From contig NC_015673.1 in NCBI RefSeq assembly GCF_000177535.2, positions 434,001 through 498,000 of the forward strand: a stretch of DNA of 64,000 nucleotides, written 5' to 3'. The DNA is from Corynebacterium resistens DSM 45100 (GTDB lineage Bacteria; Actinomycetota; Actinomycetes; Mycobacteriales; Mycobacteriaceae). Positions 1 through 64,000 of the stretch are shown piece after piece. Made by a program: the position numbers and the translations under genes. How positions within the stretch are numbered: the first letter of the stretch is position 1; the number at the start of each line of letters is the position of its first letter. The notes beneath the pieces were generated by a model, which saw nothing but the letters and a program-made list of their open reading frames with translations, made no database searches and was not told where the DNA came from.

Positions 1-1866
1 AAGCTTCGACCTCATTCCCAGCGCAAGAATGCCCATCACCAGCAAAGGCCACACTAGGTAGAACTGTTCCTCGATGGAAAGCGACCAGTAATGCGTGAAA
101 ATGTTGAGGCCATTATCCGAGAAATAACTGCCGGACTCAGCGATTTGCCCCCAATTGCTCACGAACAATGCGCTGGTCAGCGCATGGTATCCGACCTTCA
201 CTGCAATATCGCCCCGGAACAGTGAAACCAGAGCCGTACAAATCGCAATCACGACCAGGGCCGCTGGCAAAATACGGCGCGCACGCCGCAGCCAGAATTG
301 CTTCAGGCTGATGCGACCGGTCTTGCGGTACTCACGAACCAGCAGGAACGTGATCAGGTACCCAGAGAGCACGAAGAACATGTCCACGCCCATGAACCCG
401 CCCGGGAACAGGGCCGGCCAGAAGTGGTACAGCAGTACCGCGATGACCGCGAGGCCACGCACGCCATCCAACCCGGGAATGTGCCGACGTTTCAGATTCG
501 CCGGAGTTCTCGGCTTCGCGCTGTTGTTGCCTCGGTTGGCGTTGGCTCGGTCCCGGAAGTTCGTGGCTGCGGAGTTCTTTGGTTTTTTCTTTTCCGACGC
601 CGCCACGGTCCGTTCCGGCACTCGCCACTCGCGGGGCGGTGTCGCGAGACGGTTCTCGCTAGGTCGTCTGGAAGTACTTGTGACTGTTTTCGCAACAGTA
701 TTGCCCGCACCACCAGAAGTAGCTGCGGTGGGTTTGGCAGCTGGCGCAGAGGTTGTCGCAGGTTTTACTGCCTTGGGCTCGGCAGCTGCTGCAGGTTTTG
801 CTGCAGGTTTAGCCGCCTTGGGTTTGGCAGCTGGCGCAGAGGTTGTCGCAGGTTTTGCTGCGGTGGGTTTGGCAGCTGGCGCAGAGGTTGTCGCAGGTTT
901 TGCTGTCTTGGCCTTGGCCTGCGGTGGTTGAGTTTTCTGCACCCGGGGTTTCTTGGAAACGTTATCTTGTTTGGTTTTGGTGGTAGCTTCCTTGACCACC
1001 GGTTGAGGATTCTCTGAGGTCGACTTCTTTGGTAGCGGGCGCCGTTCCGCACTGGATGGTTTGCTGCTATGGGCAGCCTTCAGCCGCGCCTCACGTTGTG
1101 CACGAATACGCTGCATGTGCGTAGCTGCGTGAACCTGTGGCTTTGATGCCTTCTTCGGCTTTTCCTGGGGCACCTTTGGAGCGGACGTCTGCGCACTCGG
1201 AGGCTTAGGCGCGCCTGGTAGGCGAGGAGTCAGTTTGATTGAGCTTGACGTGGCATCAGTTTTTGCAGAGACCGAACCCGCAGCAGTCTTGCTCTGAGCA
1301 GGAGCATCTGGTGCCTTCGGCTTGGGCTTGCCCGCGCCCTTAGTAGGAGTGGTTGATGCCTTCGGCTTGGGATTACCGGCGTTCTTGTTGGGAGTGGTTG
1401 ATGCCTTCGGCTTGGGATTACCGGCGTTCTTGTTGGGAGTGGTTGATGCCTTCGGCTTGGGCTTGCCGCCTCCCTTGGTGGGAGCGACTGGTGCCTTTGG
1501 CTTAGGCTTGCCACCTTGCGGGGTCGAAGAAGTTTTCTTCGGCGCAGCAGGTTGCTTCTCAGCATTCTTTTTGCTGAGGTTCGTGTTGGTTACGCTCGGC
1601 TTCGAGCTATCCTTCACGGTTGGCTGTGCGGCAGCAGCATTTTTCTTTGCGGGTTGTGGGGTAGAAGAGGTATCCGCGGCCTTTTCCGGCCACGCCGCTT
1701 TGTGTGTCTTTGGCTGTTTTGAAGCCAAGGTCGCTGACGAGTCATCCTTCGCTGTGCCATTGACACGCTTCTGTGAAGCTGCGAATTGTTCACGAACGCG
1801 GGGAGCGACACGATCACGTACGAAAGTCGCGCTATCTTTACGAATTTTCCGGAAAAAGTCAGCCAT
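1..1866 (-). CDS. Acyltransferase-3 (OafA/YrhL-like) membrane O-acyltransferase with long basic tail, 3' end outside window
   Basis: The frame is open from an ATG at 1866 to the left edge (622 codons seen, no stop). From about residue 457 it reads RRHIPGLDGVRGLAV, then LLYHFWP, GVDMFFVLSGYLI and HYWSLSIEEQFYLVWPLL, the hallmarks of the acyltransferase 3 family, whose multi-helix membrane proteins move acyl groups (often acetyl) onto cell-envelope glycans or lipids. The conserved His and the R/K-rich loop LRRARRILPAALV are present. Residues 1-456 are unusual: Ala/Lys/Pro/Thr-rich and strongly basic, with tandem units like GNPKPKASTTP (about 1300-1480) and AAKPATTSAPAAKP (about 720-900), resembling the disordered tails of actinobacterial DNA-binding proteins. 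Substrate unknown. The family assignment is firm; the tail's role is not known. The opposite-strand frames over the tail are repeat artefacts. Confidence 0.85.
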   Translation of the reverse strand, partial: MADFFRKIRKDSATFVRDRVAPRVREQFAASQKRVNGTAKDDSSATLASKQPKTHKAAWPEKAADTSSTPQPAKKNAAAAQPTVKDSSKPSVTNTNLSKKNAEKQPAAPKKTSSTPQGGKPKPKAPVAPTKGGGKPKPKASTTPNKNAGNPKPKASTTPNKNAGNPKPKASTTPTKGAGKPKPKAPDAPAQSKTAAGSVSAKTDATSSSIKLTPRLPGAPKPPSAQTSAPKVPQEKPKKASKPQVHAATHMQRIRAQREARLKAAHSSKPSSAERRPLPKKSTSENPQPVVKEATTKTKQDNVSKKPRVQKTQPPQAKAKTAKPATTSAPAAKPTAAKPATTSAPAAKPKAAKPAAKPAAAAEPKAVKPATTSAPAAKPTAATSGGAGNTVAKTVTSTSRRPSENRLATPPREWRVPERTVAASEKKKPKNSAATNFRDRANANRGNNSAKPRTPANLKRRHIPGLDGVRGLAVIAVLLYHFWPALFPGGFMGVDMFFVLSGYLITFLLVREYRKTGRISLKQFWLRRARRILPAALVVIAICTALVSLFRGDIAVKVGYHALTSALFVSNWGQIAESGSYFSDNGLNIFTHYWSLSIEEQFYLVWPLLVMGILALGMRSKL

Positions 1867-1973
1867 GGGGGAACGCAGTCAGACAAAGAGTGGATGTGAA
1901 GGTAGGGGGCGAAAACTACTACGCCCTCACTGCCTTTCTAGAGGTCGGTGTAAAAACTGTAGGGAGCTACATT

Positions 1974-2825
1974 TTAAGCATCTGAAGAAAGATAACCCAA
2001 TACCGCCGAGTGCAACGCCCCATTAGTGGCTACTGCCGAACCGCCATGGGGCCCTTCTTCACCATTGATCGAGGTGAAACGGCCTCCGGCCTCACTAATG
2101 ATGGGGACTAGTGCAGCGAGGTCCCACAGGGATACTTCCGGTTCTGCGGCGATGTCCACAGCACCTTCTGCGACCAACATGTAAGACCAGAAATCGCCGT
2201 AGCCACGCAGGCGCCAGGCGTCATCGGTCAAAGAAATGAGCTGCTCCCGCAAACCGCAAGCTGCCCAACCGGACAGGGAAGAAATAGCGATGGAGGAATC
2301 CCCGATTTCGCTCACCCCGGAAACGCGTAGTTGCCGTGGTTCGGCCGATGGGATGGGATGATCTGCGCCGGTAGCTGCTGGGGTGGAAAAGGAACGCCAT
2401 GCGCCCATACCGTTCGCAGCCCACCAGCGACGTGTGAGGGCAGGGGCAGAGACTGCTCCGACAACCGGCTTGCCATCTTCAAGGAGAGCAATCAGGGTGG
2501 CCCATACTGGTACGCCACGGACGTAGTTTTTCGTGCCATCGATGGGGTCAATCACCCATTGGCGCCCTTCGAAAGTGGCGGTTCCGCCGAACTCTTCGCC
2601 CAGAATGGCATCGCCAGGGGCTTGGGCGGCGATGATTTCGCGCAGCTTTTTCTCCACGGCAGTATCCGCATCACTGACGGGTGTGAGATCCGGTTTCGTA
2701 TCGATGCGCAGATCGGAAGATTCGAATCTCGACATTGTGATGTGATCAGCGGCATCGGCCAAGCTCAAGGCTAGCGTGAGGTCAGCGGAGTGGCCGTGTG
2801 GAGCAAGGCTTGGCGAATCAGTCAT
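1974..2825 (-). CDS. hisN: Histidinol-phosphatase of the inositol-monophosphatase family
   Basis: This 283-residue protein carries the Mg-binding motifs of the inositol monophosphatase superfamily: [22 protein letters not shown] (DPIDGT) and, near the C-terminus, [15 protein letters not shown]. In corynebacteria the member next to a second IMPase gene and prfB is HisN, which removes phosphate from L-histidinol phosphate, the penultimate histidine step. The order here (hisN, IMPase, then divergent prfB-ftsEX-smpB) matches that arrangement, which is the main reason for choosing HisN over a plain inositol phosphatase. No signal peptide, so cytosolic. About 104 bp separate it from the IMPase gene upstream on the same strand. 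Substrate is inferred from context, not from sequence alone. Confidence 0.82.
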
Positions 2826-2929
2826 ACGCTCATGCTAGCGCGCTGCGAAACAAAAACAAGAACCTTAAAGTCACAGGTTCCTGTGAACTTCTGTGACGTT
2901 TGATGTGCCCTGTGGTTACTAGCTGGAGG

Positions 2930-3778
2930 TTAAGGATTTTGAATTTTTTTCGACGCCGCCTCGACCGCAGCAGTAGATCCCGCAATAGACCACGTCGTTC
3001 CTTGGGCCTCAATCTGCACAGCTTTACCACCGGCACCTTCCACCAAAGCACGACCCGGCAGCCAATCCCAGCTTTTCACGCTACGCTGCATCCAGCACCC
3101 CAGCTGACCGGCGGCTACGCTGCCGAGATCCACTGATGCGGATCCAAACATGCGAATCGTGGCGAACTCTTGAACAACGGATTGCCATGCCGTTGCTACG
3201 TCCTTGTTCGCGAAATCCGTGGGGTGCAGATAACCGCCAAGACAGGTTTCATTTGTCGTAGCAGTGGAAGCTTGCACGGGCTTGCCATCCAATGTCGTGG
3301 GGATATCGGGGCCACCGAACCAAGTTTGACCCATGGCCGGGCGATGAACTGCACCGAAAATGACCCGGTCGGGGTTATCTGGAGAGCCTTCGACAAGGGC
3401 GAGGGCAGAGCACCAGTAATCCGAACCGATAGTGAAGTTGTAGGTGCCGTCGACAGGATCGATCACCCACGTGCGGCCGGACGTGGATTCCTGTTGTGTG
3501 CCTTCCTCGCCCAGTAGGCCATCCTCCGGACGAAATGCGCGTAAAACATCAGCGATAAATTTTTCTGCAGCCCTGTCGGCAGCGGTAACAACGTCGCTAA
3601 CAGAAGTCTTTGTTTCTGTGGTCAACCCGGATTCGCGCATGCGCCAAGCTAAGCGACCGGCATTAAACACGAGGGCTTGGGCGAGGTGCTCATCAGAATC
3701 GTCCACGTGCGCGACCATGAACGTCTTGATAATTGCATCGAGCATGTCCTGGGGGATCGGAGAGTTATCGGAAGCCAT
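2930..3778 (-). CDS. Inositol-1-monophosphatase-family protein
   Basis: A 282-residue protein with the family motifs [18 protein letters not shown] and, near the C-terminus, [18 protein letters not shown] place the start at ATG 3778 ([10 protein letters not shown]), because a longer frame would run into the divergently transcribed prfB; an AGGA lies just before this ATG. It probably dephosphorylates inositol phosphate or a related phosphoester; inositol is needed in corynebacteria for phosphatidylinositol and mycothiol. It lies directly upstream of hisN on the same strand, a paralogous pair. Exact substrate unknown. Confidence 0.8.
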
Positions 3779-3803
3779 GAATCCTATTGTGCATACCAGC
3801 GGG

Positions 3804-3809
3804 TAAACT
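3804..3809 (+). promoter_or_regulatory. -10 box of prfB, probably leaderless
   Basis: TAAACT ends 8 nt before the prfB ATG at 3818, so transcription would begin at or within a base or two of the start codon. There is no Shine-Dalgarno sequence upstream. Leaderless transcripts are common in actinobacteria. Confidence 0.5.
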
Positions 3810-3817
3810 TGCCCATT

Positions 3818-4954
3818 ATGCAGATGGAAGTCACGACCGACCTGAAAGAAATGGACAGCACCCTCACCACTATCGAGAAGGTGTTGGATCTCGAAGCGTT
3901 GGCCGATTCCGCCCGTGAGTTGGAAGATCGAGCGGCGGATCCAAGCCTGTGGGATGATCCCGATCATGCGCAGAAAGTGACTTCCGAGCTATCCCGCGTG
4001 CAGGGCAAGCTGCGAAAAGTGAAGTCCTTGCGGCAGCGGCTAGAAGATTTGCCCGTCATGTATGACATGGCTGAGGAAGCTGCGGCAGAGGATCCGGATA
4101 CCGCTGATGAGGCCATGGAAATGGCTGATGAGGAACGAGCGGAGCTTCGTAAGGAAATTGAATCCCTCGAAGTCACAACGATGCTTTCGGGTGAATATGA
4201 CCAGCGCGAAGCGGTGGTTAATATCCGCTCTGGGGCCGGCGGTGTGGATGCAGCTGACTGGGCGGAGATGCTCATGCGGATGTACACCCGCTGGGCCGAA
4301 AAATCTGGGCATAAGGTGGATATTTATGACATCTCGTATGCGGAAGAAGCTGGGATCAAGTCCGCCACCTTCGTTGTACATGGCGAGTACATGTACGGCA
4401 CATTGTCCGTGGAACAAGGGGCGCACCGCCTGGTCCGCTTGAGTCCGTTTGGAAGTGGTGGCGACAAGCGCCAGACTTCCTTCGCAGAGGTTGAGGTTCT
4501 GCCCGTCGTGGAGCAAACCGACCACATCGACATTCCTGATGCGGAAGTCCGGGTAGATGTCTACCGTTCTTCCGGTCCTGGTGGCCAGTCGGTTAATACC
4601 ACCGACTCTGCAGTTCGTTTGACGCACATTCCCACCGGGATCGTGGTGACCTGTCAAAACGAAAAATCCCAGATCCAAAACAAGGCCAGCGCCATGCGAG
4701 TGCTGCAGGCCAAGTTGCTGGAGCGCAAGCGGCAGGAAGAACGGGCGGAACTCGATGCCCTCGGCGCGGGTGGTAATGCTTCATGGGGTAATCAAATGCG
4801 CTCGTATGTGCTGCATCCGTACCAGATGGTGAAGGATCTGCGAACTAATTATGAGGTCAACGATCCTTCCAAGGTATTGGACGGAGACCTCGACGGTTTC
4901 CTCGAAGCAGGCATTCGCTGGCGGATGTCCGAACAACAAATGCAGTCGAATTAA
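3818..4954 (+). CDS. prfB: Peptide chain release factor 2 (RF2)
   Basis: A 378-residue class I release factor that reads UAA and UGA stop codons and triggers peptidyl-tRNA hydrolysis. It shows the GGQ loop in [16 protein letters not shown], and the RF2-type tripeptide region [11 protein letters not shown], which argues for RF2 over RF1 (PxT). Start chosen at ATG 3818 (MQMEVTTDL) because a -10 box lies 8 nt upstream; ATG 3824 is an alternative. The frame is continuous from the start: the in-frame UGA and programmed +1 frameshift that autoregulates prfB in many bacteria is absent here. A long hairpin terminator follows at 5040-5088. Confidence 0.95.
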
Positions 4955-5039
4955 CCACAGTTCAACGAACTAGCTGCAGCTCACTGAATTGGCTGCAGCC
5001 ATGTGTGGGCATAAAGGGGGCATTGCTTCCACACACGAG

Positions 5040-5088
5040 AAAAGGGCTAGGGACTTCCCGCCCGCTGGCGGGAAGTCCCTAGCCCTTT
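5040..5088. terminator. Bidirectional terminator between prfB and putA
   Basis: A perfect 22-bp inverted repeat with a 4-nt loop (CGCT), A-rich at one end and T-rich at the other, so it can end both the rightward prfB and the leftward putA transcript. Confidence 0.85.
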
Positions 5089-5110
5089 CGGCTTCAAACC
5101 TCGATGAGGC

Positions 5111-8100
5111 TTATGGGGTCAGGCCGTGAATGTAACCGAAGCGGTGCTCGGTGGTGGAGACAGCCTGCTCCAGCAACAGTGGCAGCAGCTCGCGGCGGCC
5201 ATCTGGCAGCACGTCCTGATCCAGGATCACGGAACCGGACTGTGCGGCAGCCTCGTATAGGGAGTCTGGCGCCACGCCCAGGGAACGTACGCGAACGGAC
5301 TGCGTGGTTTCGATTTCTTCTGCGAAGTCATCGTCGGATGCCACACGCATACCCATGCCCAGCTCGCCCCAAGAGGAAGCAACCTCGTGGGTAGCGGTGA
5401 TATCCAGCTCGGTGCCGGTGGCTGCCGAGGCTAGCTTCAGGCGCAGCAGGTCGCGTGGATTCGCACCTGGGTTAACGCGGACGCGCAGAGGCTCCAACAG
5501 CGGCTTGTAGCGGAACACATTGGACTCTACGACCAGCGCGGTGTTGTCGTGCTCGACACCAAACTCGGTCGCCATTGCGTGGGCGTCGGACTCAGCAGCA
5601 CGGCGTAGCCAGAAGTGATCCTGCTTGTCTAGGGCGGGGGAGCCCAGGCCACGGATCTCGCGCAGAAGCTGCGTGATGTGCGTTGGCAAGGTGCCAGGAA
5701 CCAGCTGGCTGATATCGCCCTCGGACCATACACCCTGCTGGGCGACGTAGTTGGGTCCACCGGCCTTGGCGCCGGAGCCCAAGGAGGAGTTCTTCCAACC
5801 ACCGAATGGCTGGCGCTGGACGATTGCGCCGGTGATGCCACGCTCAACGTAAGCGTTACCGACCTCAACGCGCTCGCGCCAGTAAGCGGTCTCCTCGACA
5901 TCGATGGTGTGGATACCACCGGTCAGGCCGAAGCCCGTGGAATTCTGCCACTCAATAGCTTGATCCAGGGTCTCGGCGTGCATGATGCCGGCAACTGGGC
6001 CGAAGCACTCGTGGGTGTGGAACCAGCTGCCAGGCTGTACGTTGTCACGCAAGCCTGGGCTCCACAGCGTGCCTTCCTCGTTTAGCTTCTCTGGCTTGAC
6101 CAGCCATTTTTCGCCCTTATCCAGCTGGGTCAGGCCACGCAGCAGCTTGTCTCCAGGAGGCTCGATGATGCCGTTCATGTAGGTGGAGATGTCGTAGCCA
6201 GGGCCGACCTTCATGGAACGAACCGCATCGACCAGCTGGCCGATGAATCGCTTGGATTCGCCGATGGAACCCACAGTGATGATCAGCGAAGCAGCGGAAC
6301 ACTTCTGACCAGCGTGGCCGTAAGCGGACTTGAAGATGTCGGCCACAGCCAAGTCGGGGTCGGCCGCTGGGGTCACGATGAGGGCGTTCTTACCACTGGT
6401 CTCCGCATTGATCACCATGCGTGGCTTCCAGCTGCGGAACAACTTGGCGGTCTCGGATGCGCCGGTCAGGATCACGGAGTCTACATCTGGGTGGGAGATC
6501 AGGCGCTTACCAGCATCGGCCTCATCGGCGTTAACCAGCTGTACCAAGTCCTCAGTGATGCCAGCCTCACGGATGATCTCCATGAAGACCTCAGCAATGC
6601 GCAGCACCTGCGGTGCAGGCTTGATGATTACGCAGGCACCCGCTGCCAGGGAAGCGAAGATACCGCCCAGTGGAATAGCGATCGGGAAGTTCCACGGTGG
6701 GGTCACTACAACCGTCTTGTACGGGGTAAACACGGAGCCACGGACCTGATCCAGCTCTCGAGCGGACTCTGCGTAGTAGCGAGCGAAGTCGATAGCCTCG
6801 GAAACCTCTGGGTCGGTCTCTCCGACGGTCTTGCCTGCCTCGAATACAGCTGCGGAGATCAGCTTAGAGCGGTTGTTAGCCAGTGCGTCGGCTGCACGAT
6901 CCAGCAGCTCAGCGCGCTCATGACCGGTCTTCTTGGACCATTCCTCAGCGGACTTCCGGCAACGTGCGACAGCCTCGTCGACAACAGCTGGGTCGGTAAC
7001 GGAGGGAGTCTGTGCCGGGCCAGGGTTGGACTCTGGCGCCACGATGCGCGCAGCCCACTCACGGTTGGCTGGCAGCACTGGGTCCGTGTCTGGCTCGTTG
7101 ACGAAGTTGCCAGGTGTGGAATCACTGCGGCAGCCGAGCTTCTGCTCTTCTTCTTCCAGGCGGTTTTGGGTGCGACGCCGCCCGGCGAACGTCTTCCAAC
7201 GATCCTGAACGGAGTGGCGGAAACGCAGTTCCTGAGCCTGCATCGGGGTGTTGCCGTTCTCATCGGACTCGTCGTCCTCTGGAGTGAACAGTGCGTAGAG
7301 GAAGTTTTGCTTAGCGCCGTTTTCCTCCAGTCGGCGCACCAAGTAGCTGATGGCGACGTCAAAGTCTTCAGCCTTAACCACTGGCGTGTAAAGGATCAAG
7401 CCACCAACAACGTCTCGAACAGCTTCTGCCTGGCCAGGAGCCATACCCTGCAGCATCTCGACATCAAGCTGATCTTCGACATTGCGGACTACAGATAGCT
7501 CGTGAGCTAGCGCCACGTGGTACAGGTTGTGGGAAGCGACACCGATGCGAATGGCGTCGGCATTCTCTGGCTGCAGTGCGTAGTCCATCAAGCGAACGTA
7601 GTTGGCGTCCACCTCGGCCTTAGTCAGGTAAGGCGCCTGTGGCCAATCGTGGATTTCGGAGTCCACGCGCTCCATGGAGAGGTTGGCACCCTTAACCAAG
7701 CGAACCTTGATCTTGCCGCCACCCTTAGCGCGGCGCTGCTTGGCGTATTCGGTCAGCTTGACCAGAGCATCGAAGGTATCAGGCAGGTAAGCCTGCAATA
7801 CGATGCCAGTCTCCAGCTCAAGGAATTCTTCCTCATCCATCAGCTCGGTGAAGAGCTTGATGGTGAGGTCCAGGTCCTTGTATTCCTCCATGTCCATGTT
7901 GATGAAGGGGTGTGGCTGGCGCTTCATGGCCTGACGGTACAGCGGGCGCAGGCGTTCCTTGAGGCGCTCTGTGCTGCCTTCGAGATCCCAGTGGTTCAGC
8001 TGGGATACGACGGAGGAGGCCTTCACGGAGACATAGTCCACACGTGGGTTCTTGAGTAGCTCAACGATGGCGTCGAGACGCTTTTGAGCCTCGGCTTCAC

Positions 8101-8587
8101 CGAGGACGGCCTCGCCAAGAAGGTTGAGGTTCAGCCGGAATCCCTGGTCGTGGCTGCGATCAAGCAGGTTGTCAAGGGCCTTGGACTCCGCATCAAGTAC
8201 CAAGTGGCTCACAGTGGTGCGCAAGTACTTACGCGCGATTGGCATGACAACGCTGGGCAGCAGTGGGGCGGCAATGGAGCCCGCAGTAACGAGTGCCTGA
8301 TCCAAAAAGCTCATGAAGCCAGGAACTGGCGCGGTTCGCTTCAGTGGGTGCGCGATGCGCATAAATTCCTTGGCAGCAACACTATTGTCTTCAGGGCGAG
8401 CAACGCGGTCTACGAAGGCGAAGGTGAATTCGACACCATCTGGATCGTGAACCATGTCGGCCAGTTGCTTGGTGGATTTGGAGGTTTCTTCAACCTCTAG
8501 CCACTGTTCGGCACGGTGGATTGCTTTGGTTACTACCGCTTCGACATCGGAGCTATTTGGTAAAGGGGTAAAAGCCTGGCTGCTCAA
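5111..8587 (-). CDS. putA: Bifunctional proline dehydrogenase / pyrroline-5-carboxylate dehydrogenase
   Basis: About 1158 residues. The N-terminal half is the FAD-dependent proline dehydrogenase barrel (NLNLLGEAVLGE, KVRLVKGAN, YLTKAEVDANY); the C-terminal half from about residue 520 is the aldehyde dehydrogenase that makes glutamate, with NAETSGKNALIV and the catalytic cysteine in GHAGQKCSAASL. It oxidises proline to glutamate by channelling the P5C intermediate. Translation is likely from TTG at 8587, since GAGG lies 6 nt upstream of it but directly against the earlier TTG at 8593. No N-terminal ribbon-helix-helix domain is seen, so this is not the autoregulatory enterobacterial type. Confidence 0.94.
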   Translation of the reverse strand: MSSQAFTPLPNSSDVEAVVTKAIHRAEQWLEVEETSKSTKQLADMVHDPDGVEFTFAFVDRVARPEDNSVAAKEFMRIAHPLKRTAPVPGFMSFLDQALVTAGSIAAPLLPSVVMPIARKYLRTTVSHLVLDAESKALDNLLDRSHDQGFRLNLNLLGEAVLGEAEAQKRLDAIVELLKNPRVDYVSVKASSVVSQLNHWDLEGSTERLKERLRPLYRQAMKRQPHPFINMDMEEYKDLDLTIKLFTELMDEEEFLELETGIVLQAYLPDTFDALVKLTEYAKQRRAKGGGKIKVRLVKGANLSMERVDSEIHDWPQAPYLTKAEVDANYVRLMDYALQPENADAIRIGVASHNLYHVALAHELSVVRNVEDQLDVEMLQGMAPGQAEAVRDVVGGLILYTPVVKAEDFDVAISYLVRRLEENGAKQNFLYALFTPEDDESDENGNTPMQAQELRFRHSVQDRWKTFAGRRRTQNRLEEEEQKLGCRSDSTPGNFVNEPDTDPVLPANREWAARIVAPESNPGPAQTPSVTDPAVVDEAVARCRKSAEEWSKKTGHERAELLDRAADALANNRSKLISAAVFEAGKTVGETDPEVSEAIDFARYYAESARELDQVRGSVFTPYKTVVVTPPWNFPIAIPLGGIFASLAAGACVIIKPAPQVLRIAEVFMEIIREAGITEDLVQLVNADEADAGKRLISHPDVDSVILTGASETAKLFRSWKPRMVINAETSGKNALIVTPAADPDLAVADIFKSAYGHAGQKCSAASLIITVGSIGESKRFIGQLVDAVRSMKVGPGYDISTYMNGIIEPPGDKLLRGLTQLDKGEKWLVKPEKLNEEGTLWSPGLRDNVQPGSWFHTHECFGPVAGIMHAETLDQAIEWQNSTGFGLTGGIHTIDVEETAYWRERVEVGNAYVERGITGAIVQRQPFGGWKNSSLGSGAKAGGPNYVAQQGVWSEGDISQLVPGTLPTHITQLLREIRGLGSPALDKQDHFWLRRAAESDAHAMATEFGVEHDNTALVVESNVFRYKPLLEPLRVRVNPGANPRDLLRLKLASAATGTELDITATHEVASSWGELGMGMRVASDDDFAEEIETTQSVRVRSLGVAPDSLYEAAAQSGSVILDQDVLPDGRRELLPLLLEQAVSTTEHRFGYIHGLTP

Positions 8588-8747
8588 CGCCAACCTCGAT
8601 TCTTCAATCGTTGACTAAGGCGAAAAGTGGCCTCAATCAAGAACTGTGCAGAGTACGTTCACCACCCTAATAACGACTGCAGAATTGAGCCAGCTCAGGT
8701 GCCACCTTTGCAGAGGTGGGGGAGGGGAAGGCGCTATTGTCGCACCT

Positions 8748-10403
8748 CTATTGAGGGGCAGGGTAGTCCATGGGGGTACCGGGGCCGAGCGGCAAACCGA
8801 CCGCCCACCACAGCGCGAAGAACAAGAACCAGCCAACCAACATCGCGATGGAATACGGCAGAGCTAGGGACATCAGCGTGCCGATGCCTGCTTTCTTGTA
8901 GTAGCGCTGCAAGAAAGTCAACGCCAAAGCGAAGTATGGACTCATCGGGGTGATGATGTTCGATGGGGAATCACCGATACGGAATAGCATCTGGGTGACC
9001 TCGGGGGAAAACCCTACGTACATGAACATCGGAACCACGATGGGGGCCATCAGTGCCCATTGCGCTGAACCGGAAGTAATAAATAGGTTGATCAGCGCCA
9101 CCAGCACCACGAAAGCGCCAAACAATACCAATGGTGGCAGGTCAGCTTTTTGCAGTAGCTCTGCGCCCTTAATCGCGGTCCACGAACCGAGGTTGGAAGC
9201 CTTGAACCACGCCAGGAACTGGGAAACCGCAAAGAACAGCACCATCATCGGCACCAGTGTTTTCAGACCCTTGGCCATGTACGTCGGAACGTCGTTGGGC
9301 GAAGTGATGGACTTAATGCCCACGCCGTAGATGATGCCCAATACCAGGAAGGTCACGGCGATCGGTACCGCCACCGCGGTGATCAGCGGGCTAGACATTA
9401 CGTCTCCACCCTCACCCTGCAGCGGAGAGAAGGGGACGAATAGCAATGCGAAGTACAAGGCCAGCATGATCGCCGCGACTAGTCCCGTCCACTTCAGGGC
9501 ACGGGACTCGTCTTGATCCAGTCGCAGGGCCGCGGTGAGTTTCTCCTGCGGTACTTCCTCCGCTAGTTCGTCATCGCCATCGCGGCCGGTGTTGAAAGTG
9601 ACCTGTGAGTAATCAATGTGGCTGTGGTCAACCAGCTGCTCCGTGCGGCGGTTCATGAACCCTTCCGTCAGGACGGTAATGATCAGCGCCAACACAATCG
9701 CGCTGGCCGCAACGAAGAAGTAATTGGCCAGCGGCGATACAAAATATTCCTTGTCCACGATGTGTGCCGCGGACGTGGAAATACCACCCAGCAGCACATC
9801 CGTAATATTCAGCACTAGCGAGGAATTAAAGCCGGCCGAGGAAGCGGCGAACGCCACCATCGCGCCCACAATCGGCGACCGCCCCATAGCGCGGAAGGAC
9901 ACGGCGCCCAGCGGAATCAGGATCACATATACTGCGTCCGAAGCCACAGATCCCGTCACGCCTGCGAGTGCCACCACGAACGTCAGCATCTTCGGACCAA
10001 CTTTGGACACGATAGCGCGCACCACCGCGCTGATCAGGCCGGCGTGCTCCGCCACTGCCACACCCAGCATGACCGTGATGATCAGGCCCAGTGGCGGGAA
10101 ACTCACATAATTCTCCACCGCGTCCTCGACGATCATCTTCAGGCCATCGGCACTAAGTAGATTGACGATCTCCACCGGTTTGCCATCTTCCGGATTCGTC
10201 GCCGTCAGTCCAATCTTGTGGCCTATATAACTGGAGACCAGCACCAGCCCACCGAGGATCACGAATAGCCAAAAGGGATCCGGTAGCTTATTGCCAACCT
10301 TCTCGATGAATCCCAAAAATCCACCGGCGTGGTTTCCCTTGTTCTCCGTCTCGTCCGCCTGATCTGAGTGGCGGTACTTGGTCGCGGTCCTCTGGTCGCT
10401 CAT
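8748..10403 (-). CDS. AbgT-family transporter
   Basis: A 551-residue membrane protein with about 11-12 hydrophobic segments. The C-terminal signature FITSGSAQWALMAPIVVP followed by RIGDSPSNIITPMSPY is that of the AbgT family, whose members import p-aminobenzoyl-glutamate or, in other cases, export sulfonamides. The start is placed at ATG 10403 (MSDQRTATKYRH), preceded by AAAGAG; an upstream TTG at 10475 lacks support. The substrate cannot be told from sequence. It stands alone between putA and ftsE, on the strand opposite to ftsE. Confidence 0.88.
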   Translation of the reverse strand: MSDQRTATKYRHSDQADETENKGNHAGGFLGFIEKVGNKLPDPFWLFVILGGLVLVSSYIGHKIGLTATNPEDGKPVEIVNLLSADGLKMIVEDAVENYVSFPPLGLIITVMLGVAVAEHAGLISAVVRAIVSKVGPKMLTFVVALAGVTGSVASDAVYVILIPLGAVSFRAMGRSPIVGAMVAFAASSAGFNSSLVLNITDVLLGGISTSAAHIVDKEYFVSPLANYFFVAASAIVLALIITVLTEGFMNRRTEQLVDHSHIDYSQVTFNTGRDGDDELAEEVPQEKLTAALRLDQDESRALKWTGLVAAIMLALYFALLFVPFSPLQGEGGDVMSSPLITAVAVPIAVTFLVLGIIYGVGIKSITSPNDVPTYMAKGLKTLVPMMVLFFAVSQFLAWFKASNLGSWTAIKGAELLQKADLPPLVLFGAFVVLVALINLFITSGSAQWALMAPIVVPMFMYVGFSPEVTQMLFRIGDSPSNIITPMSPYFALALTFLQRYYKKAGIGTLMSLALPYSIAMLVGWFLFFALWWAVGLPLGPGTPMDYPAPQ

Positions 10404-10604
10404 GAGCTCTTTCTTTTGTTGGGGGCTGGGCCAGGGTAGGGGGGTCGGCCTTTTCTTTTCCGACGCCAACTTCAACCGGATGGGCTTGTGACTTTACATT
10501 CTGAGGTGCCTGAGCACACGAAAATGGTCATTTTAACGAACCAACCCAGCCGTCACATTCGTAACTTATTTCACTTTAGACTTTAGTAACAACAGTGTCT
10601 TCGC

Positions 10605-10610
10605 TAAAGT
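10605..10610 (+). promoter_or_regulatory. -10 box of ftsE, probably leaderless
   Basis: TAAAGT ends 8 nt before the GTG at 10619, the same geometry as at prfB, so ftsE mRNA probably starts at its initiation codon. This supports GTG 10619 over an earlier in-frame GTG at 10595. Confidence 0.45.
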
Positions 10611-10618
10611 ACTTAGCC

Positions 10619-11308
10619 GTGATCACATTCGAAAACGTCTCCAAAAGCTACAAATCCGCGGGCCGCCCAGCCCTGAGGGACATCAGCGTCACTATCGATA
10701 AGGGTGAGTTTGTGTTCCTCATCGGCCCATCGGGTTCCGGTAAGTCCACCTTCCTGCAACTGATGTTGCGCGAGGAGAAAGTGGACTCTGGCGACCTGTA
10801 TGTTGCGGATTACCACGTCAATCAGCTGAAGGGGAAAGACGTACCGAAGCTGCGCCAGCGCATCGGATACGTCTTCCAGGATTTCCGCTTGCTGCCGAAG
10901 AAGACGGTTTTCGAAAACGTCGCCTTCGCGCTCGAAGTCATTGGTAAAAAGCGCGCGGATATTGAAATGCTCGTGCCCCAGGCCCTGAAAACGGTGGGCT
11001 TGGACGGTAAGGAGAACCGCTACCCACACGAGCTTTCAGGTGGTGAGCAGCAACGTGTGGCGATCGCCCGGGCGTCGGTTAATAGGCCACTAGTCCTGCT
11101 TGCCGATGAGCCGACCGGCAACCTAGACCCCGATACGTCCTCCGAGATCATGTTGTTGCTCAACCGCATTAATCAAGCGGGAACCACCGTCGTGATGTCC
11201 ACGCACGATGATGTGGCCGTGGATTCTATGCGCAAGCGCGTGATCGAGCTGGATAAGGGAACCATCGTCCGTGACGATGCTCACGGCGTGTACGGCGTGG
11301 GACGATAG
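10619..11308 (+). CDS. ftsE: Cell-division ABC ATPase FtsE
   Basis: A 229-residue ABC ATPase beginning [12 protein letters not shown]. Walker A is GPSGSGKST, the signature is [14 protein letters not shown], Walker B is VLLADEPTG. With FtsX it forms a membrane complex that couples ATP hydrolysis to activation of peptidoglycan hydrolases at the septum rather than to transport. ftsX follows after 28 bp in the same transcript, then smpB, the usual actinobacterial order. Confidence 0.95.
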
Positions 11309-11336
11309 TCGGGGAACTGGGGAAAGAGAAGACATT

Positions 11337-12239
11337 ATGAATTTGGGTTTCGTATTCCGCGAGGCGATGGCCGGCTTCCGCCGCAATGCCACCATGACCA
11401 TCGCGATGATCATCACGACCGCGATCTCCCTGGCGCTGCTTGCCACAGGTTTCCTGCTGACCAGCATGACTGAGCGCACGAAGGAAATCTACATCGACCG
11501 CGTGGAGGTCATGGTCCAGTTGGACGACAAGATCTCCACCACAGACAAGGACTGCACCAGCGCTGATTGTGCTGCACTGAAAAACAAGCTCGAGAGCGAC
11601 AATGGCGTGCAGTCGGTGACCTACCGCAATAAGCAACAGTCCTATGATCGCTTCGTGGAGCTATTCAAGGATTCCGATCCGCGCTTGGTGGAGCAGACCA
11701 GCAAGGATGCTTTCCCGGCTGCGCTGCACATCCGCTTGACCGATCCCACTGAAACCAGCCCGATCGATGCGATCAAGAACGATCCGGGTGTGGCGAATGT
11801 GGTCGATCAGGGCGAGGATTTGCAGGCTGCCACCCGGAACTTGGATGCGGTCCGCAACGCCTCCTTCTTGGTGGCTGCTGTTCAGGCTGTGGCTGCGATC
11901 TTCCTCATCATGAACATGGTGCAGATTGCAGCCTTTAGCCGCCGCCACGAGATCAGCATCATGCGCATGGTCGGCGCCTCGCGCTGGTACACGCAAATGC
12001 CATTCGTGCTGGAGGCCATCATCGGCGCAGTCGTCGGTGCGGTGTTGGCCGTCGGTGGCATGTACGCGGGCAAGAAGCTGGTGGTTGATAACGCCATGCG
12101 TTCGCTGTACGACGCCAATCTCGTCGCACGCATCACCGATAGTGATATTTGGTTGGCCGCGCCGTTCTTGGTGCTGACCGGTGCGGTAGTTGCCGCTATC
12201 ACCGCGCAAATTACTTTGCGTTGGTACGTCAAGAACTAG
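11337..12239 (+). CDS. ftsX: Cell-division membrane protein FtsX
   Basis: A 300-residue protein with one N-terminal membrane helix (about residues 24-44), an extracellular domain of about 130 residues containing DKDCTSADCAAL (two cysteines that may pair), and three C-terminal helices with the family motif RRHEISIMRMVGAS. Start at ATG 11337 (MNLGFVFREAM) with GGGGAAAGAG upstream. Partner of FtsE; the extracellular loop contacts a cell-wall hydrolase in related species (RipC in mycobacteria). Confidence 0.94.
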   Translation: MNLGFVFREAMAGFRRNATMTIAMIITTAISLALLATGFLLTSMTERTKEIYIDRVEVMVQLDDKISTTDKDCTSADCAALKNKLESDNGVQSVTYRNKQQSYDRFVELFKDSDPRLVEQTSKDAFPAALHIRLTDPTETSPIDAIKNDPGVANVVDQGEDLQAATRNLDAVRNASFLVAAVQAVAAIFLIMNMVQIAAFSRRHEISIMRMVGASRWYTQMPFVLEAIIGAVVGAVLAVGGMYAGKKLVVDNAMRSLYDANLVARITDSDIWLAAPFLVLTGAVVAAITAQITLRWYVKN

Positions 12240-12294
12240 GTCGTCTCGTTTGTTTTTCCTTGCTTAAACTCGCTGCGCTAAGGTATTAACCGAT

Positions 12295-12849
12295 ATGGCA
12301 GCAAAGAAAAGCACTCCCGTTGATTCAGGAAAAACCAAAGGGAAGGCCACCCAAAAGGCTAAGGCTCGGGCCGGTAAAGGCGCCGGGCCATTAGTCGTTG
12401 CTACAAACCGCAAGGCGCGGCACGATTACCACATCCTCGATACCTACGAGTGCGGTGTGGTTTTGGTGGGCACGGAGGTGAAAGCTTTGCGGGAGGGCAA
12501 GGCCTCTTTGGTTGACGCCTACGCGACCATCGACGAAGGCGAAGTGTGGTTGCGTGGTCTTCACATTCCGGAATACTCCATGGGGCACTGGACGAACCAC
12601 AGTCCCCGACGAACTCGGAAGCTCTTGCTGCACCGGCGGGAGATCGATTCCCTGATGGGTAAAGTGCGTGATGGTAACTCCACGCTCGTGCCTCTGCAGC
12701 TGTATTTCGTCGCCGGTCGATTGAAAGTGGAGCTGGCGCTAGCACGAGGCAAGCAAGAATACGATAAGCGCCAAGATATTAAACGTCGCACGGAGGAACG
12801 TGAGATTACGCGGGAAATGGGGCGTCGAATCAAAGGGATCAAGGGATAA
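12295..12849 (+). CDS. smpB: SsrA-binding protein SmpB
   Basis: 184 residues. After a basic, disordered 37-residue extension the conserved core begins [21 protein letters not shown], with [15 protein letters not shown] and the C-terminal DKRQDIKRR. SmpB carries tmRNA to stalled ribosomes for trans-translation. Its partner ssrA lies 1.5 kb downstream, separated by one unrelated gene. A TATTAA lies 5-11 nt before the ATG. Confidence 0.96.
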
Positions 12850-12855
12850 AACCCG

Positions 12856-12906
12856 ATAGATGGTCTAGAGATGGTTTATGGCAGAAAGCTGCTGTAGACC
12901 ATCTAT
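12856..12906 (+). terminator. Inverted repeat after smpB
   Basis: Twelve-base arms (ATAGATGGTCTA and its exact complement at 12895-12906) are separated by 27 nt and followed by a T-rich stretch. Likely the smpB terminator, although the loop is long. Confidence 0.5.
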
Positions 12907-13064
12907 TTGTTGTGCAGGGCAGTGGGGATCTTTTCGAGGGGGATTTTTGCGATGAGCAGGGTTTGTTTGGCGGCGGGCGGGATTGTTCAGCGGGGGCGCG
13001 AAGGTTGGAATCATCCTTGGGAATGATGGCGCACGAGTGGGGGTGCGATTTATTGTGAATAGGA

Positions 13065-14264
13065 ATGCCAGAGTTGGGGGAGAGTAAAGAGGAAAGGTTG
13101 GCGCGCGTGGCAGTTGAAGCATGGCGTTTGAATCACCCGAACCGGGGCATGTTGGAAGTGCTGGTGGGTTCGAGTGAAGAGCTGCGCGAGTACGATCCGA
13201 GTTTTCCTGACACCTTTGTTGAAAAGGTTGAACGGGAAAATGAAGAGGAAAAAGAGAGTGAAGAACCGTCTACCGAATCGGATTCTTCAACGCGAGATCC
13301 TGAGGTTGCAGACTCCGGATCTGTAGGCGCAGTGGCCAGTAAAGATGATGGTGCCGCCCTTCGCGCGGAGTTAAAAGAAGCCACTAATGATCCCGGCGTG
13401 AAAGGGAAAATAGCCCAAATACTTTCTGAGATGTCGGAAAGCTATCGCGTATTGGTGCGCCAGGACAGGAAGACCATTGCCCGGCTGAAAGACTTGACGA
13501 ACGTAAAGGTTTCTCTAGATAAGTCGTCGAATGAGGTCGAGGATGGAAAATTCGGCTATGAAACGACGATATCCGAGCCATTCCTCCAATTGACGAAGAA
13601 CTTCACCGGGGCGTACCTCGTCGAAGTCGTGGTGAAAACTAGAGGCGAGCTGGTCAAATTCGATCCGCCGGCGGGATCGAGGGCTGCTGCGCGTGAAAAA
13701 GCGATGGAGGAATCACCCACTAAACGCTGGCTTTACCCACTACTTTCGGGACTCGGCAAAGGTGGCTGGGCGCTGGTGGTATTTGTCATCGGGCCACTTA
13801 TTTCGAAGGTTATCGACCTAATCTGGAGCCTCATCGAACCGTTCATTCCAGATTGGGAGCTGCCATCCATACCGTGGCCACACATCGATTGGCCGGAAAT
13901 CCACCTGCCTTCCATTCCATGGCCATACATCAGCAGGCCGCATATCGATCTGCCCGATTGGCAGATGCCAGAGTGGTTACGATCTGTGTTGCACGCCATC
14001 GGTGTCGCGATGGATTATTCCAAGATCTGGATGCCGATCGTGATCGGGCTCGTGGTAGGCATGCTGGCGGTGCGGCGCAATAGGAAATCCCAGACGGCAA
14101 AGGAAAAGTGGGGCGAAAGCTCAGGGACCCAGGTGACTGCGAACGAGCGCGATGGCGATTCAACTACTGAAGCGCTGAAGGAATGCTCTCCGCAGCTTGA
14201 AGAGACAGAAGGCAAAAGGGCTTCGGGGCGGGCGATTAATAACGAAAGTGACGATCAGAAATGA
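13065..14264 (+). CDS. Unknown two-helix membrane protein with W/P-rich repeat linker
   Basis: Not a family I recognise. The 399 residues run: an acidic Ser/Glu-rich N-terminus (about 50-100), a helical and then a mixed domain (100-200), a membrane helix (about 233-258), a segment at 262-304 built from recurring units (ELPSIPWPHIDWPEI, then HLPSIPWPYISRPHI, then DLPDWQMPEW), a second helix (about 322-338) and a charged tail. The linker lies between the two helices and is probably extracellular. Its regular Trp/Pro/Ile spacing suggests an extended stack or surface-lying ribbon. A TATTGT 8 nt before the ATG suggests leaderless expression. It sits between smpB and ssrA with no obvious functional link. 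Confidence 0.75.
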   Translation: MPELGESKEERLARVAVEAWRLNHPNRGMLEVLVGSSEELREYDPSFPDTFVEKVERENEEEKESEEPSTESDSSTRDPEVADSGSVGAVASKDDGAALRAELKEATNDPGVKGKIAQILSEMSESYRVLVRQDRKTIARLKDLTNVKVSLDKSSNEVEDGKFGYETTISEPFLQLTKNFTGAYLVEVVVKTRGELVKFDPPAGSRAAAREKAMEESPTKRWLYPLLSGLGKGGWALVVFVIGPLISKVIDLIWSLIEPFIPDWELPSIPWPHIDWPEIHLPSIPWPYISRPHIDLPDWQMPEWLRSVLHAIGVAMDYSKIWMPIVIGLVVGMLAVRRNRKSQTAKEKWGESSGTQVTANERDGDSTTEALKECSPQLEETEGKRASGRAINNESDDQK

Positions 14265-14354
14265 TCCGTTGGCTGCTAATTGATTAACAGGGACTTGGGG
14301 AGTAGCATGAGTAATCCTGCTGTCAGACGTTTCCGCAGCAGGTCAACGCACAAA

Positions 14355-14729
14355 GGGGTCGATTTGGTTTCGACTTCGTGCATTGAGCCAGGGGAAGCGT
14401 GCCGGTGCAGGTAGGAGACCACCGTTAAGCGTCGCTACAACTCTATAAGCGCCGAGAACACTCAGCGCGACTACGCCCTCGCTGCCTAATTACAGCGACC
14501 GCGTGTCTGTCAGCCCGGGGATGTCCCTGACCCGGTAGCTGGCATCGACTTAAGGGACTTGCTGCATCGCCTCGTTGCTCGGGCAATGCGGGACTTCTAG
14601 AGCAACTGGGCCCGTCATCCAGACCTGTTCGTGGGATCTGGAGGGTCGAGCAGAGATAAGGCACGAACTGCGCACGGAGAAGCCCTGGCAAGGTCGCGAA
14701 GGACCCGGGTTCAATTCCCGGCGGCTCCA
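14355..14729 (+). ncRNA. ssrA: Transfer-messenger RNA
   Basis: The 5' end GGGGTCG pairs with CGGCTCC at 14722-14728 to make the tRNA-like acceptor stem; A14729 is the discriminator and CCA is not encoded. The T-arm is CCGGGTTCAATTCCCGG. The resume frame at 14451-14489 reads AENTQRDYALAA then TAA, close to known corynebacterial tags ending YALAA. It rescues stalled ribosomes with SmpB. The 3' end is a classic integration target, and its last 24 nt are found again at 26955-26978. Confidence 0.96.
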
Positions 14730-14737
14730 CAGATAGC

Positions 14738-14770
14738 ATTTCCCCTGGTGAGCGTTCACCGGGGGATTTG
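14738..14770 (+). terminator. Terminator of ssrA
   Basis: TCCCCTGGTG at 14741-14750 pairs with CACCGGGGGA at 14757-14766, one G-U pair included, followed by TTTG. A related hairpin with the same GGGGATTTG(T/C)TGT tail follows the duplicated ssrA end at 26987 and the tRNA-Ala at 33732. Confidence 0.75.
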
Positions 14771-14842
14771 CTGTATTTGTGCAGGTCATTGGCATGATAC
14801 TGTGTTGCCACAGGTGGCCACGAGTTGCCACTAAATGACTCT

Positions 14843-14867
14843 GATTAGGGAAAGATTAGGGAATGAA
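14843..14867 (+). repeat. Candidate integrase arm sites, left end
   Basis: Two copies of GATTAGGGAA start at 14843 and 14854, 11 bp apart. The same pair with the same spacing lies near the right end of the region (26880-26900). The second copy is also part of the 15-bp target duplication of the neighbouring IS. Confidence 0.6.
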
Positions 14868-16513
14868 TGTGATGTCTAGCGACTTTTAGGACACGGAGTC
14901 CAGGATGTTTTTGGACGGGATGTCTAGTGGCTTTTTGGACGTTTACGGCGGTGGAATGGCCGAATGGCTATTCCATTGCATAAGCGTAGAAAGGACGCAG
15001 ATTTCGATCCCGTTCGTGACGGCAAGACGGTCACACAGCTTTGCAAAGAATTGGGAATCTCGCGGCAGACGTACCACAACATCAAAACCCGCATAGCGCA
15101 GAAGGGCCGAGCAGGCATTGTGCCGGATTCGACTGCCCCGAAGAATCCGATTAGGAAATTCCACGAGGCCGACAAAATCGCAGTCGTCCACGCCTGGCAG
15201 GAGTTGATGGAGCAAGGCTTGGATTATGGGCCTTGGTCGATCTACTACTTCTTGTTTGACACTGTAGGCCCAGATTCCACACCGTCGCGTTCTACAATCG
15301 CCTCGTGGGTGCATGAGCTGGGATTTGTTGATGCTATTGCCCGCAAACGGCCACGCAGCTCCTATAAGCGCTTCGCCCGCGATCTCGTCGGTGAACTCTG
15401 GCAAATCGATGGACTGGTCTACCGACTCTTTGATCATGCCCACACACATGTGACGATTTACCAGATCATCGATGATGCCAGCAGATTCGATGTCGGAACC
15501 ACAGCGTTCGCTCTTCCAGAAAAACGGTACTGATGCGCGCGCCGTATTGGCCGCAGCGTTCGCCGCTTACGGCAAACCTCAAGAAATCCTTTCCGACAAT
15601 GGCGATGCGTTCGCCACCTATCACCGTGGTTTTCTCTCTGCTACTGAAACCTGGCTCGCTAGCCAAGGCGTTGTTGCTATTGCTGGTTTCGCCCCGACAA
15701 CCCAGGGAAAAGACGAGCGCTCTCACCGCACGTTGATCCAGTTCCTCGATGCACGCCAACCAGTTAGCCTTGCTGAGGTCAACACATATCTGGCTGAATA
15801 TCGCCAGGTTTACAACGAGCGACGACGGCACCAATCACTGCTGGTCGGCAAAATGCACATCACACCACGCCAGGCTTTCGATACCTTCCCCAAGGCACCA
15901 TCGCCTAAGCATCCACTCGATCCCGAGCAGGTCTGGGCCCGCGTAGTCGCCTATAACCAGGCGCACAATCCACACGCTGTATCCGAAATGCTAAACGGCC
16001 CCGCGGAAGCGGCAACTTCACACGAGGCCAGCACCGATGACATGGCAGCTTTGCAAGGCATACCTCCCACCGATACCCCCACACTAACGGTGCCGACGAC
16101 AAATTCAACAAACCATTGGGGGATCCCAGACCAGCTCTGTGTAAGCAAAGACGGCGTTGTACGCGTGTGCGGCTTCGGTCTCTACATTGGTCTGAGGTTT
16201 AAAAACCGCAGGCTCTACTCCACGGTCACAGCCGATAACGTTGCGGAGTTCTATACGGCCCATGACGGTGAATTCCTCTTCAGCGTGCCACTGCCGATCA
16301 CGGTGAGCCACAGGCCACCAGGTGGCCAAATCAACATCAACCTCGTTGAAGGAATGAAATACCGCCAACCACCGCGGATGAACCCGAAACTATCCAAACC
16401 CCGGCCGAAACGCAGGCCACAACCATAAACCGCTAGAAGTGTCCAAGACCTCCATGGATTCCGTGTCCAAGAAGAGACCGGACTCCATGTCCAAAAACCC
16501 TATGGACATAACA
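14868..16513 (+). mobile_element. IS481-type insertion sequence, about 1646 bp
   Basis: Left terminal repeat (from TGTGATGTC at 14868) and right repeat (complement of GACATAACA at 16513) match at about 26 of 34 positions. The direct repeat AGATTAGGGAATGAA flanks it at 14853-14867 and 16514-16528, a 15-bp target duplication within the range known for IS481 relatives. Subterminal copies of GATGTCTAG at 14871 and 14919 and three RTGTCCAA motifs at the right end look like extra transposase sites. It lies between the end of ssrA and the integrase remnant and is inserted into the arm-type repeat. Confidence 0.88.
14964..16428 (+). pseudogene. IS481-family transposase, split by a one-base frame change
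   Basis: The first frame (14964-15533) has an N-terminal helix-turn-helix (GKTVTQLCKELGISRQTYHN) and the first catalytic Asp in LWQIDGLVYRL. It stops soon after FALPEKRY. The second frame (+1, from about 15520) continues directly with KNGTDARAVLAAAFAAYGKPQEI, the second Asp in LSDNGDAF, and the Glu in GKDERSHRTLIQ. The two halves join into one normal DDE transposase if a single A is removed from the run of five As near 15522-15526. This is either a disabling frameshift or programmed +1 frameshifting; the A-run has no standard -1 slippery form, so I favour inactivation or a sequencing error. The C-terminal extension after about 15950 is long for the family. Confidence 0.82.
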
Positions 16514-16577
16514 AGATTAGGGAATGAATAGGGAACGTTTCCCTAGTCCCTAGTCCCTCGTTGTGGAAGGTGTGGCA

Positions 16578-16750
16578 ATGGCACGCAGGAAGGCTGAGCG
16601 CACGCGCCGGGCATTCGGCAAGGTGTCGGTTAAGGGCAAGCGCGTCTATGCGGAATACACCGGGCCGGATGGTGCGTTTCACCGCCCTGGGCATTCCTTC
16701 CCCTCAAAGATTGATGCGGAAGGTTGGCTAGCGGAGGAATCCTTAGCTGA
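16578..16750 (+). pseudogene. Truncated tyrosine integrase, N-terminal arm-binding domain only
   Basis: From ATG 16578 the protein reads RRAFGKVSVKGKRVYAEYTGPDGAFHR..., then FPSKIDAEGWLAEE, the fold-defining pattern of the N-terminal arm-type DNA-binding domain of phage and ICE integrases. Homology ends near residue 55 where the stop of the siderophore ATPase gene (16743, other strand) begins; the catalytic R...HxxR...Y domain is gone. The frame continues to 16955 as junk. It lies next to ssrA in the usual place for the integrase of an element inserted there. Confidence 0.75.
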
Positions 16751-17597
16751 GGGAGGAACTAAACCCAGGGCGCTTCATTCTGAGTGGAACGATGAGCGGA
16801 TCTCCAGTCTCCGGATCCTCGATCACCCGTGCCCGCAGATCAAAAGCCTGCTGCAGCAGCTCTGCGGTGATGATATCGGCGGGTGCGCCGGAAGCTATTA
16901 CCTGGCCTTCCTTCATAACCACAAGGTAATCGGAGTAGCGCACCGCCAGGTTTAGATCGTGCAGCACCATTACTACGGTTCTTCCTAGTTTCTGACGCAG
17001 GCTATCGACAAGTTCGAGGACGTCCACGGAGGTAGCCAGGTCAAGGTAAGTGGTCGGCTCGTCTAGGAAGAGGATGTCGGTGTTTTGCGCTAGCACCATG
17101 GAGATCCACGCCCGCTGGCGCTGGCCTCCGGAAAGCTCATCCAACGTACGGCTCGCAAGATCTGCAGAACCGGTCTGGCTTAGAGCCGCGAAGACTGCTT
17201 CCTCGTCGGTAGAGGACCACTGCCGGAACCATGCTTGGTGCGGGTGCCGACCGCGGGCTACCAGATCGGAGACCAACAGGCCTTCAGGTGCCACGGGTGA
17301 TTGGGGCAACACTGCCAGTTTTCGGGCGACGTCCTTGCGCTTGATGGCCGAGATATCTTGTCCATTTACATATACGGTCCCTGTATCGAGGTCGAGCAGT
17401 CCGGACATGGCACGCAGCAAGGTCGATTTACCGCACCCGTTGGGCCCCACGATAGTGGTGATTTTTCCCGCTGGGAACGTGGCGTTGAGATCGCGGATGA
17501 TGGTGCGCTGGCCGTAGCCTACCGTGACCGAGGAAGCGACCACGCTACTGGTGGTATTCGGTTGGTCTACGCTTGACTGAGGTATGGGGGAGGTCAT
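16743..17597 (-). CDS. Iron-siderophore ABC transporter, ATP-binding subunit (FecE/FepC-type)
   Basis: 284 residues with Walker A GPNGCGKST, signature LSGGQRQRAWISMVLAQ, Walker B ILFLDEPTTYLD and the switch histidine in VVMVLHDLNLA. The LDLA...VLHDLNLAVRYSD pattern is typical of ferric-siderophore ATPases. Its ATG overlaps the stop of the permease gene upstream (ATGA at 17594-17597), so the two are translationally coupled. Last gene of a four-gene leftward operon whose promoter region carries a DtxR-type box. Its 3' end abuts the truncated integrase. Confidence 0.9.
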   Translation of the reverse strand: MTSPIPQSSVDQPNTTSSVVASSVTVGYGQRTIIRDLNATFPAGKITTIVGPNGCGKSTLLRAMSGLLDLDTGTVYVNGQDISAIKRKDVARKLAVLPQSPVAPEGLLVSDLVARGRHPHQAWFRQWSSTDEEAVFAALSQTGSADLASRTLDELSGGQRQRAWISMVLAQNTDILFLDEPTTYLDLATSVDVLELVDSLRQKLGRTVVMVLHDLNLAVRYSDYLVVMKEGQVIASGAPADIITAELLQQAFDLRARVIEDPETGDPLIVPLRMKRPGFSSSLS

Positions 17598-18703
17598 GCG
17601 TCTGTGCTCCTAGTGCGTTGAACGAGTAGGTAAATGAGGAAGATACCGCCCAGCGCGGAGGTGACAATACCCACCGGAAGTTCCACCGGCAGAATAGTTT
17701 GGGTCACGATGTCCGCACCTAGTAACAGTACTGCGCCGGTAAGAGCCGACGCCGCAAGCGGGGGACTGGGTACGCCGCACATCCGAAGGGCTACTTGAGG
17801 CGCTACAAAGGCGATGAATCCGATGGGGCCGGCAGCGGAAACAGCTACCGCAGCTAGCGCTACGGCCAACGCCAGCATTGCCACCTGCACGCCGTTGACT
17901 CGCTGGCCCAGCGCTCGGGCTAGATCGGGTCCCAGAGTGGTGGCCAGCGTTTGGTGGGAGATCCAAGCCAGCAACGGGGCGCATACAATCACAAGGGCGA
18001 CCATGGGGATGGTGGTATTCCACTCCGACTTGGCCAGGGACCCGGTGAGCCAGAACTGTGCCTGGCTGGCATCCCGCAGTTCCGCGCGGACCATGAGGAA
18101 ATTGATGTAGGAACTTAGCAGCGCGGTAATGATGATGCCCACGAGTACGAGGCGGTAGGAATCCGCGTGGCGCCGCCAAGCCAACGCCCAGATAACCGTG
18201 GTGCTCAGTATCGCGCCCAGAAACGCGGCCAAGGGAATCCCAATTCCAGCGAGCCAGCCGGCGAAGCCACTGCCGCCACCGCCGAGCACGATGACCGTTA
18301 CGGCCATGGCAGAGGCGCCCGTGGTGATGCCGAGGATATCGGGGCTGGCCAACGCGTTCCGGGTGACCGTCTGGGTTAGCGCTCCAGAAAGTCCCAGTGC
18401 GCAGCCGACCGCGATGGCTGTGGCTACTCGAGGCATGCGCCACTCGAGGACCACGAGTTTTTCCACGCGGGATCCTTCCCCATGAAAGATCACCTGTAGT
18501 ACTCGGGGGACGGAAATAGGGTAGTCGCCCAGTCCGATGGAGAGTGCTCCTAAAAAGACAATGAGCGCTGTGGCGATAAGACACACCAGCACCACCCGCG
18601 GGCGCCAGAGAAAGGAGATTGGCCCAGCTCGGAATGGCACCCTGCCCGGCATCTGCCACGAAGTGCTTTGTTTATCCTGTACAGCCTTGTTATGTCGTAT
18701 CAC
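17594..18703 (-). CDS. Iron-siderophore ABC permease (FecCD family), second subunit
   Basis: About 369 residues, with nine or ten membrane helices. Family signatures include RMPRVATAIAVGCALGLSGALTQTVTRNALASPDILGITTGA and SAAGPIGFIAFVAPQVAL (quoted in two stretches with gaps at family-variable sites). The likely start is GTG 18703, which overlaps the stop of the previous permease gene as GTGA; the open frame extends further upstream but only inside that gene. Forms the membrane channel as a heterodimer with its neighbour. Confidence 0.87.
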   Translation of the reverse strand: MIRHNKAVQDKQSTSWQMPGRVPFRAGPISFLWRPRVVLVCLIATALIVFLGALSIGLGDYPISVPRVLQVIFHGEGSRVEKLVVLEWRMPRVATAIAVGCALGLSGALTQTVTRNALASPDILGITTGASAMAVTVIVLGGGGSGFAGWLAGIGIPLAAFLGAILSTTVIWALAWRRHADSYRLVLVGIIITALLSSYINFLMVRAELRDASQAQFWLTGSLAKSEWNTTIPMVALVIVCAPLLAWISHQTLATTLGPDLARALGQRVNGVQVAMLALAVALAAVAVSAAGPIGFIAFVAPQVALRMCGVPSPPLAASALTGAVLLLGADIVTQTILPVELPVGIVTSALGGIFLIYLLVQRTRSTDA

Positions 18704-19725
18704 AGCGTCATCACCTTTTTCCGAGAGATTAAGGCGAGGAAGAACGGCGCGCCAACGAAGGCCAATACGATGCCCACTTGGAGCTCCCCGGGGCGGGCGA
18801 TGAGGCGGCCCACTACGTCCGCACACAGCAACAGTGCCGCGCCGGCCAGTGCAGAGTAAGGCAGAATCCACTTGTAATCTGGGCCTGTGAGAGCCCGGAC
18901 AATGTGGGGCACTACCAGACCAACGAAGCCCAGCGGGCCCGCTGCAGCCGTGGCCGCCCCGGCCAGCAGTGCGATGATGCCCATGCCGCCAAGTCTTGCG
19001 GCCGCGGTGTTGATGCCGAGTCCTGCGGCCACGTCGTCGCCTAAGTTCAAGATGTTCAACTGTGGGCCGGTGGCAAACGCCAGGATCAGTCCCAGCACTA
19101 TAAACGGCAGGATGCCTAGTGCAATGTTCATATCCCGACCGGCAAGGGAACCGACGGTCCAAAAGCGCATTCGATCCAGGTTATTGTCATTGGTGAGAAC
19201 GAATGCGCTGGTAATGGCGCTTAATACCGCCGACAGTGCGGCTCCGCCCAGTACTAAGGTCAAAGCGTCCACTGCTGCTTTGCCTGCGGAGGCTAGGCCG
19301 AAGACTAGTGCAGTGGCTGCGATCGCGCCGAGGAAGGCTACTACTGCGGTGGCCCACGGGGCGGTGATGCCAAACAGAGCGAAGCTGACCACAACGCTCA
19401 GGGCCGCGCCGGAGCTGACACCTAGGATTCCCGGATCTGCCAGGGGATTGCGGGTATGGCCCTGAATGAGAGCACCGGCCACTCCCAGTGCCGCCCCCAC
19501 CATAATGGCCAGCAGGGTGCGCGGTAGCCGCAGCTCGGCTACTACGCGTTGATTGGTTGGAACTTCGTCTTGGGAGCCGCTCGCCCCTGGGAGATCCCGC
19601 AGCGCGGCCCACACATCCTCCGCAGGAATGGAACGGGCACCGTACAGCAAACTGCAGATCGTGCCGCCGAGGACCAGTAGGAACAGTACCCCTAGGCCCA
19701 GTAGGCGGGTAGTGCGCACACTCAT
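18700..19725 (-). CDS. Iron-siderophore ABC permease (FecCD family), first subunit
   Basis: 341 residues from ATG 19725 (MSVRTTRLLGLGVLF), with the FecCD signatures RLPRTLLAIMVGAALGVAG, GHTRNPLADPGILGVSSGA and AAGPLGFVGLVVPHIVR. The ATG overlaps the stop of the upstream gene (ATGA at 19722-19725). The operon order is unknown protein, permease, permease, ATPase. The binding lipoprotein is divergently encoded at 20622. Confidence 0.9.
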   Translation of the reverse strand: MSVRTTRLLGLGVLFLLVLGGTICSLLYGARSIPAEDVWAALRDLPGASGSQDEVPTNQRVVAELRLPRTLLAIMVGAALGVAGALIQGHTRNPLADPGILGVSSGAALSVVVSFALFGITAPWATAVVAFLGAIAATALVFGLASAGKAAVDALTLVLGGAALSAVLSAITSAFVLTNDNNLDRMRFWTVGSLAGRDMNIALGILPFIVLGLILAFATGPQLNILNLGDDVAAGLGINTAAARLGGMGIIALLAGAATAAAGPLGFVGLVVPHIVRALTGPDYKWILPYSALAGAALLLCADVVGRLIARPGELQVGIVLAFVGAPFFLALISRKKVMTL

Positions 19726-20189
19726 AGCGTGGCCTCCAATCCCTGCAGTGGCTGCCAGTCCGCACCTAGCTGCAGGCGACCACATAACCGAGCCTGTTGG
19801 CCTGCCCACTGCTGCTTTCCGATGTCCGTGAAGTAGGCCCTAAAGAGTGTCCAGTAGGCGCTGGTGCTTCGGTAGTCTGGCCCGGACAAAACCATGAGGA
19901 GCTCCGAGTCCAGATCCAAGGGTGCTGTGACCCGATGGCCCAAGAAGGACGAGAGACGCTCATGACCGGTCATCTCTGCCATATCGATCACGATGGGAAA
20001 TCCTAAGTTGTGGGGGCGGGAGAGGTGCGTAACGGTGAATTCGTCCCAGTGCGGTTGACAAAATTCCATATATCCCGACGTGCCCACAGGATCGTTCCTC
20101 CGCGATCGGGTACTTGCCACCTCTGGAAGGGGAGGGGAGCTTCGGCCGAGTTGTGGCTCAGACTTTTGCTGGGGGTGGTTGTCAATCAT
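19722..20189 (-). CDS. Unknown protein leading the siderophore uptake operon
   Basis: 155 residues; I do not recognise it. The first 40 residues are Pro/Ser/Arg-rich and poorly structured. From MEFCQPHWDEFTVTHL the sequence looks folded, with SELLMVLSGPDYRSTSAYWTLFRAYFTDIGK in the second half (shown split by no gap but not a known motif). There is no signal peptide or membrane helix, so it is probably cytosolic. It is translationally coupled to the first permease, and sits under a -10 box (TAATAT, 20198-20203) 8 nt before the ATG, next to a DtxR-type box, so an iron-related role is inferred from position only. Confidence 0.6.
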   Translation of the reverse strand: MIDNHPQQKSEPQLGRSSPPLPEVASTRSRRNDPVGTSGYMEFCQPHWDEFTVTHLSRPHNLGFPIVIDMAEMTGHERLSSFLGHRVTAPLDLDSELLMVLSGPDYRSTSAYWTLFRAYFTDIGKQQWAGQQARLCGRLQLGADWQPLQGLEATL

Positions 20190-20214
20190 GGGAAAACATA
20201 TTACCGACTTAAAG

Positions 20215-20233
20215 TAAGGTAAGCCTTCATTTA
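20215..20233 (-). promoter_or_regulatory. DtxR-type box for the permease operon
   Basis: TAAGGTAAGCCTTCATTTA matches about 13 of 19 positions of the DtxR consensus palindrome (TTAGGTTAGCCTAACCTAA). It lies where the -35 region of the leftward promoter would be, 12 bp from the -10 box TAATAT, so bound DtxR would block polymerase when iron is plentiful. Confidence 0.55.
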
Positions 20234-20505
20234 CTTAAGGGGCGTTCAAAATAAGTTGCTGGAGATTAGGGATTGGCGTAAATGCGGCTACGCCGCTGGC
20301 GTCGGCATTCGGCATAACGACAGAATCGAGGGCGATACTCCGCGTATCGAAAAGACGATCCAGAACTTATCGTGACCGTGTCCTCGGACATTGATGAAAA
20401 TGCATACAAGTAGCTGTCTGATATCGCCCCTGTCGTTGTGCGAAAGGGTGAAGATATACCCCTTTAGATAGGTAATAACTATAGAACAATAACTAGAATG
20501 AACTA

Positions 20506-20536
20506 TTGCAACGTGGCATAGGTAATGCTAACCTAA
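20506..20536 (+). promoter_or_regulatory. Promoter and DtxR-type box of the siderophore-binding protein gene
   Basis: TTGCAA (20506-20511), 17 bp, TAACCT (20529-20534) makes a sigma-A promoter. The DtxR-type site at 20518-20536, ATAGGTAATGCTAACCTAA, matches about 15 of 19 consensus positions and covers the -10 box. Confidence 0.65.
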
Positions 20537-20621
20537 CTTAAAAGTTACCTTCGGGTCTACCGAAAATTCTGATGAAAAGAGCTGAAAGGCAGCTTGAGGA
20601 AACCGACTTTAAGGATAAAGG

Positions 20622-21605
20622 ATGTCAGTAAAAAGAGGTGCGCGGTCATTCATTGCTGCCGCTATCTGTGCCGGATTAGTTCTGTCGGGCTGCTCGTCGA
20701 ACGATTCAACCGATGAAGCGGCAACAACCTCCGAGGTTGCAGAAGACGTGACCATTGAGCACGCACGGGGAACGGACACGTATCCGGTCAACCCGCAAAA
20801 CGTGGTTGCCGTAGGAACGGCCGTTGATAACCTGCTGGAACTTGGAATTAAACCAGCTGCCGTTGTGCAGCATAGAAGAGACAAGAACTCGCCTTGGCGC
20901 GAGGCCAAGCTCGATGGCGTCAAGGTGATCGATCAGACAGACTTCAAGACTCTGCCCCAGGAACAAATCGCGGCAATCGAACCCGACTTCATCGTTGGCG
21001 ACTACTGGACAATTTCCGAGGCTCATTACAAGGAATTGTCTGCAATCGCACCGACTCTCGGCGGAATCTCCGATAAGGGTGAGGGAATTGGCTGGGCATC
21101 TCAGCTAGAAGCTTTGGGCAAGATTTTCAATAAGGAATCCGAAGCGAAGAAAGCTATTGAAGAGGATCAGAAGCGTTTCTCCGACGCAAAGGAAAAATTG
21201 CCTAACCTCTCCGGTAAAACCGGCGTTGTTTCCCAGTTCGCCCAAGGCTCCTTTGGCGCCGTTGCTGACCCTGAGGATCCGGGTGCTTCCTTCATCTACG
21301 ATCTGGGCATGAAGTTCCCGGACAAGCTGACGGACGGATCCGTCCCAGCTAATAATGGCCGCGTCACGCTTTCCCCGGAAAATGTTTCCTACCTAGCCGC
21401 TGATTTCATGGTTATTTATAACCTCGACGGCTCAGTCGAAGAGGTTGAAAGTATTCCGGGATACAAAGATTTGCCACAGGTGAAAGCCGATGCGACTCTC
21501 GCTGGTGATTCAGCCGTCGTCGCCGGACTTAACAACCCGACGAGCTTGAGTCGAGCTTGGGTATTGGATAAGACGATGCCGACGCTGGAAAAGGTTGGAA
21601 AGTAG
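20622..21605 (+). CDS. Siderophore-binding lipoprotein of the ABC importer
   Basis: 327 residues with a lipoprotein signal peptide ending in the lipobox LVLSGC, then an acidic linker and a PeriBP-fold body (VNPQNVVAVGTAVDNLLELGIKPAAVV, EQIAAIEPDFIVGDYW). It would capture ferric siderophore or haem-like chelates outside the membrane and pass them to the divergently encoded permeases. AAAGG precedes the ATG. Which siderophore is not evident, and no biosynthesis genes are nearby, so it may take up foreign siderophores. Confidence 0.92.
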   Translation: MSVKRGARSFIAAAICAGLVLSGCSSNDSTDEAATTSEVAEDVTIEHARGTDTYPVNPQNVVAVGTAVDNLLELGIKPAAVVQHRRDKNSPWREAKLDGVKVIDQTDFKTLPQEQIAAIEPDFIVGDYWTISEAHYKELSAIAPTLGGISDKGEGIGWASQLEALGKIFNKESEAKKAIEEDQKRFSDAKEKLPNLSGKTGVVSQFAQGSFGAVADPEDPGASFIYDLGMKFPDKLTDGSVPANNGRVTLSPENVSYLAADFMVIYNLDGSVEEVESIPGYKDLPQVKADATLAGDSAVVAGLNNPTSLSRAWVLDKTMPTLEKVGK

Positions 21606-21669
21606 TCAAGGCCCGCACAACCCTGATACCTGCTAGAAGGGGCTCACTCCGTTGCAGCAGGTAGTCATG

Positions 21670-21704
21670 AACGCCTTCCGATTTATCGGAAGGCGTTGTT
21701 TTAG
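21670..21704 (+). terminator. Terminator after the siderophore-binding protein gene
   Basis: Perfect 12-bp stem (AACGCCTTCCGA / TCGGAAGGCGTT) with a TTTA loop, followed by GTTTTAG. Confidence 0.85.
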
Positions 21705-21793
21705 ATGATGAAGTCCAAGGAAGTGGTGAGTTCGTTCTTGCCTCTCCGGCAACGAAATAAAAATCAACTTGACCAAAAGGAATGGTTAAAACT

Positions 21794-23650
21794 ATGCCCA
21801 GAAACAGTCGAGGTAGAGAAATTTATCCAATCTCTTACCGGGAATTATATGTGCAAAATGTCGAAGATATATCGCCATGCATGCGGCGCATTACGCTCAG
21901 CGGAGAGCAACTCCAGGAGCACAAACACGATGGTATTTCCGTTCCTGCATTATTAAGCAATGGTTTTGATGACGACGTTCGGCTGATCTTCCCGGATCCG
22001 GAAACTGGAGAAAGGCCGCACCCAATCGCCCAAAAAGATGGCAACCTACTGTGGCCAGAAGCTGTCAAAAATCTATTTCGGACATACACGGTCCGCCACT
22101 TTGACGCTGCTAACCAGCGGTTAGCAATAGATTTCGCGCGCCACGGTGAGGGCCTAGCAGAAAACTGGTCACAGAACGCTCGAATAGGTGACGCCATTTT
22201 TGTGGCAGGTCCGAAGTCTTGTGCACAGTTACCTACGCATACCGATTGGCTATTTTTGGCAGGAGATGAGACTGCGCTCCCGGCAATTGGCCGCTGCGTA
22301 GAATCACTCCCGTGCGGGCACCCTGCGATTGCGGTGATAGAGGTTCCTACGAGCGCTGATATTCAGAGCTTAGACATTTCCGATTCAGTACAGGTCCACT
22401 GGGCGGTACGCGAACGGGGTGAGGGCTTCGTGGAAAAGACTAGGGCGCTTTTTGAAGCTACTTCTCCTTCATTATTGCCTGATGGCGAAGGATACGTATG
22501 GGCGGCAGGGGAAGCTTCTCGGCTAAAACCGCTGCGCCGTTTGTTTAAAGCTTCCGGAATTACCCCTGAACACCAAGAAATCACGGGCTACTGGCGGCGT
22601 ACTAACCCGAAACACGGCAAAGGAAACGCATCGAGCAGTAGTAATAGTGTTTTGCATAATATCCATGATTTAGCTGAGTTGAACTCGGCCTTTGCGCTTC
22701 GCACTGCAGTACGTTTAGGACTATTTCAAGAAATCGATGCGGGTGCCAACACAGTCCCTGCCCTTGCTGTTGCGGCAGAACTTCACGAGGAGGCTTTGGG
22801 AAGATTTGTCCGTTACTTGGCCGCTCTTCAACTCGTCGAAATCAGCGGGGACGCCCTCACGTTGACTGCAATGGGAATGGAACTGGCGGACCCAGATTCA
22901 AATGCGGCGCGCTGGTTAAGCGGGCCTGCGCATCTTGAGGCGATGGCGCTGATGCGACTTGAGTACAGTCTTCGTACCGGTGAGTCAGCACCTCAAGGGG
23001 AAAAGGGATTGCCGTGGTCAGAGTATGTTAGCCGTGACCCACAACTCGTGGCCGAACGCTTTGAGCAAAAGAATGTGAGCGCTGGGTGGACTGCTCCTTC
23101 GGCAGCTAAGGCACTACAGCAGTATTTAGATGAAACCGCTCGCGTTCTCATCATTGGCCAGGGAGGCGCGGTATACGCAGATGAAATACTCCGACGATGG
23201 GAGCATGCCCAGAGCCGTATTATCAGTGATGCTTCCTCGGAAGCGGTGCTACAGGAAATCGCAGTAACCTCTCGTGCACGATGCGAGACGAATGGCGAGG
23301 GAAGCGGTTTTTATCCCACTGAAGTGGACTATGTGTGGGCAACTGATGTAGTTTTCATCGATCCCTGGGGTGTCTTTGGTAGCGAGGAAGTAGCTCACCA
23401 ATTTAACCGTGCAATAAGTAAGGATACGTTCCGGCGGGTTTATATCTTTACCGAGGTTATCGATACGGTAGGCGGAGATGAGCATTCCTATGAAGAGGAC
23501 ATGGTGAGGCTTTCCATGTTCGGCACCAAGATACCGACTCAGGAAGACATCAACGCTGCTGTCGCTGACAACGGCGCTTTTATTGCCTCCACCACGGCTG
23601 TTGGCTGGGGTAAACGCCTTTTCGTTCTTGAGGCAGAGGCGAAATCCTAA
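21794..23650 (+). CDS. Siderophore-interacting reductase fused to a methyltransferase-like domain
   Basis: About 618 residues. Residues 10-265 are a complete SIP/ViuB-type ferric-siderophore reductase: the FAD motif FRTYTVRHFD, the nucleotide-binding FLAGDETALPAIGR, YVWAAGEASRLKPLRR and the closing GYWRR. After a Ser-rich linker (about 272-284) comes a second domain resembling plant-type O-methyltransferases: a winged-helix dimerisation region (LAELNSAFALRTAVRLGLFQ...) and a degenerate SAM site (ARVLIIGQGGAVYADEIL). The glycine pattern of the SAM loop is weak, so catalysis is doubtful. AAGGA lies 12 nt before ATG 21794 but touches ATG 21782, so I prefer the inner start. It probably releases iron from imported siderophore. 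Confidence 0.85.
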   Translation: MPRNSRGREIYPISYRELYVQNVEDISPCMRRITLSGEQLQEHKHDGISVPALLSNGFDDDVRLIFPDPETGERPHPIAQKDGNLLWPEAVKNLFRTYTVRHFDAANQRLAIDFARHGEGLAENWSQNARIGDAIFVAGPKSCAQLPTHTDWLFLAGDETALPAIGRCVESLPCGHPAIAVIEVPTSADIQSLDISDSVQVHWAVRERGEGFVEKTRALFEATSPSLLPDGEGYVWAAGEASRLKPLRRLFKASGITPEHQEITGYWRRTNPKHGKGNASSSSNSVLHNIHDLAELNSAFALRTAVRLGLFQEIDAGANTVPALAVAAELHEEALGRFVRYLAALQLVEISGDALTLTAMGMELADPDSNAARWLSGPAHLEAMALMRLEYSLRTGESAPQGEKGLPWSEYVSRDPQLVAERFEQKNVSAGWTAPSAAKALQQYLDETARVLIIGQGGAVYADEILRRWEHAQSRIISDASSEAVLQEIAVTSRARCETNGEGSGFYPTEVDYVWATDVVFIDPWGVFGSEEVAHQFNRAISKDTFRRVYIFTEVIDTVGGDEHSYEEDMVRLSMFGTKIPTQEDINAAVADNGAFIASTTAVGWGKRLFVLEAEAKS

Positions 23651-23755
23651 AGAGGAACTGCTGAGGTTTCCCTCGTGTAGTCGACACCCTGGCTGAGGTC
23701 AAAGAAAAATGCCGAAGGAACCACGGTGTCTATGCTGCGGTTCATGCCGGATAAA

Positions 23756-23801
23756 AGCCGCTGCTGTCCCTGTGAAAGAGAATCCGAGGGCAGCAGCGGC
23801 T
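23756..23801. terminator. Inverted repeat between the SIP fusion and the phosphosugar mutase
   Basis: AGCCGCTGCTG pairs exactly with CAGCAGCGGCT across a 24-nt loop, with flanking TAAA; it may serve the two convergent genes. The 100 bp before it contains no supported gene. Confidence 0.55.
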
Positions 23802-23821
23802 AAAGCGTAGAGCGTGGCGGC

Positions 23822-25402
23822 TTAGAGCCCGAAGTACTCGCGCAGATCGGCGGCGATGGCATCGAGGCGATCGGCGTCGGGGGACTCGAGGTAGCACTTG
23901 AGCTTGGGGTCAGTGCCGGAGGGGCGGACGATGATGCGGTCATCGTTGTCGGTGAAGAACTTCGAGCCTTGGGCGAACTTTTCCACCTTGGTTATAGGGG
24001 AGCCAGCAAGCTCGGTCGGTGGGTTCGCGGAGACCTTCTCCATTGCTTGAGCAATGAGGCTCAAGTCTTCTACGCGGAAGGTCAACGGCTGCGTGTGCAG
24101 GGCGCCAACCGTGGCGTAGATTTCTTCCAAGCGGCCTAGCAAGCTAGTTCCAGCGGCCTTGCATTCAGCGGCAAGGCTGGCAAGTACGACGGAAGTAGAA
24201 ATGCCGTCTTTGTCGCTGACCGCGGCGGGATCGGGGCAAAAGCCAATGGCCTCTTCATAGCCGAAGGATAGCTCTGGGGTGCGGGCGATCCATTTGAAAC
24301 CGGTAAGCGTTTCCTTATGGTCGAGACCGTAGTGCGCGGCGATGCGCCCGAGCAGGCGGGAGGAGACCAGGGAATTGGCGAAGTTACCGGTAGCGCCGCG
24401 GCGAGCAAGGTAATCGCCCAGGAGGGCACCGGTTTCGTCGCCGCTTAGTTGGCGCCAAGAGTTTTCCGCCGTGGGGACGGCGGCGGCGCAGCGATCGGCA
24501 TCTGGGTCATAAGCGATAAGGATATCGGCATCGATCTCCTCAGCGTGCTTGATTCCAAGGTCTAAGGCGCCGGGTTCTTCCGGGTTGGGGAAGGACACCG
24601 TAGGGAAGTCAGGGTCGGGTTCGGCCTGCTCGGGCACCAGCGAGACGCGGAAGCCACAGCGGGAAAGCAGTTCCTTGCCGAGTTCGGCCCCCACGCCGTG
24701 CATGGCGGTCAGCGCGATGGTGATATCGGTATTGTCACCGACTAGCTGGGCGGCGCGGTCGAGATAGTCCTCGCGGGTATCGACGTCCTCGATGCGCTCA
24801 GAAGAAAGCGCAACCTCGTCGGCATAGGGAGCCGCAGCGATAGCGGCGGCAATTTCGGAGTCTGCCGGAGAAATAAGCTGCACGCCCTCGCCTGGGCCGG
24901 TGGCGATGCGGCCGCCCAAGTACACCTTGTAGCCGTTATCGGCTGGAGGGTTGTGGGAGGCGGTGACCATAATGCCGGCATCTGCGCCCAAGGAGCGAAC
25001 CGTAAAAGCCGTCAGTGGGGTCGGGTTCTGTGCAAGCAGAACCAGGGCCTTACCGCCGGCGGCGGAAATGACCTGGGCGGCATCGCGCTGGAACTGCGCG
25101 GAACCGTGGCGGGCATCGCAGCCAATGACGACGACCGGGGCATCGACCTGCTGGTTGAGCCAGGTGATAAGCCCGTAGGTGGTGCGGATGACCACGGCGC
25201 GGTTCATACGGGATTCGCCCGCCCCCACGGCGGCGCGCAGGCCCGCGGTACCGAAGTTCAAGGGGCCAGCGAAGGCCGCGGCGAGTTCTTCGGAATTGCC
25301 TTCCTCGATCCACGTCAGTACCTGGCGGGCGGTGTCCGCATCCGGATCGTGTTCGGCCCAGGTGCGGGCGTAGTCGACATCGAAGTTCGTGTGTGCGGGC
25401 AT
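23822..25402 (-). CDS. Phospho-sugar mutase (PmmB-like, probable phosphopentomutase role)
   Basis: 526 residues of the alpha-D-phosphohexomutase superfamily: catalytic Ser in TASHNPPADNGYKVY, Mg site DPDADRCA, sugar loop GYEEAIGF, phosphate loop RPSGTDPKLK. Length and motifs fit the PmmB/ManB group rather than Pgm (a true pgm is at 30630). Directly downstream of deoC (3 bp apart) on the same strand, it most likely interconverts deoxyribose 1- and 5-phosphate for nucleoside breakdown; that role is inferred from the neighbour. The stretch 23.8-26.7 kb looks more GC-rich than the siderophore genes beside it. Confidence 0.85.
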   Translation of the reverse strand: MPAHTNFDVDYARTWAEHDPDADTARQVLTWIEEGNSEELAAAFAGPLNFGTAGLRAAVGAGESRMNRAVVIRTTYGLITWLNQQVDAPVVVIGCDARHGSAQFQRDAAQVISAAGGKALVLLAQNPTPLTAFTVRSLGADAGIMVTASHNPPADNGYKVYLGGRIATGPGEGVQLISPADSEIAAAIAAAPYADEVALSSERIEDVDTREDYLDRAAQLVGDNTDITIALTAMHGVGAELGKELLSRCGFRVSLVPEQAEPDPDFPTVSFPNPEEPGALDLGIKHAEEIDADILIAYDPDADRCAAAVPTAENSWRQLSGDETGALLGDYLARRGATGNFANSLVSSRLLGRIAAHYGLDHKETLTGFKWIARTPELSFGYEEAIGFCPDPAAVSDKDGISTSVVLASLAAECKAAGTSLLGRLEEIYATVGALHTQPLTFRVEDLSLIAQAMEKVSANPPTELAGSPITKVEKFAQGSKFFTDNDDRIIVRPSGTDPKLKCYLESPDADRLDAIAADLREYFGL

Positions 25403-25405
25403 GGC

Positions 25406-26053
25406 TTAAAGCTCCTCGAGGATCTTGGCGGAGGAAGACAGCCCCAGGCGGGTAGCGCCGGCTTCGATCATTGCCAGTGCATCCTTGCCGCTGCGGATGC
25501 CGCCGGATGCCTTAACGCCGAGAGCGTCGCCTACGGTCTCGCGCATGAGCGTGACCGCGTGGGTGGACGCACCGCCGGCGGGGTGGAAACCGGTGGAAGT
25601 CTTGACAAAGTCCGCCTGGGCGGCTGCGGCGGCCTTGCAGGCGAGGACAATGGCGTCGTCGGAAAGCGCGGCAGACTCGATGATGACCTTGAGCACCTTG
25701 CCAGGGATGGCATCGCGCACGGCCTGGATTTCGGCCTGCAGATCCTCGGCGCGGCCCTCGATGGCCAGGGGGATATTGATGACCATGTCCACCTCTTCGG
25801 CGCCATCAGCAACCGCGCGGGCTGCCTCAGCGGCCTTAATCTCTGGCTTTACGGCACCGGAGGGAAAGCCCACGACGGTGGCGATGTGCATGGATTCTGG
25901 AACCTCGATGGGCAGGGCGGACGGGGAAACGCAGACGGAGTAGGTGCCCAGCTCGGCCGCCTCATTGACCAAGGCGCGGAACTGCTCCGGGGTGGCCTCC
26001 GGCTTGAGCAGGGTGTGGTTGATGATGGAAGCAACGTCGGTGCGGGAAGTCAT
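25406..26053 (-). CDS. deoC: Deoxyribose-phosphate aldolase
   Basis: 215 residues, a class I aldolase that splits 2-deoxyribose 5-phosphate to glyceraldehyde 3-phosphate and acetaldehyde. The Schiff-base lysine lies in [15 protein letters not shown], the second catalytic lysine in [11 protein letters not shown], and [10 protein letters not shown] is the N-terminal signature. It overlaps the end of the transporter fragment upstream (ATGA at 26050-26053) and is followed by the mutase, a deoxynucleoside-salvage operon. Confidence 0.95.
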
Positions 26054-26712
26054 AATTGTTCTCCTGAGCGGGTTAGGCGGGATTCGGAACGGGCCATCTT
26101 GAGGTCAGAGATGACGTACAGGGCAATACCGATGGCGGCGACTGCCGCGAGGATCCACAGCACGGTGTTATAGCTGGTGAGGTCCTGCAGCTTTGCCGTA
26201 TAGGCAATGCCCAGTGGGATGGCGATATTGATGGTCAGGTTATAAAAGCCAATCGCGATGCCGGACTTGGTGGCGGTGATATTGCGCAGTGCGGTATTGA
26301 CCAGCGGGGCGTACATCAGCGCAAAGCCGGAGGCAAAGGCCACGATGGCCAGGATGAGTACGGCGACGTGAAGCTGCACGAAGAGCGCGGCCGCCACCAG
26401 CGCGCCGGCGACAAGGGCGAAAGCGGTGTAGATGGTGGCGCGAGAGGACAAAACGCCACCGATCTTGCCGGAGAAAATACCAATGAGGATGGCGCAAATA
26501 TGGCCCGGGATTATCAGCAGGGAGGCCTTATCGATGTTCATGCCGTGCAGGTCATGTGCGGCAAATGGCAGCAGGAAAATGAAGCCCATCTGGGTGGAGT
26601 AGACGAAGAAGACCATGAGGATGGTCCACACATAGCGGCCGTTAGTAAAGAACTCCGGGGTGACCACGGGGTGCTTGGCGTGGCCGATGTGGATGATGAA
26701 GCCTACGACGCC
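26050..26712 (-). pseudogene. MFS transporter, N-terminally truncated
   Basis: About 205-220 residues with six hydrophobic helices, the C-terminal half of a major facilitator (normal length about 400-450). Homology-like sequence runs back through GFIIHIGHAKHPVVTPEFF to about 26712, with no start or first six helices, and then abruptly meets an unrelated small gene. The deletion junction is near 26705-26712. In an intact deo operon it would import nucleosides or deoxyribose; here it is probably non-functional, although a GTG at 26667 could still start a half-protein. Confidence 0.75.
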
Positions 26713-26861
26713 CCGGTGGTGGCACCCTTATTCTTGTAGAGGCGTTGGCCGCATAGAGTGTGGATTACTCCGTGTGGTTCGATGTGGTGAATGAGGTGCC
26801 GCAAGCGTGGCGTGCCGGTACTCCGGCGTGCCGGGTTGGTGGTGGTTTGTGGGGTGGTCAT
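26703..26861 (-). CDS. Small unknown protein at the right end of the integrated region
   Basis: 52 residues from ATG 26861, preceded by AGGAAAGG. It is Thr/Arg/His-rich (PRLRHLIHHIEPHGVIHTLCGQ). Only the last dozen residues overlap the transporter remnant, so the natural C-terminus may be lost. Small genes in this position, just inside the attachment site, often belong to the integrated element. Function unknown. Confidence 0.4.
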   Translation of the reverse strand: MTTPQTTTNPARRSTGTPRLRHLIHHIEPHGVIHTLCGQRLYKNKGATTGAS

Positions 26862-26879
26862 GGTTGCCTTTCCTGGTGC

Positions 26880-26900
26880 TATTAGGGAAGGATTAGGGAA
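26880..26900 (+). repeat. Candidate integrase arm sites, right end
   Basis: TATTAGGGAA at 26880 and GATTAGGGAA at 26891, 11 bp apart, mirror the pair at 14843 and 14854 in sequence, spacing and orientation. They fit arm-type binding sites at both ends of one integrated element. Confidence 0.6.
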
Positions 26901-26954
26901 TTTTCCCGTCCTTGTTTCTTGAATTGCGCCTGTGACCTGCTGTGTTGTGGTGTG

Positions 26955-26978
26955 GGGGTTCAGTCCCCGGCGGCTCCA
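26955..26978 (+). repeat. Duplicated 3' end of ssrA (attachment-site copy)
   Basis: This 24-nt segment matches 14708-14731, the T-arm and acceptor 3' strand of the tmRNA, at 22 of 24 positions. The bases before it cannot complete a T-arm or tmRNA, so it is a fragment, as expected at the far end of an element inserted into ssrA. Confidence 0.7.
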
Positions 26979-26986
26979 CAATTTAA

Positions 26987-27016
26987 CGAATCCCCAGTTC
27001 AGTTATGAGCTGGGGA
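26987..27016 (+). terminator. Hairpin after the duplicated ssrA end
   Basis: A 13-bp stem (AATCCCCAGTTCA / TGAGCTGGGGATT, one wobble) and TTGTTGT tail. It resembles the terminators after ssrA and after tRNA-Ala, suggesting it was the original ssrA terminator. Confidence 0.7.
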
Positions 27017-27162
27017 TTTGTTGTACTTACGCAGGTGGAGAAGAAGCTAACTTATCGCCGGCAATCACGAAGAATGACAATCGGAACCAACCCATTGGTC
27101 AAACTTCGGTCAAACGGTGGTCGGTGCAGTAAACCCTCGCCCCAGTAAAACCCTCCGTTGAG

Positions 27163-28653
27163 CTAATCGATCTTCGTCGACCACGTGTGCACGGGCTCGC
27201 CGGTCTGTTGATTCTCCAAGTAGGCAGCAAGCATGCGGGCAATTGCTTCTCGACGCCGCGGGGAATCGGGTTCGATATTGCTACCACCTGTGTTTGCCAG
27301 CGCGGTGAGCTGCCAAGTGGCGCCATTTTGACGGGACTTCGTGCGAGCCTCGATGATTCCCAAGTAGGTCTCAATGAGGTCCTTGTCAACATCAAGTGCT
27401 AACAAACCTCGGCGGGAACGCTCCAGCAGGTGCTCACAAACCAGTTCGCTGACACTGATCTTTCCAACTCTTGGCCATTTCATGCGAGCGAAAAGTCCGT
27501 CGCGGGCGCCAGCTTTGAAGTTCGCGTCCGCATCAGAGAACGGCAGGCGGGACCACACTGGACGGGCCTGGTTACTCAGGTACTTCACGAGCCCGTAGTA
27601 GAACGCGGCATCTGCCACGATGTCCGCGGGCGTAGGGCCGGCGGGCAGCAGGCGGTTTTCTACACGAATGTGTGCTTGTGGGGTGCCGGGATCGTAGATC
27701 GGGCGATTCCAGCGCCACACCGTACCGTTTTGCAGGTTCAGGTAGTGCAGCGCGGGATTCTCGCCGTCCATGATCGGACTGCCCGAAGCCATGCGAGCTT
27801 CTGGCAATAGTGGGGAGAAGTAGCGGACGTTCTCCTCGAATAGGTCGAAAACGCTGGTGATCCAGCGCTCGCCGAACCAAACGCGCGGGCGCACGCCCTG
27901 ATTCACTAGTTCATTTGTGCGCGTATCGATGGACTGGGCAAACAGTGGGATGCGCGATTCATGCCACAGCTGGTATCCCGCGAAAAGCGGGGAATTGGCG
28001 CTCACCGCCGCTTGGATACCGGCGATCGCCTGCGAGGCATTCCATGCATCCGCAAAGCGATTCGGCGCGACTTGCAAGTGCAGCTGGATTGATGTGCACG
28101 CGGATTCGGGAGCGATGTCCTCGAAATCATGCAGGTAACGATCTTGGCGTGCAATGTCGATACGCACCAGCTCACCGCGCGCCTCCATAACTGCGTTGCT
28201 CAGTGCACGATAACGATTCTCCTGCGTCATCCATTCGGGATCAGAAAGGAACTCGGTGGTCAGCGTAGGCAACGTCCCGATCATAGCGACGTTAGCACCG
28301 GCCTTGCGCGCGGCAGTGCGCGCAGTCTCGAGGCGGTCGTCAAGGCCGGCGTGGAGCTTCTGAAGCCCATCACCGGAAATAGACAGCGGAGGGTGGTTCA
28401 TCTCGATGTTGAAGGAACCAATTTCGGACTGATACTCGTCAGAGAGTTCTGATAAAACGTCCTTGCCCACTGGTGCGGGCTGCATGTTGTCGTCAACGAG
28501 GTTGAGCTCGAGCTCCAAACCAATGGAACCCTCATCCATGAACTCGGCTTCCTGGAGGTGGTGATCAAAAAGCTCGAGATCTCGCAGCAAGCGCTCGCGG
28601 TAGTGAGTACGTTGCTTGGGGGTGTAGGTGTGTGATGATACGGCGTCTCCCAT
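27163..28653 (-). CDS. Glutamate-cysteine ligase family (GCS2) protein
   Basis: 496 residues. GSIGLELELNLVDD, IGSFNIEMNHPPL, HLQV and RVENRLLPAGPTPADIVAD fit the carboxylate-amine ligase fold of the GCS2 family, which joins the gamma-carboxyl of glutamate to an amine such as cysteine using ATP. Corynebacteria use mycothiol rather than glutathione, so the true product is uncertain. ATG at 28653. Stands alone; the downstream neighbour is the right end of the ssrA element. Confidence 0.8.
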   Translation of the reverse strand: MGDAVSSHTYTPKQRTHYRERLLRDLELFDHHLQEAEFMDEGSIGLELELNLVDDNMQPAPVGKDVLSELSDEYQSEIGSFNIEMNHPPLSISGDGLQKLHAGLDDRLETARTAARKAGANVAMIGTLPTLTTEFLSDPEWMTQENRYRALSNAVMEARGELVRIDIARQDRYLHDFEDIAPESACTSIQLHLQVAPNRFADAWNASQAIAGIQAAVSANSPLFAGYQLWHESRIPLFAQSIDTRTNELVNQGVRPRVWFGERWITSVFDLFEENVRYFSPLLPEARMASGSPIMDGENPALHYLNLQNGTVWRWNRPIYDPGTPQAHIRVENRLLPAGPTPADIVADAAFYYGLVKYLSNQARPVWSRLPFSDADANFKAGARDGLFARMKWPRVGKISVSELVCEHLLERSRRGLLALDVDKDLIETYLGIIEARTKSRQNGATWQLTALANTGGSNIEPDSPRRREAIARMLAAYLENQQTGEPVHTWSTKID

Positions 28654-28716
28654 GCAGTAAGCATATAGCAGCAGGCACGGCAGGGCGCTCGGTTAATGAA
28701 GCGCCATTTTTAATCC

Positions 28717-28950
28717 TTAGTTGATGCGTGCTTGCTTATTTGCCCAGGCCTGCTCGCGCAAACTATTCTTGCGAACTTTTCCAGTGGACGTCCGGGGGAG
28801 CTCATCGAGAATCACAATCTCTCGTGGCGCCTTATAACCCGCAATCCGGGCACGGCAATGCGCGATGACAGCGTCCCCAATGGCCTCGTGATCGGCGGAC
28901 TTAGCCTCTGGACGCAGCACCACATAGGCTCGTGGCCGTTCACCATGAGT
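28717..28950 (-). pseudogene. Acyl-CoA synthetase, C-terminal remnant
   Basis: The frame reads GERPRAYVVLRPEAKS, ARIAGYKAPREIVILDELPRTSTGKVRKNSLRE (shown in two parts), the last 70 or so residues of an AMP-forming acyl-CoA synthetase including the catalytic lysine of TSTGKVRK. The first 450 or so residues are missing: the frame is cut at about 28950 where the symporter gene ends. A decayed leftover. Confidence 0.8.
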
Positions 28951-28953
28951 TTT

Positions 28954-30453
28954 CTAGTTGTGGCCTTCCACTTTGTTCGCCGCAGGTGCGGTTGCTGGCT
29001 GTCCTGCCGGAGTGTCCGCACGCCACGGGTTCTTCGTGTCGATGAGGAACTTTTCCACGTCCTTCGGAGTAGCTCGCAGCGTTGGGTCGAAAGCCAAGTA
29101 TGCCTTCGTCTCCTTAGCAATGAGTCCGGAAAGGATAAGCAGACCAACCAGGTTTGGAAGCGCCATCAAACCGTTAGCAATGTCCGCCAATGTCCACACC
29201 ACGCTCAGTTCGGTCGTTGCACCAACAAAGACCACACAGGTGAAGATCATGCGGTAGGGCAGGGAAGCCCACAATCCTAGTGCCCGTTCCGCATTGCGTT
29301 CGCCGTAGTAGGACCAGCCGAGGATTGTTGAGAACGCAAAGAATACGACGGAAACAGAAACGATTGTGCCTCCCCAGTCGGCTCCGATGCCAGCGCGGAA
29401 AGCATCCGCGGTCATCGTTCCGGCCGATTCCTTGCCGCCGGTCCACACACCGGTGGTCACAATCACAAGGCCCGTCATCGTGACGACGATGATGGTATCG
29501 ATGAAGGTCTGAGTCATGGAAACCAAGCCCTGACGAACAGGGTGCGTGGTCTTCGCAGCCGAGGCGGCAATAGCGGCCGAACCCATACCGGATTCATTGG
29601 AGAAGATGCCACGAGCCACACCCATCTGCAAAGCGACGATGATTGCAGCACCGGCGAAACCACCGGTGGCAGCGGTACCGGAGAAAGCATCAGAGAAAAT
29701 CTGCCCGAGGGCCCCTGGGATCTGGTCGGCGTGCATCGCCAAAACGATGAAGCCACCAACTAGATAAATAACAATCATCAGAGGTACGAAGGCCGACGTA
29801 ACCTTACCGATGGTCTCGATACCACCTAGCAAGACGGCGCCGATCAATATGAACATCACCACACCGGTGACCCATGGATCGACATTGAACGTGTCCTTCA
29901 AACCTTCTGCAACGGCATTAGCCTGCGTGAGGTTACCGATACCGAAGGACGCAATAATTGCTGCGATCGTAAAGAACCAAGCGAGGAACGTACCCAGTCC
30001 GCCCTTGATTCCGTACTGCAAATACCGCTGTGGACCACCGGAAATCTTCCCGTTTGCGTCCGCAGTGCGGAAGCGCACACCTAGGTAAGCCTCGGAATAT
30101 TTAGAGGCCATGCCGACGAGGCCTGTTACCCACATCCAAAACAGTGCACCGGGCCCACCGATAGATAGCGCTGTGGCTACACCGACGATATTGCCGACAC
30201 CCACCGTGGCGGCTAGAGCGGTGGTCAGTGCTTGGTATTGGGTGATATCGCCCGCGCCGCCTTCTTCATCGCGGTCAATCAAACCGTGGCGTAATGCGAC
30301 AAAGAGATAACGAAACTGCAGTCCAGTCAATCGGATTGTCAGGAATAGGCCCGTGCCCAGCAGCAGGGGAATAAGGAAGAAAGGCCCCCAGATAAAACCA
30401 TCGATGGAGTCCAGATTCTCACCGAAACTCGCTTGATATGAAACGTCAACCAT
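28954..30453 (-). CDS. Alanine/glycine:cation symporter (AGCS family)
   Basis: 499 residues from ATG 30453 (MVDVSYQASFGENLD) with about 10-11 membrane helices. Family signatures: ATVGVGNIVGVATALSIGG, FWMWVTGLVGMASKYSE, SNESGMGSAAIAAS and WSYYGERNAE. Imports alanine or glycine with sodium or protons. A TATTGT lies 6-11 nt before the ATG, suggesting a short or absent leader. The open frame extends upstream to 30789, but those residues lack family character. Divergent from pgm. Confidence 0.9.
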   Translation of the reverse strand: MVDVSYQASFGENLDSIDGFIWGPFFLIPLLLGTGLFLTIRLTGLQFRYLFVALRHGLIDRDEEGGAGDITQYQALTTALAATVGVGNIVGVATALSIGGPGALFWMWVTGLVGMASKYSEAYLGVRFRTADANGKISGGPQRYLQYGIKGGLGTFLAWFFTIAAIIASFGIGNLTQANAVAEGLKDTFNVDPWVTGVVMFILIGAVLLGGIETIGKVTSAFVPLMIVIYLVGGFIVLAMHADQIPGALGQIFSDAFSGTAATGGFAGAAIIVALQMGVARGIFSNESGMGSAAIAASAAKTTHPVRQGLVSMTQTFIDTIIVVTMTGLVIVTTGVWTGGKESAGTMTADAFRAGIGADWGGTIVSVSVVFFAFSTILGWSYYGERNAERALGLWASLPYRMIFTCVVFVGATTELSVVWTLADIANGLMALPNLVGLLILSGLIAKETKAYLAFDPTLRATPKDVEKFLIDTKNPWRADTPAGQPATAPAANKVEGHN

Positions 30454-30629
30454 GTGAAAACAATACAGTGGGCCGCATATTAGTTGGATCGATTTCCAAA
30501 ACTTATTCCAATGTTGCACTGAACCCGCGAACCGGGGCGCGCTCGTCAAGCAAGAACCGCCACCATATTGCAATCTATAGGTGAGGGCTCGCTGCCCCGA
30601 TACCACCGACAATTTCCGAGGAATCCAAC

Positions 30630-32372
30630 ATGCACCCACGCGCCGGGCAACCCGCAACCGCTTCTGACCTAGACAACATCCCAGCTCTATTGGAGGCGTA
30701 TCACTCCATCCATCCGGATGCCACTGATCCAGCCCAGCGCGTGACCTTCGGAACGTCCGGCCACCGTGGAAGTTCCCTAGATGGGGCATTCAACGAGGAT
30801 CACATCGCGGCCACTACCCAAGCCATTGTTGATTACCGCACTGAACAGGGTATTCGTGGCCCCATCTATATCGGTCGCGATCCCCACGCGCTGTCCGAGC
30901 CAGCCCAGGCCACTGCCCTCGAGGTGCTAGCGGGCAATGGAGTGGAGGTTCGCGTTGATTCGGCCGATGGTTTTGTTCCCACCCCCGCCATTAGCTTCGC
31001 CATTCTGGAGCACAACAAGGTTCTACCGGGTGGGCCAACGGGTACCGACGCCAACCGGGCCGATGGCATTGTCATCACCCCGTCCCACAACCCACCCCGT
31101 GACGGTGGTTTCAAATACAACCCCCCAACGGGCGGACCAGCAGATGCGAATGCCACGGAATGGATCGCTGACCGCGCCAATAGCTACCTTGACGGCAAGC
31201 TGGACGATATCAAGCGTTCTACGAGCACAGATACTTTTATTAAGCACGACTACTTAGGCCTTTACGTGGATGCACTGCCACAAGTCGTTGATCTCGCAGC
31301 CATTAAATGTGCAGGGGTACGCATCGGCGCTGATCCGATGGGCGGTGCATCGGTGGAATACTGGCAGCGGATTGCAGATGTACATGGTCTTGACCTCACC
31401 GTGGTTAACCCCAAGGTCGATCCAGCGTTTAGCTTTATGACTTTGGACGGGGACGGCAAGATCCGTATGGACTGCTCTTCGCCATACGCCATGGCGTCTC
31501 TCGTGAACGCGGTCAGCGGTGCACAGACACTAGGCGCTCAGAGCTCAGTCGCACGGGCTGACAGCGAACGGGTGTCAGCTGGACAAACGGCTCCAGGGCA
31601 ACGCGTGAGCCAAGCGGCATTTGATATTGCCACCGGCAATGATGCCGATTCCGATCGCCACGGGATTGTTACTCCAGATGCCGGCCTGATGAACCCGAAT
31701 AACTACCTAGCTGTGGCCATCGACTACCTGCTAGGGCACCGGAATGATTGGCCCGAGGTGGCGTCGGTAGGAAAAACCCTCGTGAGCTCGCAGATGATAG
31801 ACAAGGTAGTTATGGCCCACGGGGGCAAGCTTATGGAGGTGCCAGTCGGGTTTAAGTGGTTTGTGCCAGGGCTCGTGGATGGCAGCGTAGTTTTCGGCGG
31901 CGAAGAGTCCGCGGGCGCGAGCTTCTTGCGATTCGACGGCTCCGTGTGGTCGACCGATAAGGATGGCATCATTGCCGACCTTTTGGCATCTGAGATCTTG
32001 GCCGTTACGGAGCAGAGCCCGTCACAGCGTTACCAAGAACTCGCCGAGAGATTCGGTGCACCTGCTTATACTCGTATCGACGCCGAGGCGAACCGAGAGC
32101 AAAAAGCCAAGCTTAAGGCCCTCAGTGCCGATGATGTGCAGCAATCGGAGCTCGCGGGAGAGAAGATCACTGCCGTGATGACGACCGCGCCTGGCAATAA
32201 CGCCGCTATTGGGGGAGTTAAGGTGACCACGGACAGTGCTTGGTTCGCAGCTCGCCCATCGGGAACTGAAGACAAGTACAAGATTTACGCGGAATCTATG
32301 CGCGGTGAAGAGCACCTGAGTGAAGTTGTGGAAGCAGCCCAAGGGGTAGTGGATTCGGTTTTGCGCGATTAA
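30630..32372 (+). CDS. pgm: Phosphoglucomutase, alpha-D-glucose specific
   Basis: 580 residues with the active-site Ser in TPSHNPPRDGGFKYN, N-terminal FGTSGHRGSS, Mg loop GNDADSDRHG, sugar loop FGGEESAGAS and phosphate loop RPSGTEDKYK. Converts glucose 1-phosphate and glucose 6-phosphate, feeding glycogen, trehalose and cell-wall sugar nucleotides. GAGGAA precedes the ATG. It is some 30 residues longer than most homologues, mainly from a Ser/Ala/Gln-rich insert (about residues 295-330, around SGAQTLGAQSSVARADSE) just before the metal-binding loop. Confidence 0.93.
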   Translation: MHPRAGQPATASDLDNIPALLEAYHSIHPDATDPAQRVTFGTSGHRGSSLDGAFNEDHIAATTQAIVDYRTEQGIRGPIYIGRDPHALSEPAQATALEVLAGNGVEVRVDSADGFVPTPAISFAILEHNKVLPGGPTGTDANRADGIVITPSHNPPRDGGFKYNPPTGGPADANATEWIADRANSYLDGKLDDIKRSTSTDTFIKHDYLGLYVDALPQVVDLAAIKCAGVRIGADPMGGASVEYWQRIADVHGLDLTVVNPKVDPAFSFMTLDGDGKIRMDCSSPYAMASLVNAVSGAQTLGAQSSVARADSERVSAGQTAPGQRVSQAAFDIATGNDADSDRHGIVTPDAGLMNPNNYLAVAIDYLLGHRNDWPEVASVGKTLVSSQMIDKVVMAHGGKLMEVPVGFKWFVPGLVDGSVVFGGEESAGASFLRFDGSVWSTDKDGIIADLLASEILAVTEQSPSQRYQELAERFGAPAYTRIDAEANREQKAKLKALSADDVQQSELAGEKITAVMTTAPGNNAAIGGVKVTTDSAWFAARPSGTEDKYKIYAESMRGEEHLSEVVEAAQGVVDSVLRD

Positions 32373-32635
32373 ATACCCGCAGGTTGAGACTGTGAAAATG
32401 CTGTGGTGGCCTCGCGTGATATTGCTAGTTGGCTGTCAATTGCGCAGTTCAGGGGCAAATCATTAGAGAATTTATGCACTTGGCCGTTAGAGTAGAGCCT
32501 TGTTGTATAGAGCACACGTCCCATAGCTGAATTCCGAAGATTAATTCGCAGGTTTTCAAGGTTGGGAATCGTGACCGAAGGGTGCGTTTTCATGCTTGGG
32601 GCGTGGTAACGGCAACCGTGAAAGGACAATCCTAA

Positions 32636-33460
32636 GTGAGTCAGCAGATTAAGGCGCCGAATAGCCGAGGTGGAAGCGGTTTTGTTTGGGTAGTCGTCGC
32701 GATTCTCGCGATCGCCGCTGTCGTTATTGGGCTATTCGTGTGGAAGCAGAGCACCAAGAACAATATTGCCGAAGAAATGCCTCAACAAGACGTGAATTTC
32801 ACGGTATCGGCTAAAGACGGTGCGATCGAGTTGGCTTCCGACAAACTGAAGAAGGATGCGCCGACGGTTGAAGTATTTTCCGATTTCTCCTGCCCTCACT
32901 GCTCTGACTTGGTGAAGGCCGACCATGAGGACATGCACAAGGCGTTGACCGACGGCGACGTCAAGGTTGTGTTCCGCTTCCTTAACATTCTGGATCAAAA
33001 GCCAGGTGGTTCCTCCACCCGCGGTGGTGCGGTTGCCTACGCAATTGCTAAGACTGGCAACGCAAAGGCGTTCTGGAATATGCATGACAAGATGTACTTG
33101 GATCAGGCAGAGGTCGCCCGTACTTGGGGATGGGAGGAATTAGGCAAGGCAGCTGAGGCGTATGACATCGATCCTGGCTTGGTCGAGAAGATCAAGAAGG
33201 GCGAGGTGCAAAACGAGGACTCTTCCATGTTCGATAAGAACTCGAAGATCCTCACTGACCGCGGTCAGCAAGTCTCCACACCGCAGGTATTCGCCAACGG
33301 CAAGGCCTATGAATTAAAGCCAGACGGTCAAGGCGGCATCAAGTCGTGGGTTCCTGACCTTGTATGGAACAAGGACAAAACTGCTCAGAACAAGACCGCG
33401 CAGGACAAAACTGCTCAGGACAAGGGCGAGGATAAAAGCAAGGGAACTAACACGAAGTAG
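32636..33460 (+). CDS. Membrane-anchored DsbA-like thiol-disulfide oxidoreductase
   Basis: 274 residues: a short cytosolic tail, one membrane helix (about 16-36), then an extracellular thioredoxin fold of the DsbA type with CPHC at 86-89 and the cis-Pro loop STPQVFANG. The C-terminus carries a short repeat (DKTAQNKTAQDKTAQDK). Starts at GTG 32636 after AAAGGA. Such proteins introduce disulfides into secreted proteins; the VKOR at 58453 could reoxidise it. The related MdbA in C. diphtheriae folds pilins, but which paralogue this is cannot be said. Confidence 0.85.
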   Translation: MSQQIKAPNSRGGSGFVWVVVAILAIAAVVIGLFVWKQSTKNNIAEEMPQQDVNFTVSAKDGAIELASDKLKKDAPTVEVFSDFSCPHCSDLVKADHEDMHKALTDGDVKVVFRFLNILDQKPGGSSTRGGAVAYAIAKTGNAKAFWNMHDKMYLDQAEVARTWGWEELGKAAEAYDIDPGLVEKIKKGEVQNEDSSMFDKNSKILTDRGQQVSTPQVFANGKAYELKPDGQGGIKSWVPDLVWNKDKTAQNKTAQDKTAQDKGEDKSKGTNTK

Positions 33461-33528
33461 CACTTCGCGTTAGGCACGGTTGCCTGCAACCCCCTTTCCG
33501 CCACTCGCGTTGTTAGACAGGATTGGCT

Positions 33529-33552
33529 AAAAGGCCGGCCGGCCTTTTCTTT
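33529..33552 (+). terminator. Terminator after the DsbA-like gene
   Basis: AAAAGGCC GGCC GGCCTTTT hairpin followed by CTTTT. Confidence 0.85.
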
Positions 33553-33650
33553 TCCATCACTTATGACCAGCGGATTTGGATTGAATGATTGACATCGGGT
33601 AGCTTTAAATCCGTTCGCTTCTCCACAGAGAACGCGCATCGCTTTAATGC

Positions 33651-33723
33651 GGGGCTATGGCGCAGCTGGTAGCGCACCACACTGGCAGTGTGGGGGTCAC
33701 GGGTTCGAGTCCCGTTAGCTCCA
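33651..33723 (+). tRNA. tRNA-Ala (GGC)
   Basis: A 73-nt cloverleaf. Acceptor GGGGCTA pairs with TAGCTCC, anticodon GGC at 33684-33686 inside the loop CTGGCAG, T-loop TTCGAGT. CCA is not encoded. Confidence 0.95.
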
Positions 33724-33731
33724 CAGAGACT

Positions 33732-33769
33732 AAATCCCCAGTTCACTCACGAACTGGGGATTTGTTGTA
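33732..33769 (+). terminator. Terminator after tRNA-Ala
   Basis: A perfect 13-bp stem (AAATCCCCAGTTC / GAACTGGGGATTT) with a 6-nt loop, then GTTGT. Confidence 0.85.
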
Positions 33770-33830
33770 TCCACGCAGTTCGGGGCTTACACCACCACAG
33801 TTTCCGGAATACCTTTTTGAGGACACGAAA

Positions 33831-33872
33831 ACCAACCGCTATGGCAAAGAAACCAACCGCTATGGCAAAGAA
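33831..33872 (+). repeat. Two tandem 21-bp repeats
   Basis: The unit ACCAACCGCTATGGCAAAGAA occurs twice head to tail, in the gap between tRNA-Ala and the sigma factor gene. The repeat length is a multiple of three and reads MAKKPTA in one frame, but the frame from 33841 ends after 16 codons. Confidence 0.7.
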
Positions 33873-33906
33873 ACGGCAGAAATTTCGGGGGTAGGTCAGG
33901 AACGGG

Positions 33907-34443
33907 TTAGGGCATTTCGGAGAGTATCTCCCGCAGTTCCTTTTTTGCCCGGTGCAACCGCACCTTGGTTGCTGATACGGAGGATTTTTGGTGTACCGCA
34001 ATTTCCTGAATCTTGAGGCCCGCCACCGACCATAAAACCAGAGCCTCTTGCGACTTCTCTGGGATTTTCTTTAGTGCCTGGGAAACGCGATCATTTTCCA
34101 CGACAGAAGATTCAAATTGAGCAGAGAAATCTTCCAGTTGAATTTCATGACCGAACGAATCGTCGTCCACGGAAACGGTAGCTTTGCGGGATCGAACTAA
34201 TTCCAGCGACGCATTAGAAGCAATCCGGTAAAACCAAGTGGAAAAGGTGGAGGAGCCCCGGAATTTTTCGAGGTTCTTCCACGCTAGCGCCAATGCTGAT
34301 TGCAATGCATCTTCGGCATCGTGGTAGTTGCCACAAATGCGCAGACAAACGTTCCACGCGCGAACCCTGCAATCCTCACATAGGGAGGCGAAAGCGCGCT
34401 GATCACCGCTACGCGCGGCTTCCAGTAGCGCCTTTTCGTCCAT
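33907..34443 (-). CDS. ECF-type RNA polymerase sigma factor
   Basis: 178 residues. Region 2 (about 10-75) includes YHDAEDALQSALALAWKN and FSTWFYRIASNASLELVR; region 4 (about 115-165) includes IPEKSQEALVLWSVAGLKIQEIA and SVSATKVRLHRAKKEL. No anti-sigma factor is adjacent. It is the last leftward gene of the envelope cluster, 142 bp beyond the acidic protein gene. Four promoters in this cluster share an ECF-type pattern, so it probably drives them; this link is inferred. Confidence 0.9.
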   Translation of the reverse strand: MDEKALLEAARSGDQRAFASLCEDCRVRAWNVCLRICGNYHDAEDALQSALALAWKNLEKFRGSSTFSTWFYRIASNASLELVRSRKATVSVDDDSFGHEIQLEDFSAQFESSVVENDRVSQALKKIPEKSQEALVLWSVAGLKIQEIAVHQKSSVSATKVRLHRAKKELREILSEMP

Positions 34444-34585
34444 GCCGTCTACTCTATCGCCACCGCCATGTTGTTTGCTGGCTAATCGGCGCCTATTGCT
34501 TTTTCGTTTCGACGCCGAACGGGGTAACGCCTACCCCTGAATCCCTTGTGTACTCGAGGGAAGTGAATTAATGCGCGTGATTCGA

Positions 34586-35029
34586 TTAAAACTCGCCGGG
34601 CGAGAACCCGTCGTCGGGGAAGTCCAAGAGTTCGAATTCTTCGTCGCCCGCAGAATGCCCCAAAGGATCGTTGGCGCTGGCATCGCCGCCGAAGTGAGAA
34701 CCTCCAGTGGGGAGGCTGTCGGCGTCATTATTTGAAAAGCTGCCGGAGCCCGAGGTTTCGTTGGAGGTATCGCTAGCGGAATCGGGGGAGTCTACCAAAA
34801 CACCGCCATCTTCGGGGTCCACCTCGTTATCACTGCCATCGATGTCGTCGCCGGCAGCCGGCCCATAATCAGTGCCATCGTCGGTAGTGGTGGGGTCGTC
34901 AGTCTGATCTGGTACGACCTCATCGTTGCTCACGAAGGATTCACCAGACAGAGCCCGTGTCATCAATGCATCCCATATATGACCTGGCAGATCGACGAGC
35001 TCTATCTCGGGTTCGAACTCAGGTTCCAT
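34586..35029 (-). CDS. Small acidic protein of the envelope cluster, unknown function
   Basis: 147 residues, rich in Asp/Glu/Ser, almost without basic residues. The N-terminus (EIELVDLPGHIWDALMTRALSG) may form a helix; the rest looks disordered, ending DDGFSPGEF. No signal peptide. It lies 47 bp downstream of the calcium-repeat protein gene and probably shares its transcript. Not a family I recognise; low complexity makes homology hard to judge. Confidence 0.65.
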   Translation of the reverse strand: MEPEFEPEIELVDLPGHIWDALMTRALSGESFVSNDEVVPDQTDDPTTTDDGTDYGPAAGDDIDGSDNEVDPEDGGVLVDSPDSASDTSNETSGSGSFSNNDADSLPTGGSHFGGDASANDPLGHSAGDEEFELLDFPDDGFSPGEF

Positions 35030-35076
35030 GTGTTTGTTTCCCTCTACAGCGAATCAGTGTTGCCCACCCTAACAGC

Positions 35077-35817
35077 TCAGTAGCCATCAGAGTCATGCAT
35101 AGTGCTTGGATCGGAGGCTGGGTCATCGGGCAGAGCATCTTCTTGCGGGGTATCACCCTGGGTTGAGGGATCCCCTGAAGTATCGCCCGCCCGGTAATGA
35201 ATATGATCGGTGAAGTTCGACATTTCTCCGAGGGAACCGCCAACCTCGCCCGCGGTGACTTCGGTTTCTAGAATGCCATCACCGTTATCTGCATCGGTCT
35301 TAGCGATATCGAAAGAGCCGTCGCCGTCAGTATCGATGTAGGCCGAATTAGGTACACCGTCCTGATCCGAGTCGACGATAGCGGTATCGAAGGCACCATC
35401 GTGATCGCTATCGATCAACTGGGTATCGGTCTTCCCGTCCCCATCGGAGTCAATTCGGGTTTCGGTGACCTTCCCATTTTCCAACGTGTCTTGCTGAATG
35501 GTTGCTCCGGATTTGGTGTCCACCACCTTGGCCGTGTCCATTTCTCCATCCTTGTCTTTATCTTGCTGGACAAGATTGGTTTTTTCGTCGAGTGCTTTGA
35601 CTGTGGTTTCTAAAATGCCGTCGCCATCAGTATCGATCTCGGTGAGAACGATCTCCCCTTGATCGTCGAGATGGTGGGTTTGAGTTTGCCCGTCACGGGT
35701 TTGGACATCGATAACATCGTCTCGGCCATCGTTATCCACATCGCGTGGTGAGTAGTATTTGTAGTCTTCAGGGTTGAGCCCCGAGTTGTTCACTGGGGCT
35801 TTGTTCTCGCCGCTCAT
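35077..35817 (-). CDS. Protein with eight DxDxDG calcium-type repeats
   Basis: 246 residues. Between residues 26 and 183 there are eight copies of an Asp-rich loop (DVDNDGRDD, DTDGDGILE, DKDKDGEMD, DSDGDGKTD, DSDHDGAFD, DSDQDGVPN, DTDGDGSFD, DADNGDGILE), spaced roughly 12-35 residues, like thrombospondin type 3 or dockerin-type calcium loops. The C-terminal 60 residues are acidic and disordered. There is no signal peptide or membrane helix, which is unusual for such repeats, normally found outside the cell. The upstream ECF-type promoter lies at 35876-35903. GGGAGGAAA precedes the ATG. Confidence 0.8.
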   Translation of the reverse strand: MSGENKAPVNNSGLNPEDYKYYSPRDVDNDGRDDVIDVQTRDGQTQTHHLDDQGEIVLTEIDTDGDGILETTVKALDEKTNLVQQDKDKDGEMDTAKVVDTKSGATIQQDTLENGKVTETRIDSDGDGKTDTQLIDSDHDGAFDTAIVDSDQDGVPNSAYIDTDGDGSFDIAKTDADNGDGILETEVTAGEVGGSLGEMSNFTDHIHYRAGDTSGDPSTQGDTPQEDALPDDPASDPSTMHDSDGY

Positions 35818-35875
35818 GATTTTCCTCCCAAGAGGGGTGTAGTGAATAGATTGGTTCTGGCAGGGACAATTGTTT

Positions 35876-35903
35876 GACGGCTGGAGCTGCTGGAATGGTT
35901 ACA
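35876..35903 (-). promoter_or_regulatory. ECF-type promoter P1 (calcium-repeat protein gene)
   Basis: Read on the minus strand: TGTAAC (35903-35898), 18 bp, CGTCAAA from 35879. The start codon is about 60 bp further on. Shares -35, spacing and -10 pattern with three other promoters in the cluster. Confidence 0.65.
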
Positions 35904-35950
35904 GCCTGTGAACCTAGCGGGGCAGTAGTTGGGGGCAGCTTATGGATTGA

Positions 35951-37849
35951 CTACACCAAACCGGCGTACTCAAGGAGCTTCTTCGCAGCCTTGGCATCCT
36001 TCACACCGAAAACTTGAATGTAAATCTGATCGTCAATATTTACGTATTCGGCCTGGAACCTCTCTCCGCCGTCATTTCGTACGCCATATGCTTGAGGCTT
36101 GCCGTTTTCGAACGACGCCTCCTCGTACTGATTGATCCGGTCGCGAATGAAAGCACGCTTGCTCTTGGCTTCACTCTCTGAAACGGAGATATTCAGGTAG
36201 GGATAGGAACCAGTCGGGCTGACATCGAAGAACTTCGCCGCATCGTCATTCTCCTTATCAATGTCGCATCGTGCGCTCTCGCTATTGCTTGAAATACCGC
36301 TGCTGCACTTTGAAACCAGCCCCTTTAGTTTCTCCGGGAGTTTGGCAATAGCGCGGTCCCGACCGCTGGTTGCGGATTCCGTGCTTGTGGCAGGCTCGGT
36401 TGAGCTGGCGGATTCCGATTGGCTCAGATTCTGGGACGGCCGGCTGGATCCGCCGGCGTTGACAGTTTCTTCACCGTTTTTACCGAAGACGGCGATGCCT
36501 CCTCCCACTAAAGCGAGAACTGCAACACCGGCGATTGCGAACATCGGCCATTTCTTTTTGGATGACGAATCCGCATCGAACTGCGATTGCGCTACAGAAC
36601 TGGCGCCATAAGGTGATTGAGGGGCTTGCCCGCCCATCTGTTGTGGAGCTGCAGAAGTAGCGGGGTTGGGTCCGCCTTGGAAAGGGTTTGCGCCATAAGC
36701 GTTTGTTGCCGGTGCTTGTGTTGGGGCAGGACCGAAGCCCGTATTTTGCGTGGTGATGTTGCTGATCACGGGCATTACCGCACTTAGAGCGCCCTGCACC
36801 ACCACCGTCTTAGGGTTATCGAGTGTTGCAACCGGGCCGAGGGTTTTGAGGGCCTCTTGGACGGTGGGGATACGGGAAGAACCGCCCGTGAGGTAGAGAG
36901 CTTTAATTCCGTCAGGGCTATTGACCCCTGCTTCCTGAAGAGTCGACCTAGTAAGGTTCACCGCCTTATTGATATGGGGAGCGATGATCGATTCCAGCTC
37001 TTCCCGAGTGATTTGAATGCGGTGGTTCTCGCCAGCAGCTTGGAAGTTGATTGTCGCCGTAGCAGCCTCACTGAGCAGTTCCTTAGCCCGGCGAATTGCA
37101 TCTTCCATGGCGTGGCGTTCGGAAATCGGCGCGGATTGGCGAAGGTAGGAGGCCAGCTCAGGATCTTGTTCCTCAAGCTGGGAATCTACCCAGCGGCGAA
37201 CTAAAGCATCGAAAGTTTTGCCGCCAAGGTTGTTATCGCCACGGGCAGCGATCACAGAAAACGAGCCGCCACTTTGCGCCTCCAGAACTGCAATGTCCAA
37301 CGTGCCGCCACCGAAATCGAAAACGGCAATCTTATCGCCGGGTTTCAGCTGCTCTGCCTGCGAGTAATAATGTGCAGCGGCTTGGGGCTCTGAGATCGTC
37401 TTGATCTTGTCCATCGATAGCCCCAAGTCCGAGGCCGCTTCGAGGAGGACATTAATTTCCTCTTCCGACCATGCCTCGGGGTGGGTTAGCACCAACTCTT
37501 GAGGAGGAACTCCACCGTGTTCGCGGCTGGCGCGATCTACCACGCTTTTTAGAACTGCCGCGATTGGCATCGAACTGGGTACATCGCAGCCATTGATGTG
37601 GAACACGTGCTGCGGAACCAAACGTTTGGGGGAGGAGATGAAGCCAGCTGGGTTGCTTACCGCTCGGTTAAAGGCGACCTCACCCACCTCAATCGTTTTT
37701 TCATCTTCGAGGAAAACAGAAGATGTCATCGTCGATTGACTGTGGCTCAGGTTCACCACCTCAACATTGCCCTTGACTGGGTTAGTGTGGGCAGCAGCGG
37801 TGTTGGAAGTACCGAAGTCGATACCGAGGGTCCACGCTTTGTTATCCAT
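35951..37849 (-). CDS. Membrane-tethered Hsp70-like protein
   Basis: 632 residues. Residues 1-365 are an Hsp70/DnaK ATPase domain: IDFGTSNT (phosphate 1), VFDFGGGTLD (phosphate 2), TGGSSRIP (adenosine). The usual substrate-binding domain is absent. Instead come a Pro/Gln/Asn-rich linker (370-430), a membrane helix (about 434-456, flanked by KKK), a Ser/Thr-rich extracellular stalk (465-497) and a 130-residue outer domain with two cysteines (515, 528). ATP use inside could therefore be coupled to a domain outside. It follows the peptidase gene by 57 bp with AGGAG before the ATG, so both probably share promoter P2. Function unproven. Confidence 0.85.
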   Translation of the reverse strand: MDNKAWTLGIDFGTSNTAAAHTNPVKGNVEVVNLSHSQSTMTSSVFLEDEKTIEVGEVAFNRAVSNPAGFISSPKRLVPQHVFHINGCDVPSSMPIAAVLKSVVDRASREHGGVPPQELVLTHPEAWSEEEINVLLEAASDLGLSMDKIKTISEPQAAAHYYSQAEQLKPGDKIAVFDFGGGTLDIAVLEAQSGGSFSVIAARGDNNLGGKTFDALVRRWVDSQLEEQDPELASYLRQSAPISERHAMEDAIRRAKELLSEAATATINFQAAGENHRIQITREELESIIAPHINKAVNLTRSTLQEAGVNSPDGIKALYLTGGSSRIPTVQEALKTLGPVATLDNPKTVVVQGALSAVMPVISNITTQNTGFGPAPTQAPATNAYGANPFQGGPNPATSAAPQQMGGQAPQSPYGASSVAQSQFDADSSSKKKWPMFAIAGVAVLALVGGGIAVFGKNGEETVNAGGSSRPSQNLSQSESASSTEPATSTESATSGRDRAIAKLPEKLKGLVSKCSSGISSNSESARCDIDKENDDAAKFFDVSPTGSYPYLNISVSESEAKSKRAFIRDRINQYEEASFENGKPQAYGVRNDGGERFQAEYVNIDDQIYIQVFGVKDAKAAKKLLEYAGLV

Positions 37850-37906
37850 CTCTTACTCCTAAACTCTTAGTCTCGTTGTGGTTGGCGCATCGAAATCCGG
37901 ATGCTC

Positions 37907-39463
37907 TTAAACCTTGTCGCGACCAGTTGCGTTAACAATTGTGTAGTCGCCACCCTTAGGCTGCAGGTTCGGATCCTTGAGCTCATCGCTGACACCATTC
38001 GTGGAGATCATCGAGTAGTCAGAATCCTGCCACGCGTTTTGGAAGGTCTTTAAGTCCACTTTTACGGCATTACCGTCCGGTAATCCTGGATCCGCGAGTG
38101 TCACGGTTCCGGTATTCGTATCAATTTCGGTCACCACAAGGAAGTGGTTGGGCATATTGTTTGCATGGTCGGCTTGCCCTGCCTGCTCCGGGTGAAGTTG
38201 ATCCCAGATTTCGTGGGCGTCAACAAAAGCAATAACGCCTCGGCCTTCGTCCAACTTGGTGGCAAGATCACCCATTGGATCGGAAGTGTTAGCGTTCTCC
38301 GTCGTGGTTTCCACACCGTTGGCCTTCAGCAACTGAGCGAGCTGCGGCATGGTGGTTCCGTCCTCGTAGGAATTGTCAATCCCCAGGTCAAGGCCTTGTT
38401 TAACCAATGTGTTTGGGTCGAAGATATTGGCACCGAAGAATTGGTTGAGGATGAATGATGCCGAAGTCGGACCACAATACATTGTCTCGCCCTGCCAGTA
38501 CCAGTCGTCTTGCCAGGCTTGTTGATTGCCGTGAACGCCATCATCCGCGGGTTGGCTTGGTGGTTCGTGCTCAGCGGGAGGCTTGTTATGCTCTTCGGGG
38601 CGCTCGGTTGGTTCCTTGTGGTCGTCAGCGGACGGTTTTTCTTGTTCTGGTTTGTGGTCGTCAGCCGACGGTTTGTCGTGCTCTGTCTTCTGGTTCGTGT
38701 CCGTGTGCGGCTTGTGGTCGTCAGCCGACGGTTTATCGTGCTCTGCCTTCTGGTCCGTGTGCGGCTTGTGGTGTTCTGACTTGTGGTCGTCAGCAGGTGC
38801 GGCGGGGCGGTCATTTGGTGCCTGGTTCTCGTTCGACGCCGGCTCGTCGGCATCATCCAATGAAGGTTCATCGGAGGTATCCCACGACGGCTTTGCGGGA
38901 GCATTCGCCTCATCTCGTGCTGACTCGGATGGGCTAATTGAATCGTCCCACCGAGGGGCGGAGTGATCTTCGGAGTGATCCCACGCGGGCTTCGTTGGGT
39001 TCGAGTGTTCCGTGGCGGAGTCATGAAGAGCTGGTTCCATTGATCCGTTGCGACTGTCAGATTCGTCCCGTGCAGGTTTGGCGTGGTCGCCGGAATCATC
39101 CCACGCTGGGCGGTAGGGGGCTGCCGGGGAATCATTGGCTGGGGAGCTATTGGCCGGGGGTGTATGGTCCGCTGAGTCGTCCCAAGCAGGTTTGGAGGGA
39201 TCGAACGAGTCGGAGCTAGAGTCGGAAAGCTCTGGCTCAGAGGGGATCACCGGATGATTCTGTGCTGCATCCTTCGTCGAGATGCCATCTTCAGGGAGGA
39301 AAGGATCCATCATGCTGTCGTCATTCAGCGACTGGTTGAGATGGTTGTGCGTGGATGCATAATCGGGTGTTTCCGCATCCTCCACGGGAAGCTCTAGATC
39401 CGGCAACTGATCCAACAAAGAATCAAGGTCGTTCGAATCGTGGAACGTGTTCGGGTCAGACAT
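37907..39463 (-). CDS. C39-like cysteine peptidase with long acidic repeat tail
   Basis: 518 residues. Residues 1-310 are low complexity: repeats around KPAWDDSxDH (about 91-200) and EHDKPSADDHKP (about 228-285). From 315 a compact domain begins WYWQGETMYCGPTSASF, with Cys330, His440 (PNHFLVV) and Asp458 (TLADPG) in the order Gln-Cys-His-Asp of papain-like C39 peptidases, the family that trims bacteriocin leaders and some secreted proteins. No signal peptide is visible, so substrate and location are open. Upstream is ECF-type promoter P2; the membrane Hsp70 gene follows. Confidence 0.82.
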   Translation of the reverse strand: MSDPNTFHDSNDLDSLLDQLPDLELPVEDAETPDYASTHNHLNQSLNDDSMMDPFLPEDGISTKDAAQNHPVIPSEPELSDSSSDSFDPSKPAWDDSADHTPPANSSPANDSPAAPYRPAWDDSGDHAKPARDESDSRNGSMEPALHDSATEHSNPTKPAWDHSEDHSAPRWDDSISPSESARDEANAPAKPSWDTSDEPSLDDADEPASNENQAPNDRPAAPADDHKSEHHKPHTDQKAEHDKPSADDHKPHTDTNQKTEHDKPSADDHKPEQEKPSADDHKEPTERPEEHNKPPAEHEPPSQPADDGVHGNQQAWQDDWYWQGETMYCGPTSASFILNQFFGANIFDPNTLVKQGLDLGIDNSYEDGTTMPQLAQLLKANGVETTTENANTSDPMGDLATKLDEGRGVIAFVDAHEIWDQLHPEQAGQADHANNMPNHFLVVTEIDTNTGTVTLADPGLPDGNAVKVDLKTFQNAWQDSDYSMISTNGVSDELKDPNLQPKGGDYTIVNATGRDKV

Positions 39464-39591
39464 TGTGGGTTCCTTCGCAGAGTTTTTCGAAAGTGCCGGG
39501 ATCGTGACGTCGCTGGCCTAGTTGCTTATGGGGGAGGGGCATGGTCACCGGAAGTGCTTCCAAGTCCTCACGCTTTTGGGTTCACGCGTTG

Positions 39592-39619
39592 GACGGACAT
39601 GAAAGCGCAAAAGGTTACA
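39592..39619 (-). promoter_or_regulatory. ECF-type promoter P2 (C39-like peptidase and Hsp70 genes)
   Basis: Minus strand: TGTAACCTTTT from 39619, 18 bp between TGTAAC and CGTC, then CGTCCAA from 39595. The leader would be about 120 nt. Confidence 0.7.
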
Positions 39620-39682
39620 GACTTAATTTCTGTGATGCAGGTTTTACCCGGCGCTGGATAGTGCAGGTCTAACAGGGGAAGG

Positions 39683-41257
39683 CTACTTTTCTTCAGCCGC
39701 TGCACCAGCTCCAGCGGAAGGCTTGTCGGAAGTGCTATCCCCAGATTCACTGTCCTCGGGGCGCCCCGCGGGATTCGAATTTTTGTTGTCCTCCGAAGTG
39801 TCCTTCTTATTGGGATCCACGGATTCGGCGGAAGGCGGTACTGATCCTTCAGGGTTCTTCTTAGCGTTTTCGAAAATCAAGTACTGTGCTGCCATCTTCT
39901 GGGATAGCAGTTTCTTGGCATCTTCGACGGTCCGCGGGTTGAACTTGTCCTTATCCGAATCCGCTGATTTTTTATCCCCATTGGGGTCCACAGAAGAATC
40001 GACATTCGGCTTGTTAACGAATCCTTGACTGCCGAGCGCGACTTTGTCTTCGTAAACCATCACGCACTCCACGCCACCACCGGAAGGCAAGCTCATCTCA
40101 AAGCAAGATGTGTTCGGCAGCTTTTGTGGCTCGTCGTACTTAGACGCATCTTCAAGATCTACAGCAGTGGAGACATAGGCATTCTGGAAAGTCTTTGCGG
40201 ACTCTTCGCCTTGAGCTTGTGCTACTGAGGTTTGCCAGTTGCCGATGTATTCGATTCCGGAGAGATCGAAAGCCTTCATGGCTACATCGGGGCGGGTTTG
40301 TGTGCTGGCGTATCCGCGGGCTTTACGCTCACCCATGATCTGAGGTGCATTGCCACCAACAGGGGTAGTCACTGCGTAACGAAGCAGACCCCGCTTGTCG
40401 GTTGGTGTCCAGCCCTTGAGCTTGCCGAAACCGGCCTTAGTTTTGTGAGTAGGAATCGTATCGAGCAGCGGAATCTGTTTGCGCAGATAGTCGGTGGCGA
40501 TCCGCTTAGTCTTTTCGAATTCCTTCGGGCTGCCCTGCCCCCAGGTGTAGACCACGAATTCATTGTGGGTTGTGTATGTCTGCAGGCTTGCTTTTTCCTT
40601 GCGACCAGTTGATGAACCCTCGTCCTTGCCCTTAGAAGCCAAGGTGTTTGGGCGATCCTTGAAAGGAAGGTCTGTGTCCACCAATTTAGGATCGATGAGC
40701 TTTGGATCCTTGGCGATGTCCTTCTGAGAAGCGAAAACAGATCCTTGAGTGATGCTGATCTGGTGGAGTTTCTCTGCTACGGCTTTGGCAGTCTTTGCTG
40801 AATCAAAGCGGATGATCGCGCTGATGAACTGCCGATCTTTCTTCTCGTTCTCAGAGGTGTGGTAGTGACCCGACTGGATAGTAGCCTTCATGTCATCGAG
40901 GGCAGACCGGTAGTTGGTTCCCAAGAGGGTGGTGAGGTAGGAAGTGCCATAAATGTGTCGGCTGCCCCTGCTGTGGACGAGGGATGGGTCGATTTCGTAG
41001 CCCAGCAAGTTGGCATCGGCGATCACATTGCTTTCAACGGCGTTACCTCCTTCGAGAGAGGTCATGTTCTTGAAAGGCTTGCGGTATTCAGGGAAATACG
41101 GGCCGTGATCGTACTTTGGCTTTTCTGCAGCCGCCTTGCCAGCTGGTTCAGATGAAGGTGCCGGAGCCTGCGCTGGCTCGTTTTGTTTTTCAGATCCACA
41201 TGCCACCAGCAAGCAACTTGCGGCCAACGTAGCGGTTGCGATCTTGAAAGTCTTCAT
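39683..41257 (-). CDS. Lipoprotein of unknown function, first of a paralogous pair
   Basis: 524 residues with a lipoprotein signal peptide and lipobox LLVACG. The body is shared with the next gene: MTSLEGGNAVESNVIAD, LLGYEIDPSL, PTHKTKAGFGKLKGW, GLLRYAVTTPVG, PSGGGVECVMVYED and LSQKMAAQYLIFENAKKNP. The C-terminal 60 residues are acidic and disordered. I cannot name the family; proteins with a similar layout occur near iniBAC-type loci in actinobacteria as far as I recall. It has its own ECF-type promoter (P3). Confidence 0.8.
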   Translation of the reverse strand: MKTFKIATATLAASCLLVACGSEKQNEPAQAPAPSSEPAGKAAAEKPKYDHGPYFPEYRKPFKNMTSLEGGNAVESNVIADANLLGYEIDPSLVHSRGSRHIYGTSYLTTLLGTNYRSALDDMKATIQSGHYHTSENEKKDRQFISAIIRFDSAKTAKAVAEKLHQISITQGSVFASQKDIAKDPKLIDPKLVDTDLPFKDRPNTLASKGKDEGSSTGRKEKASLQTYTTHNEFVVYTWGQGSPKEFEKTKRIATDYLRKQIPLLDTIPTHKTKAGFGKLKGWTPTDKRGLLRYAVTTPVGGNAPQIMGERKARGYASTQTRPDVAMKAFDLSGIEYIGNWQTSVAQAQGEESAKTFQNAYVSTAVDLEDASKYDEPQKLPNTSCFEMSLPSGGGVECVMVYEDKVALGSQGFVNKPNVDSSVDPNGDKKSADSDKDKFNPRTVEDAKKLLSQKMAAQYLIFENAKKNPEGSVPPSAESVDPNKKDTSEDNKNSNPAGRPEDSESGDSTSDKPSAGAGAAAEEK

Positions 41258-41335
41258 GTGGGTTGCCTTTCTAAGCAGTAGGGAAGAACCTTTTGATTTG
41301 ATTCACGCCCCAAGATTTCAGCGGGCTGTTACTTG

Positions 41336-41362
41336 GATGTGAGCGAAGGCGAAAAGGTTACA
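41336..41362 (-). promoter_or_regulatory. ECF-type promoter P3 (first lipoprotein gene)
   Basis: Minus strand: TGTAACCTTTTCG from 41362, 17 bp between TGTAAC and CATC, then CATCCAAGTA from 41339. Nearly identical in both boxes to P4. Confidence 0.7.
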
Positions 41363-41403
41363 CACGACATTTTGTAAAGGAGATTTTAGAGGGGGACAGT
41401 CTT

Positions 41404-42852
41404 TTAGCGGGGCTTAACGGATTGCAGGGACGGGGGAACTGAACCCTTTGGATTCTTCTTTGCGTCCTCGAAAATTTTGTATTGTGCCGCCATCTTCTGA
41501 GAAAGAAGTTTCTGGGCAGCTTCAAGGCTTTCTGGCGCATACTTATCCTGATCCTTGTGCTCAGAATCAGACTTGGTAACAGAGGTTTCAGAACCATCCC
41601 GATCTAGAGGAAGGGAATATCCTTGTACACCTTTGGCAATCATGTCTCCGTAGACCATGACACATTCAACCCCGCCACCGGATGAGGAATCTTGCTTCAT
41701 GCATTTCGTATTTGGAAGCTGTTGGGGTTCGTCATACTTTTCGAAATCTTGGGTATCGACAGCCTTTGAGATGTATGCGTTCTGATAGGTCTTGGCAGAA
41801 TCCTCACCGGAGGCCTTTCCAATCGTGGTTTCCCAAGAGGCAACATGTTCAATGCCCGAGAGTTCCAGAATTTTCATATTCCCGTCAGGTCGCATGTGGG
41901 TACCGGCGTAAGCGCGTGCAGAATGAGTCCCTACATCTTGGGGAGCAGGCGCTCCGACTGGGGTGGTGACTGCGTAGCGCAGCAGACCATGTTTATCTGT
42001 GGGGGCCCAATTCTTTAACTTTCCATAGCCAGCAGCGGTCTTATGCGTAGGAATTGAGTCCAAAAGTGGAACTTGCTTCTTGAGGAAAGCTATGGCCTGT
42101 GCGCGGGTTTTTCCGAAAGCCTTGGGGTTTCCATTGCCACGGGTATAAATCATGAATTCGTTGTGTGTCGTGAACGTTTCCATCGCAGTGGAATCGGTGC
42201 TTTTCTCGAGGTTACGACTCTTTGCCTTTGAAGCTCGCGTGTTCGGAACCTCCTTTACCGGAACATCTTCAGCGATTCTTTCGCGGTCGAGCTTTTTAGG
42301 ATCCTTAGCGATCTCCTTGTGGTCTGAAAGCTGTGGGCCCTGGGTCACGCTGAGCTCATAAAGTTTGTTGGCCATCTTTTGAGCGGATTTCGCTGAGTCG
42401 AGCCGCACGATCGTACTGAGGAACTCTGTTTCTCTATCTTGTGATTGGGAAACGAGGTAATGGCCACCTTGAATTGGAGGATTCATTTCTTCCAAGGTGG
42501 ACATATAGTTCGAGAGTAAGAATTCTCCGAACCCGTTGTGGGTATAGACATTCGCACTCCTTCTTCCATCCTTCAATACTGGATTGAACTCGTAACCTAG
42601 AAGGTGAACATCCGCGATTACGTTGCTTTCAATAGCTTTACCACCTTCTAAGGAAGTCATGTCGCGGTAAGGCACACGATATTTAGGAAAATAGTCTCCG
42701 GTATCGTACTGCACCTGTTGGCTAGCGGCCTTGCCTGCCGGTTCCGAAGATTGGGGCATGGTTTCTGCCGGTTCATTTGACTTATCTGTGCCGCAAGCTA
42801 CAAGGGCACATCCAGCTGTGAGTACCACAGCCGCGATCTTGAGGGATTTCAT
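41404..42852 (-). CDS. Lipoprotein of unknown function, second of a paralogous pair
   Basis: 482 residues, lipobox ALVACG. Colinear with the lipoprotein gene at 39683 through nearly its whole length (MTSLEGGKAIESNVIAD, LLGYEFNPVL, PTHKTAAGYGKLKNW, GLLRYAVTTPVG, LSQKMAAQYKIFEDAKKNP), a tandem duplication that has diverged. It lacks the acidic C-terminal extension of its sister. Its own ECF-type promoter is P4. Divergent from the dynamin-like genes across 486 bp. Confidence 0.8.
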   Translation of the reverse strand: MKSLKIAAVVLTAGCALVACGTDKSNEPAETMPQSSEPAGKAASQQVQYDTGDYFPKYRVPYRDMTSLEGGKAIESNVIADVHLLGYEFNPVLKDGRRSANVYTHNGFGEFLLSNYMSTLEEMNPPIQGGHYLVSQSQDRETEFLSTIVRLDSAKSAQKMANKLYELSVTQGPQLSDHKEIAKDPKKLDRERIAEDVPVKEVPNTRASKAKSRNLEKSTDSTAMETFTTHNEFMIYTRGNGNPKAFGKTRAQAIAFLKKQVPLLDSIPTHKTAAGYGKLKNWAPTDKHGLLRYAVTTPVGAPAPQDVGTHSARAYAGTHMRPDGNMKILELSGIEHVASWETTIGKASGEDSAKTYQNAYISKAVDTQDFEKYDEPQQLPNTKCMKQDSSSGGGVECVMVYGDMIAKGVQGYSLPLDRDGSETSVTKSDSEHKDQDKYAPESLEAAQKLLSQKMAAQYKIFEDAKKNPKGSVPPSLQSVKPR

Positions 42853-42967
42853 GTGGGGCCTTTCTAGAATCTTCGAACTCTCGGGCAGCAGTGTCTATCC
42901 CGTGGAGCCAGCGCACGCACAACTAGCGGCCGAGAAAGTGAGCTGGTTCCAAGCGATCTACTACTTG

Positions 42968-42995
42968 GATGGAGAGTGAGATCGAAAAGGTTTCA
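42968..42995 (-). promoter_or_regulatory. ECF-type promoter P4 (second lipoprotein gene)
   Basis: Minus strand: TGAAACCTTTTCG from 42995, 18 bp between TGAAAC and CATC, then CATCCAAGTA from 42971. Confidence 0.68.
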
Positions 42996-43015
42996 CACAA
43001 TCTCGGTGCGGGTCA

Positions 43016-43049
43016 CTTGGACTCGCTACGTGCTTGGACTCGCTACGTG
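43016..43049 (+). repeat. Tandem 17-bp repeat
   Basis: CTTGGACTCGCTACGTG occurs twice without a gap, just upstream of promoter P4 in its direction of transcription. Could be a regulator site or a slippage duplication. Confidence 0.6.
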
Positions 43050-43338
43050 CCGTAGAAGTATTGCTACAGGTCGTGCGGGTTCGATATAGATCACACCGTC
43101 GCGATGCAGGTTAAGTGTATGGCGCGGGGAATGGTTTGGCAGGGCAAAAGCGAATCTTGGATACAACGGTTTTGCCTTGAGCGGTCGGTATTCGCTCGGT
43201 ACGGACAAAGCTCGCGGGCTAAGATGGGCTTTTCGATGAGGCTTCGGCCAGACGCAACGTAGAGGTCGAATATTGTCACAAGAGTAGGGACAATAGGTTC
43301 ACCTGCCACGCAACCAGCTATATGAGGAATGGCTAGTA

Positions 43339-45204
43339 ATGACTAACGGGCAAGTAGCCACGCAACGCCAGCAGGCCGAGGTGCTTTTGCAGTTCCTGAC
43401 AGAAAAAATTCTGGACAGGTACGACAAGAAAAACGTCACCTCGCTGGCCTGGAAGAAGTTTTCAGCTGATGACCAGACCCGAACAGTGGTTATCGTTGGG
43501 GAGGTTTCCCGTGGAAAGTCCGCATTGGCGAATGCGCTGGTAGGTGTCAAAAATGCATCTCCGGTAGGTGTGAACTTCACTACCGCAGTTTCGGTGGGGT
43601 TGGGCCAATCGACTGCAGAAAACCCTGAATGGGATACGGAGTTGTTTTATTCCGATCACTCAGTGCGAATCAGCCACAATGAACTCCCAAGCTATATTGA
43701 CGGTAAAACCCAGGCGCAAAAACTCAAGGAAGGCAAAGATGTTGCTACGAGAGCATTCGTGTCCCTGCCGGCGTCGCAAATGAATTGCCTCGTGATCGAT
43801 ACCCCCGGGGTAGGCGGCCTGGACCCCCAGCATGCCCAATTGGCACAAAGTTCAGCCGAGCAAGCCAGCGTGTTGGTGATGGTGTGTGATGCCTCTACGC
43901 CTATAACGGCACCAGAGATGGAGTTCATTCGTACGGCCGGGCGGCATATGGATAATGTGCTGGTAGCCGTGACAAAAATCGATAAACACCTGCCACGCTA
44001 TGAGCAGATCATGCAGGATAACGAACGCTTGCTGCAGCAACACCTCGGCCGCAAAATTGAAGTCATTGGGGTATCCAGCCTGCTGGCAGTCTACGATGAT
44101 CTGAATCTATCGCCGGCAGACATCCAAAAAGTTAGGCAGGCTTCCGGGATTGAGAACCTGCGCACCGCGATCGCCACCCGCTTTGATTCAGCCCAGAACC
44201 TTCCCGCCATAAATGGTTTGCGCGTGGCCATCGAGGGGCTGAAAGACCTGAAGGCGGAGCTACGGACGAAGTCCAAGGCAACGCAAGATGCGGAAGCGGC
44301 GCTGCCTGAACTGAATAGCCAGTTGGACAAACTGCAGAATTTGAAAAAGGAAATGGAACGCTGGGAGCAGTATCTCGCTAGGGATATCACCCATGCACGC
44401 CAAAAGGCTTTGGATAGTCTTGACGCCGACCTCGAGGCCATCAAACAGAAGTGGACAAATAGGGTCAATAAACAAGGCATGGCAGTGCTGCGAAAGTCTC
44501 CGCAGCATTACACTGCGCTTATGGAAAAGGATTTCCAGGAAGCAGTTCTGAAGGCCATAGGAATCTTCAGCTCTGATCTGGAAAACCGCATCGTCAAGCC
44601 ACGCTTTGAGTCCCCGACGACATGGGATGAGATCGCGGAAGAGATCGCAGTGGCGCTGGGTTCTAAGGAACTGCAAACCACCGAGGTAAAGAAGAAAACC
44701 GATGGCATTTTCGATCCGATGATGCTTCTGATGGGGGCATCGGGTGGCTCGATTATTGGTGCTGCGTTGGCAGGCGTGGTGTCTTTTTCCGGGCTGGGCG
44801 TGATCGCTGGTGTGGGTTGGGTGACATTCAATGTTGGTTTCCGAGCAATGCGCTCAGGAAAACAGAACCTGTTGATGTGGATTCGGGAGACTACTGGTAC
44901 GACGAAGATGTTCACCAGCCGTCTGTTGGAAGCGGCGATTGCGAACGCCCGCCCAGCTATCGTCATCCGTTACCGGGAGCAATTGCGGACTTCTATTGAG
45001 GAAACGCAACAGCAGATTCAAACGGCTAAGAATGCAGCTGCGATGGAACAGAAGACTCGGGAAGCTAATATCGCCCGGTTGAACAAGAATATTGAGATCA
45101 TTGAGAAGAACATCACACGAGGCGAGGCGCTCATCGAAGAGCTGCGAACAGACCGTGGAGGACAATCGGTGACGCCGGCGCAGCCAACGAGGGTGGAGGT
45201 GTAG
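43339..45204 (+). CDS. Dynamin-like GTPase, IniA-type
   Basis: 621 residues. G1 loop GEVSRGKS (54-61), G3 DTPGVGG, G4 TKID. After a long helical region a hydrophobic stretch (MLLMGASGGSIIGAALAG...) would insert into the membrane, and a coiled coil closes the protein. Bacterial dynamin-like proteins remodel or protect membranes; the mycobacterial IniA/IniC pair is induced by cell-wall drugs. AGGA lies 10 nt before the ATG. The second dynamin gene follows after 5 bp, so they are one operon. Confidence 0.87.
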   Translation: MTNGQVATQRQQAEVLLQFLTEKILDRYDKKNVTSLAWKKFSADDQTRTVVIVGEVSRGKSALANALVGVKNASPVGVNFTTAVSVGLGQSTAENPEWDTELFYSDHSVRISHNELPSYIDGKTQAQKLKEGKDVATRAFVSLPASQMNCLVIDTPGVGGLDPQHAQLAQSSAEQASVLVMVCDASTPITAPEMEFIRTAGRHMDNVLVAVTKIDKHLPRYEQIMQDNERLLQQHLGRKIEVIGVSSLLAVYDDLNLSPADIQKVRQASGIENLRTAIATRFDSAQNLPAINGLRVAIEGLKDLKAELRTKSKATQDAEAALPELNSQLDKLQNLKKEMERWEQYLARDITHARQKALDSLDADLEAIKQKWTNRVNKQGMAVLRKSPQHYTALMEKDFQEAVLKAIGIFSSDLENRIVKPRFESPTTWDEIAEEIAVALGSKELQTTEVKKKTDGIFDPMMLLMGASGGSIIGAALAGVVSFSGLGVIAGVGWVTFNVGFRAMRSGKQNLLMWIRETTGTTKMFTSRLLEAAIANARPAIVIRYREQLRTSIEETQQQIQTAKNAAAMEQKTREANIARLNKNIEIIEKNITRGEALIEELRTDRGGQSVTPAQPTRVEV

Positions 45205-45209
45205 CGAAC

Positions 45210-46616
45210 ATGGAAACGATGGAACGTTGCGTAAACACCGCCATCGATAATATCGCCGCTTTGAGTGGGGAACTTGGGGGAGAAGCTGAGGCCATGCGTG
45301 AGTCCCTCACAGCACCACCCCGAGTCGTGGTTGTGGGAAGGCTTAAGGCTGGTAAGTCCACGCTAGTTAACGCCTTGATAGGTGCGCCAGTTTCGGAAAC
45401 TGCGGCACTGGAAGCAACCAATGTTGTGACCGTGTTCCAGTACGGTGCTCCCGATCGTGCTGAGGCTGTGTTGAAAGATGGGTCCCGGATTCCGATCACT
45501 ACAATGCGGGGTCAAAAGACCGAACTCCCAGTGCCCGCGAACACTATCGCCTATGTGAATCGGTGGATCACCAGCTCGGCAGTGCGGGATTACTCCCTTA
45601 TTGATACGCCGGGTTTGGCGACGTTGACGGAAAGTAATGAGGGGGCTACCCGTGCCGCGTTGCTGGATGAGCAGACCCGATCGGCTTCAGTCGAAGCGGA
45701 TGCTGCAATCTTCTTATTTGATTCAGTACCGCGCCGCGATGAGGTGGACTTTCTGCATGAACTTGGCTTTACCCCTTTAAATACGTTGGGCATTTTGTCT
45801 CGGGCGGATTCGTTTGGGGAAGGCGCGCTTGGGGCTCAAGACCCTTTGGTGCATGCGGCAGGGTATTCGGGGATTCTGCAGGAGGAGTTGGCGGATTATT
45901 TGCCCACGGTCATGCCGGTGGCGGGATTGTTGGCCGAAACAGCCTTTACAGGGCGTGTTAATGAGGCGATGGCCAGGGCTCTGGCCCAGTATCAGTCAGT
46001 GGAGCTCCCTGAACTACTGACCTCTCTGGTTGCGTCTGATTCCCCGATGAAGAAGACAGCAATGCAAATAATGGGCAGCGTTGGCGAGTATGGATTCATC
46101 AAGGGCAGAGATGTTGCGCAACAAGGCGGTGCGGAATTATCGGATTGGTTGGTGGAAAAATCCAATCTGAACCTCGTGCGGGAGTACCTGCTGGAGACAT
46201 TGACTCCCTTTGCGCAGCTGCATCGTGCTGGCCGGGTGGTGAGAACGATGGAGTCCTTGGCATACAGGTATGGCGATCATCGCAATGAGATTCGATCGAT
46301 TGTTTCCCGGCTGAAGAAGGATCCGCGGATGATCTCGGTGATGCTCTTCCAAGACCTGAAGTCTCTGTTGGAAGTGGACGCACAAGACGAGCTTCTCCAA
46401 GAAGTCATCCGAATGATTAAGGGCCGCTCGTATGGGCAAAAATTGGGGTTGAGCCGATTTGCGTCTGGGTACGACATTCTAGAGGCAGTTCGCCAGCGTA
46501 AGGCGTGGCTCAGTGGATTGTCTTTGACATTCCTCAGTGCGGCTGAGGAAGCCGCGATCTTCAACCTCAATCGAATTTATGTGGAGCTGGAGAATGCAGG
46601 AGAGGCATTAACCTAG
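45210..46616 (+). CDS. Dynamin-like GTPase, IniC-type
   Basis: 468 residues with G1 loop GRLKAGKS (43-50), G3 DTPGLATL and a G4-like LSRAD. Shorter than its partner and without its long hydrophobic stretch, as IniC is relative to IniA. The pair likely acts as a heteromer at the membrane. Five bases separate it from the upstream gene. About 300 bp of promoter region follow before the pilus operon. Confidence 0.85.
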   Translation: METMERCVNTAIDNIAALSGELGGEAEAMRESLTAPPRVVVVGRLKAGKSTLVNALIGAPVSETAALEATNVVTVFQYGAPDRAEAVLKDGSRIPITTMRGQKTELPVPANTIAYVNRWITSSAVRDYSLIDTPGLATLTESNEGATRAALLDEQTRSASVEADAAIFLFDSVPRRDEVDFLHELGFTPLNTLGILSRADSFGEGALGAQDPLVHAAGYSGILQEELADYLPTVMPVAGLLAETAFTGRVNEAMARALAQYQSVELPELLTSLVASDSPMKKTAMQIMGSVGEYGFIKGRDVAQQGGAELSDWLVEKSNLNLVREYLLETLTPFAQLHRAGRVVRTMESLAYRYGDHRNEIRSIVSRLKKDPRMISVMLFQDLKSLLEVDAQDELLQEVIRMIKGRSYGQKLGLSRFASGYDILEAVRQRKAWLSGLSLTFLSAAEEAAIFNLNRIYVELENAGEALT

Positions 46617-46766
46617 ACGAGAACTTAGTCGAGCGGGACTTCCTTTGGGTACGGAATTAGAAGAGGACCCCTGGAAACCGGCTGGCGAAACGCTGTTGGA
46701 AAAGCGCCTGCCGAGAGCCTCTAGTGAGAATATCATTAACGAAAGCTAAGTAACTCTTTGGTTACC

Positions 46767-46795
46767 TTGTGGAAAACTGGATAGCGACGTACTAT
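46767..46795 (+). promoter_or_regulatory. Sigma-A-type promoter of the pilus operon
   Basis: TTGTGG (46767-46772), 17 bp, TACTAT (46790-46795). The first pilin ATG is about 115 bp downstream. The rest of the 297-bp gap after the dynamin gene shows nothing else I can support. Confidence 0.55.
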
Positions 46796-46913
46796 CGCCC
46801 ATGTAAAGATTGAAAGTCGGTTAAACGGCTCTGTTTGAACTCTGGTCCTGTGGACTGGAGCTTGAATTAACGGCTCGCTTCGCTGACCTCACCACGTTTG
46901 CAAGGGGAATTGC

Positions 46914-48440
46914 ATGAACCCGTTCTCTAAGAAGCTGGTCTCCACTGTTGCCGCTTCCACTATCGCACTGTCTACGGCTGCACTTGGCATGCCTTCTGCA
47001 TCTGCACAGGAAACTGGGGCGCCGGCTGCACCCACAGCTTCCCAGACCGCAAATCTAGTTGATCCGAATGCCAAGGTTGCTCTGAATATTCAAAAATATG
47101 AGGGTGACCCTAAGGGTGGTACCGGTGCTCCGGAGGACACCACTGGTCTCAAGCCTTTGGGTGATGTGCAGTTCAAGATTGAGCGCGTTGATGGCGTTGA
47201 TCTTACGACCGCTGCTGGTTGGGGAGAGCTGGCGGGTATGACCCCGGGCGATCTGAAGGGCAAGTCAACCACGGACGTCGGAACCATCACGACCGGTGCA
47301 GATGGTAAAGCAACGATCGATACCACCAGCAACCCGGAGTTCAAGGTCGGTGTTTATCGCGTCACCGAAATCCAAAAGGGTGGATACTCTGTTGCTCCAC
47401 CGTTCTTGATCACCCTGCCATACTCTGGCACTGATGGTAAGTGGGCTTACGAGCGTACCGTTTACCCAAAGAACCAGAACGTTCAGCCTAATAAGCAGGT
47501 TGATGCATCAAAGGCTTCCTTGGGAAGCAACATGACCTACACCGTCAACGCGCCAGTTCCTGCCGGCGACTTGACCCAGTTCGAAATCAACGACCCATTG
47601 GTGGATAACCTCGAGCTGCAAACCGGCAGTGTGAAGGTTACTGCCGATGGTGTAACGCTAGCTGCCAATACGGATTACACGCTGACTACTACCGGCAATA
47701 CCGTTGACGTTAAATTCACCGAGGCCGGCCGCAAGAAGCTGCAGGATGCTCGCAAGGCTAACGCGGGCCTGCAGGTACACGTGGCTTTTGATGCCAAGGT
47801 AGTTTCCCTTCCCGGAAACGGTCAGATTAACAACACCGCGACGATTACCCTGCCCAACGGAGGCAAGATCACCACGGATGCCGATGTTGATGGTGAAAAG
47901 CAGCCTACAAGCACCACCTTCGGTAATCTGACCATCACAAAGACCGCAACGGCGGAAAGCGATCCAAAGCTTGATGGCGCAAAGTTCGAGCTATACCGTT
48001 GTGAAGATCCTGAAAAGGATGGCAAGTGGAATCTTCTCGGTGATGCCTTGAATGTGGCAACTGCTAATGATGGTTCTACCCTCAACAAGGAGCTCACCAC
48101 TGGGGCCACGGCTAACAAGGTATCTACCGTGAACGCCTACGGCATTCCTATCAGCACCACCGCTGGTGGCGCTACCGGCACCGTGACGTTCGATTACTGT
48201 GTTCTCGAGACTAAGGCTCCTGAAGGCTTCGTCCGTGACCCGGAACCACGCCACGTTACGGTTGATTCCGCCACCCGCGCCATGTCTGTTTCCGTGGATA
48301 ACAAGAAGGATTCCATCCTCGGTCAGCTGCCCGCTACCGGTGCATGGGGAATCGTTCTGATCTTCCTGCTTGGCGCAGCCTTGCTGGCTCGCGGTCTATA
48401 CACCAGCTACCGCGATAACAAGGATCAGGCAACCGCCTAA
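46914..48440 (+). CDS. Major pilin of a SpaA/SpaD/SpaH-type sortase-assembled pilus
   Basis: 508 residues. Signal peptide to about residue 31 (MPSASAQ). The pilin motif WAYERTVYPKN supplies the polymerising lysine K186; the E-box is YCVLETKAPEGF; the sorting signal is LPATG (472-476) followed by a hydrophobic helix and a short charged tail. Sortase joins each LPATG threonine to the next lysine to build the shaft. It has three Ig-like pilin domains, which usually carry internal isopeptide bonds. AAGGGGAATT precedes the ATG. First gene of the five-gene operon. Confidence 0.93.
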   Translation: MNPFSKKLVSTVAASTIALSTAALGMPSASAQETGAPAAPTASQTANLVDPNAKVALNIQKYEGDPKGGTGAPEDTTGLKPLGDVQFKIERVDGVDLTTAAGWGELAGMTPGDLKGKSTTDVGTITTGADGKATIDTTSNPEFKVGVYRVTEIQKGGYSVAPPFLITLPYSGTDGKWAYERTVYPKNQNVQPNKQVDASKASLGSNMTYTVNAPVPAGDLTQFEINDPLVDNLELQTGSVKVTADGVTLAANTDYTLTTTGNTVDVKFTEAGRKKLQDARKANAGLQVHVAFDAKVVSLPGNGQINNTATITLPNGGKITTDADVDGEKQPTSTTFGNLTITKTATAESDPKLDGAKFELYRCEDPEKDGKWNLLGDALNVATANDGSTLNKELTTGATANKVSTVNAYGIPISTTAGGATGTVTFDYCVLETKAPEGFVRDPEPRHVTVDSATRAMSVSVDNKKDSILGQLPATGAWGIVLIFLLGAALLARGLYTSYRDNKDQATA

Positions 48441-48464
48441 AAGTTCCAGAAAGTGTGAGGAGCA

Positions 48465-49382
48465 ATGGCTGCACCGAGCCAACGTCGCGCCACCAAGCGA
48501 GGTAGGAAAGGCAGCCGTCGCTCCATTGTCTACATTCTTTTGGGAATTTTGGTGCTGCTTGCACCTGTGATTCTGACCCACTACAAAAACGTAGAACAGA
48601 ATCGCATCGCCCAAGGCTACAGTCGTGATGTCCAAGCGCTTAGCCCAGAAGACCGGGACAAAGCGCTGGAATCTGCCCGTCGGTACAACCGCGAGCTTCC
48701 ACCATTTGGTGCTCCCGACCCATGGGTTAACGGGATTGATGTGAACTCGCCGGGGTACAAAAAATACCTCGAGCAGCTCAACGTCAACTCGATCATGGCA
48801 AGGCTTCATGCTCCCACCGTGGGCATGGATTTACCGGTATATCACGGAACTTCTCAAAGCACGCTTTCCCATGGTATCGGTCACCTCTACGGGACAGCTC
48901 TGCCCGTGGGTGGCAAAGGCACGCACAGTGTCCTCACTGGACACACCGGGTTGGCCACGTTGACGATGTTCGACAACCTAACTCACATGAAAAAAGATGA
49001 CATCTTCGTCATCGAAGTCATGGGGGAGAAGCTGGCGTACAAGGTCGACAAGATCGAAACCGTACTGCCATCTGAAATCAACAAAATCCGCCCCGAGGAG
49101 GGGAAGGATTACGTAACCCTCGTGACCTGCACACCGTATGGTGTGAACTCCCACCGATTGTTGGTTCGAGGGGAGCGCACGAAGCTTCCACCCGGTCCAA
49201 TCGAGCAGGAGTACCACAGCCCGTGGCAGCCATGGATGGTCGCGGCTCTCGTGATCAGCCTTCTGGCTTTGCTGTATTTGCTGTGGTGGTTGTGGCGTCG
49301 GCGTCGAAAAGAAAAAGAAGACGAAGAAGCTCCCGCAACTAAAGTGCAGCCGGGCGCCGAGGAAGAGAAAGTAAAGTTGTAA
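48465..49382 (+). CDS. Class C sortase (pilin polymerase) with lid motif
   Basis: 305 residues, membrane helices at both ends. Catalytic His is in LTGHTGLAT, Cys in TLVTCTPYGVNSHR, Arg in the same stretch (HRLLVRGER). The inhibitory lid of class C sortases is present as DPW (85-87). It polymerises the pilins encoded around it. Stop and the next start overlap (TAATG at 49380-49384). Confidence 0.93.
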   Translation: MAAPSQRRATKRGRKGSRRSIVYILLGILVLLAPVILTHYKNVEQNRIAQGYSRDVQALSPEDRDKALESARRYNRELPPFGAPDPWVNGIDVNSPGYKKYLEQLNVNSIMARLHAPTVGMDLPVYHGTSQSTLSHGIGHLYGTALPVGGKGTHSVLTGHTGLATLTMFDNLTHMKKDDIFVIEVMGEKLAYKVDKIETVLPSEINKIRPEEGKDYVTLVTCTPYGVNSHRLLVRGERTKLPPGPIEQEYHSPWQPWMVAALVISLLALLYLLWWLWRRRRKEKEDEEAPATKVQPGAEEEKVKL

Positions 49383-50983
49383 TGCACGCACGGATCGATG
49401 CTCGCTCGCAGCGAGTACACAGCAGCAGCCGAACTGGGGCGCCAAGCGTCGCCACTTCGGCGGCTGGTGGCCGTGCGTGGGTTTTCATGTGCGTTGTTTT
49501 CTTGGCGATTTTTGGGTTGACGCTGACCTCCGCGACTTCCGGCGCAGGTATCGCTAGGGCGCAATCCGAACCCAACCAACCCGCCACAACAGGGCACAAC
49601 TACAGCCTTACGATCCACAAATTCGATGGGGATCCCCTGACGGAAAAAATGGGTGCAGGCGCACCACAACCGCAGCCTTTGGGAGGAATCAAGTTCCAGA
49701 TCAACCAGCTCGAGGGTCTGAATATTACCGACCAAGCCGAGCTCAATGCGTTGGCGCAAAGCGATCCGCAGATGCTGACGGAACAAACTAAGTACCCACT
49801 GGGTGAATCGAAGACGGCAGCTACTGCCGAAGACGGCAAAGCTACTTTCAGTGACTTAACGCGCGGAGTTTACCTCGTGCGTGAACAACCCAGCCGGGTT
49901 GGCAATACTCGCTACTCGGTGGCCACGCCGTTTCTTGTCGCGGTTCCCGATATGAAGGGAAACGGCGATGTCGTGGTGCAAGCCAAGAACCAGCCCATCG
50001 TGGCAACCAAGAATATCCTTGGCGGGGTGCCAGGCACTCCAGAAGCCGAGCGTATCGCGGAAGAACACAAGCGCGGTGAGGTTCGCTACCGGTTAGAGAC
50101 CACGATGCCCGCCCCCGATGTGCGTGGCAAGCTGTACCAATTGATCGTGGCTGACCCGCTGGACAAGCATTTGGACTTCAAATCTGTGACCAACGCTTTA
50201 ATCGCAAATGGGGAAAAAACCGTTGAGCTGCGAGAAGGCGAGGATTTCAAAGTCGAACTCGAAGGTGCTCCGCGCAGTGGTGGATTTGATTACGCGGATA
50301 AGACCGTCAAGATCACGTTGACTGATAAGGGGCTGGCGACTGCCGCGAAGATGCGTGCTGGCCACCCCGAAGCCCGTGCGGTATTCGATCTGCACGCCAC
50401 GCTGAAATCCGATACGCCAGAAGGCACCAAGATCAGCAACACGGCGCTCTCATTTCCTGATGGTCACGACTACTGGTTGGTGCTCGCCATGCGCCCACCG
50501 GAGTGGCGGGTGGAAACCAACGAGGTTGGATTCATCGTTGGTTCTGCGCCGTCCGTGCCCACCGATCCTGAGGAGCAGTTGCCGGTGCAGCCCGGAGAAT
50601 GGCCGGATTGGATCTTCGTGCCATTGTTCCCACTGCCCCCTGGGGCAACAAACCACCCGTTGCCGGGGCACCGCCCCCAGTGCCCGGGCTGTGTACCGGG
50701 AGCGCCGGGCAAGCCAGGCGCTGGCACTACTGCTGGTGCGCAAGGCCAACCCGTCGGTAGTGCACAACCCGGTGCGGAAGGCTCCCGCGGTCTGCCCGGG
50801 ATCATCGACCGGTTGCCAATGACCGGCGCGAACGTGATGGGGCTACTTGTCGCCGGCATTGTTTTGGTGCTCGTTGGTTTCTTTGTGGTGGGGCGCCGTA
50901 GGCGTCGGGAAGAAGATAATGACGCCCAAACGCACCGCGACCCCGGAGCCAACCGGGCCCAGGAAGGGAGCGCCAATGAGTAG
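49382..50983 (+). CDS. Minor/base pilin of SpaB/SpaE type with collagen-like spacer
   Basis: 533 residues. Signal peptide in a long N-region (cleavage near ARAQ, about residue 60). The first domains resemble SpaA-type pilin (YSLTIHKFDGDP, GVYLVREQPSRVG) but a lysine in VVQAKNQP replaces the VYPK motif, as in base pilins. A Gly/Pro-rich segment near residues 425-470 (CPGCVPGAPGKPGAG and following) resembles short collagen-like repeats and has two cysteines three apart. Sorting signal LPMTG (478-482). Probably the wall-anchored or side subunit. Confidence 0.85.
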   Translation: MHARIDARSQRVHSSSRTGAPSVATSAAGGRAWVFMCVVFLAIFGLTLTSATSGAGIARAQSEPNQPATTGHNYSLTIHKFDGDPLTEKMGAGAPQPQPLGGIKFQINQLEGLNITDQAELNALAQSDPQMLTEQTKYPLGESKTAATAEDGKATFSDLTRGVYLVREQPSRVGNTRYSVATPFLVAVPDMKGNGDVVVQAKNQPIVATKNILGGVPGTPEAERIAEEHKRGEVRYRLETTMPAPDVRGKLYQLIVADPLDKHLDFKSVTNALIANGEKTVELREGEDFKVELEGAPRSGGFDYADKTVKITLTDKGLATAAKMRAGHPEARAVFDLHATLKSDTPEGTKISNTALSFPDGHDYWLVLAMRPPEWRVETNEVGFIVGSAPSVPTDPEEQLPVQPGEWPDWIFVPLFPLPPGATNHPLPGHRPQCPGCVPGAPGKPGAGTTAGAQGQPVGSAQPGAEGSRGLPGIIDRLPMTGANVMGLLVAGIVLVLVGFFVVGRRRRREEDNDAQTHRDPGANRAQEGSANE

Positions 50984-53900
50984 CGCACCCGATCCTTCGA
51001 ACGCAGGAAATCAACACCACTCGGACTCACCACGAAAGAATTTCGAAAGGCACATCATGGGATTTGGACAGCGCGCAACATTGCTGGCGAATGCCACCCG
51101 AACAGTAGGACGTACAATCATCTCCCGAACCGGGAGTGCGCTGCGCCGCTTCGCGGTTGTGGTAACCGCGTTTGTGCTGGGCATGGGTTTGATGTCCATC
51201 CCAGAGGTGCCGTTTGTCCCGGAGCCGCCGAAAGCGGATGCGCAGACAGGTAGAACAGGTGATCGTTCGGCAGCAACGCTAACGAATGACATGGGTGACT
51301 GTAACTTCCGCCAAGGCGATGGGCCAGTAGCACCGTGGGCCAAGCAGCTGTGTTGGATTGATATGTCCAAGGCTGACGGATCAAACTTCGACTGGACGAG
51401 GGGTATTCCTGTACAACGCAAGATTGGACGTTATACGTTGACGTTCACGCCAAAGGTTGTGTCTGGTTACGCCGACCTTTTAAACGTAAGACAGCAGGGC
51501 CAGAACACGGCTGCTTTTGGTAACAACAACTCTGGTTACCGTACTTTCACTCCCTACGGCGATGACACCTCCAAGCCGTTCCTGTTTGCAACAATGGGCG
51601 GAACGCTAAGCCGCACCTACATTCGTTTCAGCCTTGAAAACATTTCTTTGAAAGATGAGGGTGGAAAGGACGTCCCTAATTTTCAAATCATGATGGCTGA
51701 TGCCGAGATGACCACACAGGCTGGTGTCGCCAATGAGATGATCAGCCTTGATAACCGTGGGGGCAAAGTGCAACAGATCACCCGTCTAACACCATCCGGC
51801 TTTTCTGGTGCTTGCAACAGGATCTACGGTGAGGCTGATGAACCCAAGAACTGGAGTGAAGCCGGAGCCTATCATCGAGGGTTCGTTTGTTACCAGGACC
51901 AAGTCGTCAATCCACCTCCTGGCTCCTTCTTAGTAAGCGCTGCTAACCCTAAGAATTTAGATATTGCACTTGCATCGGCTATTTGGCGCGAACAAGCAAT
52001 AGCTTTGGCGATTAATATTGGGCGTGTATCTGGCGCCGTTTCGGCGAATACAACTTACGAAAAGGCTGCGACGGGTCAAGCAACCAAGTTCGATGTCACA
52101 GCTGCAACCCGAGGGCTAGCTCCGGGAGCGACTGAGAACCCCGTGCCGCTGAAAGATGGCGAATATACGGCGGCTACTCGTTTGTCTGCATCCGGTGATG
52201 AAGGAAAAACGGCGGACGACTATGTATTTCGTTCGAAGGCTACGGGCGCGAGTGGTTCCAAAGCTTTTGATCGTTACAACCCGGTGTGGACATGCACCAT
52301 GGGGAATGCCAACCCAGTGACAATTAAGGAAGGTAGCGTACCGGCTGGATACACTCTGAACCGAAAGATCGATACCGGCGCAAACACCAGCACGAGCGAG
52401 TTGGTAGTGCCAGAACGCAATAATGATCCCACTACATGTACAGTAACGTGGGAGCCACGGTTTAAAGCCTCTAGTTTGCAGCTGTCCAAGACCGTTGCTG
52501 GTTCGGCTGCTCAGTTCGATGAGGTGCAGTTGCGTACCTTCCAATTGAATTACAAATGCACCGATCTCAACGGCTTCTCGAAGGCATACCCGGAAGTTAA
52601 GCTAGAAGGTAACCGAGTACTGCAAAAGGGACAGAGCTCTACCGTTCCTAATTTGCCTTTGGGAACTACCTGCACCATTAATGAGAGTTTTCCTGACGGA
52701 GCGCCTCCTGCGCGCCCCGGCAAGAAGTTGACCCTGACATGGAGCACAGGAACTTCCTCGAGCGATCCGTTGCCAACGAGCTCGACGAAGCTGGATCAAC
52801 AGAACATCTCTGTCCGCGCGAATAACCAGTATGATTATCGAGCCGGCAAGGTGAAATTCTCCAAGGAGCTCTCTGGTGAGCCCGTTGGCGATTTCGGTTA
52901 TCCCCGGAAATATGACTTTGAACTTACTTGTGGCGGGACAACGGTTGAAAACCGTCATTTCAGCTTGAACATCGACCGCCAACAGAATGGCAACCCTTCA
53001 GGTGCGCTTGAGCTCACAGACGTGCCGGTGGCGCGCGACTGTTGGATTAAGCCTTTGACCGGTTTAAGTACCGAGGAGAGTGCGCGCATCAATTTTGACG
53101 GACGTGACGTGACATTTGATGGTAAAGGCATCCAGGCTGATGCCAATGGGGCTTATCACTTTAAGCTGCCTGATTATGCAGAAAATGCACAACCGTCCGT
53201 AGGTGATCTGCATATCAAGGCGAAGTACTCTTACCAACTACGCGACGTGAAGGTTTTCAAGGAGCTTACCGGCAATGGTGCGGCATCCAAGGATCTACAG
53301 GGCGAAAGTTTCCCAATACAGTACAAGTGCACGTGGGGTGGAGCTTCCAATGCGCAAAAACGTGAAGGCACACTTAACATTGTGACGCTCGAAGTTGGCC
53401 CGCGTGCGCGTATCAAGGCCATTCCGGTGGGGGCAGAGTGCCTGATTTGGGAGCAAGACACCCCTGAGTTTCCCAATGTGAAGCTGACAGGCACCAAGCT
53501 CACTGCAAGTGATTCATCTGATCAAGTCACCACACTCACGAATGAAGAAGCGAAATCTAAACCAATCATCACGGTAAGCACTGATACATCTGACAATCAG
53601 AACGAGGTCCACGTACGGAATACTTTCGAACCGAAGCTGGGGCAAGTTCAGCTTAAGAAACTAAATAACCGTAATGGTTTAACCGTTGACCTGCCGACTG
53701 AGTACACTTTCGGTTTTAGTTGTGGCCCTCGATCAGTCACCCGTGCCAACGGGCAGGTGGAATACGTTCCTCTAGACGGAATCGCGATTGTTCAAGAAGG
53801 ACAGGTTACTGCACTGCGGTTGAGTCATTCGGACCCAGAGATTCGCAGCCTTGTTAATGATCAAGATGGAAATCTCGGCGTTCCCTACGGAAACCAGTGT

Positions 53901-56900
53901 ACTTTTGATGAGGATGCCCCAAATCTAAGTGTAGGTGGCGTGCTGTGGAGTACGGATGCTGATCAGCAGACGTTCACGGTCAAGCAACCAACAACAACCC
54001 AGACGATTACGAACGATTACAAGCCCACCGGCGATGGTCTTGTGATCAGTCAGCAATCCGGTTCCAACCCGGCCTTTGTACGCCGAGTCAAATACACAAT
54101 CACCTGCACCGCCTCGGATGGTAAACCCCTGAACATGGGGGAGTACGGTTCCGTGACGCTCGGTGATGACCCCTCAACCTCCACTAAGGAACCGACTGAT
54201 GTATCAATTCCACCTTCTGTCGTCCCGGAGGGGAGCACTTGTGAGGTAACCGAGGATGGGCAAGATCCGGGTACCCGTCCAAAGCGAAATGGGCAACCAG
54301 GTGACTTTCCGATCACTAGGGAAACGACGTTAAAGGTTCTCAACGAATCGGGTGCCGATGACTCCGCCGTGTTCGATAACCAGAAACCTGTTAAACAGAC
54401 TGTAAAAGTGGGAACCAAGACTTCAGTTTTGGTTACGCACCTCTACGACTTTGTTTATGCCCACGTTACTGGTGCAAAGTCGGTCGTTTTCGATCCCGCG
54501 ACGCAGCAGTATATTTCCGACAAACGCAAAGAGGTTAAAAACAAGCGCGAATTCAACGTCACAATTTCTTGCCTACCACCGGATAATGCGGACACGCCTA
54601 CTGTTGACTCTGGTGTTGTATCCGCCGCTACGGCAAACCAGCCCCTTGATTTTGGTGAGTTTCCCGTTGGCGCTGACTGCACCGCGAGTGAGGGCGCAAC
54701 AACTACTGCCGCGGGTATTTCGGTGAAACAAGAGGTTTCCATCAACGGCGGGGATAAATCTGAAAAATCAGGGGGATTCGACGTCGTTGCGGGTACAAAT
54801 GCCGTTACCTTTACGAACACGTACTCTCGGCGCCTAACGGAAGTGAAACTCAATACGCAGGGTCACTTGCCGGCTGCAGTGGCAGAGCAGTACGCGCGTG
54901 CGGGCAAGAAGGTGCCGTATTACCCTCACAAATTTGATTTGGACTGTCATGACCCCGAAACGGGCGAAGGTGCACAGGGCGAGCTACTTGGAGAATTCCC
55001 CGGTTCTGTTCAAGGCGTGGGAACTGCCACGTTCCAAGGGGTGCCCGTAGGAGCGGAATGTCATTTCAAGGGAGATGGCTATGGTGACTTTAACCTGGAT
55101 TTGAAGGAACCAGATGGAACCTTGCTGAAGGCAACTCTGCGCCCACGCCAGATTGGTTGGGTCGTGGACAAAAACGACGGTTCTGCCTATTTTGACAAGA
55201 ACCTTGCAGACGGCTTGACCGAATCGCAGTACTTCCCAACAGTTGATGGCACTAACAATAATGTTGTGGACCTCACCAGTTACTACGAGTACGTCACCAC
55301 CAAGATCAAGATGTCCAAGAAAGTCGTTGGGCGAAAAGAAGACCTGAGCTTGTTGAACCAGGATCAGAAGTTTGAATTCACCATGCAGTGCAAGGGCGTG
55401 GGATATCAGTATTCGGAACTGGCTTCAGACGGCAAGCGCATAGAAAGAGAGATTGCCCTCAACAATGGCTTCAGTGATTATTCCGATGCGGGCAACGGGG
55501 AAGTCGTGCGCACTTACACTTCACCGGAAGTTCAAGTTCCTGTCGGCGCGTACTGCACCTTTACAGAAACTCCACCCAGTGGTACTCCAAAGGAATTAAG
55601 GCACAAGGTAGACCAAGCCAGGATTGCAAAGTACGCCGGCGATAAAGAGGATTCACCCGTGGAATCGTGGGACTTCGTAAACCGCTACGAACGTCGCACC
55701 ACACCAGTGCGCGTGAGCATTAACCAATCCGGTTACCTCAAGGGAATCGCCGAAGGCGGATACGAGGCCAAGCTCACGTGCAAGGATCCAAAGGGAATTA
55801 CGTTCGAAAAGTCTATTACGACGGATGAAACCCCAGTTGGTGCGAACGTCGCAACCACAGCGCCTGCGGCAGGTGGTTTCATCGTTGACCTGCCGGTGGG
55901 TGCAGAGTGCAGCTTGGATCTCAGTGGTAGCCCCGCACTAGCAGCACGTGAACAGCTGGCCGTCACCGCTGGGGCTCGTACACCAGTGACCCAATTCAAT
56001 TCTTGGGTGCGCGGGAAAGATCCAGACGGTGCGCCTCGCATTGCCCTAGCGAAGCGCAGCCCTGCTGATATCACAGCTTCTCAGAAGAACCGCAAGTTTA
56101 CATTCTCTGTTCCTGCTGACCTATCTAGCACGGAGAACGAAATGGTCATCGGTGTGGAAAACCACAACTTCCGTGGCTTCGCGGACGTCACATTCACAAA
56201 GACATCCGCAGGCAATGCTGGTAAAAATGCGCAGTTCAACTTTGAACAATCGTGTTCTCCTGGTGACCCAACCTTTACTTTGAAGTCGGGCGAGTCTTAC
56301 ACACTGAAATCTGTTCCAATTGATTCCCCATGTTCCGTGCAGGAGATCGATGACGGTGTGAAGGAATCAAACCCGATCCTCAACGTGACAAACCATGGTG
56401 CACGTATTGACAATGTGAAGGTTCAGCAGAGTCCAGCTCCTGCTCCAGAACCAGGAAAACCACTGGAGGAGAACCTGCGACGGGTTAACTTCGATGTGCT
56501 TCCGGTGTCCACAGCTGATGACACGTCTACTAGTGGTGAACAATGGTCCTTGACAGCGCAAAACAGTTTCCCGGGCGTGCAGATCGAGAAGAAGATCGAC
56601 GGCTCGCCGATCAGCTCCATCACCGGGGCGGTCGCTGATACCGCAGTATTGCCGGATGATGCCACTTCAATGAAGGTGCATTACAAGATCACCAACACCG
56701 GTGCGCAGTCTCTAAGCGACATTGCGCTGAAGGATCCATCGCTGGCTGGTCGCAAGATCACCAACTCAGCTGGGCAGACCATCACTGTTCCTGAAAGCGG
56801 AGCTATCGATGCAAACTTCTGCTCCGTAGCGAACCTTCAGCTGGCTAGCGACAACACTCACGAGTGTGTCTTCGATGTGGAAATCACGGAGCCGAAGGAT

Positions 56901-57251
56901 AAGTTCTTCAGCTACAAGGGTGAAGTGACTGTGACGGCAAAGGCCGGGGATGATGCCGGCCAGGTTTCCGATACGGATACCTACGGCGCCATCCGCCTGC
57001 AAAAGGCCATTGGCTGGATGCTGCCGGATACAGGTGCACAAACCTTGCTGGTTGTTCTACTGCTTGGATTGCTCGCCTTGGCATACGGTTTGTACCGCTA
57101 CCTCCGACGCCGCGATGAGGATGAAGACGAGGACTACTCGGAAGAGGATCAATTTGGGCCTGACGCCGACGAACCCCTCGACGACGATTCCAGTGCGCAC
57201 CCGTTCGAGGAGGATACGGAATCACCTGATGACTACGATGGGCAACGATGA
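50976..57251 (+). CDS. Giant pilus tip adhesin (SpaC-like) with ten two-cysteine modules
   Basis: 2091 residues from ATG 50976 (AGGAAGGGAG upstream; overlaps the previous stop by 8 bp; ATG 51057 with GAAAGG is an alternative). Signal segment around RRFAVVVTAFVLGMGLMS. Residues to about 430 form an N-terminal domain with the style of CshA-like adhesins. Then ten modules, each beginning with a K-L strand, having a Y/F-x-C in the middle and closing with P-V-G-x-x-C (for example FQLNYKCTD, then PLGTTCTI). A last domain precedes LPDTG (2016-2020), a helix and an acidic tail. 28 cysteines in total, an even number. Tip or adhesive subunit by position and size. Confidence 0.88.
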   Translation: MSSAPDPSNAGNQHHSDSPRKNFERHIMGFGQRATLLANATRTVGRTIISRTGSALRRFAVVVTAFVLGMGLMSIPEVPFVPEPPKADAQTGRTGDRSAATLTNDMGDCNFRQGDGPVAPWAKQLCWIDMSKADGSNFDWTRGIPVQRKIGRYTLTFTPKVVSGYADLLNVRQQGQNTAAFGNNNSGYRTFTPYGDDTSKPFLFATMGGTLSRTYIRFSLENISLKDEGGKDVPNFQIMMADAEMTTQAGVANEMISLDNRGGKVQQITRLTPSGFSGACNRIYGEADEPKNWSEAGAYHRGFVCYQDQVVNPPPGSFLVSAANPKNLDIALASAIWREQAIALAINIGRVSGAVSANTTYEKAATGQATKFDVTAATRGLAPGATENPVPLKDGEYTAATRLSASGDEGKTADDYVFRSKATGASGSKAFDRYNPVWTCTMGNANPVTIKEGSVPAGYTLNRKIDTGANTSTSELVVPERNNDPTTCTVTWEPRFKASSLQLSKTVAGSAAQFDEVQLRTFQLNYKCTDLNGFSKAYPEVKLEGNRVLQKGQSSTVPNLPLGTTCTINESFPDGAPPARPGKKLTLTWSTGTSSSDPLPTSSTKLDQQNISVRANNQYDYRAGKVKFSKELSGEPVGDFGYPRKYDFELTCGGTTVENRHFSLNIDRQQNGNPSGALELTDVPVARDCWIKPLTGLSTEESARINFDGRDVTFDGKGIQADANGAYHFKLPDYAENAQPSVGDLHIKAKYSYQLRDVKVFKELTGNGAASKDLQGESFPIQYKCTWGGASNAQKREGTLNIVTLEVGPRARIKAIPVGAECLIWEQDTPEFPNVKLTGTKLTASDSSDQVTTLTNEEAKSKPIITVSTDTSDNQNEVHVRNTFEPKLGQVQLKKLNNRNGLTVDLPTEYTFGFSCGPRSVTRANGQVEYVPLDGIAIVQEGQVTALRLSHSDPEIRSLVNDQDGNLGVPYGNQCTFDEDAPNLSVGGVLWSTDADQQTFTVKQPTTTQTITNDYKPTGDGLVISQQSGSNPAFVRRVKYTITCTASDGKPLNMGEYGSVTLGDDPSTSTKEPTDVSIPPSVVPEGSTCEVTEDGQDPGTRPKRNGQPGDFPITRETTLKVLNESGADDSAVFDNQKPVKQTVKVGTKTSVLVTHLYDFVYAHVTGAKSVVFDPATQQYISDKRKEVKNKREFNVTISCLPPDNADTPTVDSGVVSAATANQPLDFGEFPVGADCTASEGATTTAAGISVKQEVSINGGDKSEKSGGFDVVAGTNAVTFTNTYSRRLTEVKLNTQGHLPAAVAEQYARAGKKVPYYPHKFDLDCHDPETGEGAQGELLGEFPGSVQGVGTATFQGVPVGAECHFKGDGYGDFNLDLKEPDGTLLKATLRPRQIGWVVDKNDGSAYFDKNLADGLTESQYFPTVDGTNNNVVDLTSYYEYVTTKIKMSKKVVGRKEDLSLLNQDQKFEFTMQCKGVGYQYSELASDGKRIEREIALNNGFSDYSDAGNGEVVRTYTSPEVQVPVGAYCTFTETPPSGTPKELRHKVDQARIAKYAGDKEDSPVESWDFVNRYERRTTPVRVSINQSGYLKGIAEGGYEAKLTCKDPKGITFEKSITTDETPVGANVATTAPAAGGFIVDLPVGAECSLDLSGSPALAAREQLAVTAGARTPVTQFNSWVRGKDPDGAPRIALAKRSPADITASQKNRKFTFSVPADLSSTENEMVIGVENHNFRGFADVTFTKTSAGNAGKNAQFNFEQSCSPGDPTFTLKSGESYTLKSVPIDSPCSVQEIDDGVKESNPILNVTNHGARIDNVKVQQSPAPAPEPGKPLEENLRRVNFDVLPVSTADDTSTSGEQWSLTAQNSFPGVQIEKKIDGSPISSITGAVADTAVLPDDATSMKVHYKITNTGAQSLSDIALKDPSLAGRKITNSAGQTITVPESGAIDANFCSVANLQLASDNTHECVFDVEITEPKDKFFSYKGEVTVTAKAGDDAGQVSDTDTYGAIRLQKAIGWMLPDTGAQTLLVVLLLGLLALAYGLYRYLRRRDEDEDEDYSEEDQFGPDADEPLDDDSSAHPFEEDTESPDDYDGQR

Positions 57252-58321
57252 CGTCTGACCCCTCGGAAGTCCCGGCAGGTGCTGCGCGCTCGACGAGCTC
57301 GCAGCACGTGACCCGTGCGGAGCGGTTCAGTGCCGCTAACCGCGCGGATCCAGCTAACTCCACCGGTCACGTAGAACCCACGGACGGCATGGAACCTGCG
57401 GATGGCATGGAGCCTGCGCCGAAGCGGCCGAACCAAACTAAGAAGCAGCGCAAGCAAAAGAAGCGCCGCAGGGACCTCGTTTGGATCATCCTCGGCGTGT
57501 TGATTCTGCTGTATCCAATAGTGGCAACGCTCTATAACGACTGGCAGCTCAACAACCAGGCGGAGGCATATTCCCACGATGTGGATAACATCCAGCCACC
57601 GCAGTTAACCCAGCATTACCTGCAGCAGGCTCGCGCGTACAACGAATACCTCGCTAAGCAGGGGCACCATGCGCGCCCGGCGAAGGAGGGTGATGAGGGA
57701 TTCGATCGCTATATGAAAACCCTCAACCCACCCGAAACCAAGGGCGTGATGGCGCGCTTGCGGATTCCCTCCATCGATGTTGACCTGCCGGTCTACCACA
57801 CGACAAACTCTGATGTTCTCTATCGGGGCGCAGGGCACATGTACGGTTCCGACCTGCCCGTTGGAGGGGACGGAAACAATTCGCTGATTTCAGCTCACAC
57901 CGGCATGGTGAATGCCTCCATGTTCGATAATCTGCGCAAGCTCAAGGACGGCGATGAAGTCTTCGTGGAGGTCATGGGCGAGAAACTCAAGTACAAAGTG
58001 CATGGTCGCAAAGTCGTCAAACCCAACGAATGGCAACAGGTGACCTACGAAAAGGGCAAAGACAAGCTGACACTAGTAACCTGCACACCCTACGGCATCA
58101 ATACCGATCGATTGCTGGTCAACGCCGAGCGCGTTCCGCTAGACAACCCCAATGAACCCTCCGGCGGTTGGCGACCTGTGCTGTCGTGGTGGATGATTCT
58201 GGATCTCATCATCATTCTTCTCGTCCTCCTAGTGGTGGCGTGGCGTGAATACAAAGCGTGGCGTCGTAAAAAGAAACAAAAGGAGACGAAGGCCACACAG
58301 GCAACTGAGCAAACCGCATAG
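57248..58321 (+). CDS. Class C sortase, second copy
   Basis: 357 residues, His in SAHTGMVN, Cys in TLVTCTPYGINTDR, Arg in DRLLVNAER. The N-terminal cytoplasmic tail (about 75 residues) is long and contains a direct repeat (DGMEPADGMEPA). The DPW/DPF lid seen in the other sortase is not visible where expected (LNPPETKG), so regulation may differ. ATG overlaps the adhesin stop (ATGA at 57248-57251). Confidence 0.92.
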   Translation: MTSDPSEVPAGAARSTSSQHVTRAERFSAANRADPANSTGHVEPTDGMEPADGMEPAPKRPNQTKKQRKQKKRRRDLVWIILGVLILLYPIVATLYNDWQLNNQAEAYSHDVDNIQPPQLTQHYLQQARAYNEYLAKQGHHARPAKEGDEGFDRYMKTLNPPETKGVMARLRIPSIDVDLPVYHTTNSDVLYRGAGHMYGSDLPVGGDGNNSLISAHTGMVNASMFDNLRKLKDGDEVFVEVMGEKLKYKVHGRKVVKPNEWQQVTYEKGKDKLTLVTCTPYGINTDRLLVNAERVPLDNPNEPSGGWRPVLSWWMILDLIIILLVLLVVAWREYKAWRRKKKQKETKATQATEQTA

Positions 58322-58452
58322 GGCAGCAGGTCCCGCAGCGGTAGGCTTGGGTGAGATGTCCACTGAAAGCCATGGGTGACTGTCTGTGATGGCAGTGCTC
58401 GGGTTCAACCGGATCAGCGAAATGAGTCCGACCCAGGAGATTGAGAAGAGCT

Positions 58453-59148
58453 ATGGCTGAAAAGTCTACAAACGTTCGCCCCGCTAAGAGCGCAGCTGCC
58501 GACCCAAACCCGGCAAGTCATGGAAGCAACGTGGTTTCCGGCGCGGGCCAGGCGGATTCGTCCCGTGGGAGTGGAGTACCCCTCCAAGGTATTGATGCCT
58601 CAAAGGGATTTGGCATCCTCATGCTGATTCTTTCGGCGATCGGCCTGTGGTTTTCCGCGCTGATCATGTACGACAAGATCAAGCTGATGCTGGATTCCAG
58701 CTTCACTCCGGCTTGCACACTCAACGACGTTATTTCGTGTTCGGACGTTATGGCTTCGGGTCAGGCCAGCGCGTTTGGGTTCCCCAACCCTTTCATTGGC
58801 ATGATTGGCTTCCCCGTTGTGATGACTATCGCAGTCGTGTTGCTGGTTGGTGCGCGGCTGCCCCGTTGGATGTGGTGGAGTAGCGTTTTCGGCCTAGGGC
58901 TTGCAGTCCTCTTTGTGCATTGGCTGGCCTACCAAGCGATCTTCAATATCGTCGCATTGTGCCCCTGGTGCATGGTCGTGTGGTCGGTTACCTTGCCACT
59001 TTTCGTCATGACTCTCACGCATACGCTTCGCGAATCTCGACGCCACGCTGGTCAGCCAGCTGCGGAAGGAATTGCAGTGCCGTTGATCATCACTATCGCT
59101 TGGTATGTGGGATTCGCCGCGGTGATGGCAATGCAGTTCATGATGTAG
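58453..59148 (+). CDS. Vitamin K epoxide reductase (VKOR) family membrane oxidase
   Basis: 231 residues, four or five membrane helices. Loop cysteines lie in CTLNDVISCSDVM; the PNPFIGMIGF stretch and the CPWC motif (VALCPWCMVVWS) are VKOR hallmarks. It reoxidises DsbA-like proteins using quinone; in Actinomyces and Corynebacterium, MdbA and VKOR are needed for pilin folding. Start at ATG 58453, with GGAG and GAAGAG upstream; 131 bp separate it from the second sortase. Placement after a cysteine-rich adhesin supports that role, inferred from context. Confidence 0.92.
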   Translation: MAEKSTNVRPAKSAAADPNPASHGSNVVSGAGQADSSRGSGVPLQGIDASKGFGILMLILSAIGLWFSALIMYDKIKLMLDSSFTPACTLNDVISCSDVMASGQASAFGFPNPFIGMIGFPVVMTIAVVLLVGARLPRWMWWSSVFGLGLAVLFVHWLAYQAIFNIVALCPWCMVVWSVTLPLFVMTLTHTLRESRRHAGQPAAEGIAVPLIITIAWYVGFAAVMAMQFMM

Positions 59149-59267
59149 GTTGCGGCTTGCGGTGAGGCTAGTGCGGTGCGCAACGTAGTCGCGTTACTTA
59201 CCGCCAGCGAACCTGTGCGACCGCGGGGCAAGATTGGTCGCTGAACAGGAAGCTGAACCAGCAGCTC

Positions 59268-60158
59268 TTATTCCCGCCACCACGAATCTTGCGGGGTGGC
59301 GGGAGTTGTGCGCTTGTGGCGGGAAACGAACCATAGGTGCTCAATGCAGGCTGCTGCTTCATCAGAAACTTGTTCACCTTGCAGGTAAGCATCGATATCG
59401 GCGTAGCGCACGCCGAGTGCTTCCTCATCCGGTAGGGCGGGGCGATTTTCTTCGAGGTCAGCCGTTGGAACTTTCTGCCATGTCGAATCGGGGGCGCCTA
59501 ACACTCGTAGCAGTGCCGCCCCTTGGCTCTTAGTAAGCCCCGCCAGGGGTACGACATCGGCCGCGCCATCGCCGTGTTTCGTGTAGAAACCAGTCACCGC
59601 TTCAGCAGCGTGATCAGTGCCGATGACAAGCAATCCCCGCTGGCCCGCGATGGCGTATTGCGCGATCATGCGCTGCCTTGCTTTGATATTCCCTTTATTG
59701 AAATCGGAGACTTCGCGGATACCTAAGGCCTCTGCAGCGTCACGAGCCATGGCATCTGTTGCGTTCTTGATGTTGATGACCACCGATTCACTTGGTTCAA
59801 TGAAACGCAACGCGATTTGAGCATCGTTCTCATCTGCTTGCTCGCCATAGGGCAGGCGCACCGCAACGAATGTTGCAGGGGCGGATAGAGGAGAGGTAGA
59901 GGAAGCCGCAACTTCGGCTGCCTTCTCCGCCTGTTCTTGGTTGAATTGATCAACGGCCATTTGAGCGAGCTTGCCAGCGAGTGTGGAATCTTGTCCTCCT
60001 GAAATACCGAGAACAAAGCCCTTTGCGCCGGTTTTCCTCAAGTAATCGACCAGAAACTCAACTCGGGATGCTATTTCTTCTTGGGGGGTGATCGTGGGCC
60101 GCGTGTGCAACTCTTGGATGATGCGCTGTTGTAAAGGGTGGGCATAGGTGTTTGGCAT
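59268..60158 (-). CDS. nadE: NH3-dependent NAD+ synthetase
   Basis: 296 residues of the N-type ATP pyrophosphatase fold with the PP-loop [15 protein letters not shown] and NFNKGN-like [33 protein letters not shown]. It amidates deamido-NAD to NAD using ATP and ammonia. No glutaminase domain, so it is the short bacterial type (E. coli 275 residues). Divergent from rpmJ; convergent with the VKOR gene. Confidence 0.95.
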
Positions 60159-60418
60159 CGTTTGGCCTTCCTTTTTGAGTGCAGGGGCGCGGGTGCGCTC
60201 GTTGCGGCGCGTGCGGCGGTAGTTTTGGATTATCTCAGGCTATCGCGTAATATCATCGCTTGTGTTTGTGCTGAACACCTTAGCGCACACCGGAGACACC
60301 GCCACAGTGGCTAAGTCCATCGCGGTTCCCTAAAACCTAGCTACTGGATATCAGAAGCTGGAGCTCTGCTGGAACAAGGTGTTCAGTTCCTAGATGTCGA
60401 TGAAGAAAGGAGCGCCCG

Positions 60419-60541
60419 ATGAAGGTCCGCAAGTCCCTTCGGTCGCTGAAGAACAAGCCGGGCGCCCAGGTCGTTCGTCGCCACGGTAAGGTCTACGTGA
60501 TCAACAAGAAGGATCCTCGTTTCAAGGCTCGCCAGGGCTAA
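60419..60541 (+). CDS. rpmJ: Ribosomal protein L36 without zinc ligands
   Basis: 40 residues ([20 protein letters not shown]..., ending KARQG). The Cys/His zinc ribbon of the C+ form is absent; the sequence has no cysteine. This C- form is usual in corynebacteria in my recollection. AAAGGAG lies 7 nt before the ATG. A hairpin terminator follows. Confidence 0.94.
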
Positions 60542-60576
60542 TTGGATTCTTAGGCTTCCGCTCTTTTGGAAGCGTG

Positions 60577-60616
60577 AAACTCCCGTCGTCACCAGTAATG
60601 GTACGGCGGGAGTTTT
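60577..60616 (+). terminator. Terminator of rpmJ
   Basis: AAACTCCCGTCGT pairs with ACGGCGGGAGTTT (one G-U pair) across a 13-nt loop, followed by TTGTTT. Confidence 0.8.
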
Positions 60617-60709
60617 GTTTATGACATGGGGTGAATTACAAGAATGTTTTTCTTGGTTCAACATGTAGTGGCGGGCGCTGAAGCCCACCTGCGAATTCCC
60701 TCTTTGTAA

Positions 60710-60757
60710 CTACTATATATTGTATTTAAGCAATGTAATTACCCCAAAATATTGTGG
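60710..60757 (+). promoter_or_regulatory. Pair of NrdR boxes
   Basis: Box 1 at 60710-60725 (core CTATATATTGT, about 13 of 16 consensus matches) and box 2 at 60742-60757 (core CAAAATATTGTG, about 11 of 16). They are 32 bp apart, three helical turns, as in other actinobacterial nrd operons. NrdR with dATP/ATP would repress the ribonucleotide reductase operon. Confidence 0.75.
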
Positions 60758-60765
60758 TGAAAGAG

Positions 60766-60794
60766 TTGTGTGGAGCTAGCGGAATGTGTAGTCT
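60766..60794 (+). promoter_or_regulatory. Promoter of nrdHIE
   Basis: TTGTGT, 17 bp, TAGTCT, beginning 9 bp after the second NrdR box. The leader to nrdH would be about 185 nt. Confidence 0.5.
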
Positions 60795-60983
60795 TAGACG
60801 AGTCAGCGCAGCCACGGATGGCTGGCCTTGAATAACATTCGGAGGGAAGTTCAACTGCCTCTGAAGTGCAAAACCTCTAGGGGTCAAGGTCAGATCACTC
60901 ATGTTGCCTCAACCAGCGCACGACATGCAGATCAATAGGGTACGAACCACACCAGCCACGCCGAATCAGGAGAACCACACGTA

Positions 60984-61214
60984 ATGATCACTGTCTACAC
61001 CAAGCCAGCATGTGTTCAGTGCAAGGCCACCACTCGCGCCCTCGATAAGGCAGGTCTGGAGTACGAACTCATCGACATCAGTCTTGATGACGAAGCTCGC
61101 GACTACGTGATGGCCTTGGGGCACCTGCAGGCGCCAGTAGTAGTTTCGGGCGATGCCCACTGGTCCGGTTTCCGCCCCGATCGCATTCGTACCCTAGCTG
61201 CTGAGGCTGCCTAA
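60984..61214 (+). CDS. nrdH: NrdH-redoxin
   Basis: 76 residues with the redox motif CVQC at 10-13 and the C-terminal SGFRPDRI typical of NrdH. It supplies electrons to the class Ib ribonucleotide reductase, itself reduced by thioredoxin reductase. AGGAGA upstream of ATG. First gene of the nrdHIE operon. Confidence 0.95.
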   Translation: MITVYTKPACVQCKATTRALDKAGLEYELIDISLDDEARDYVMALGHLQAPVVVSGDAHWSGFRPDRIRTLAAEAA

Positions 61215-61223
61215 ACTCTGCTT

Positions 61224-61245
61224 TTCCGAGGCGTCTGCCTCGGAA
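61224..61245. terminator. Hairpin between nrdH and nrdI
   Basis: TTCCGAGGC and GCCTCGGAA pair around GTCT. There is no T-run on the plus strand (it is A-rich), so it is more likely an mRNA-processing or attenuation hairpin than a full stop for nrdHIE. Confidence 0.45.
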
Positions 61246-61307
61246 GAAAACCTATCGCCCTCAGCCTGCACAGGCTGGGGGCGTGACTTGTAGCGGAAGA
61301 TGATGCA

Positions 61308-61751
61308 TTGCTAATCACGTACTTTTCCTCCACGACGGAAAACACCCATCGTTTTGTACAGAAGCTCGGGCTGCCCGCCAAGCGCATCCCCTTGAGGCGC
61401 AACGATGATCCCCTCATTGTCACGGAACCACATGTTTTGATCGTTCCCACCTATGGCGGGGGAGCGGGAATGACAAAGGACCTCAATCGACCGGTCCCCA
61501 AGCAAGTCATTCGGTTCCTCAACAATGAAAACAATCGCAATCTACTGCGGGGGGTAATCGCCGCCGGCAACCTCAACTTCGGTGTGGATTTCGGCAAGGC
61601 AGGAGACGTGATTTCCGCTAAATGCCAAGTTCCTTACCTCTACCGATTTGAACTCATGGGAACCGACCATGACGTCAAACGTGTACGTGAAGGGCTAGCT
61701 GAGTTCGAGTCTTCTTTGAAAGATGAAGGCCGCTGGCAGTCCATCGCCTAA
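61308..61751 (+). CDS. nrdI: Flavodoxin NrdI
   Basis: 147 residues starting at TTG 61308 ([19 protein letters not shown]), with GGAAG upstream. The FMN loop FSSTTENT and PTYGGGAG are typical. It generates the oxidant used to assemble the dimanganese tyrosyl radical cofactor of NrdF. Middle gene of the operon. Confidence 0.94.
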
Positions 61752-61942
61752 GTGGCTTGTGCTCACGGAGCCCGGCGGGGCGTCGAAACAAAAAACACGC
61801 AGATAAAACAGAAAAAGCTGGCCTAGTTACAGTGAGTGGAACGAGTGTCGGGAAACTTGCCTAAACTGGCCAAAGGAAAATAGCTCGCTCGAAAACCCTC
61901 GAATGTTGGGTGGAAGTGAAGCGCACACAGAGGAGAAATTTC

Positions 61943-64000
61943 ATGACGACAAGCGAAATTGGTAAGACCGTGGCCGAGCCGGTAAGCGAATCGGAACAGT
62001 TGGATTACCATGCGCTGAACGCCATGCTGAACTTGTACGACAAGAATGGAAACATTCAATTCGACAAGGATCGCGAAGCGGCGAACCAATTCTTCTTGCA
62101 GCATGTGAACCAGAACACCGTGTTCTTCCATGACCTGCAGGAAAAGCTGCATTACCTAGTGGAAAACAAGTACTACGACAAATCTGTGCTTGACAACTAC
62201 GATTTTCCATTCGTGAAGTCCCTATTCAAGCGGGCATATGCGAAAAAGTTCCGCTTCCAGTCCTTCCTGGGGGCATACAAGTACTACACGTCTTACACGC
62301 TGAAGACTTTCAACGGGAAGCGATACCTCGAGCGTTTTGAAGATCGCGTGTGCATGGTCGCGCTTGGGTTGGCGGCCGGTAACCGCGCCCTTGCAGAAGA
62401 CCTCGTAGACGAAATTATGGATGGCCGATTCCAACCGGCCACGCCGACCTTCTTGAATATCGGCAAGGCTCAGCGCGGTGAACCCGTCAGCTGCTTCTTG
62501 CTGCGCATCGAAGACAACATGGAGTCCATCGGTCGCTCTATTAACTCTGCGCTGCAGCTATCCAAGCGTGGTGGGGGCGTGGCGCTGCTGTTGAGTAACA
62601 TTCGTGAAGCTGGTGCGCCAATTAAGCACATCGAAAACCAGTCTTCCGGTGTGATCCCCGTGATGAAGCTGCTGGAGGATGCTTTTTCCTACGCTAACCA
62701 GCTGGGTGCGCGTCAAGGTGCGGGTGCCGTCTATCTGCATGCACACCACCCAGATATTCTGCGTTTCTTGGACACCAAGCGCGAAAATGCCGATGAGAAG
62801 ATCCGCATTAAGACCCTTTCCCTAGGCGTGGTTATTCCGGACATTACTTTCGAGCTGGCCAAGAATAACGACGACATGTACCTGTTCTCCCCATATGACG
62901 TGGAGCGCATTTACGGCAAGGCATTCGCGGATGTGCCAGTTAGTGAACACTACGAGGAAATGGTTGAGGATCCACGGATCCGCAAGCAAAAGATCAATGC
63001 TCGCCAGTTCTTCCAAACGCTGGCCGAGATCCAGTTCGAGTCCGGTTATCCGTACATCATGTTCGAAGACACAGTGAACCGGGCGAACCCCATCGAAGGG
63101 CGCATTACTCACTCCAACCTGTGCTCGGAGATTCTGCAGGTTTCCACTCCCTCGGTATTTAACGCAGACCTGACGTATGAAACGATCGGCGATGATATTT
63201 CGTGCAACTTGGGTTCGTTGAATATCGCCAAGGCTGTGGACAGTGAGAATTTCTCCAAGACCATTGAGACCGCGATTCGCGGATTGACTGCTGTTGCGGA
63301 CCAGACCAGCATCGACTCGGTGCCTTCTGTGCGCCAAGGCAACGACAACTCCCACGCCATTGGCCTGGGGCAGATGAATCTGCACGGCTTTTTGGGGCGC
63401 GAGCACATTCACTACGGTTCAGAGGAAGCGTTGGACTTCACCAACGTGTACTTCGCTGCCGTGATGTACGAAGCCATCAAGGCTTCCAACACCATTGCAA
63501 AGGAGCGTGGGGAGTCCTTCACGAACTTCGAGAACTCCGATTATGCCTCCGGCGAGTTCTTCGATCGCTACGACCCTGCGGAGTTTCAGCCGATCACCGA
63601 GCGGGTGAGGGAGATCATCGAGAACTCCAGCATTCAAGTGCCAACTGCTGATGATTGGGCTGCGTTGAAGAAGTCAGTGCAGGAGCACGGGTTGTACAAC
63701 CGTAACCTGCAGGCGGTTCCGCCAACAGGCTCGATCTCCTACATCAATAACTCCACGTCCTCGATTCATCCAATTGCCTCCAAGATTGAGATCCGCAAGG
63801 AAGGCAAGATTGGCCGCGTGTACTACCCAGCGCCGTACATGACTAACGAGAACTTGGACTACTACGAGGATGCCTACGAGATCGGGTTCGAGAAGATCAT
63901 CGATACCTACGCGGTAGCCACCAAGTACGTGGATCAGGGACTTTCCTTAACGTTGTTCTTCAAGGACACCGCTACGACTCGTGACATCAACCGCGCGCAG
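61943..64000 (+). CDS. nrdE: Ribonucleotide reductase class Ib, alpha subunit, 3' end outside window
   Basis: 686 codons are seen from ATG 61943 (AGAGGAG upstream) to the right edge; the family is about 710-720 long, so roughly 30 are missing. Catalytic and substrate motifs: [19 protein letters not shown], the radical-site NLCSEI and SCNLGSLN. Reduces ribonucleoside diphosphates to deoxy forms using the NrdF radical. No ATP-cone is seen at the N-terminus, as normal for NrdE. Confidence 0.95.

Follow-up and report, generated by a model that had tools for sequence, protein, structure and literature searches.

The window, that is, the whole 64-kb stretch of DNA that was analysed, contains a gene module with the following members:

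33907..34443, minus strand: ECF sigma factor, 178 aa, assigned by Pfam, region 4.2 alignment and tree; Ala158 and Val161 lie in the -35 recognition helix
34586..35029, minus strand: small acidic protein of 147 aa (27% Asp+Glu), encoded immediately upstream of the sigma gene; candidate companion and regulator
35077..35817, minus strand: acidic protein with repeated D-x-D-G-D motifs, 246 aa, no Pfam match; homologs in many module loci
35951..37849, minus strand: Hsp70-like protein, 632 aa (Pfam; predicted model)
37907..39463, minus strand: protein with a C39-like cysteine peptidase domain after a long acidic segment, 518 aa (Pfam)
39683..41257, minus strand: DUF7373 lipoprotein, 524 aa (Pfam)
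41404..42852, minus strand: DUF7373 lipoprotein, 482 aa, paralog of the lipoprotein at 39683..41257 (Pfam)
43339..45204, plus strand: dynamin-like GTPase, relative of IniA, module member
45210..46616, plus strand: second dynamin-like GTPase of the module

The predicted model of the Hsp70-like protein (mean pLDDT 69.9) consists of an ATPase part, a disordered linker, and a separately folded C-terminal part in which Cys515 and Cys528 are conserved. A single membrane segment was predicted within the linker (residues 434-452). For the DUF7373 lipoproteins, no solved structure was matched by sequence, and a predicted model had a mean pLDDT of 77.6. The first GTPase is homologous in sequence to IniA; its best PDB match, IniA 6j72 (E 5.9e-20), covers profile positions 45-258, that is, the GTPase part only.

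Four sites of similar sequence precede leftward genes of the module. They lie on the minus strand, and their coordinates are given on the plus strand:

35873..35903, minus strand: P1, TGTAAC-18-CGTCAAA, promoter-like; precedes the row of the acidic gene, the small acidic gene and the sigma gene
39589..39619, minus strand: P2, TGTAAC-18-CGTCCAA; precedes the C39-like peptidase gene (and the Hsp70 gene by read-through)
41333..41362, minus strand: P3, TGTAAC-17-CATCCAA; precedes the second DUF7373 lipoprotein gene
42965..42995, minus strand: P4, TGAAAC-18-CATCCAA; precedes the first DUF7373 lipoprotein gene

The distances from the end of the -10 box to the start codon are 55 nt for P1, 125 nt for P2, 75 nt for P3, and 112 nt for P4. 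The original prediction held that the four sites share one pattern, and this was confirmed with a scoring matrix that was built from 18 sites of relatives and excluded the window sites. When both strands of the window were scored, P1-P4 occupied ranks 1-4 (P3 29.6, P2 28.9, P1 24.3, and P4 23.2 bits), and the next different site reached 11.9 bits. The ACCTTTT extension claimed for three of the four sites is present in P2, P3, and P4, and the sequence said to be common to P3 and P4, CATCCAAGTA, was found in both. Because the lipoproteins behind P3 and P4 are paralogs with 54% identity, these two sites are not independent. The Hsp70 gene had also been counted as a regulon member; it has no site of its own in the window, but it could be reached from P2 through the peptidase gene, from which it is separated by 57 bp. 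In the scan with the relatives' matrix, no site of either form was found directly upstream of the sigma gene or of the first divergent GTPase gene.

The strict pattern matched three times in the window, compared to 0.02 expected matches, and the pattern of P1-P4 was found four times in a 9-kb region, compared to a mean of 0.007 and a maximum of 1 in 300 shuffles. Whole-genome counts showed no excess: TGTAACN16-20CRTCMAA had four matches versus three for the reversed control, and TGTAACN17-18CRTCNNA had four versus four. When the TGAAAC form of P4 was allowed, four of the five sites in the whole genome fell inside 7.1 kb of 2.6 Mb. The extreme feature is, therefore, the clustering of the sites and not their whole-genome count. 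The fifth site precedes the gene of a 204-aa lipoprotein located after glnA (G000:C1:915593). Four close orthologs of this lipoprotein (57-60%), in genomes outside the type-1 list introduced below, have no such site at the gene, and the fifth site may be due to chance. Scans for terminators and sigma-70 promoters yielded no informative excess.

The predicted sigma gene was indeed located downstream in the same direction (34443-33907, same strand). Its product is of the ECF type (group 4), with regions 2 and 4 only, and Sigma70_r2 and Sigma70_r4_2 were both over the Pfam cut-off. The comparison of the promoters to those of SigX/SigM held as a general likeness only. Sigmas of the Bacillus SigX/SigM/SigW type have -35 boxes of the AAC type, like P1-P4, and share the ECF architecture with the window sigma. 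However, the scores of the latter against the curated Bacillus equivalog models were about half of the cut-offs or less (SigW 105.1 of 209, SigM 93.2 of 190, and SigX 72.8 of 194 bits). A family of actinobacterial sigmas that reads GGGAACC...CATCCAA matches more closely than Bacillus SigX/SigM.

Next, 242 Corynebacterium genomes were compared. The strict motif was present in all 13 genomes that contain the window's sigma type (type 1), with a total of 38 sites, whereas the remaining 229 genomes contained 19 sites in 18 genomes (Fisher 1.8e-13, calculated with genomes that are not independent of one another). The boxes and the sigma are thus kept together in relatives. At 12 of the 13 type-1 loci, a site precedes module genes. 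The remaining locus (L037) is a contig beginning within the module, and two sites are present on a different contig of that genome (L168). Where the C39-like peptidase gene has been relocated to the other side of the GTPase genes, the site was retained, and DUF7373 lipoprotein genes that lie away from the module in relatives also have sites upstream. In comparisons of species, the boxes are conserved even where the spacers have diverged. Strong sites upstream of the gene row ending with the sigma gene were found at only 4 of the 13 type-1 loci (the window, L040, L041, and L113). Among ten sites outside the module, two (L162 and L163) lie in or against reading frames and are probably due to chance, and an extra site that looks orthologous (L158) is not followed by a lipoprotein gene.

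In relatives from Rhodococcus and Williamsia, the same layout occurs with promoters of the form GGGAACC/T...GCATCCAA, and a paralogous module in the window's own genome has GGGAACC...GCATTCAA. The pattern GGGAACYTTN13-14GCAT has a single match in the whole genome (2.6 Mb), and this match is inside the paralogous module. The -35 box of the window's clade is TGTAACC. The difference is paralleled in the -35-reading helix, which contains Ala and Val in the window's clade versus Thr and Ser or Thr in the GGGAACC relatives. The GGGAACC form was first read by eye upstream of lipoprotein genes and was then tested with a pattern allowing G or T at the second -35 base, and on held-out loci. The second base was T in 24 of 24 Ala-class sites and G in 32 of 34 Thr-class sites. 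For the held-out set, 31 loci were chosen across genera among the search matches, of which 7 were dropped as duplicates; the remaining 24, from genomes that are partly close kin of those used earlier, yielded 24 G sites and 1 T site, compared to none with the reversed pattern. No site was found with the G/T pattern in 16 of 36 Thr-class loci and in 12 of the 24 held-out loci; the pattern misses A at the second base (as in P4) and A after AAC. The covariation count omitted six duplicates (L055, L056, L057, L072, L073, and L074), the unrelated sigma L081, and also L047 and L053; the sigma tree left out these six duplicates as well as L081. Computation thus shows the sites and their conservation, the association of the motif with the sigma type, and a covariation between helix residues and -35 base.

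An unsupervised motif search with 69 upstream regions of type-1 loci returned TAACCtTt-14-aTCtAA with a log-likelihood of 189.5, compared to 45.3 and 47.0 for two controls shuffled in 2-base blocks and run with fewer restarts. In the same search, the sets of type-2 loci and of other genera gave 174.0 and 217.4. Because codon patterns of acidic genes gave comparable scores, and a second attempt behaved alike, this score was set aside as evidence.

For sigma-D and sigma-H of C. glutamicum, models place the same residue pair in contact with the second -35 base, and in an engineered sigma-H that received the -35 residues of sigma-D, the specificity was shifted at the same two positions (PMC6338062, PMC11588781). 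The window's sigma type would represent a natural shift, in contrast to the engineered one. The two also differ in an Arg that is lost in the engineered AVRVA, whereas every one of the 13 type-1 genomes encodes a sigma that retains it (A-x-K-V-R). The comparison with relatives suggests that the sigma and its promoters changed their recognition code together; we infer the direction of this switch. The module is older than Corynebacterium; its members are dynamins related to IniA, an Hsp70-like protein with a membrane anchor, DUF7373 lipoproteins, acidic proteins, a C39-like peptidase, and an ECF sigma.

Could another sigma factor read P1-P4? The strongest candidate is SigD, which already governs envelope stress in Corynebacterium. 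Its C. glutamicum consensus is GTAAC(A/G) at -35 and GAT at -10 (PMC6338062), and its regulon resembles the one proposed here in the GTAAC box, the Ala/Val helix pair, and the presence of envelope genes (PMC6338062, PMC11175481). The window's genome encodes a SigD homolog, named from its sequence, with the same Ala/Val pair, and in some relatives the site at the Hsp70 gene has GTAACA, a form also seen in SigD sites. Nevertheless, it is improbable that SigD, rather than the linked sigma, reads the four sites. GTAAC is present in P1-P3 and GAAAC in P4, in all four cases followed by C instead of A or G, and the -10 boxes are CATC or CGTC in all four sites rather than GAT. The C. glutamicum regulon also differs in its anti-sigma RsdA and in its set of genes (PMC6338062, PMC11175481). 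In addition, the relatives in other genera combine the same layout with GGGAACC. The use of GGGAAC by paralogous modules of this genus means that the form of the promoter goes with the sigma of its own module, which also counts against SigD. An arrangement in which SigD supplements the linked sigma, as the main reader, with an envelope-stress input via the common -35 box would be compatible with our preferred explanation. The Ala/Val pair and the GTAAC core common to both sigmas, as well as the documented overlap of SigD and SigH in C. glutamicum (PMC6338062), speak for such dual reading, but the -10 boxes differ, and we regard it as unlikely, albeit worth considering.

Two further explanations do without a sigma factor reading the sites. 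The likeness of the sites could be a relic of gene duplication, as P3 and P4 stand before paralogs. This is scarcely credible, because P1 and P2 stand before unrelated genes, boxes also occur at genes outside the module, and the boxes have persisted while the spacers diverged. Equally little weight can be given to a repeated operator of some DNA-binding protein. Its sole favourable point is that two spaced boxes can form an operator, whereas the spacing of 17-18 nt, the location before gene starts, the known chemistry of ECF -35 recognition, and the covariation with sigma residues all argue for -35 and -10 elements.

Taken together, P1-P4 are very probably promoters of the linked ECF sigma (34443-33907), which would control a small envelope-stress regulon with a switched -35 code. 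The original proposal of one sigma with one regulon thus gained support from comparison, namely from the co-occurrence of motif and sigma, the relocated members, and the covariation of -35 base and residues. We infer binding, transcription, and direct control by this sigma, a feedback loop, and the role in envelope stress. The sigma would turn on the genes for the DUF7373 lipoproteins, the membrane-anchored Hsp70-like protein, the C39-like peptidase, and the acidic repeat protein, and it would probably raise its own expression via the gene row behind P1 (positive feedback). Its family usually would read GGGAACC...GCATCCAA; in the Corynebacterium clade, Thr/Ser would have been replaced by Ala/Val and the target -35 by TGTAACC, so that the regulon and its GGGAACC paralog in the same cell would have different -35 boxes.

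The earlier statement that no anti-sigma gene adjoins the sigma gene was correct for known families, but the neighbouring acidic gene may encode a conserved companion. An anti-sigma of a known family, which is usual but not required for ECF sigmas, was not found beside the sigma, and the 34586-35029 protein has neither a Pfam family nor a predicted membrane segment. ECF groups with a soluble anti-sigma or none likewise lack a neighbour of a known anti-sigma family in the tables of PMC8999054, and the words Hsp70, dynamin, and acidic are absent from its text. Beside the sigma genes of most relatives lies the gene of a small, acidic protein whose core is conserved (18 of the 24 held-out loci). 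The window's protein agrees with those of relatives in place, strand, size, and acidity, and in its core by eye only. A profile of the other 52 cores did not find it among the 88 window frames, and as a single query it matched only itself and one near copy. Invariance of the companion was rejected: a core profile without the 13 type-1 rows found the right neighbour (E < 1e-3) at 3 of the 13 type-1 loci. A profile that omitted only each locus or its near copies found it at 7 of 13, with values of 5.9e-3 for L113 and 0.39 for L115 and no match in the window, L114, L116, and L117. The protein is, therefore, only a candidate regulator of the sigma. A more far-reaching reading joins several proposals: the companion would be the founding member of a new class of soluble proteins that regulate sigmas, with a short conserved core and an acidic tail, the module would be an unrecognised envelope-repair response of Mycobacteriaceae, and, of two paralogous sigmas in a cell, one would have avoided cross-talk through a natural change from Thr/Ser to Ala/Val, matched by a rewritten -35 in its targets. 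Because the core was often missed by the profile at type-1 loci, this joint reading has lowered odds, and we hold it as a tentative possibility with the balance against it.

The mycobacterial iniBAC operon, with the dynamins IniA and IniC, resembles the window module in having two dynamin-like GTPases. In contrast to iniBAC, the window module contains an ECF sigma, an Hsp70-like protein, DUF7373 lipoproteins, and a peptidase. According to PMC5760070, the iniBAC genes are driven by IniR, and the term "sigma factor" is absent from its available text. Among the literature matches listed, which mostly represented non-subscription literature, there was no paper on the module.

A guess from one sequence has thus become a predicted regulon whose code, made up of two residues and one base, can be tested. 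To the published engineering problem of giving sigma-H the -35 specificity of sigma-D, it would supply an answer found in nature. The small acidic protein is possibly a new type of sigma regulator, and the IniA-like dynamins of many Mycobacteriaceae gain a likely regulatory home next to an Hsp70-like protein, lipoproteins, and a peptidase.

The original prediction of four shared ECF-type sites on the minus strand (P1 to P4) was borne out, all four being present precisely as described. Within the window they do not reflect chance. The strict pattern was found three times in the window, compared with 0.02 expected, and the P1–P4 pattern four times in 9 kb, compared with a mean of 0.007 in shuffled sequences. 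In the whole genome (2.6 Mb), four pattern matches stood against three for the reversed control, and a second pattern gave four against four; the whole-genome number of sites alone is unremarkable. When the TGAAAC form of P4 was included, four of the five genomic sites lay within one 7.1-kb cluster, and a matrix built from 18 sites of relatives gave the window's four sites its four highest ranks. The fifth site, TGTAAC...CGTCAAA at 7623 of locus L036, lies after glnA and 198 bp before a putative lipoprotein gene, and it is not kept in close orthologs of that gene. The features are as follows.

35873-35903, minus strand: P1, TGTAAC-18-CGTCAAA
39589-39619, minus strand: P2, TGTAAC-18-CGTCCAA
41333-41362, minus strand: P3, TGTAAC-17-CATCCAA
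42965-42995, minus strand: P4, TGAAAC-18-CATCCAA
34443-33907, minus strand: ECF sigma gene
34586-35029, minus strand: candidate acidic companion, chosen as the most acidic frame before the sigma gene
14355-14730: tmRNA gene
33651-33724: tRNA-Ala gene
L036, 6811-7425, minus strand: putative lipoprotein, 204 aa, with the site at 7623
G000:C1:506037-514000 (L035, same contig as the window): paralogous module with an ECF sigma, Hsp70, two GTPases, an acidic repeat protein and its own GGGAACC promoter

The leftward genes encode, in order, two DUF7373 lipoproteins, a C39-like peptidase, an Hsp70-like protein, an acidic repeat protein, a small acidic protein and the ECF sigma factor. Two dynamin-like GTPase genes are divergent to this row, and the best solved relative of the first is IniA, for the GTPase part only. 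Both lipoproteins contain a lipobox, and the Hsp70-like protein (35951-37849) has one predicted membrane segment within a disordered linker; these features suggest that the module serves the envelope. In the structural model, the Hsp70-like protein ends in a part that folds on its own (residues about 495-630). This part, past the membrane segment, carries two conserved cysteines, 515 and 528, and a thioredoxin/DsbA-like gene, named by eye from the sequence, lies nearby at 32636-33460.

Using nine window proteins as tblastn queries, complete or partial copies of the module were found in other Corynebacterium, Rhodococcus, Prescottella, Williamsia, Gordonia, Dietzia and Aldersonia, and in a metagenome bin named Mycobacterium. 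Sigma factors of the window's kind (type-1) occur in 13 of 242 Corynebacterium genomes, with 245-324 bits and a gap down to the next score of 179 bits. Lower-scoring sigmas, in a paralogous module, were called type-2, a label that does not denote a clade. One sigma of each type is present in five of the 13 genomes, including the genome of the window, where the type-2 sigma lies at C1:506037, about 8 kb past the window end. At the family level, a sigma above 199 bits was present in 73 of 301 sampled genomes (15 of 31 genera), the next score being 141 bits.

The promoter motif follows the sigma type. TGTAACN17-18CRTCYAA has 38 sites in the type-1 genomes, with at least one in each of the 13, against 5 for the reversed control. 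Among the 229 others it has 19 sites, spread over 18 genomes, where the reversed control gave about 52, so that these sites are background. The association yielded a Fisher value of 1.8e-13, although the genomes are related and thus not independent. Of the 38 sites, 28 fall within the module or next to it, and one of these accompanies the peptidase gene on a separate contig (L166). The remaining ten include three before DUF7373 lipoproteins (L157, L159, L164; Pfam), of which L157 alone shares a long contig with its module and is surely unlinked; three, from three genomes, before proteins that are rich in Pro/Gln at their start and have one or two membrane segments (L156, L161, L165); one before a membrane protein (L160); and three with no convincing gene behind them (L158, L162, L163). 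The site is kept even where the peptidase gene has its place beyond the GTPase genes, as in C. meitnerae and Corynebacterium sp. MSK041 (L073, L074, L167).

In all 13 genomes, region 4.2 of the type-1 sigma carries Ala158 and Val161. Type-2 sigmas and those of other genera have Thr with Ser or Thr, except for L121 (Ala, Gln) and the unrelated L081; a simple pattern gave Thr and Ala for the held-out sigma L247. The second -35 base was T in 13 Ala-class loci and G in none (one without a site), compared with 18 G, one T, one with both and 16 without a site in the Thr class. By site, the T:G ratios were 24:0 and 2:32, and the two Thr-class T sites read GGTAAC rather than TGTAAC. In PMC6338062, Ala166/Val169 of C. 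glutamicum SigD were modelled against T, with Thr168/Ser171 of SigH at their place; in PMC11588781, Ser171 was modelled against G and Val against T, the SigD valine there being numbered 171. SigH with AVRVA was weaker than SigH on the single promoter shown, which its authors traced to the lost Arg172 (PMC6338062), whereas the type-1 sigmas retain the Arg (A-x-K-V-R). The sigma tree joined type-1 and L121 (98/100) and placed them among Rhodococcus, Prescottella, Gordonia and Williamsia sigmas (95/96), L121 being a long branch of unsure placement. Given this grouping, a single switch in the ancestor of the clade would be the simplest account. L121 (genome G159), a deviant module with two T-form sites, may represent either an intermediate state or another switch.

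We take GGGAACC to be an older promoter form than TGTAACC. Read by eye, the regions upstream of lipoprotein genes in Rhodococcus and others have GGGAACC followed by GCATCCAA at ECF spacing. A pattern search found this form before the Hsp70, acidic and lipoprotein genes in L058, L060 and L077, and before two among these in L065; the Gordonia loci showed no clear site. Williamsia L061 has a GGGAACT variant before the acidic gene, Prescottella L066 has the form upstream of the sigma gene, and several type-2 Corynebacterium modules have it with other -10 ends, e.g. GCATTACAC. Its single occurrence in the window's genome is in the type-2 module and has GCATTCAA. In 24 held-out loci, several from close kin of loci used earlier, a two-form pattern detected 24 G sites and one T site in 12 loci (reversed pattern 0) and none in the other 12.

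For 53 aligned sigma loci, the companion was chosen by taking, among the reading frames that end no more than about 400 nt before the sigma gene, the one with the highest acidity, a choice biased towards acidity, not towards the core that the alignment revealed (about lpd..W...L..AfDP.tP..D..lVP..DD, then an acidic tail). Among 2760 reading frames from the held-out loci, the core profile had 19 matches at E <1e-3; 18 were within 400 bp of the sigma gene, one each in 18 loci (13 upstream and four downstream on the same strand, one downstream on the opposite strand). No match at E up to 1 came from 117 frames surrounding seven further sigma genes in the window's genome. That the pairing is kept despite changed order suggests a function. 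The companion is downstream of the sigma gene, not upstream, in L240, L242, L245 and L252. With each type-1 locus or its near copies left out, the profile found the neighbour in 7 of 13 cases and missed the window's own; the core is weak inside this clade. The window's companion was assigned from its position and strand, its size and acidity, and a resemblance seen by eye (LPGHIWDALMTRAL...VVPDQ). We infer that the companion may hold the sigma in check; it might instead activate it, or simply be one of the module's products.

In the mechanism considered most likely, an envelope defect would free or activate the sigma factor, which would read P1–P4, thereby increasing the lipoproteins, the membrane-anchored Hsp70-like protein, the peptidase and the acidic proteins, and would raise its own level through the P1 gene row. 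No site was found upstream of the first GTPase gene, and the GTPase pair may be made constitutively. The -35 core common to SigD and P1–P4 leaves room for SigD input at these sites, the main rival to control by the module's own sigma. SigD is reported to respond when arabinogalactan or mycolic acid synthesis is blocked (PMC11175481), and a response of iniBAC to ethambutol and isoniazid is reported in PMC5760070; these drugs are therefore natural first candidates for stimuli of the regulon.

ECF regulons are of a known kind, and among the literature matches listed there was no paper on this one. If confirmed, the acidic companion would be new, as would a -35 switch that arose in nature between paralogous regulons sharing a cell.
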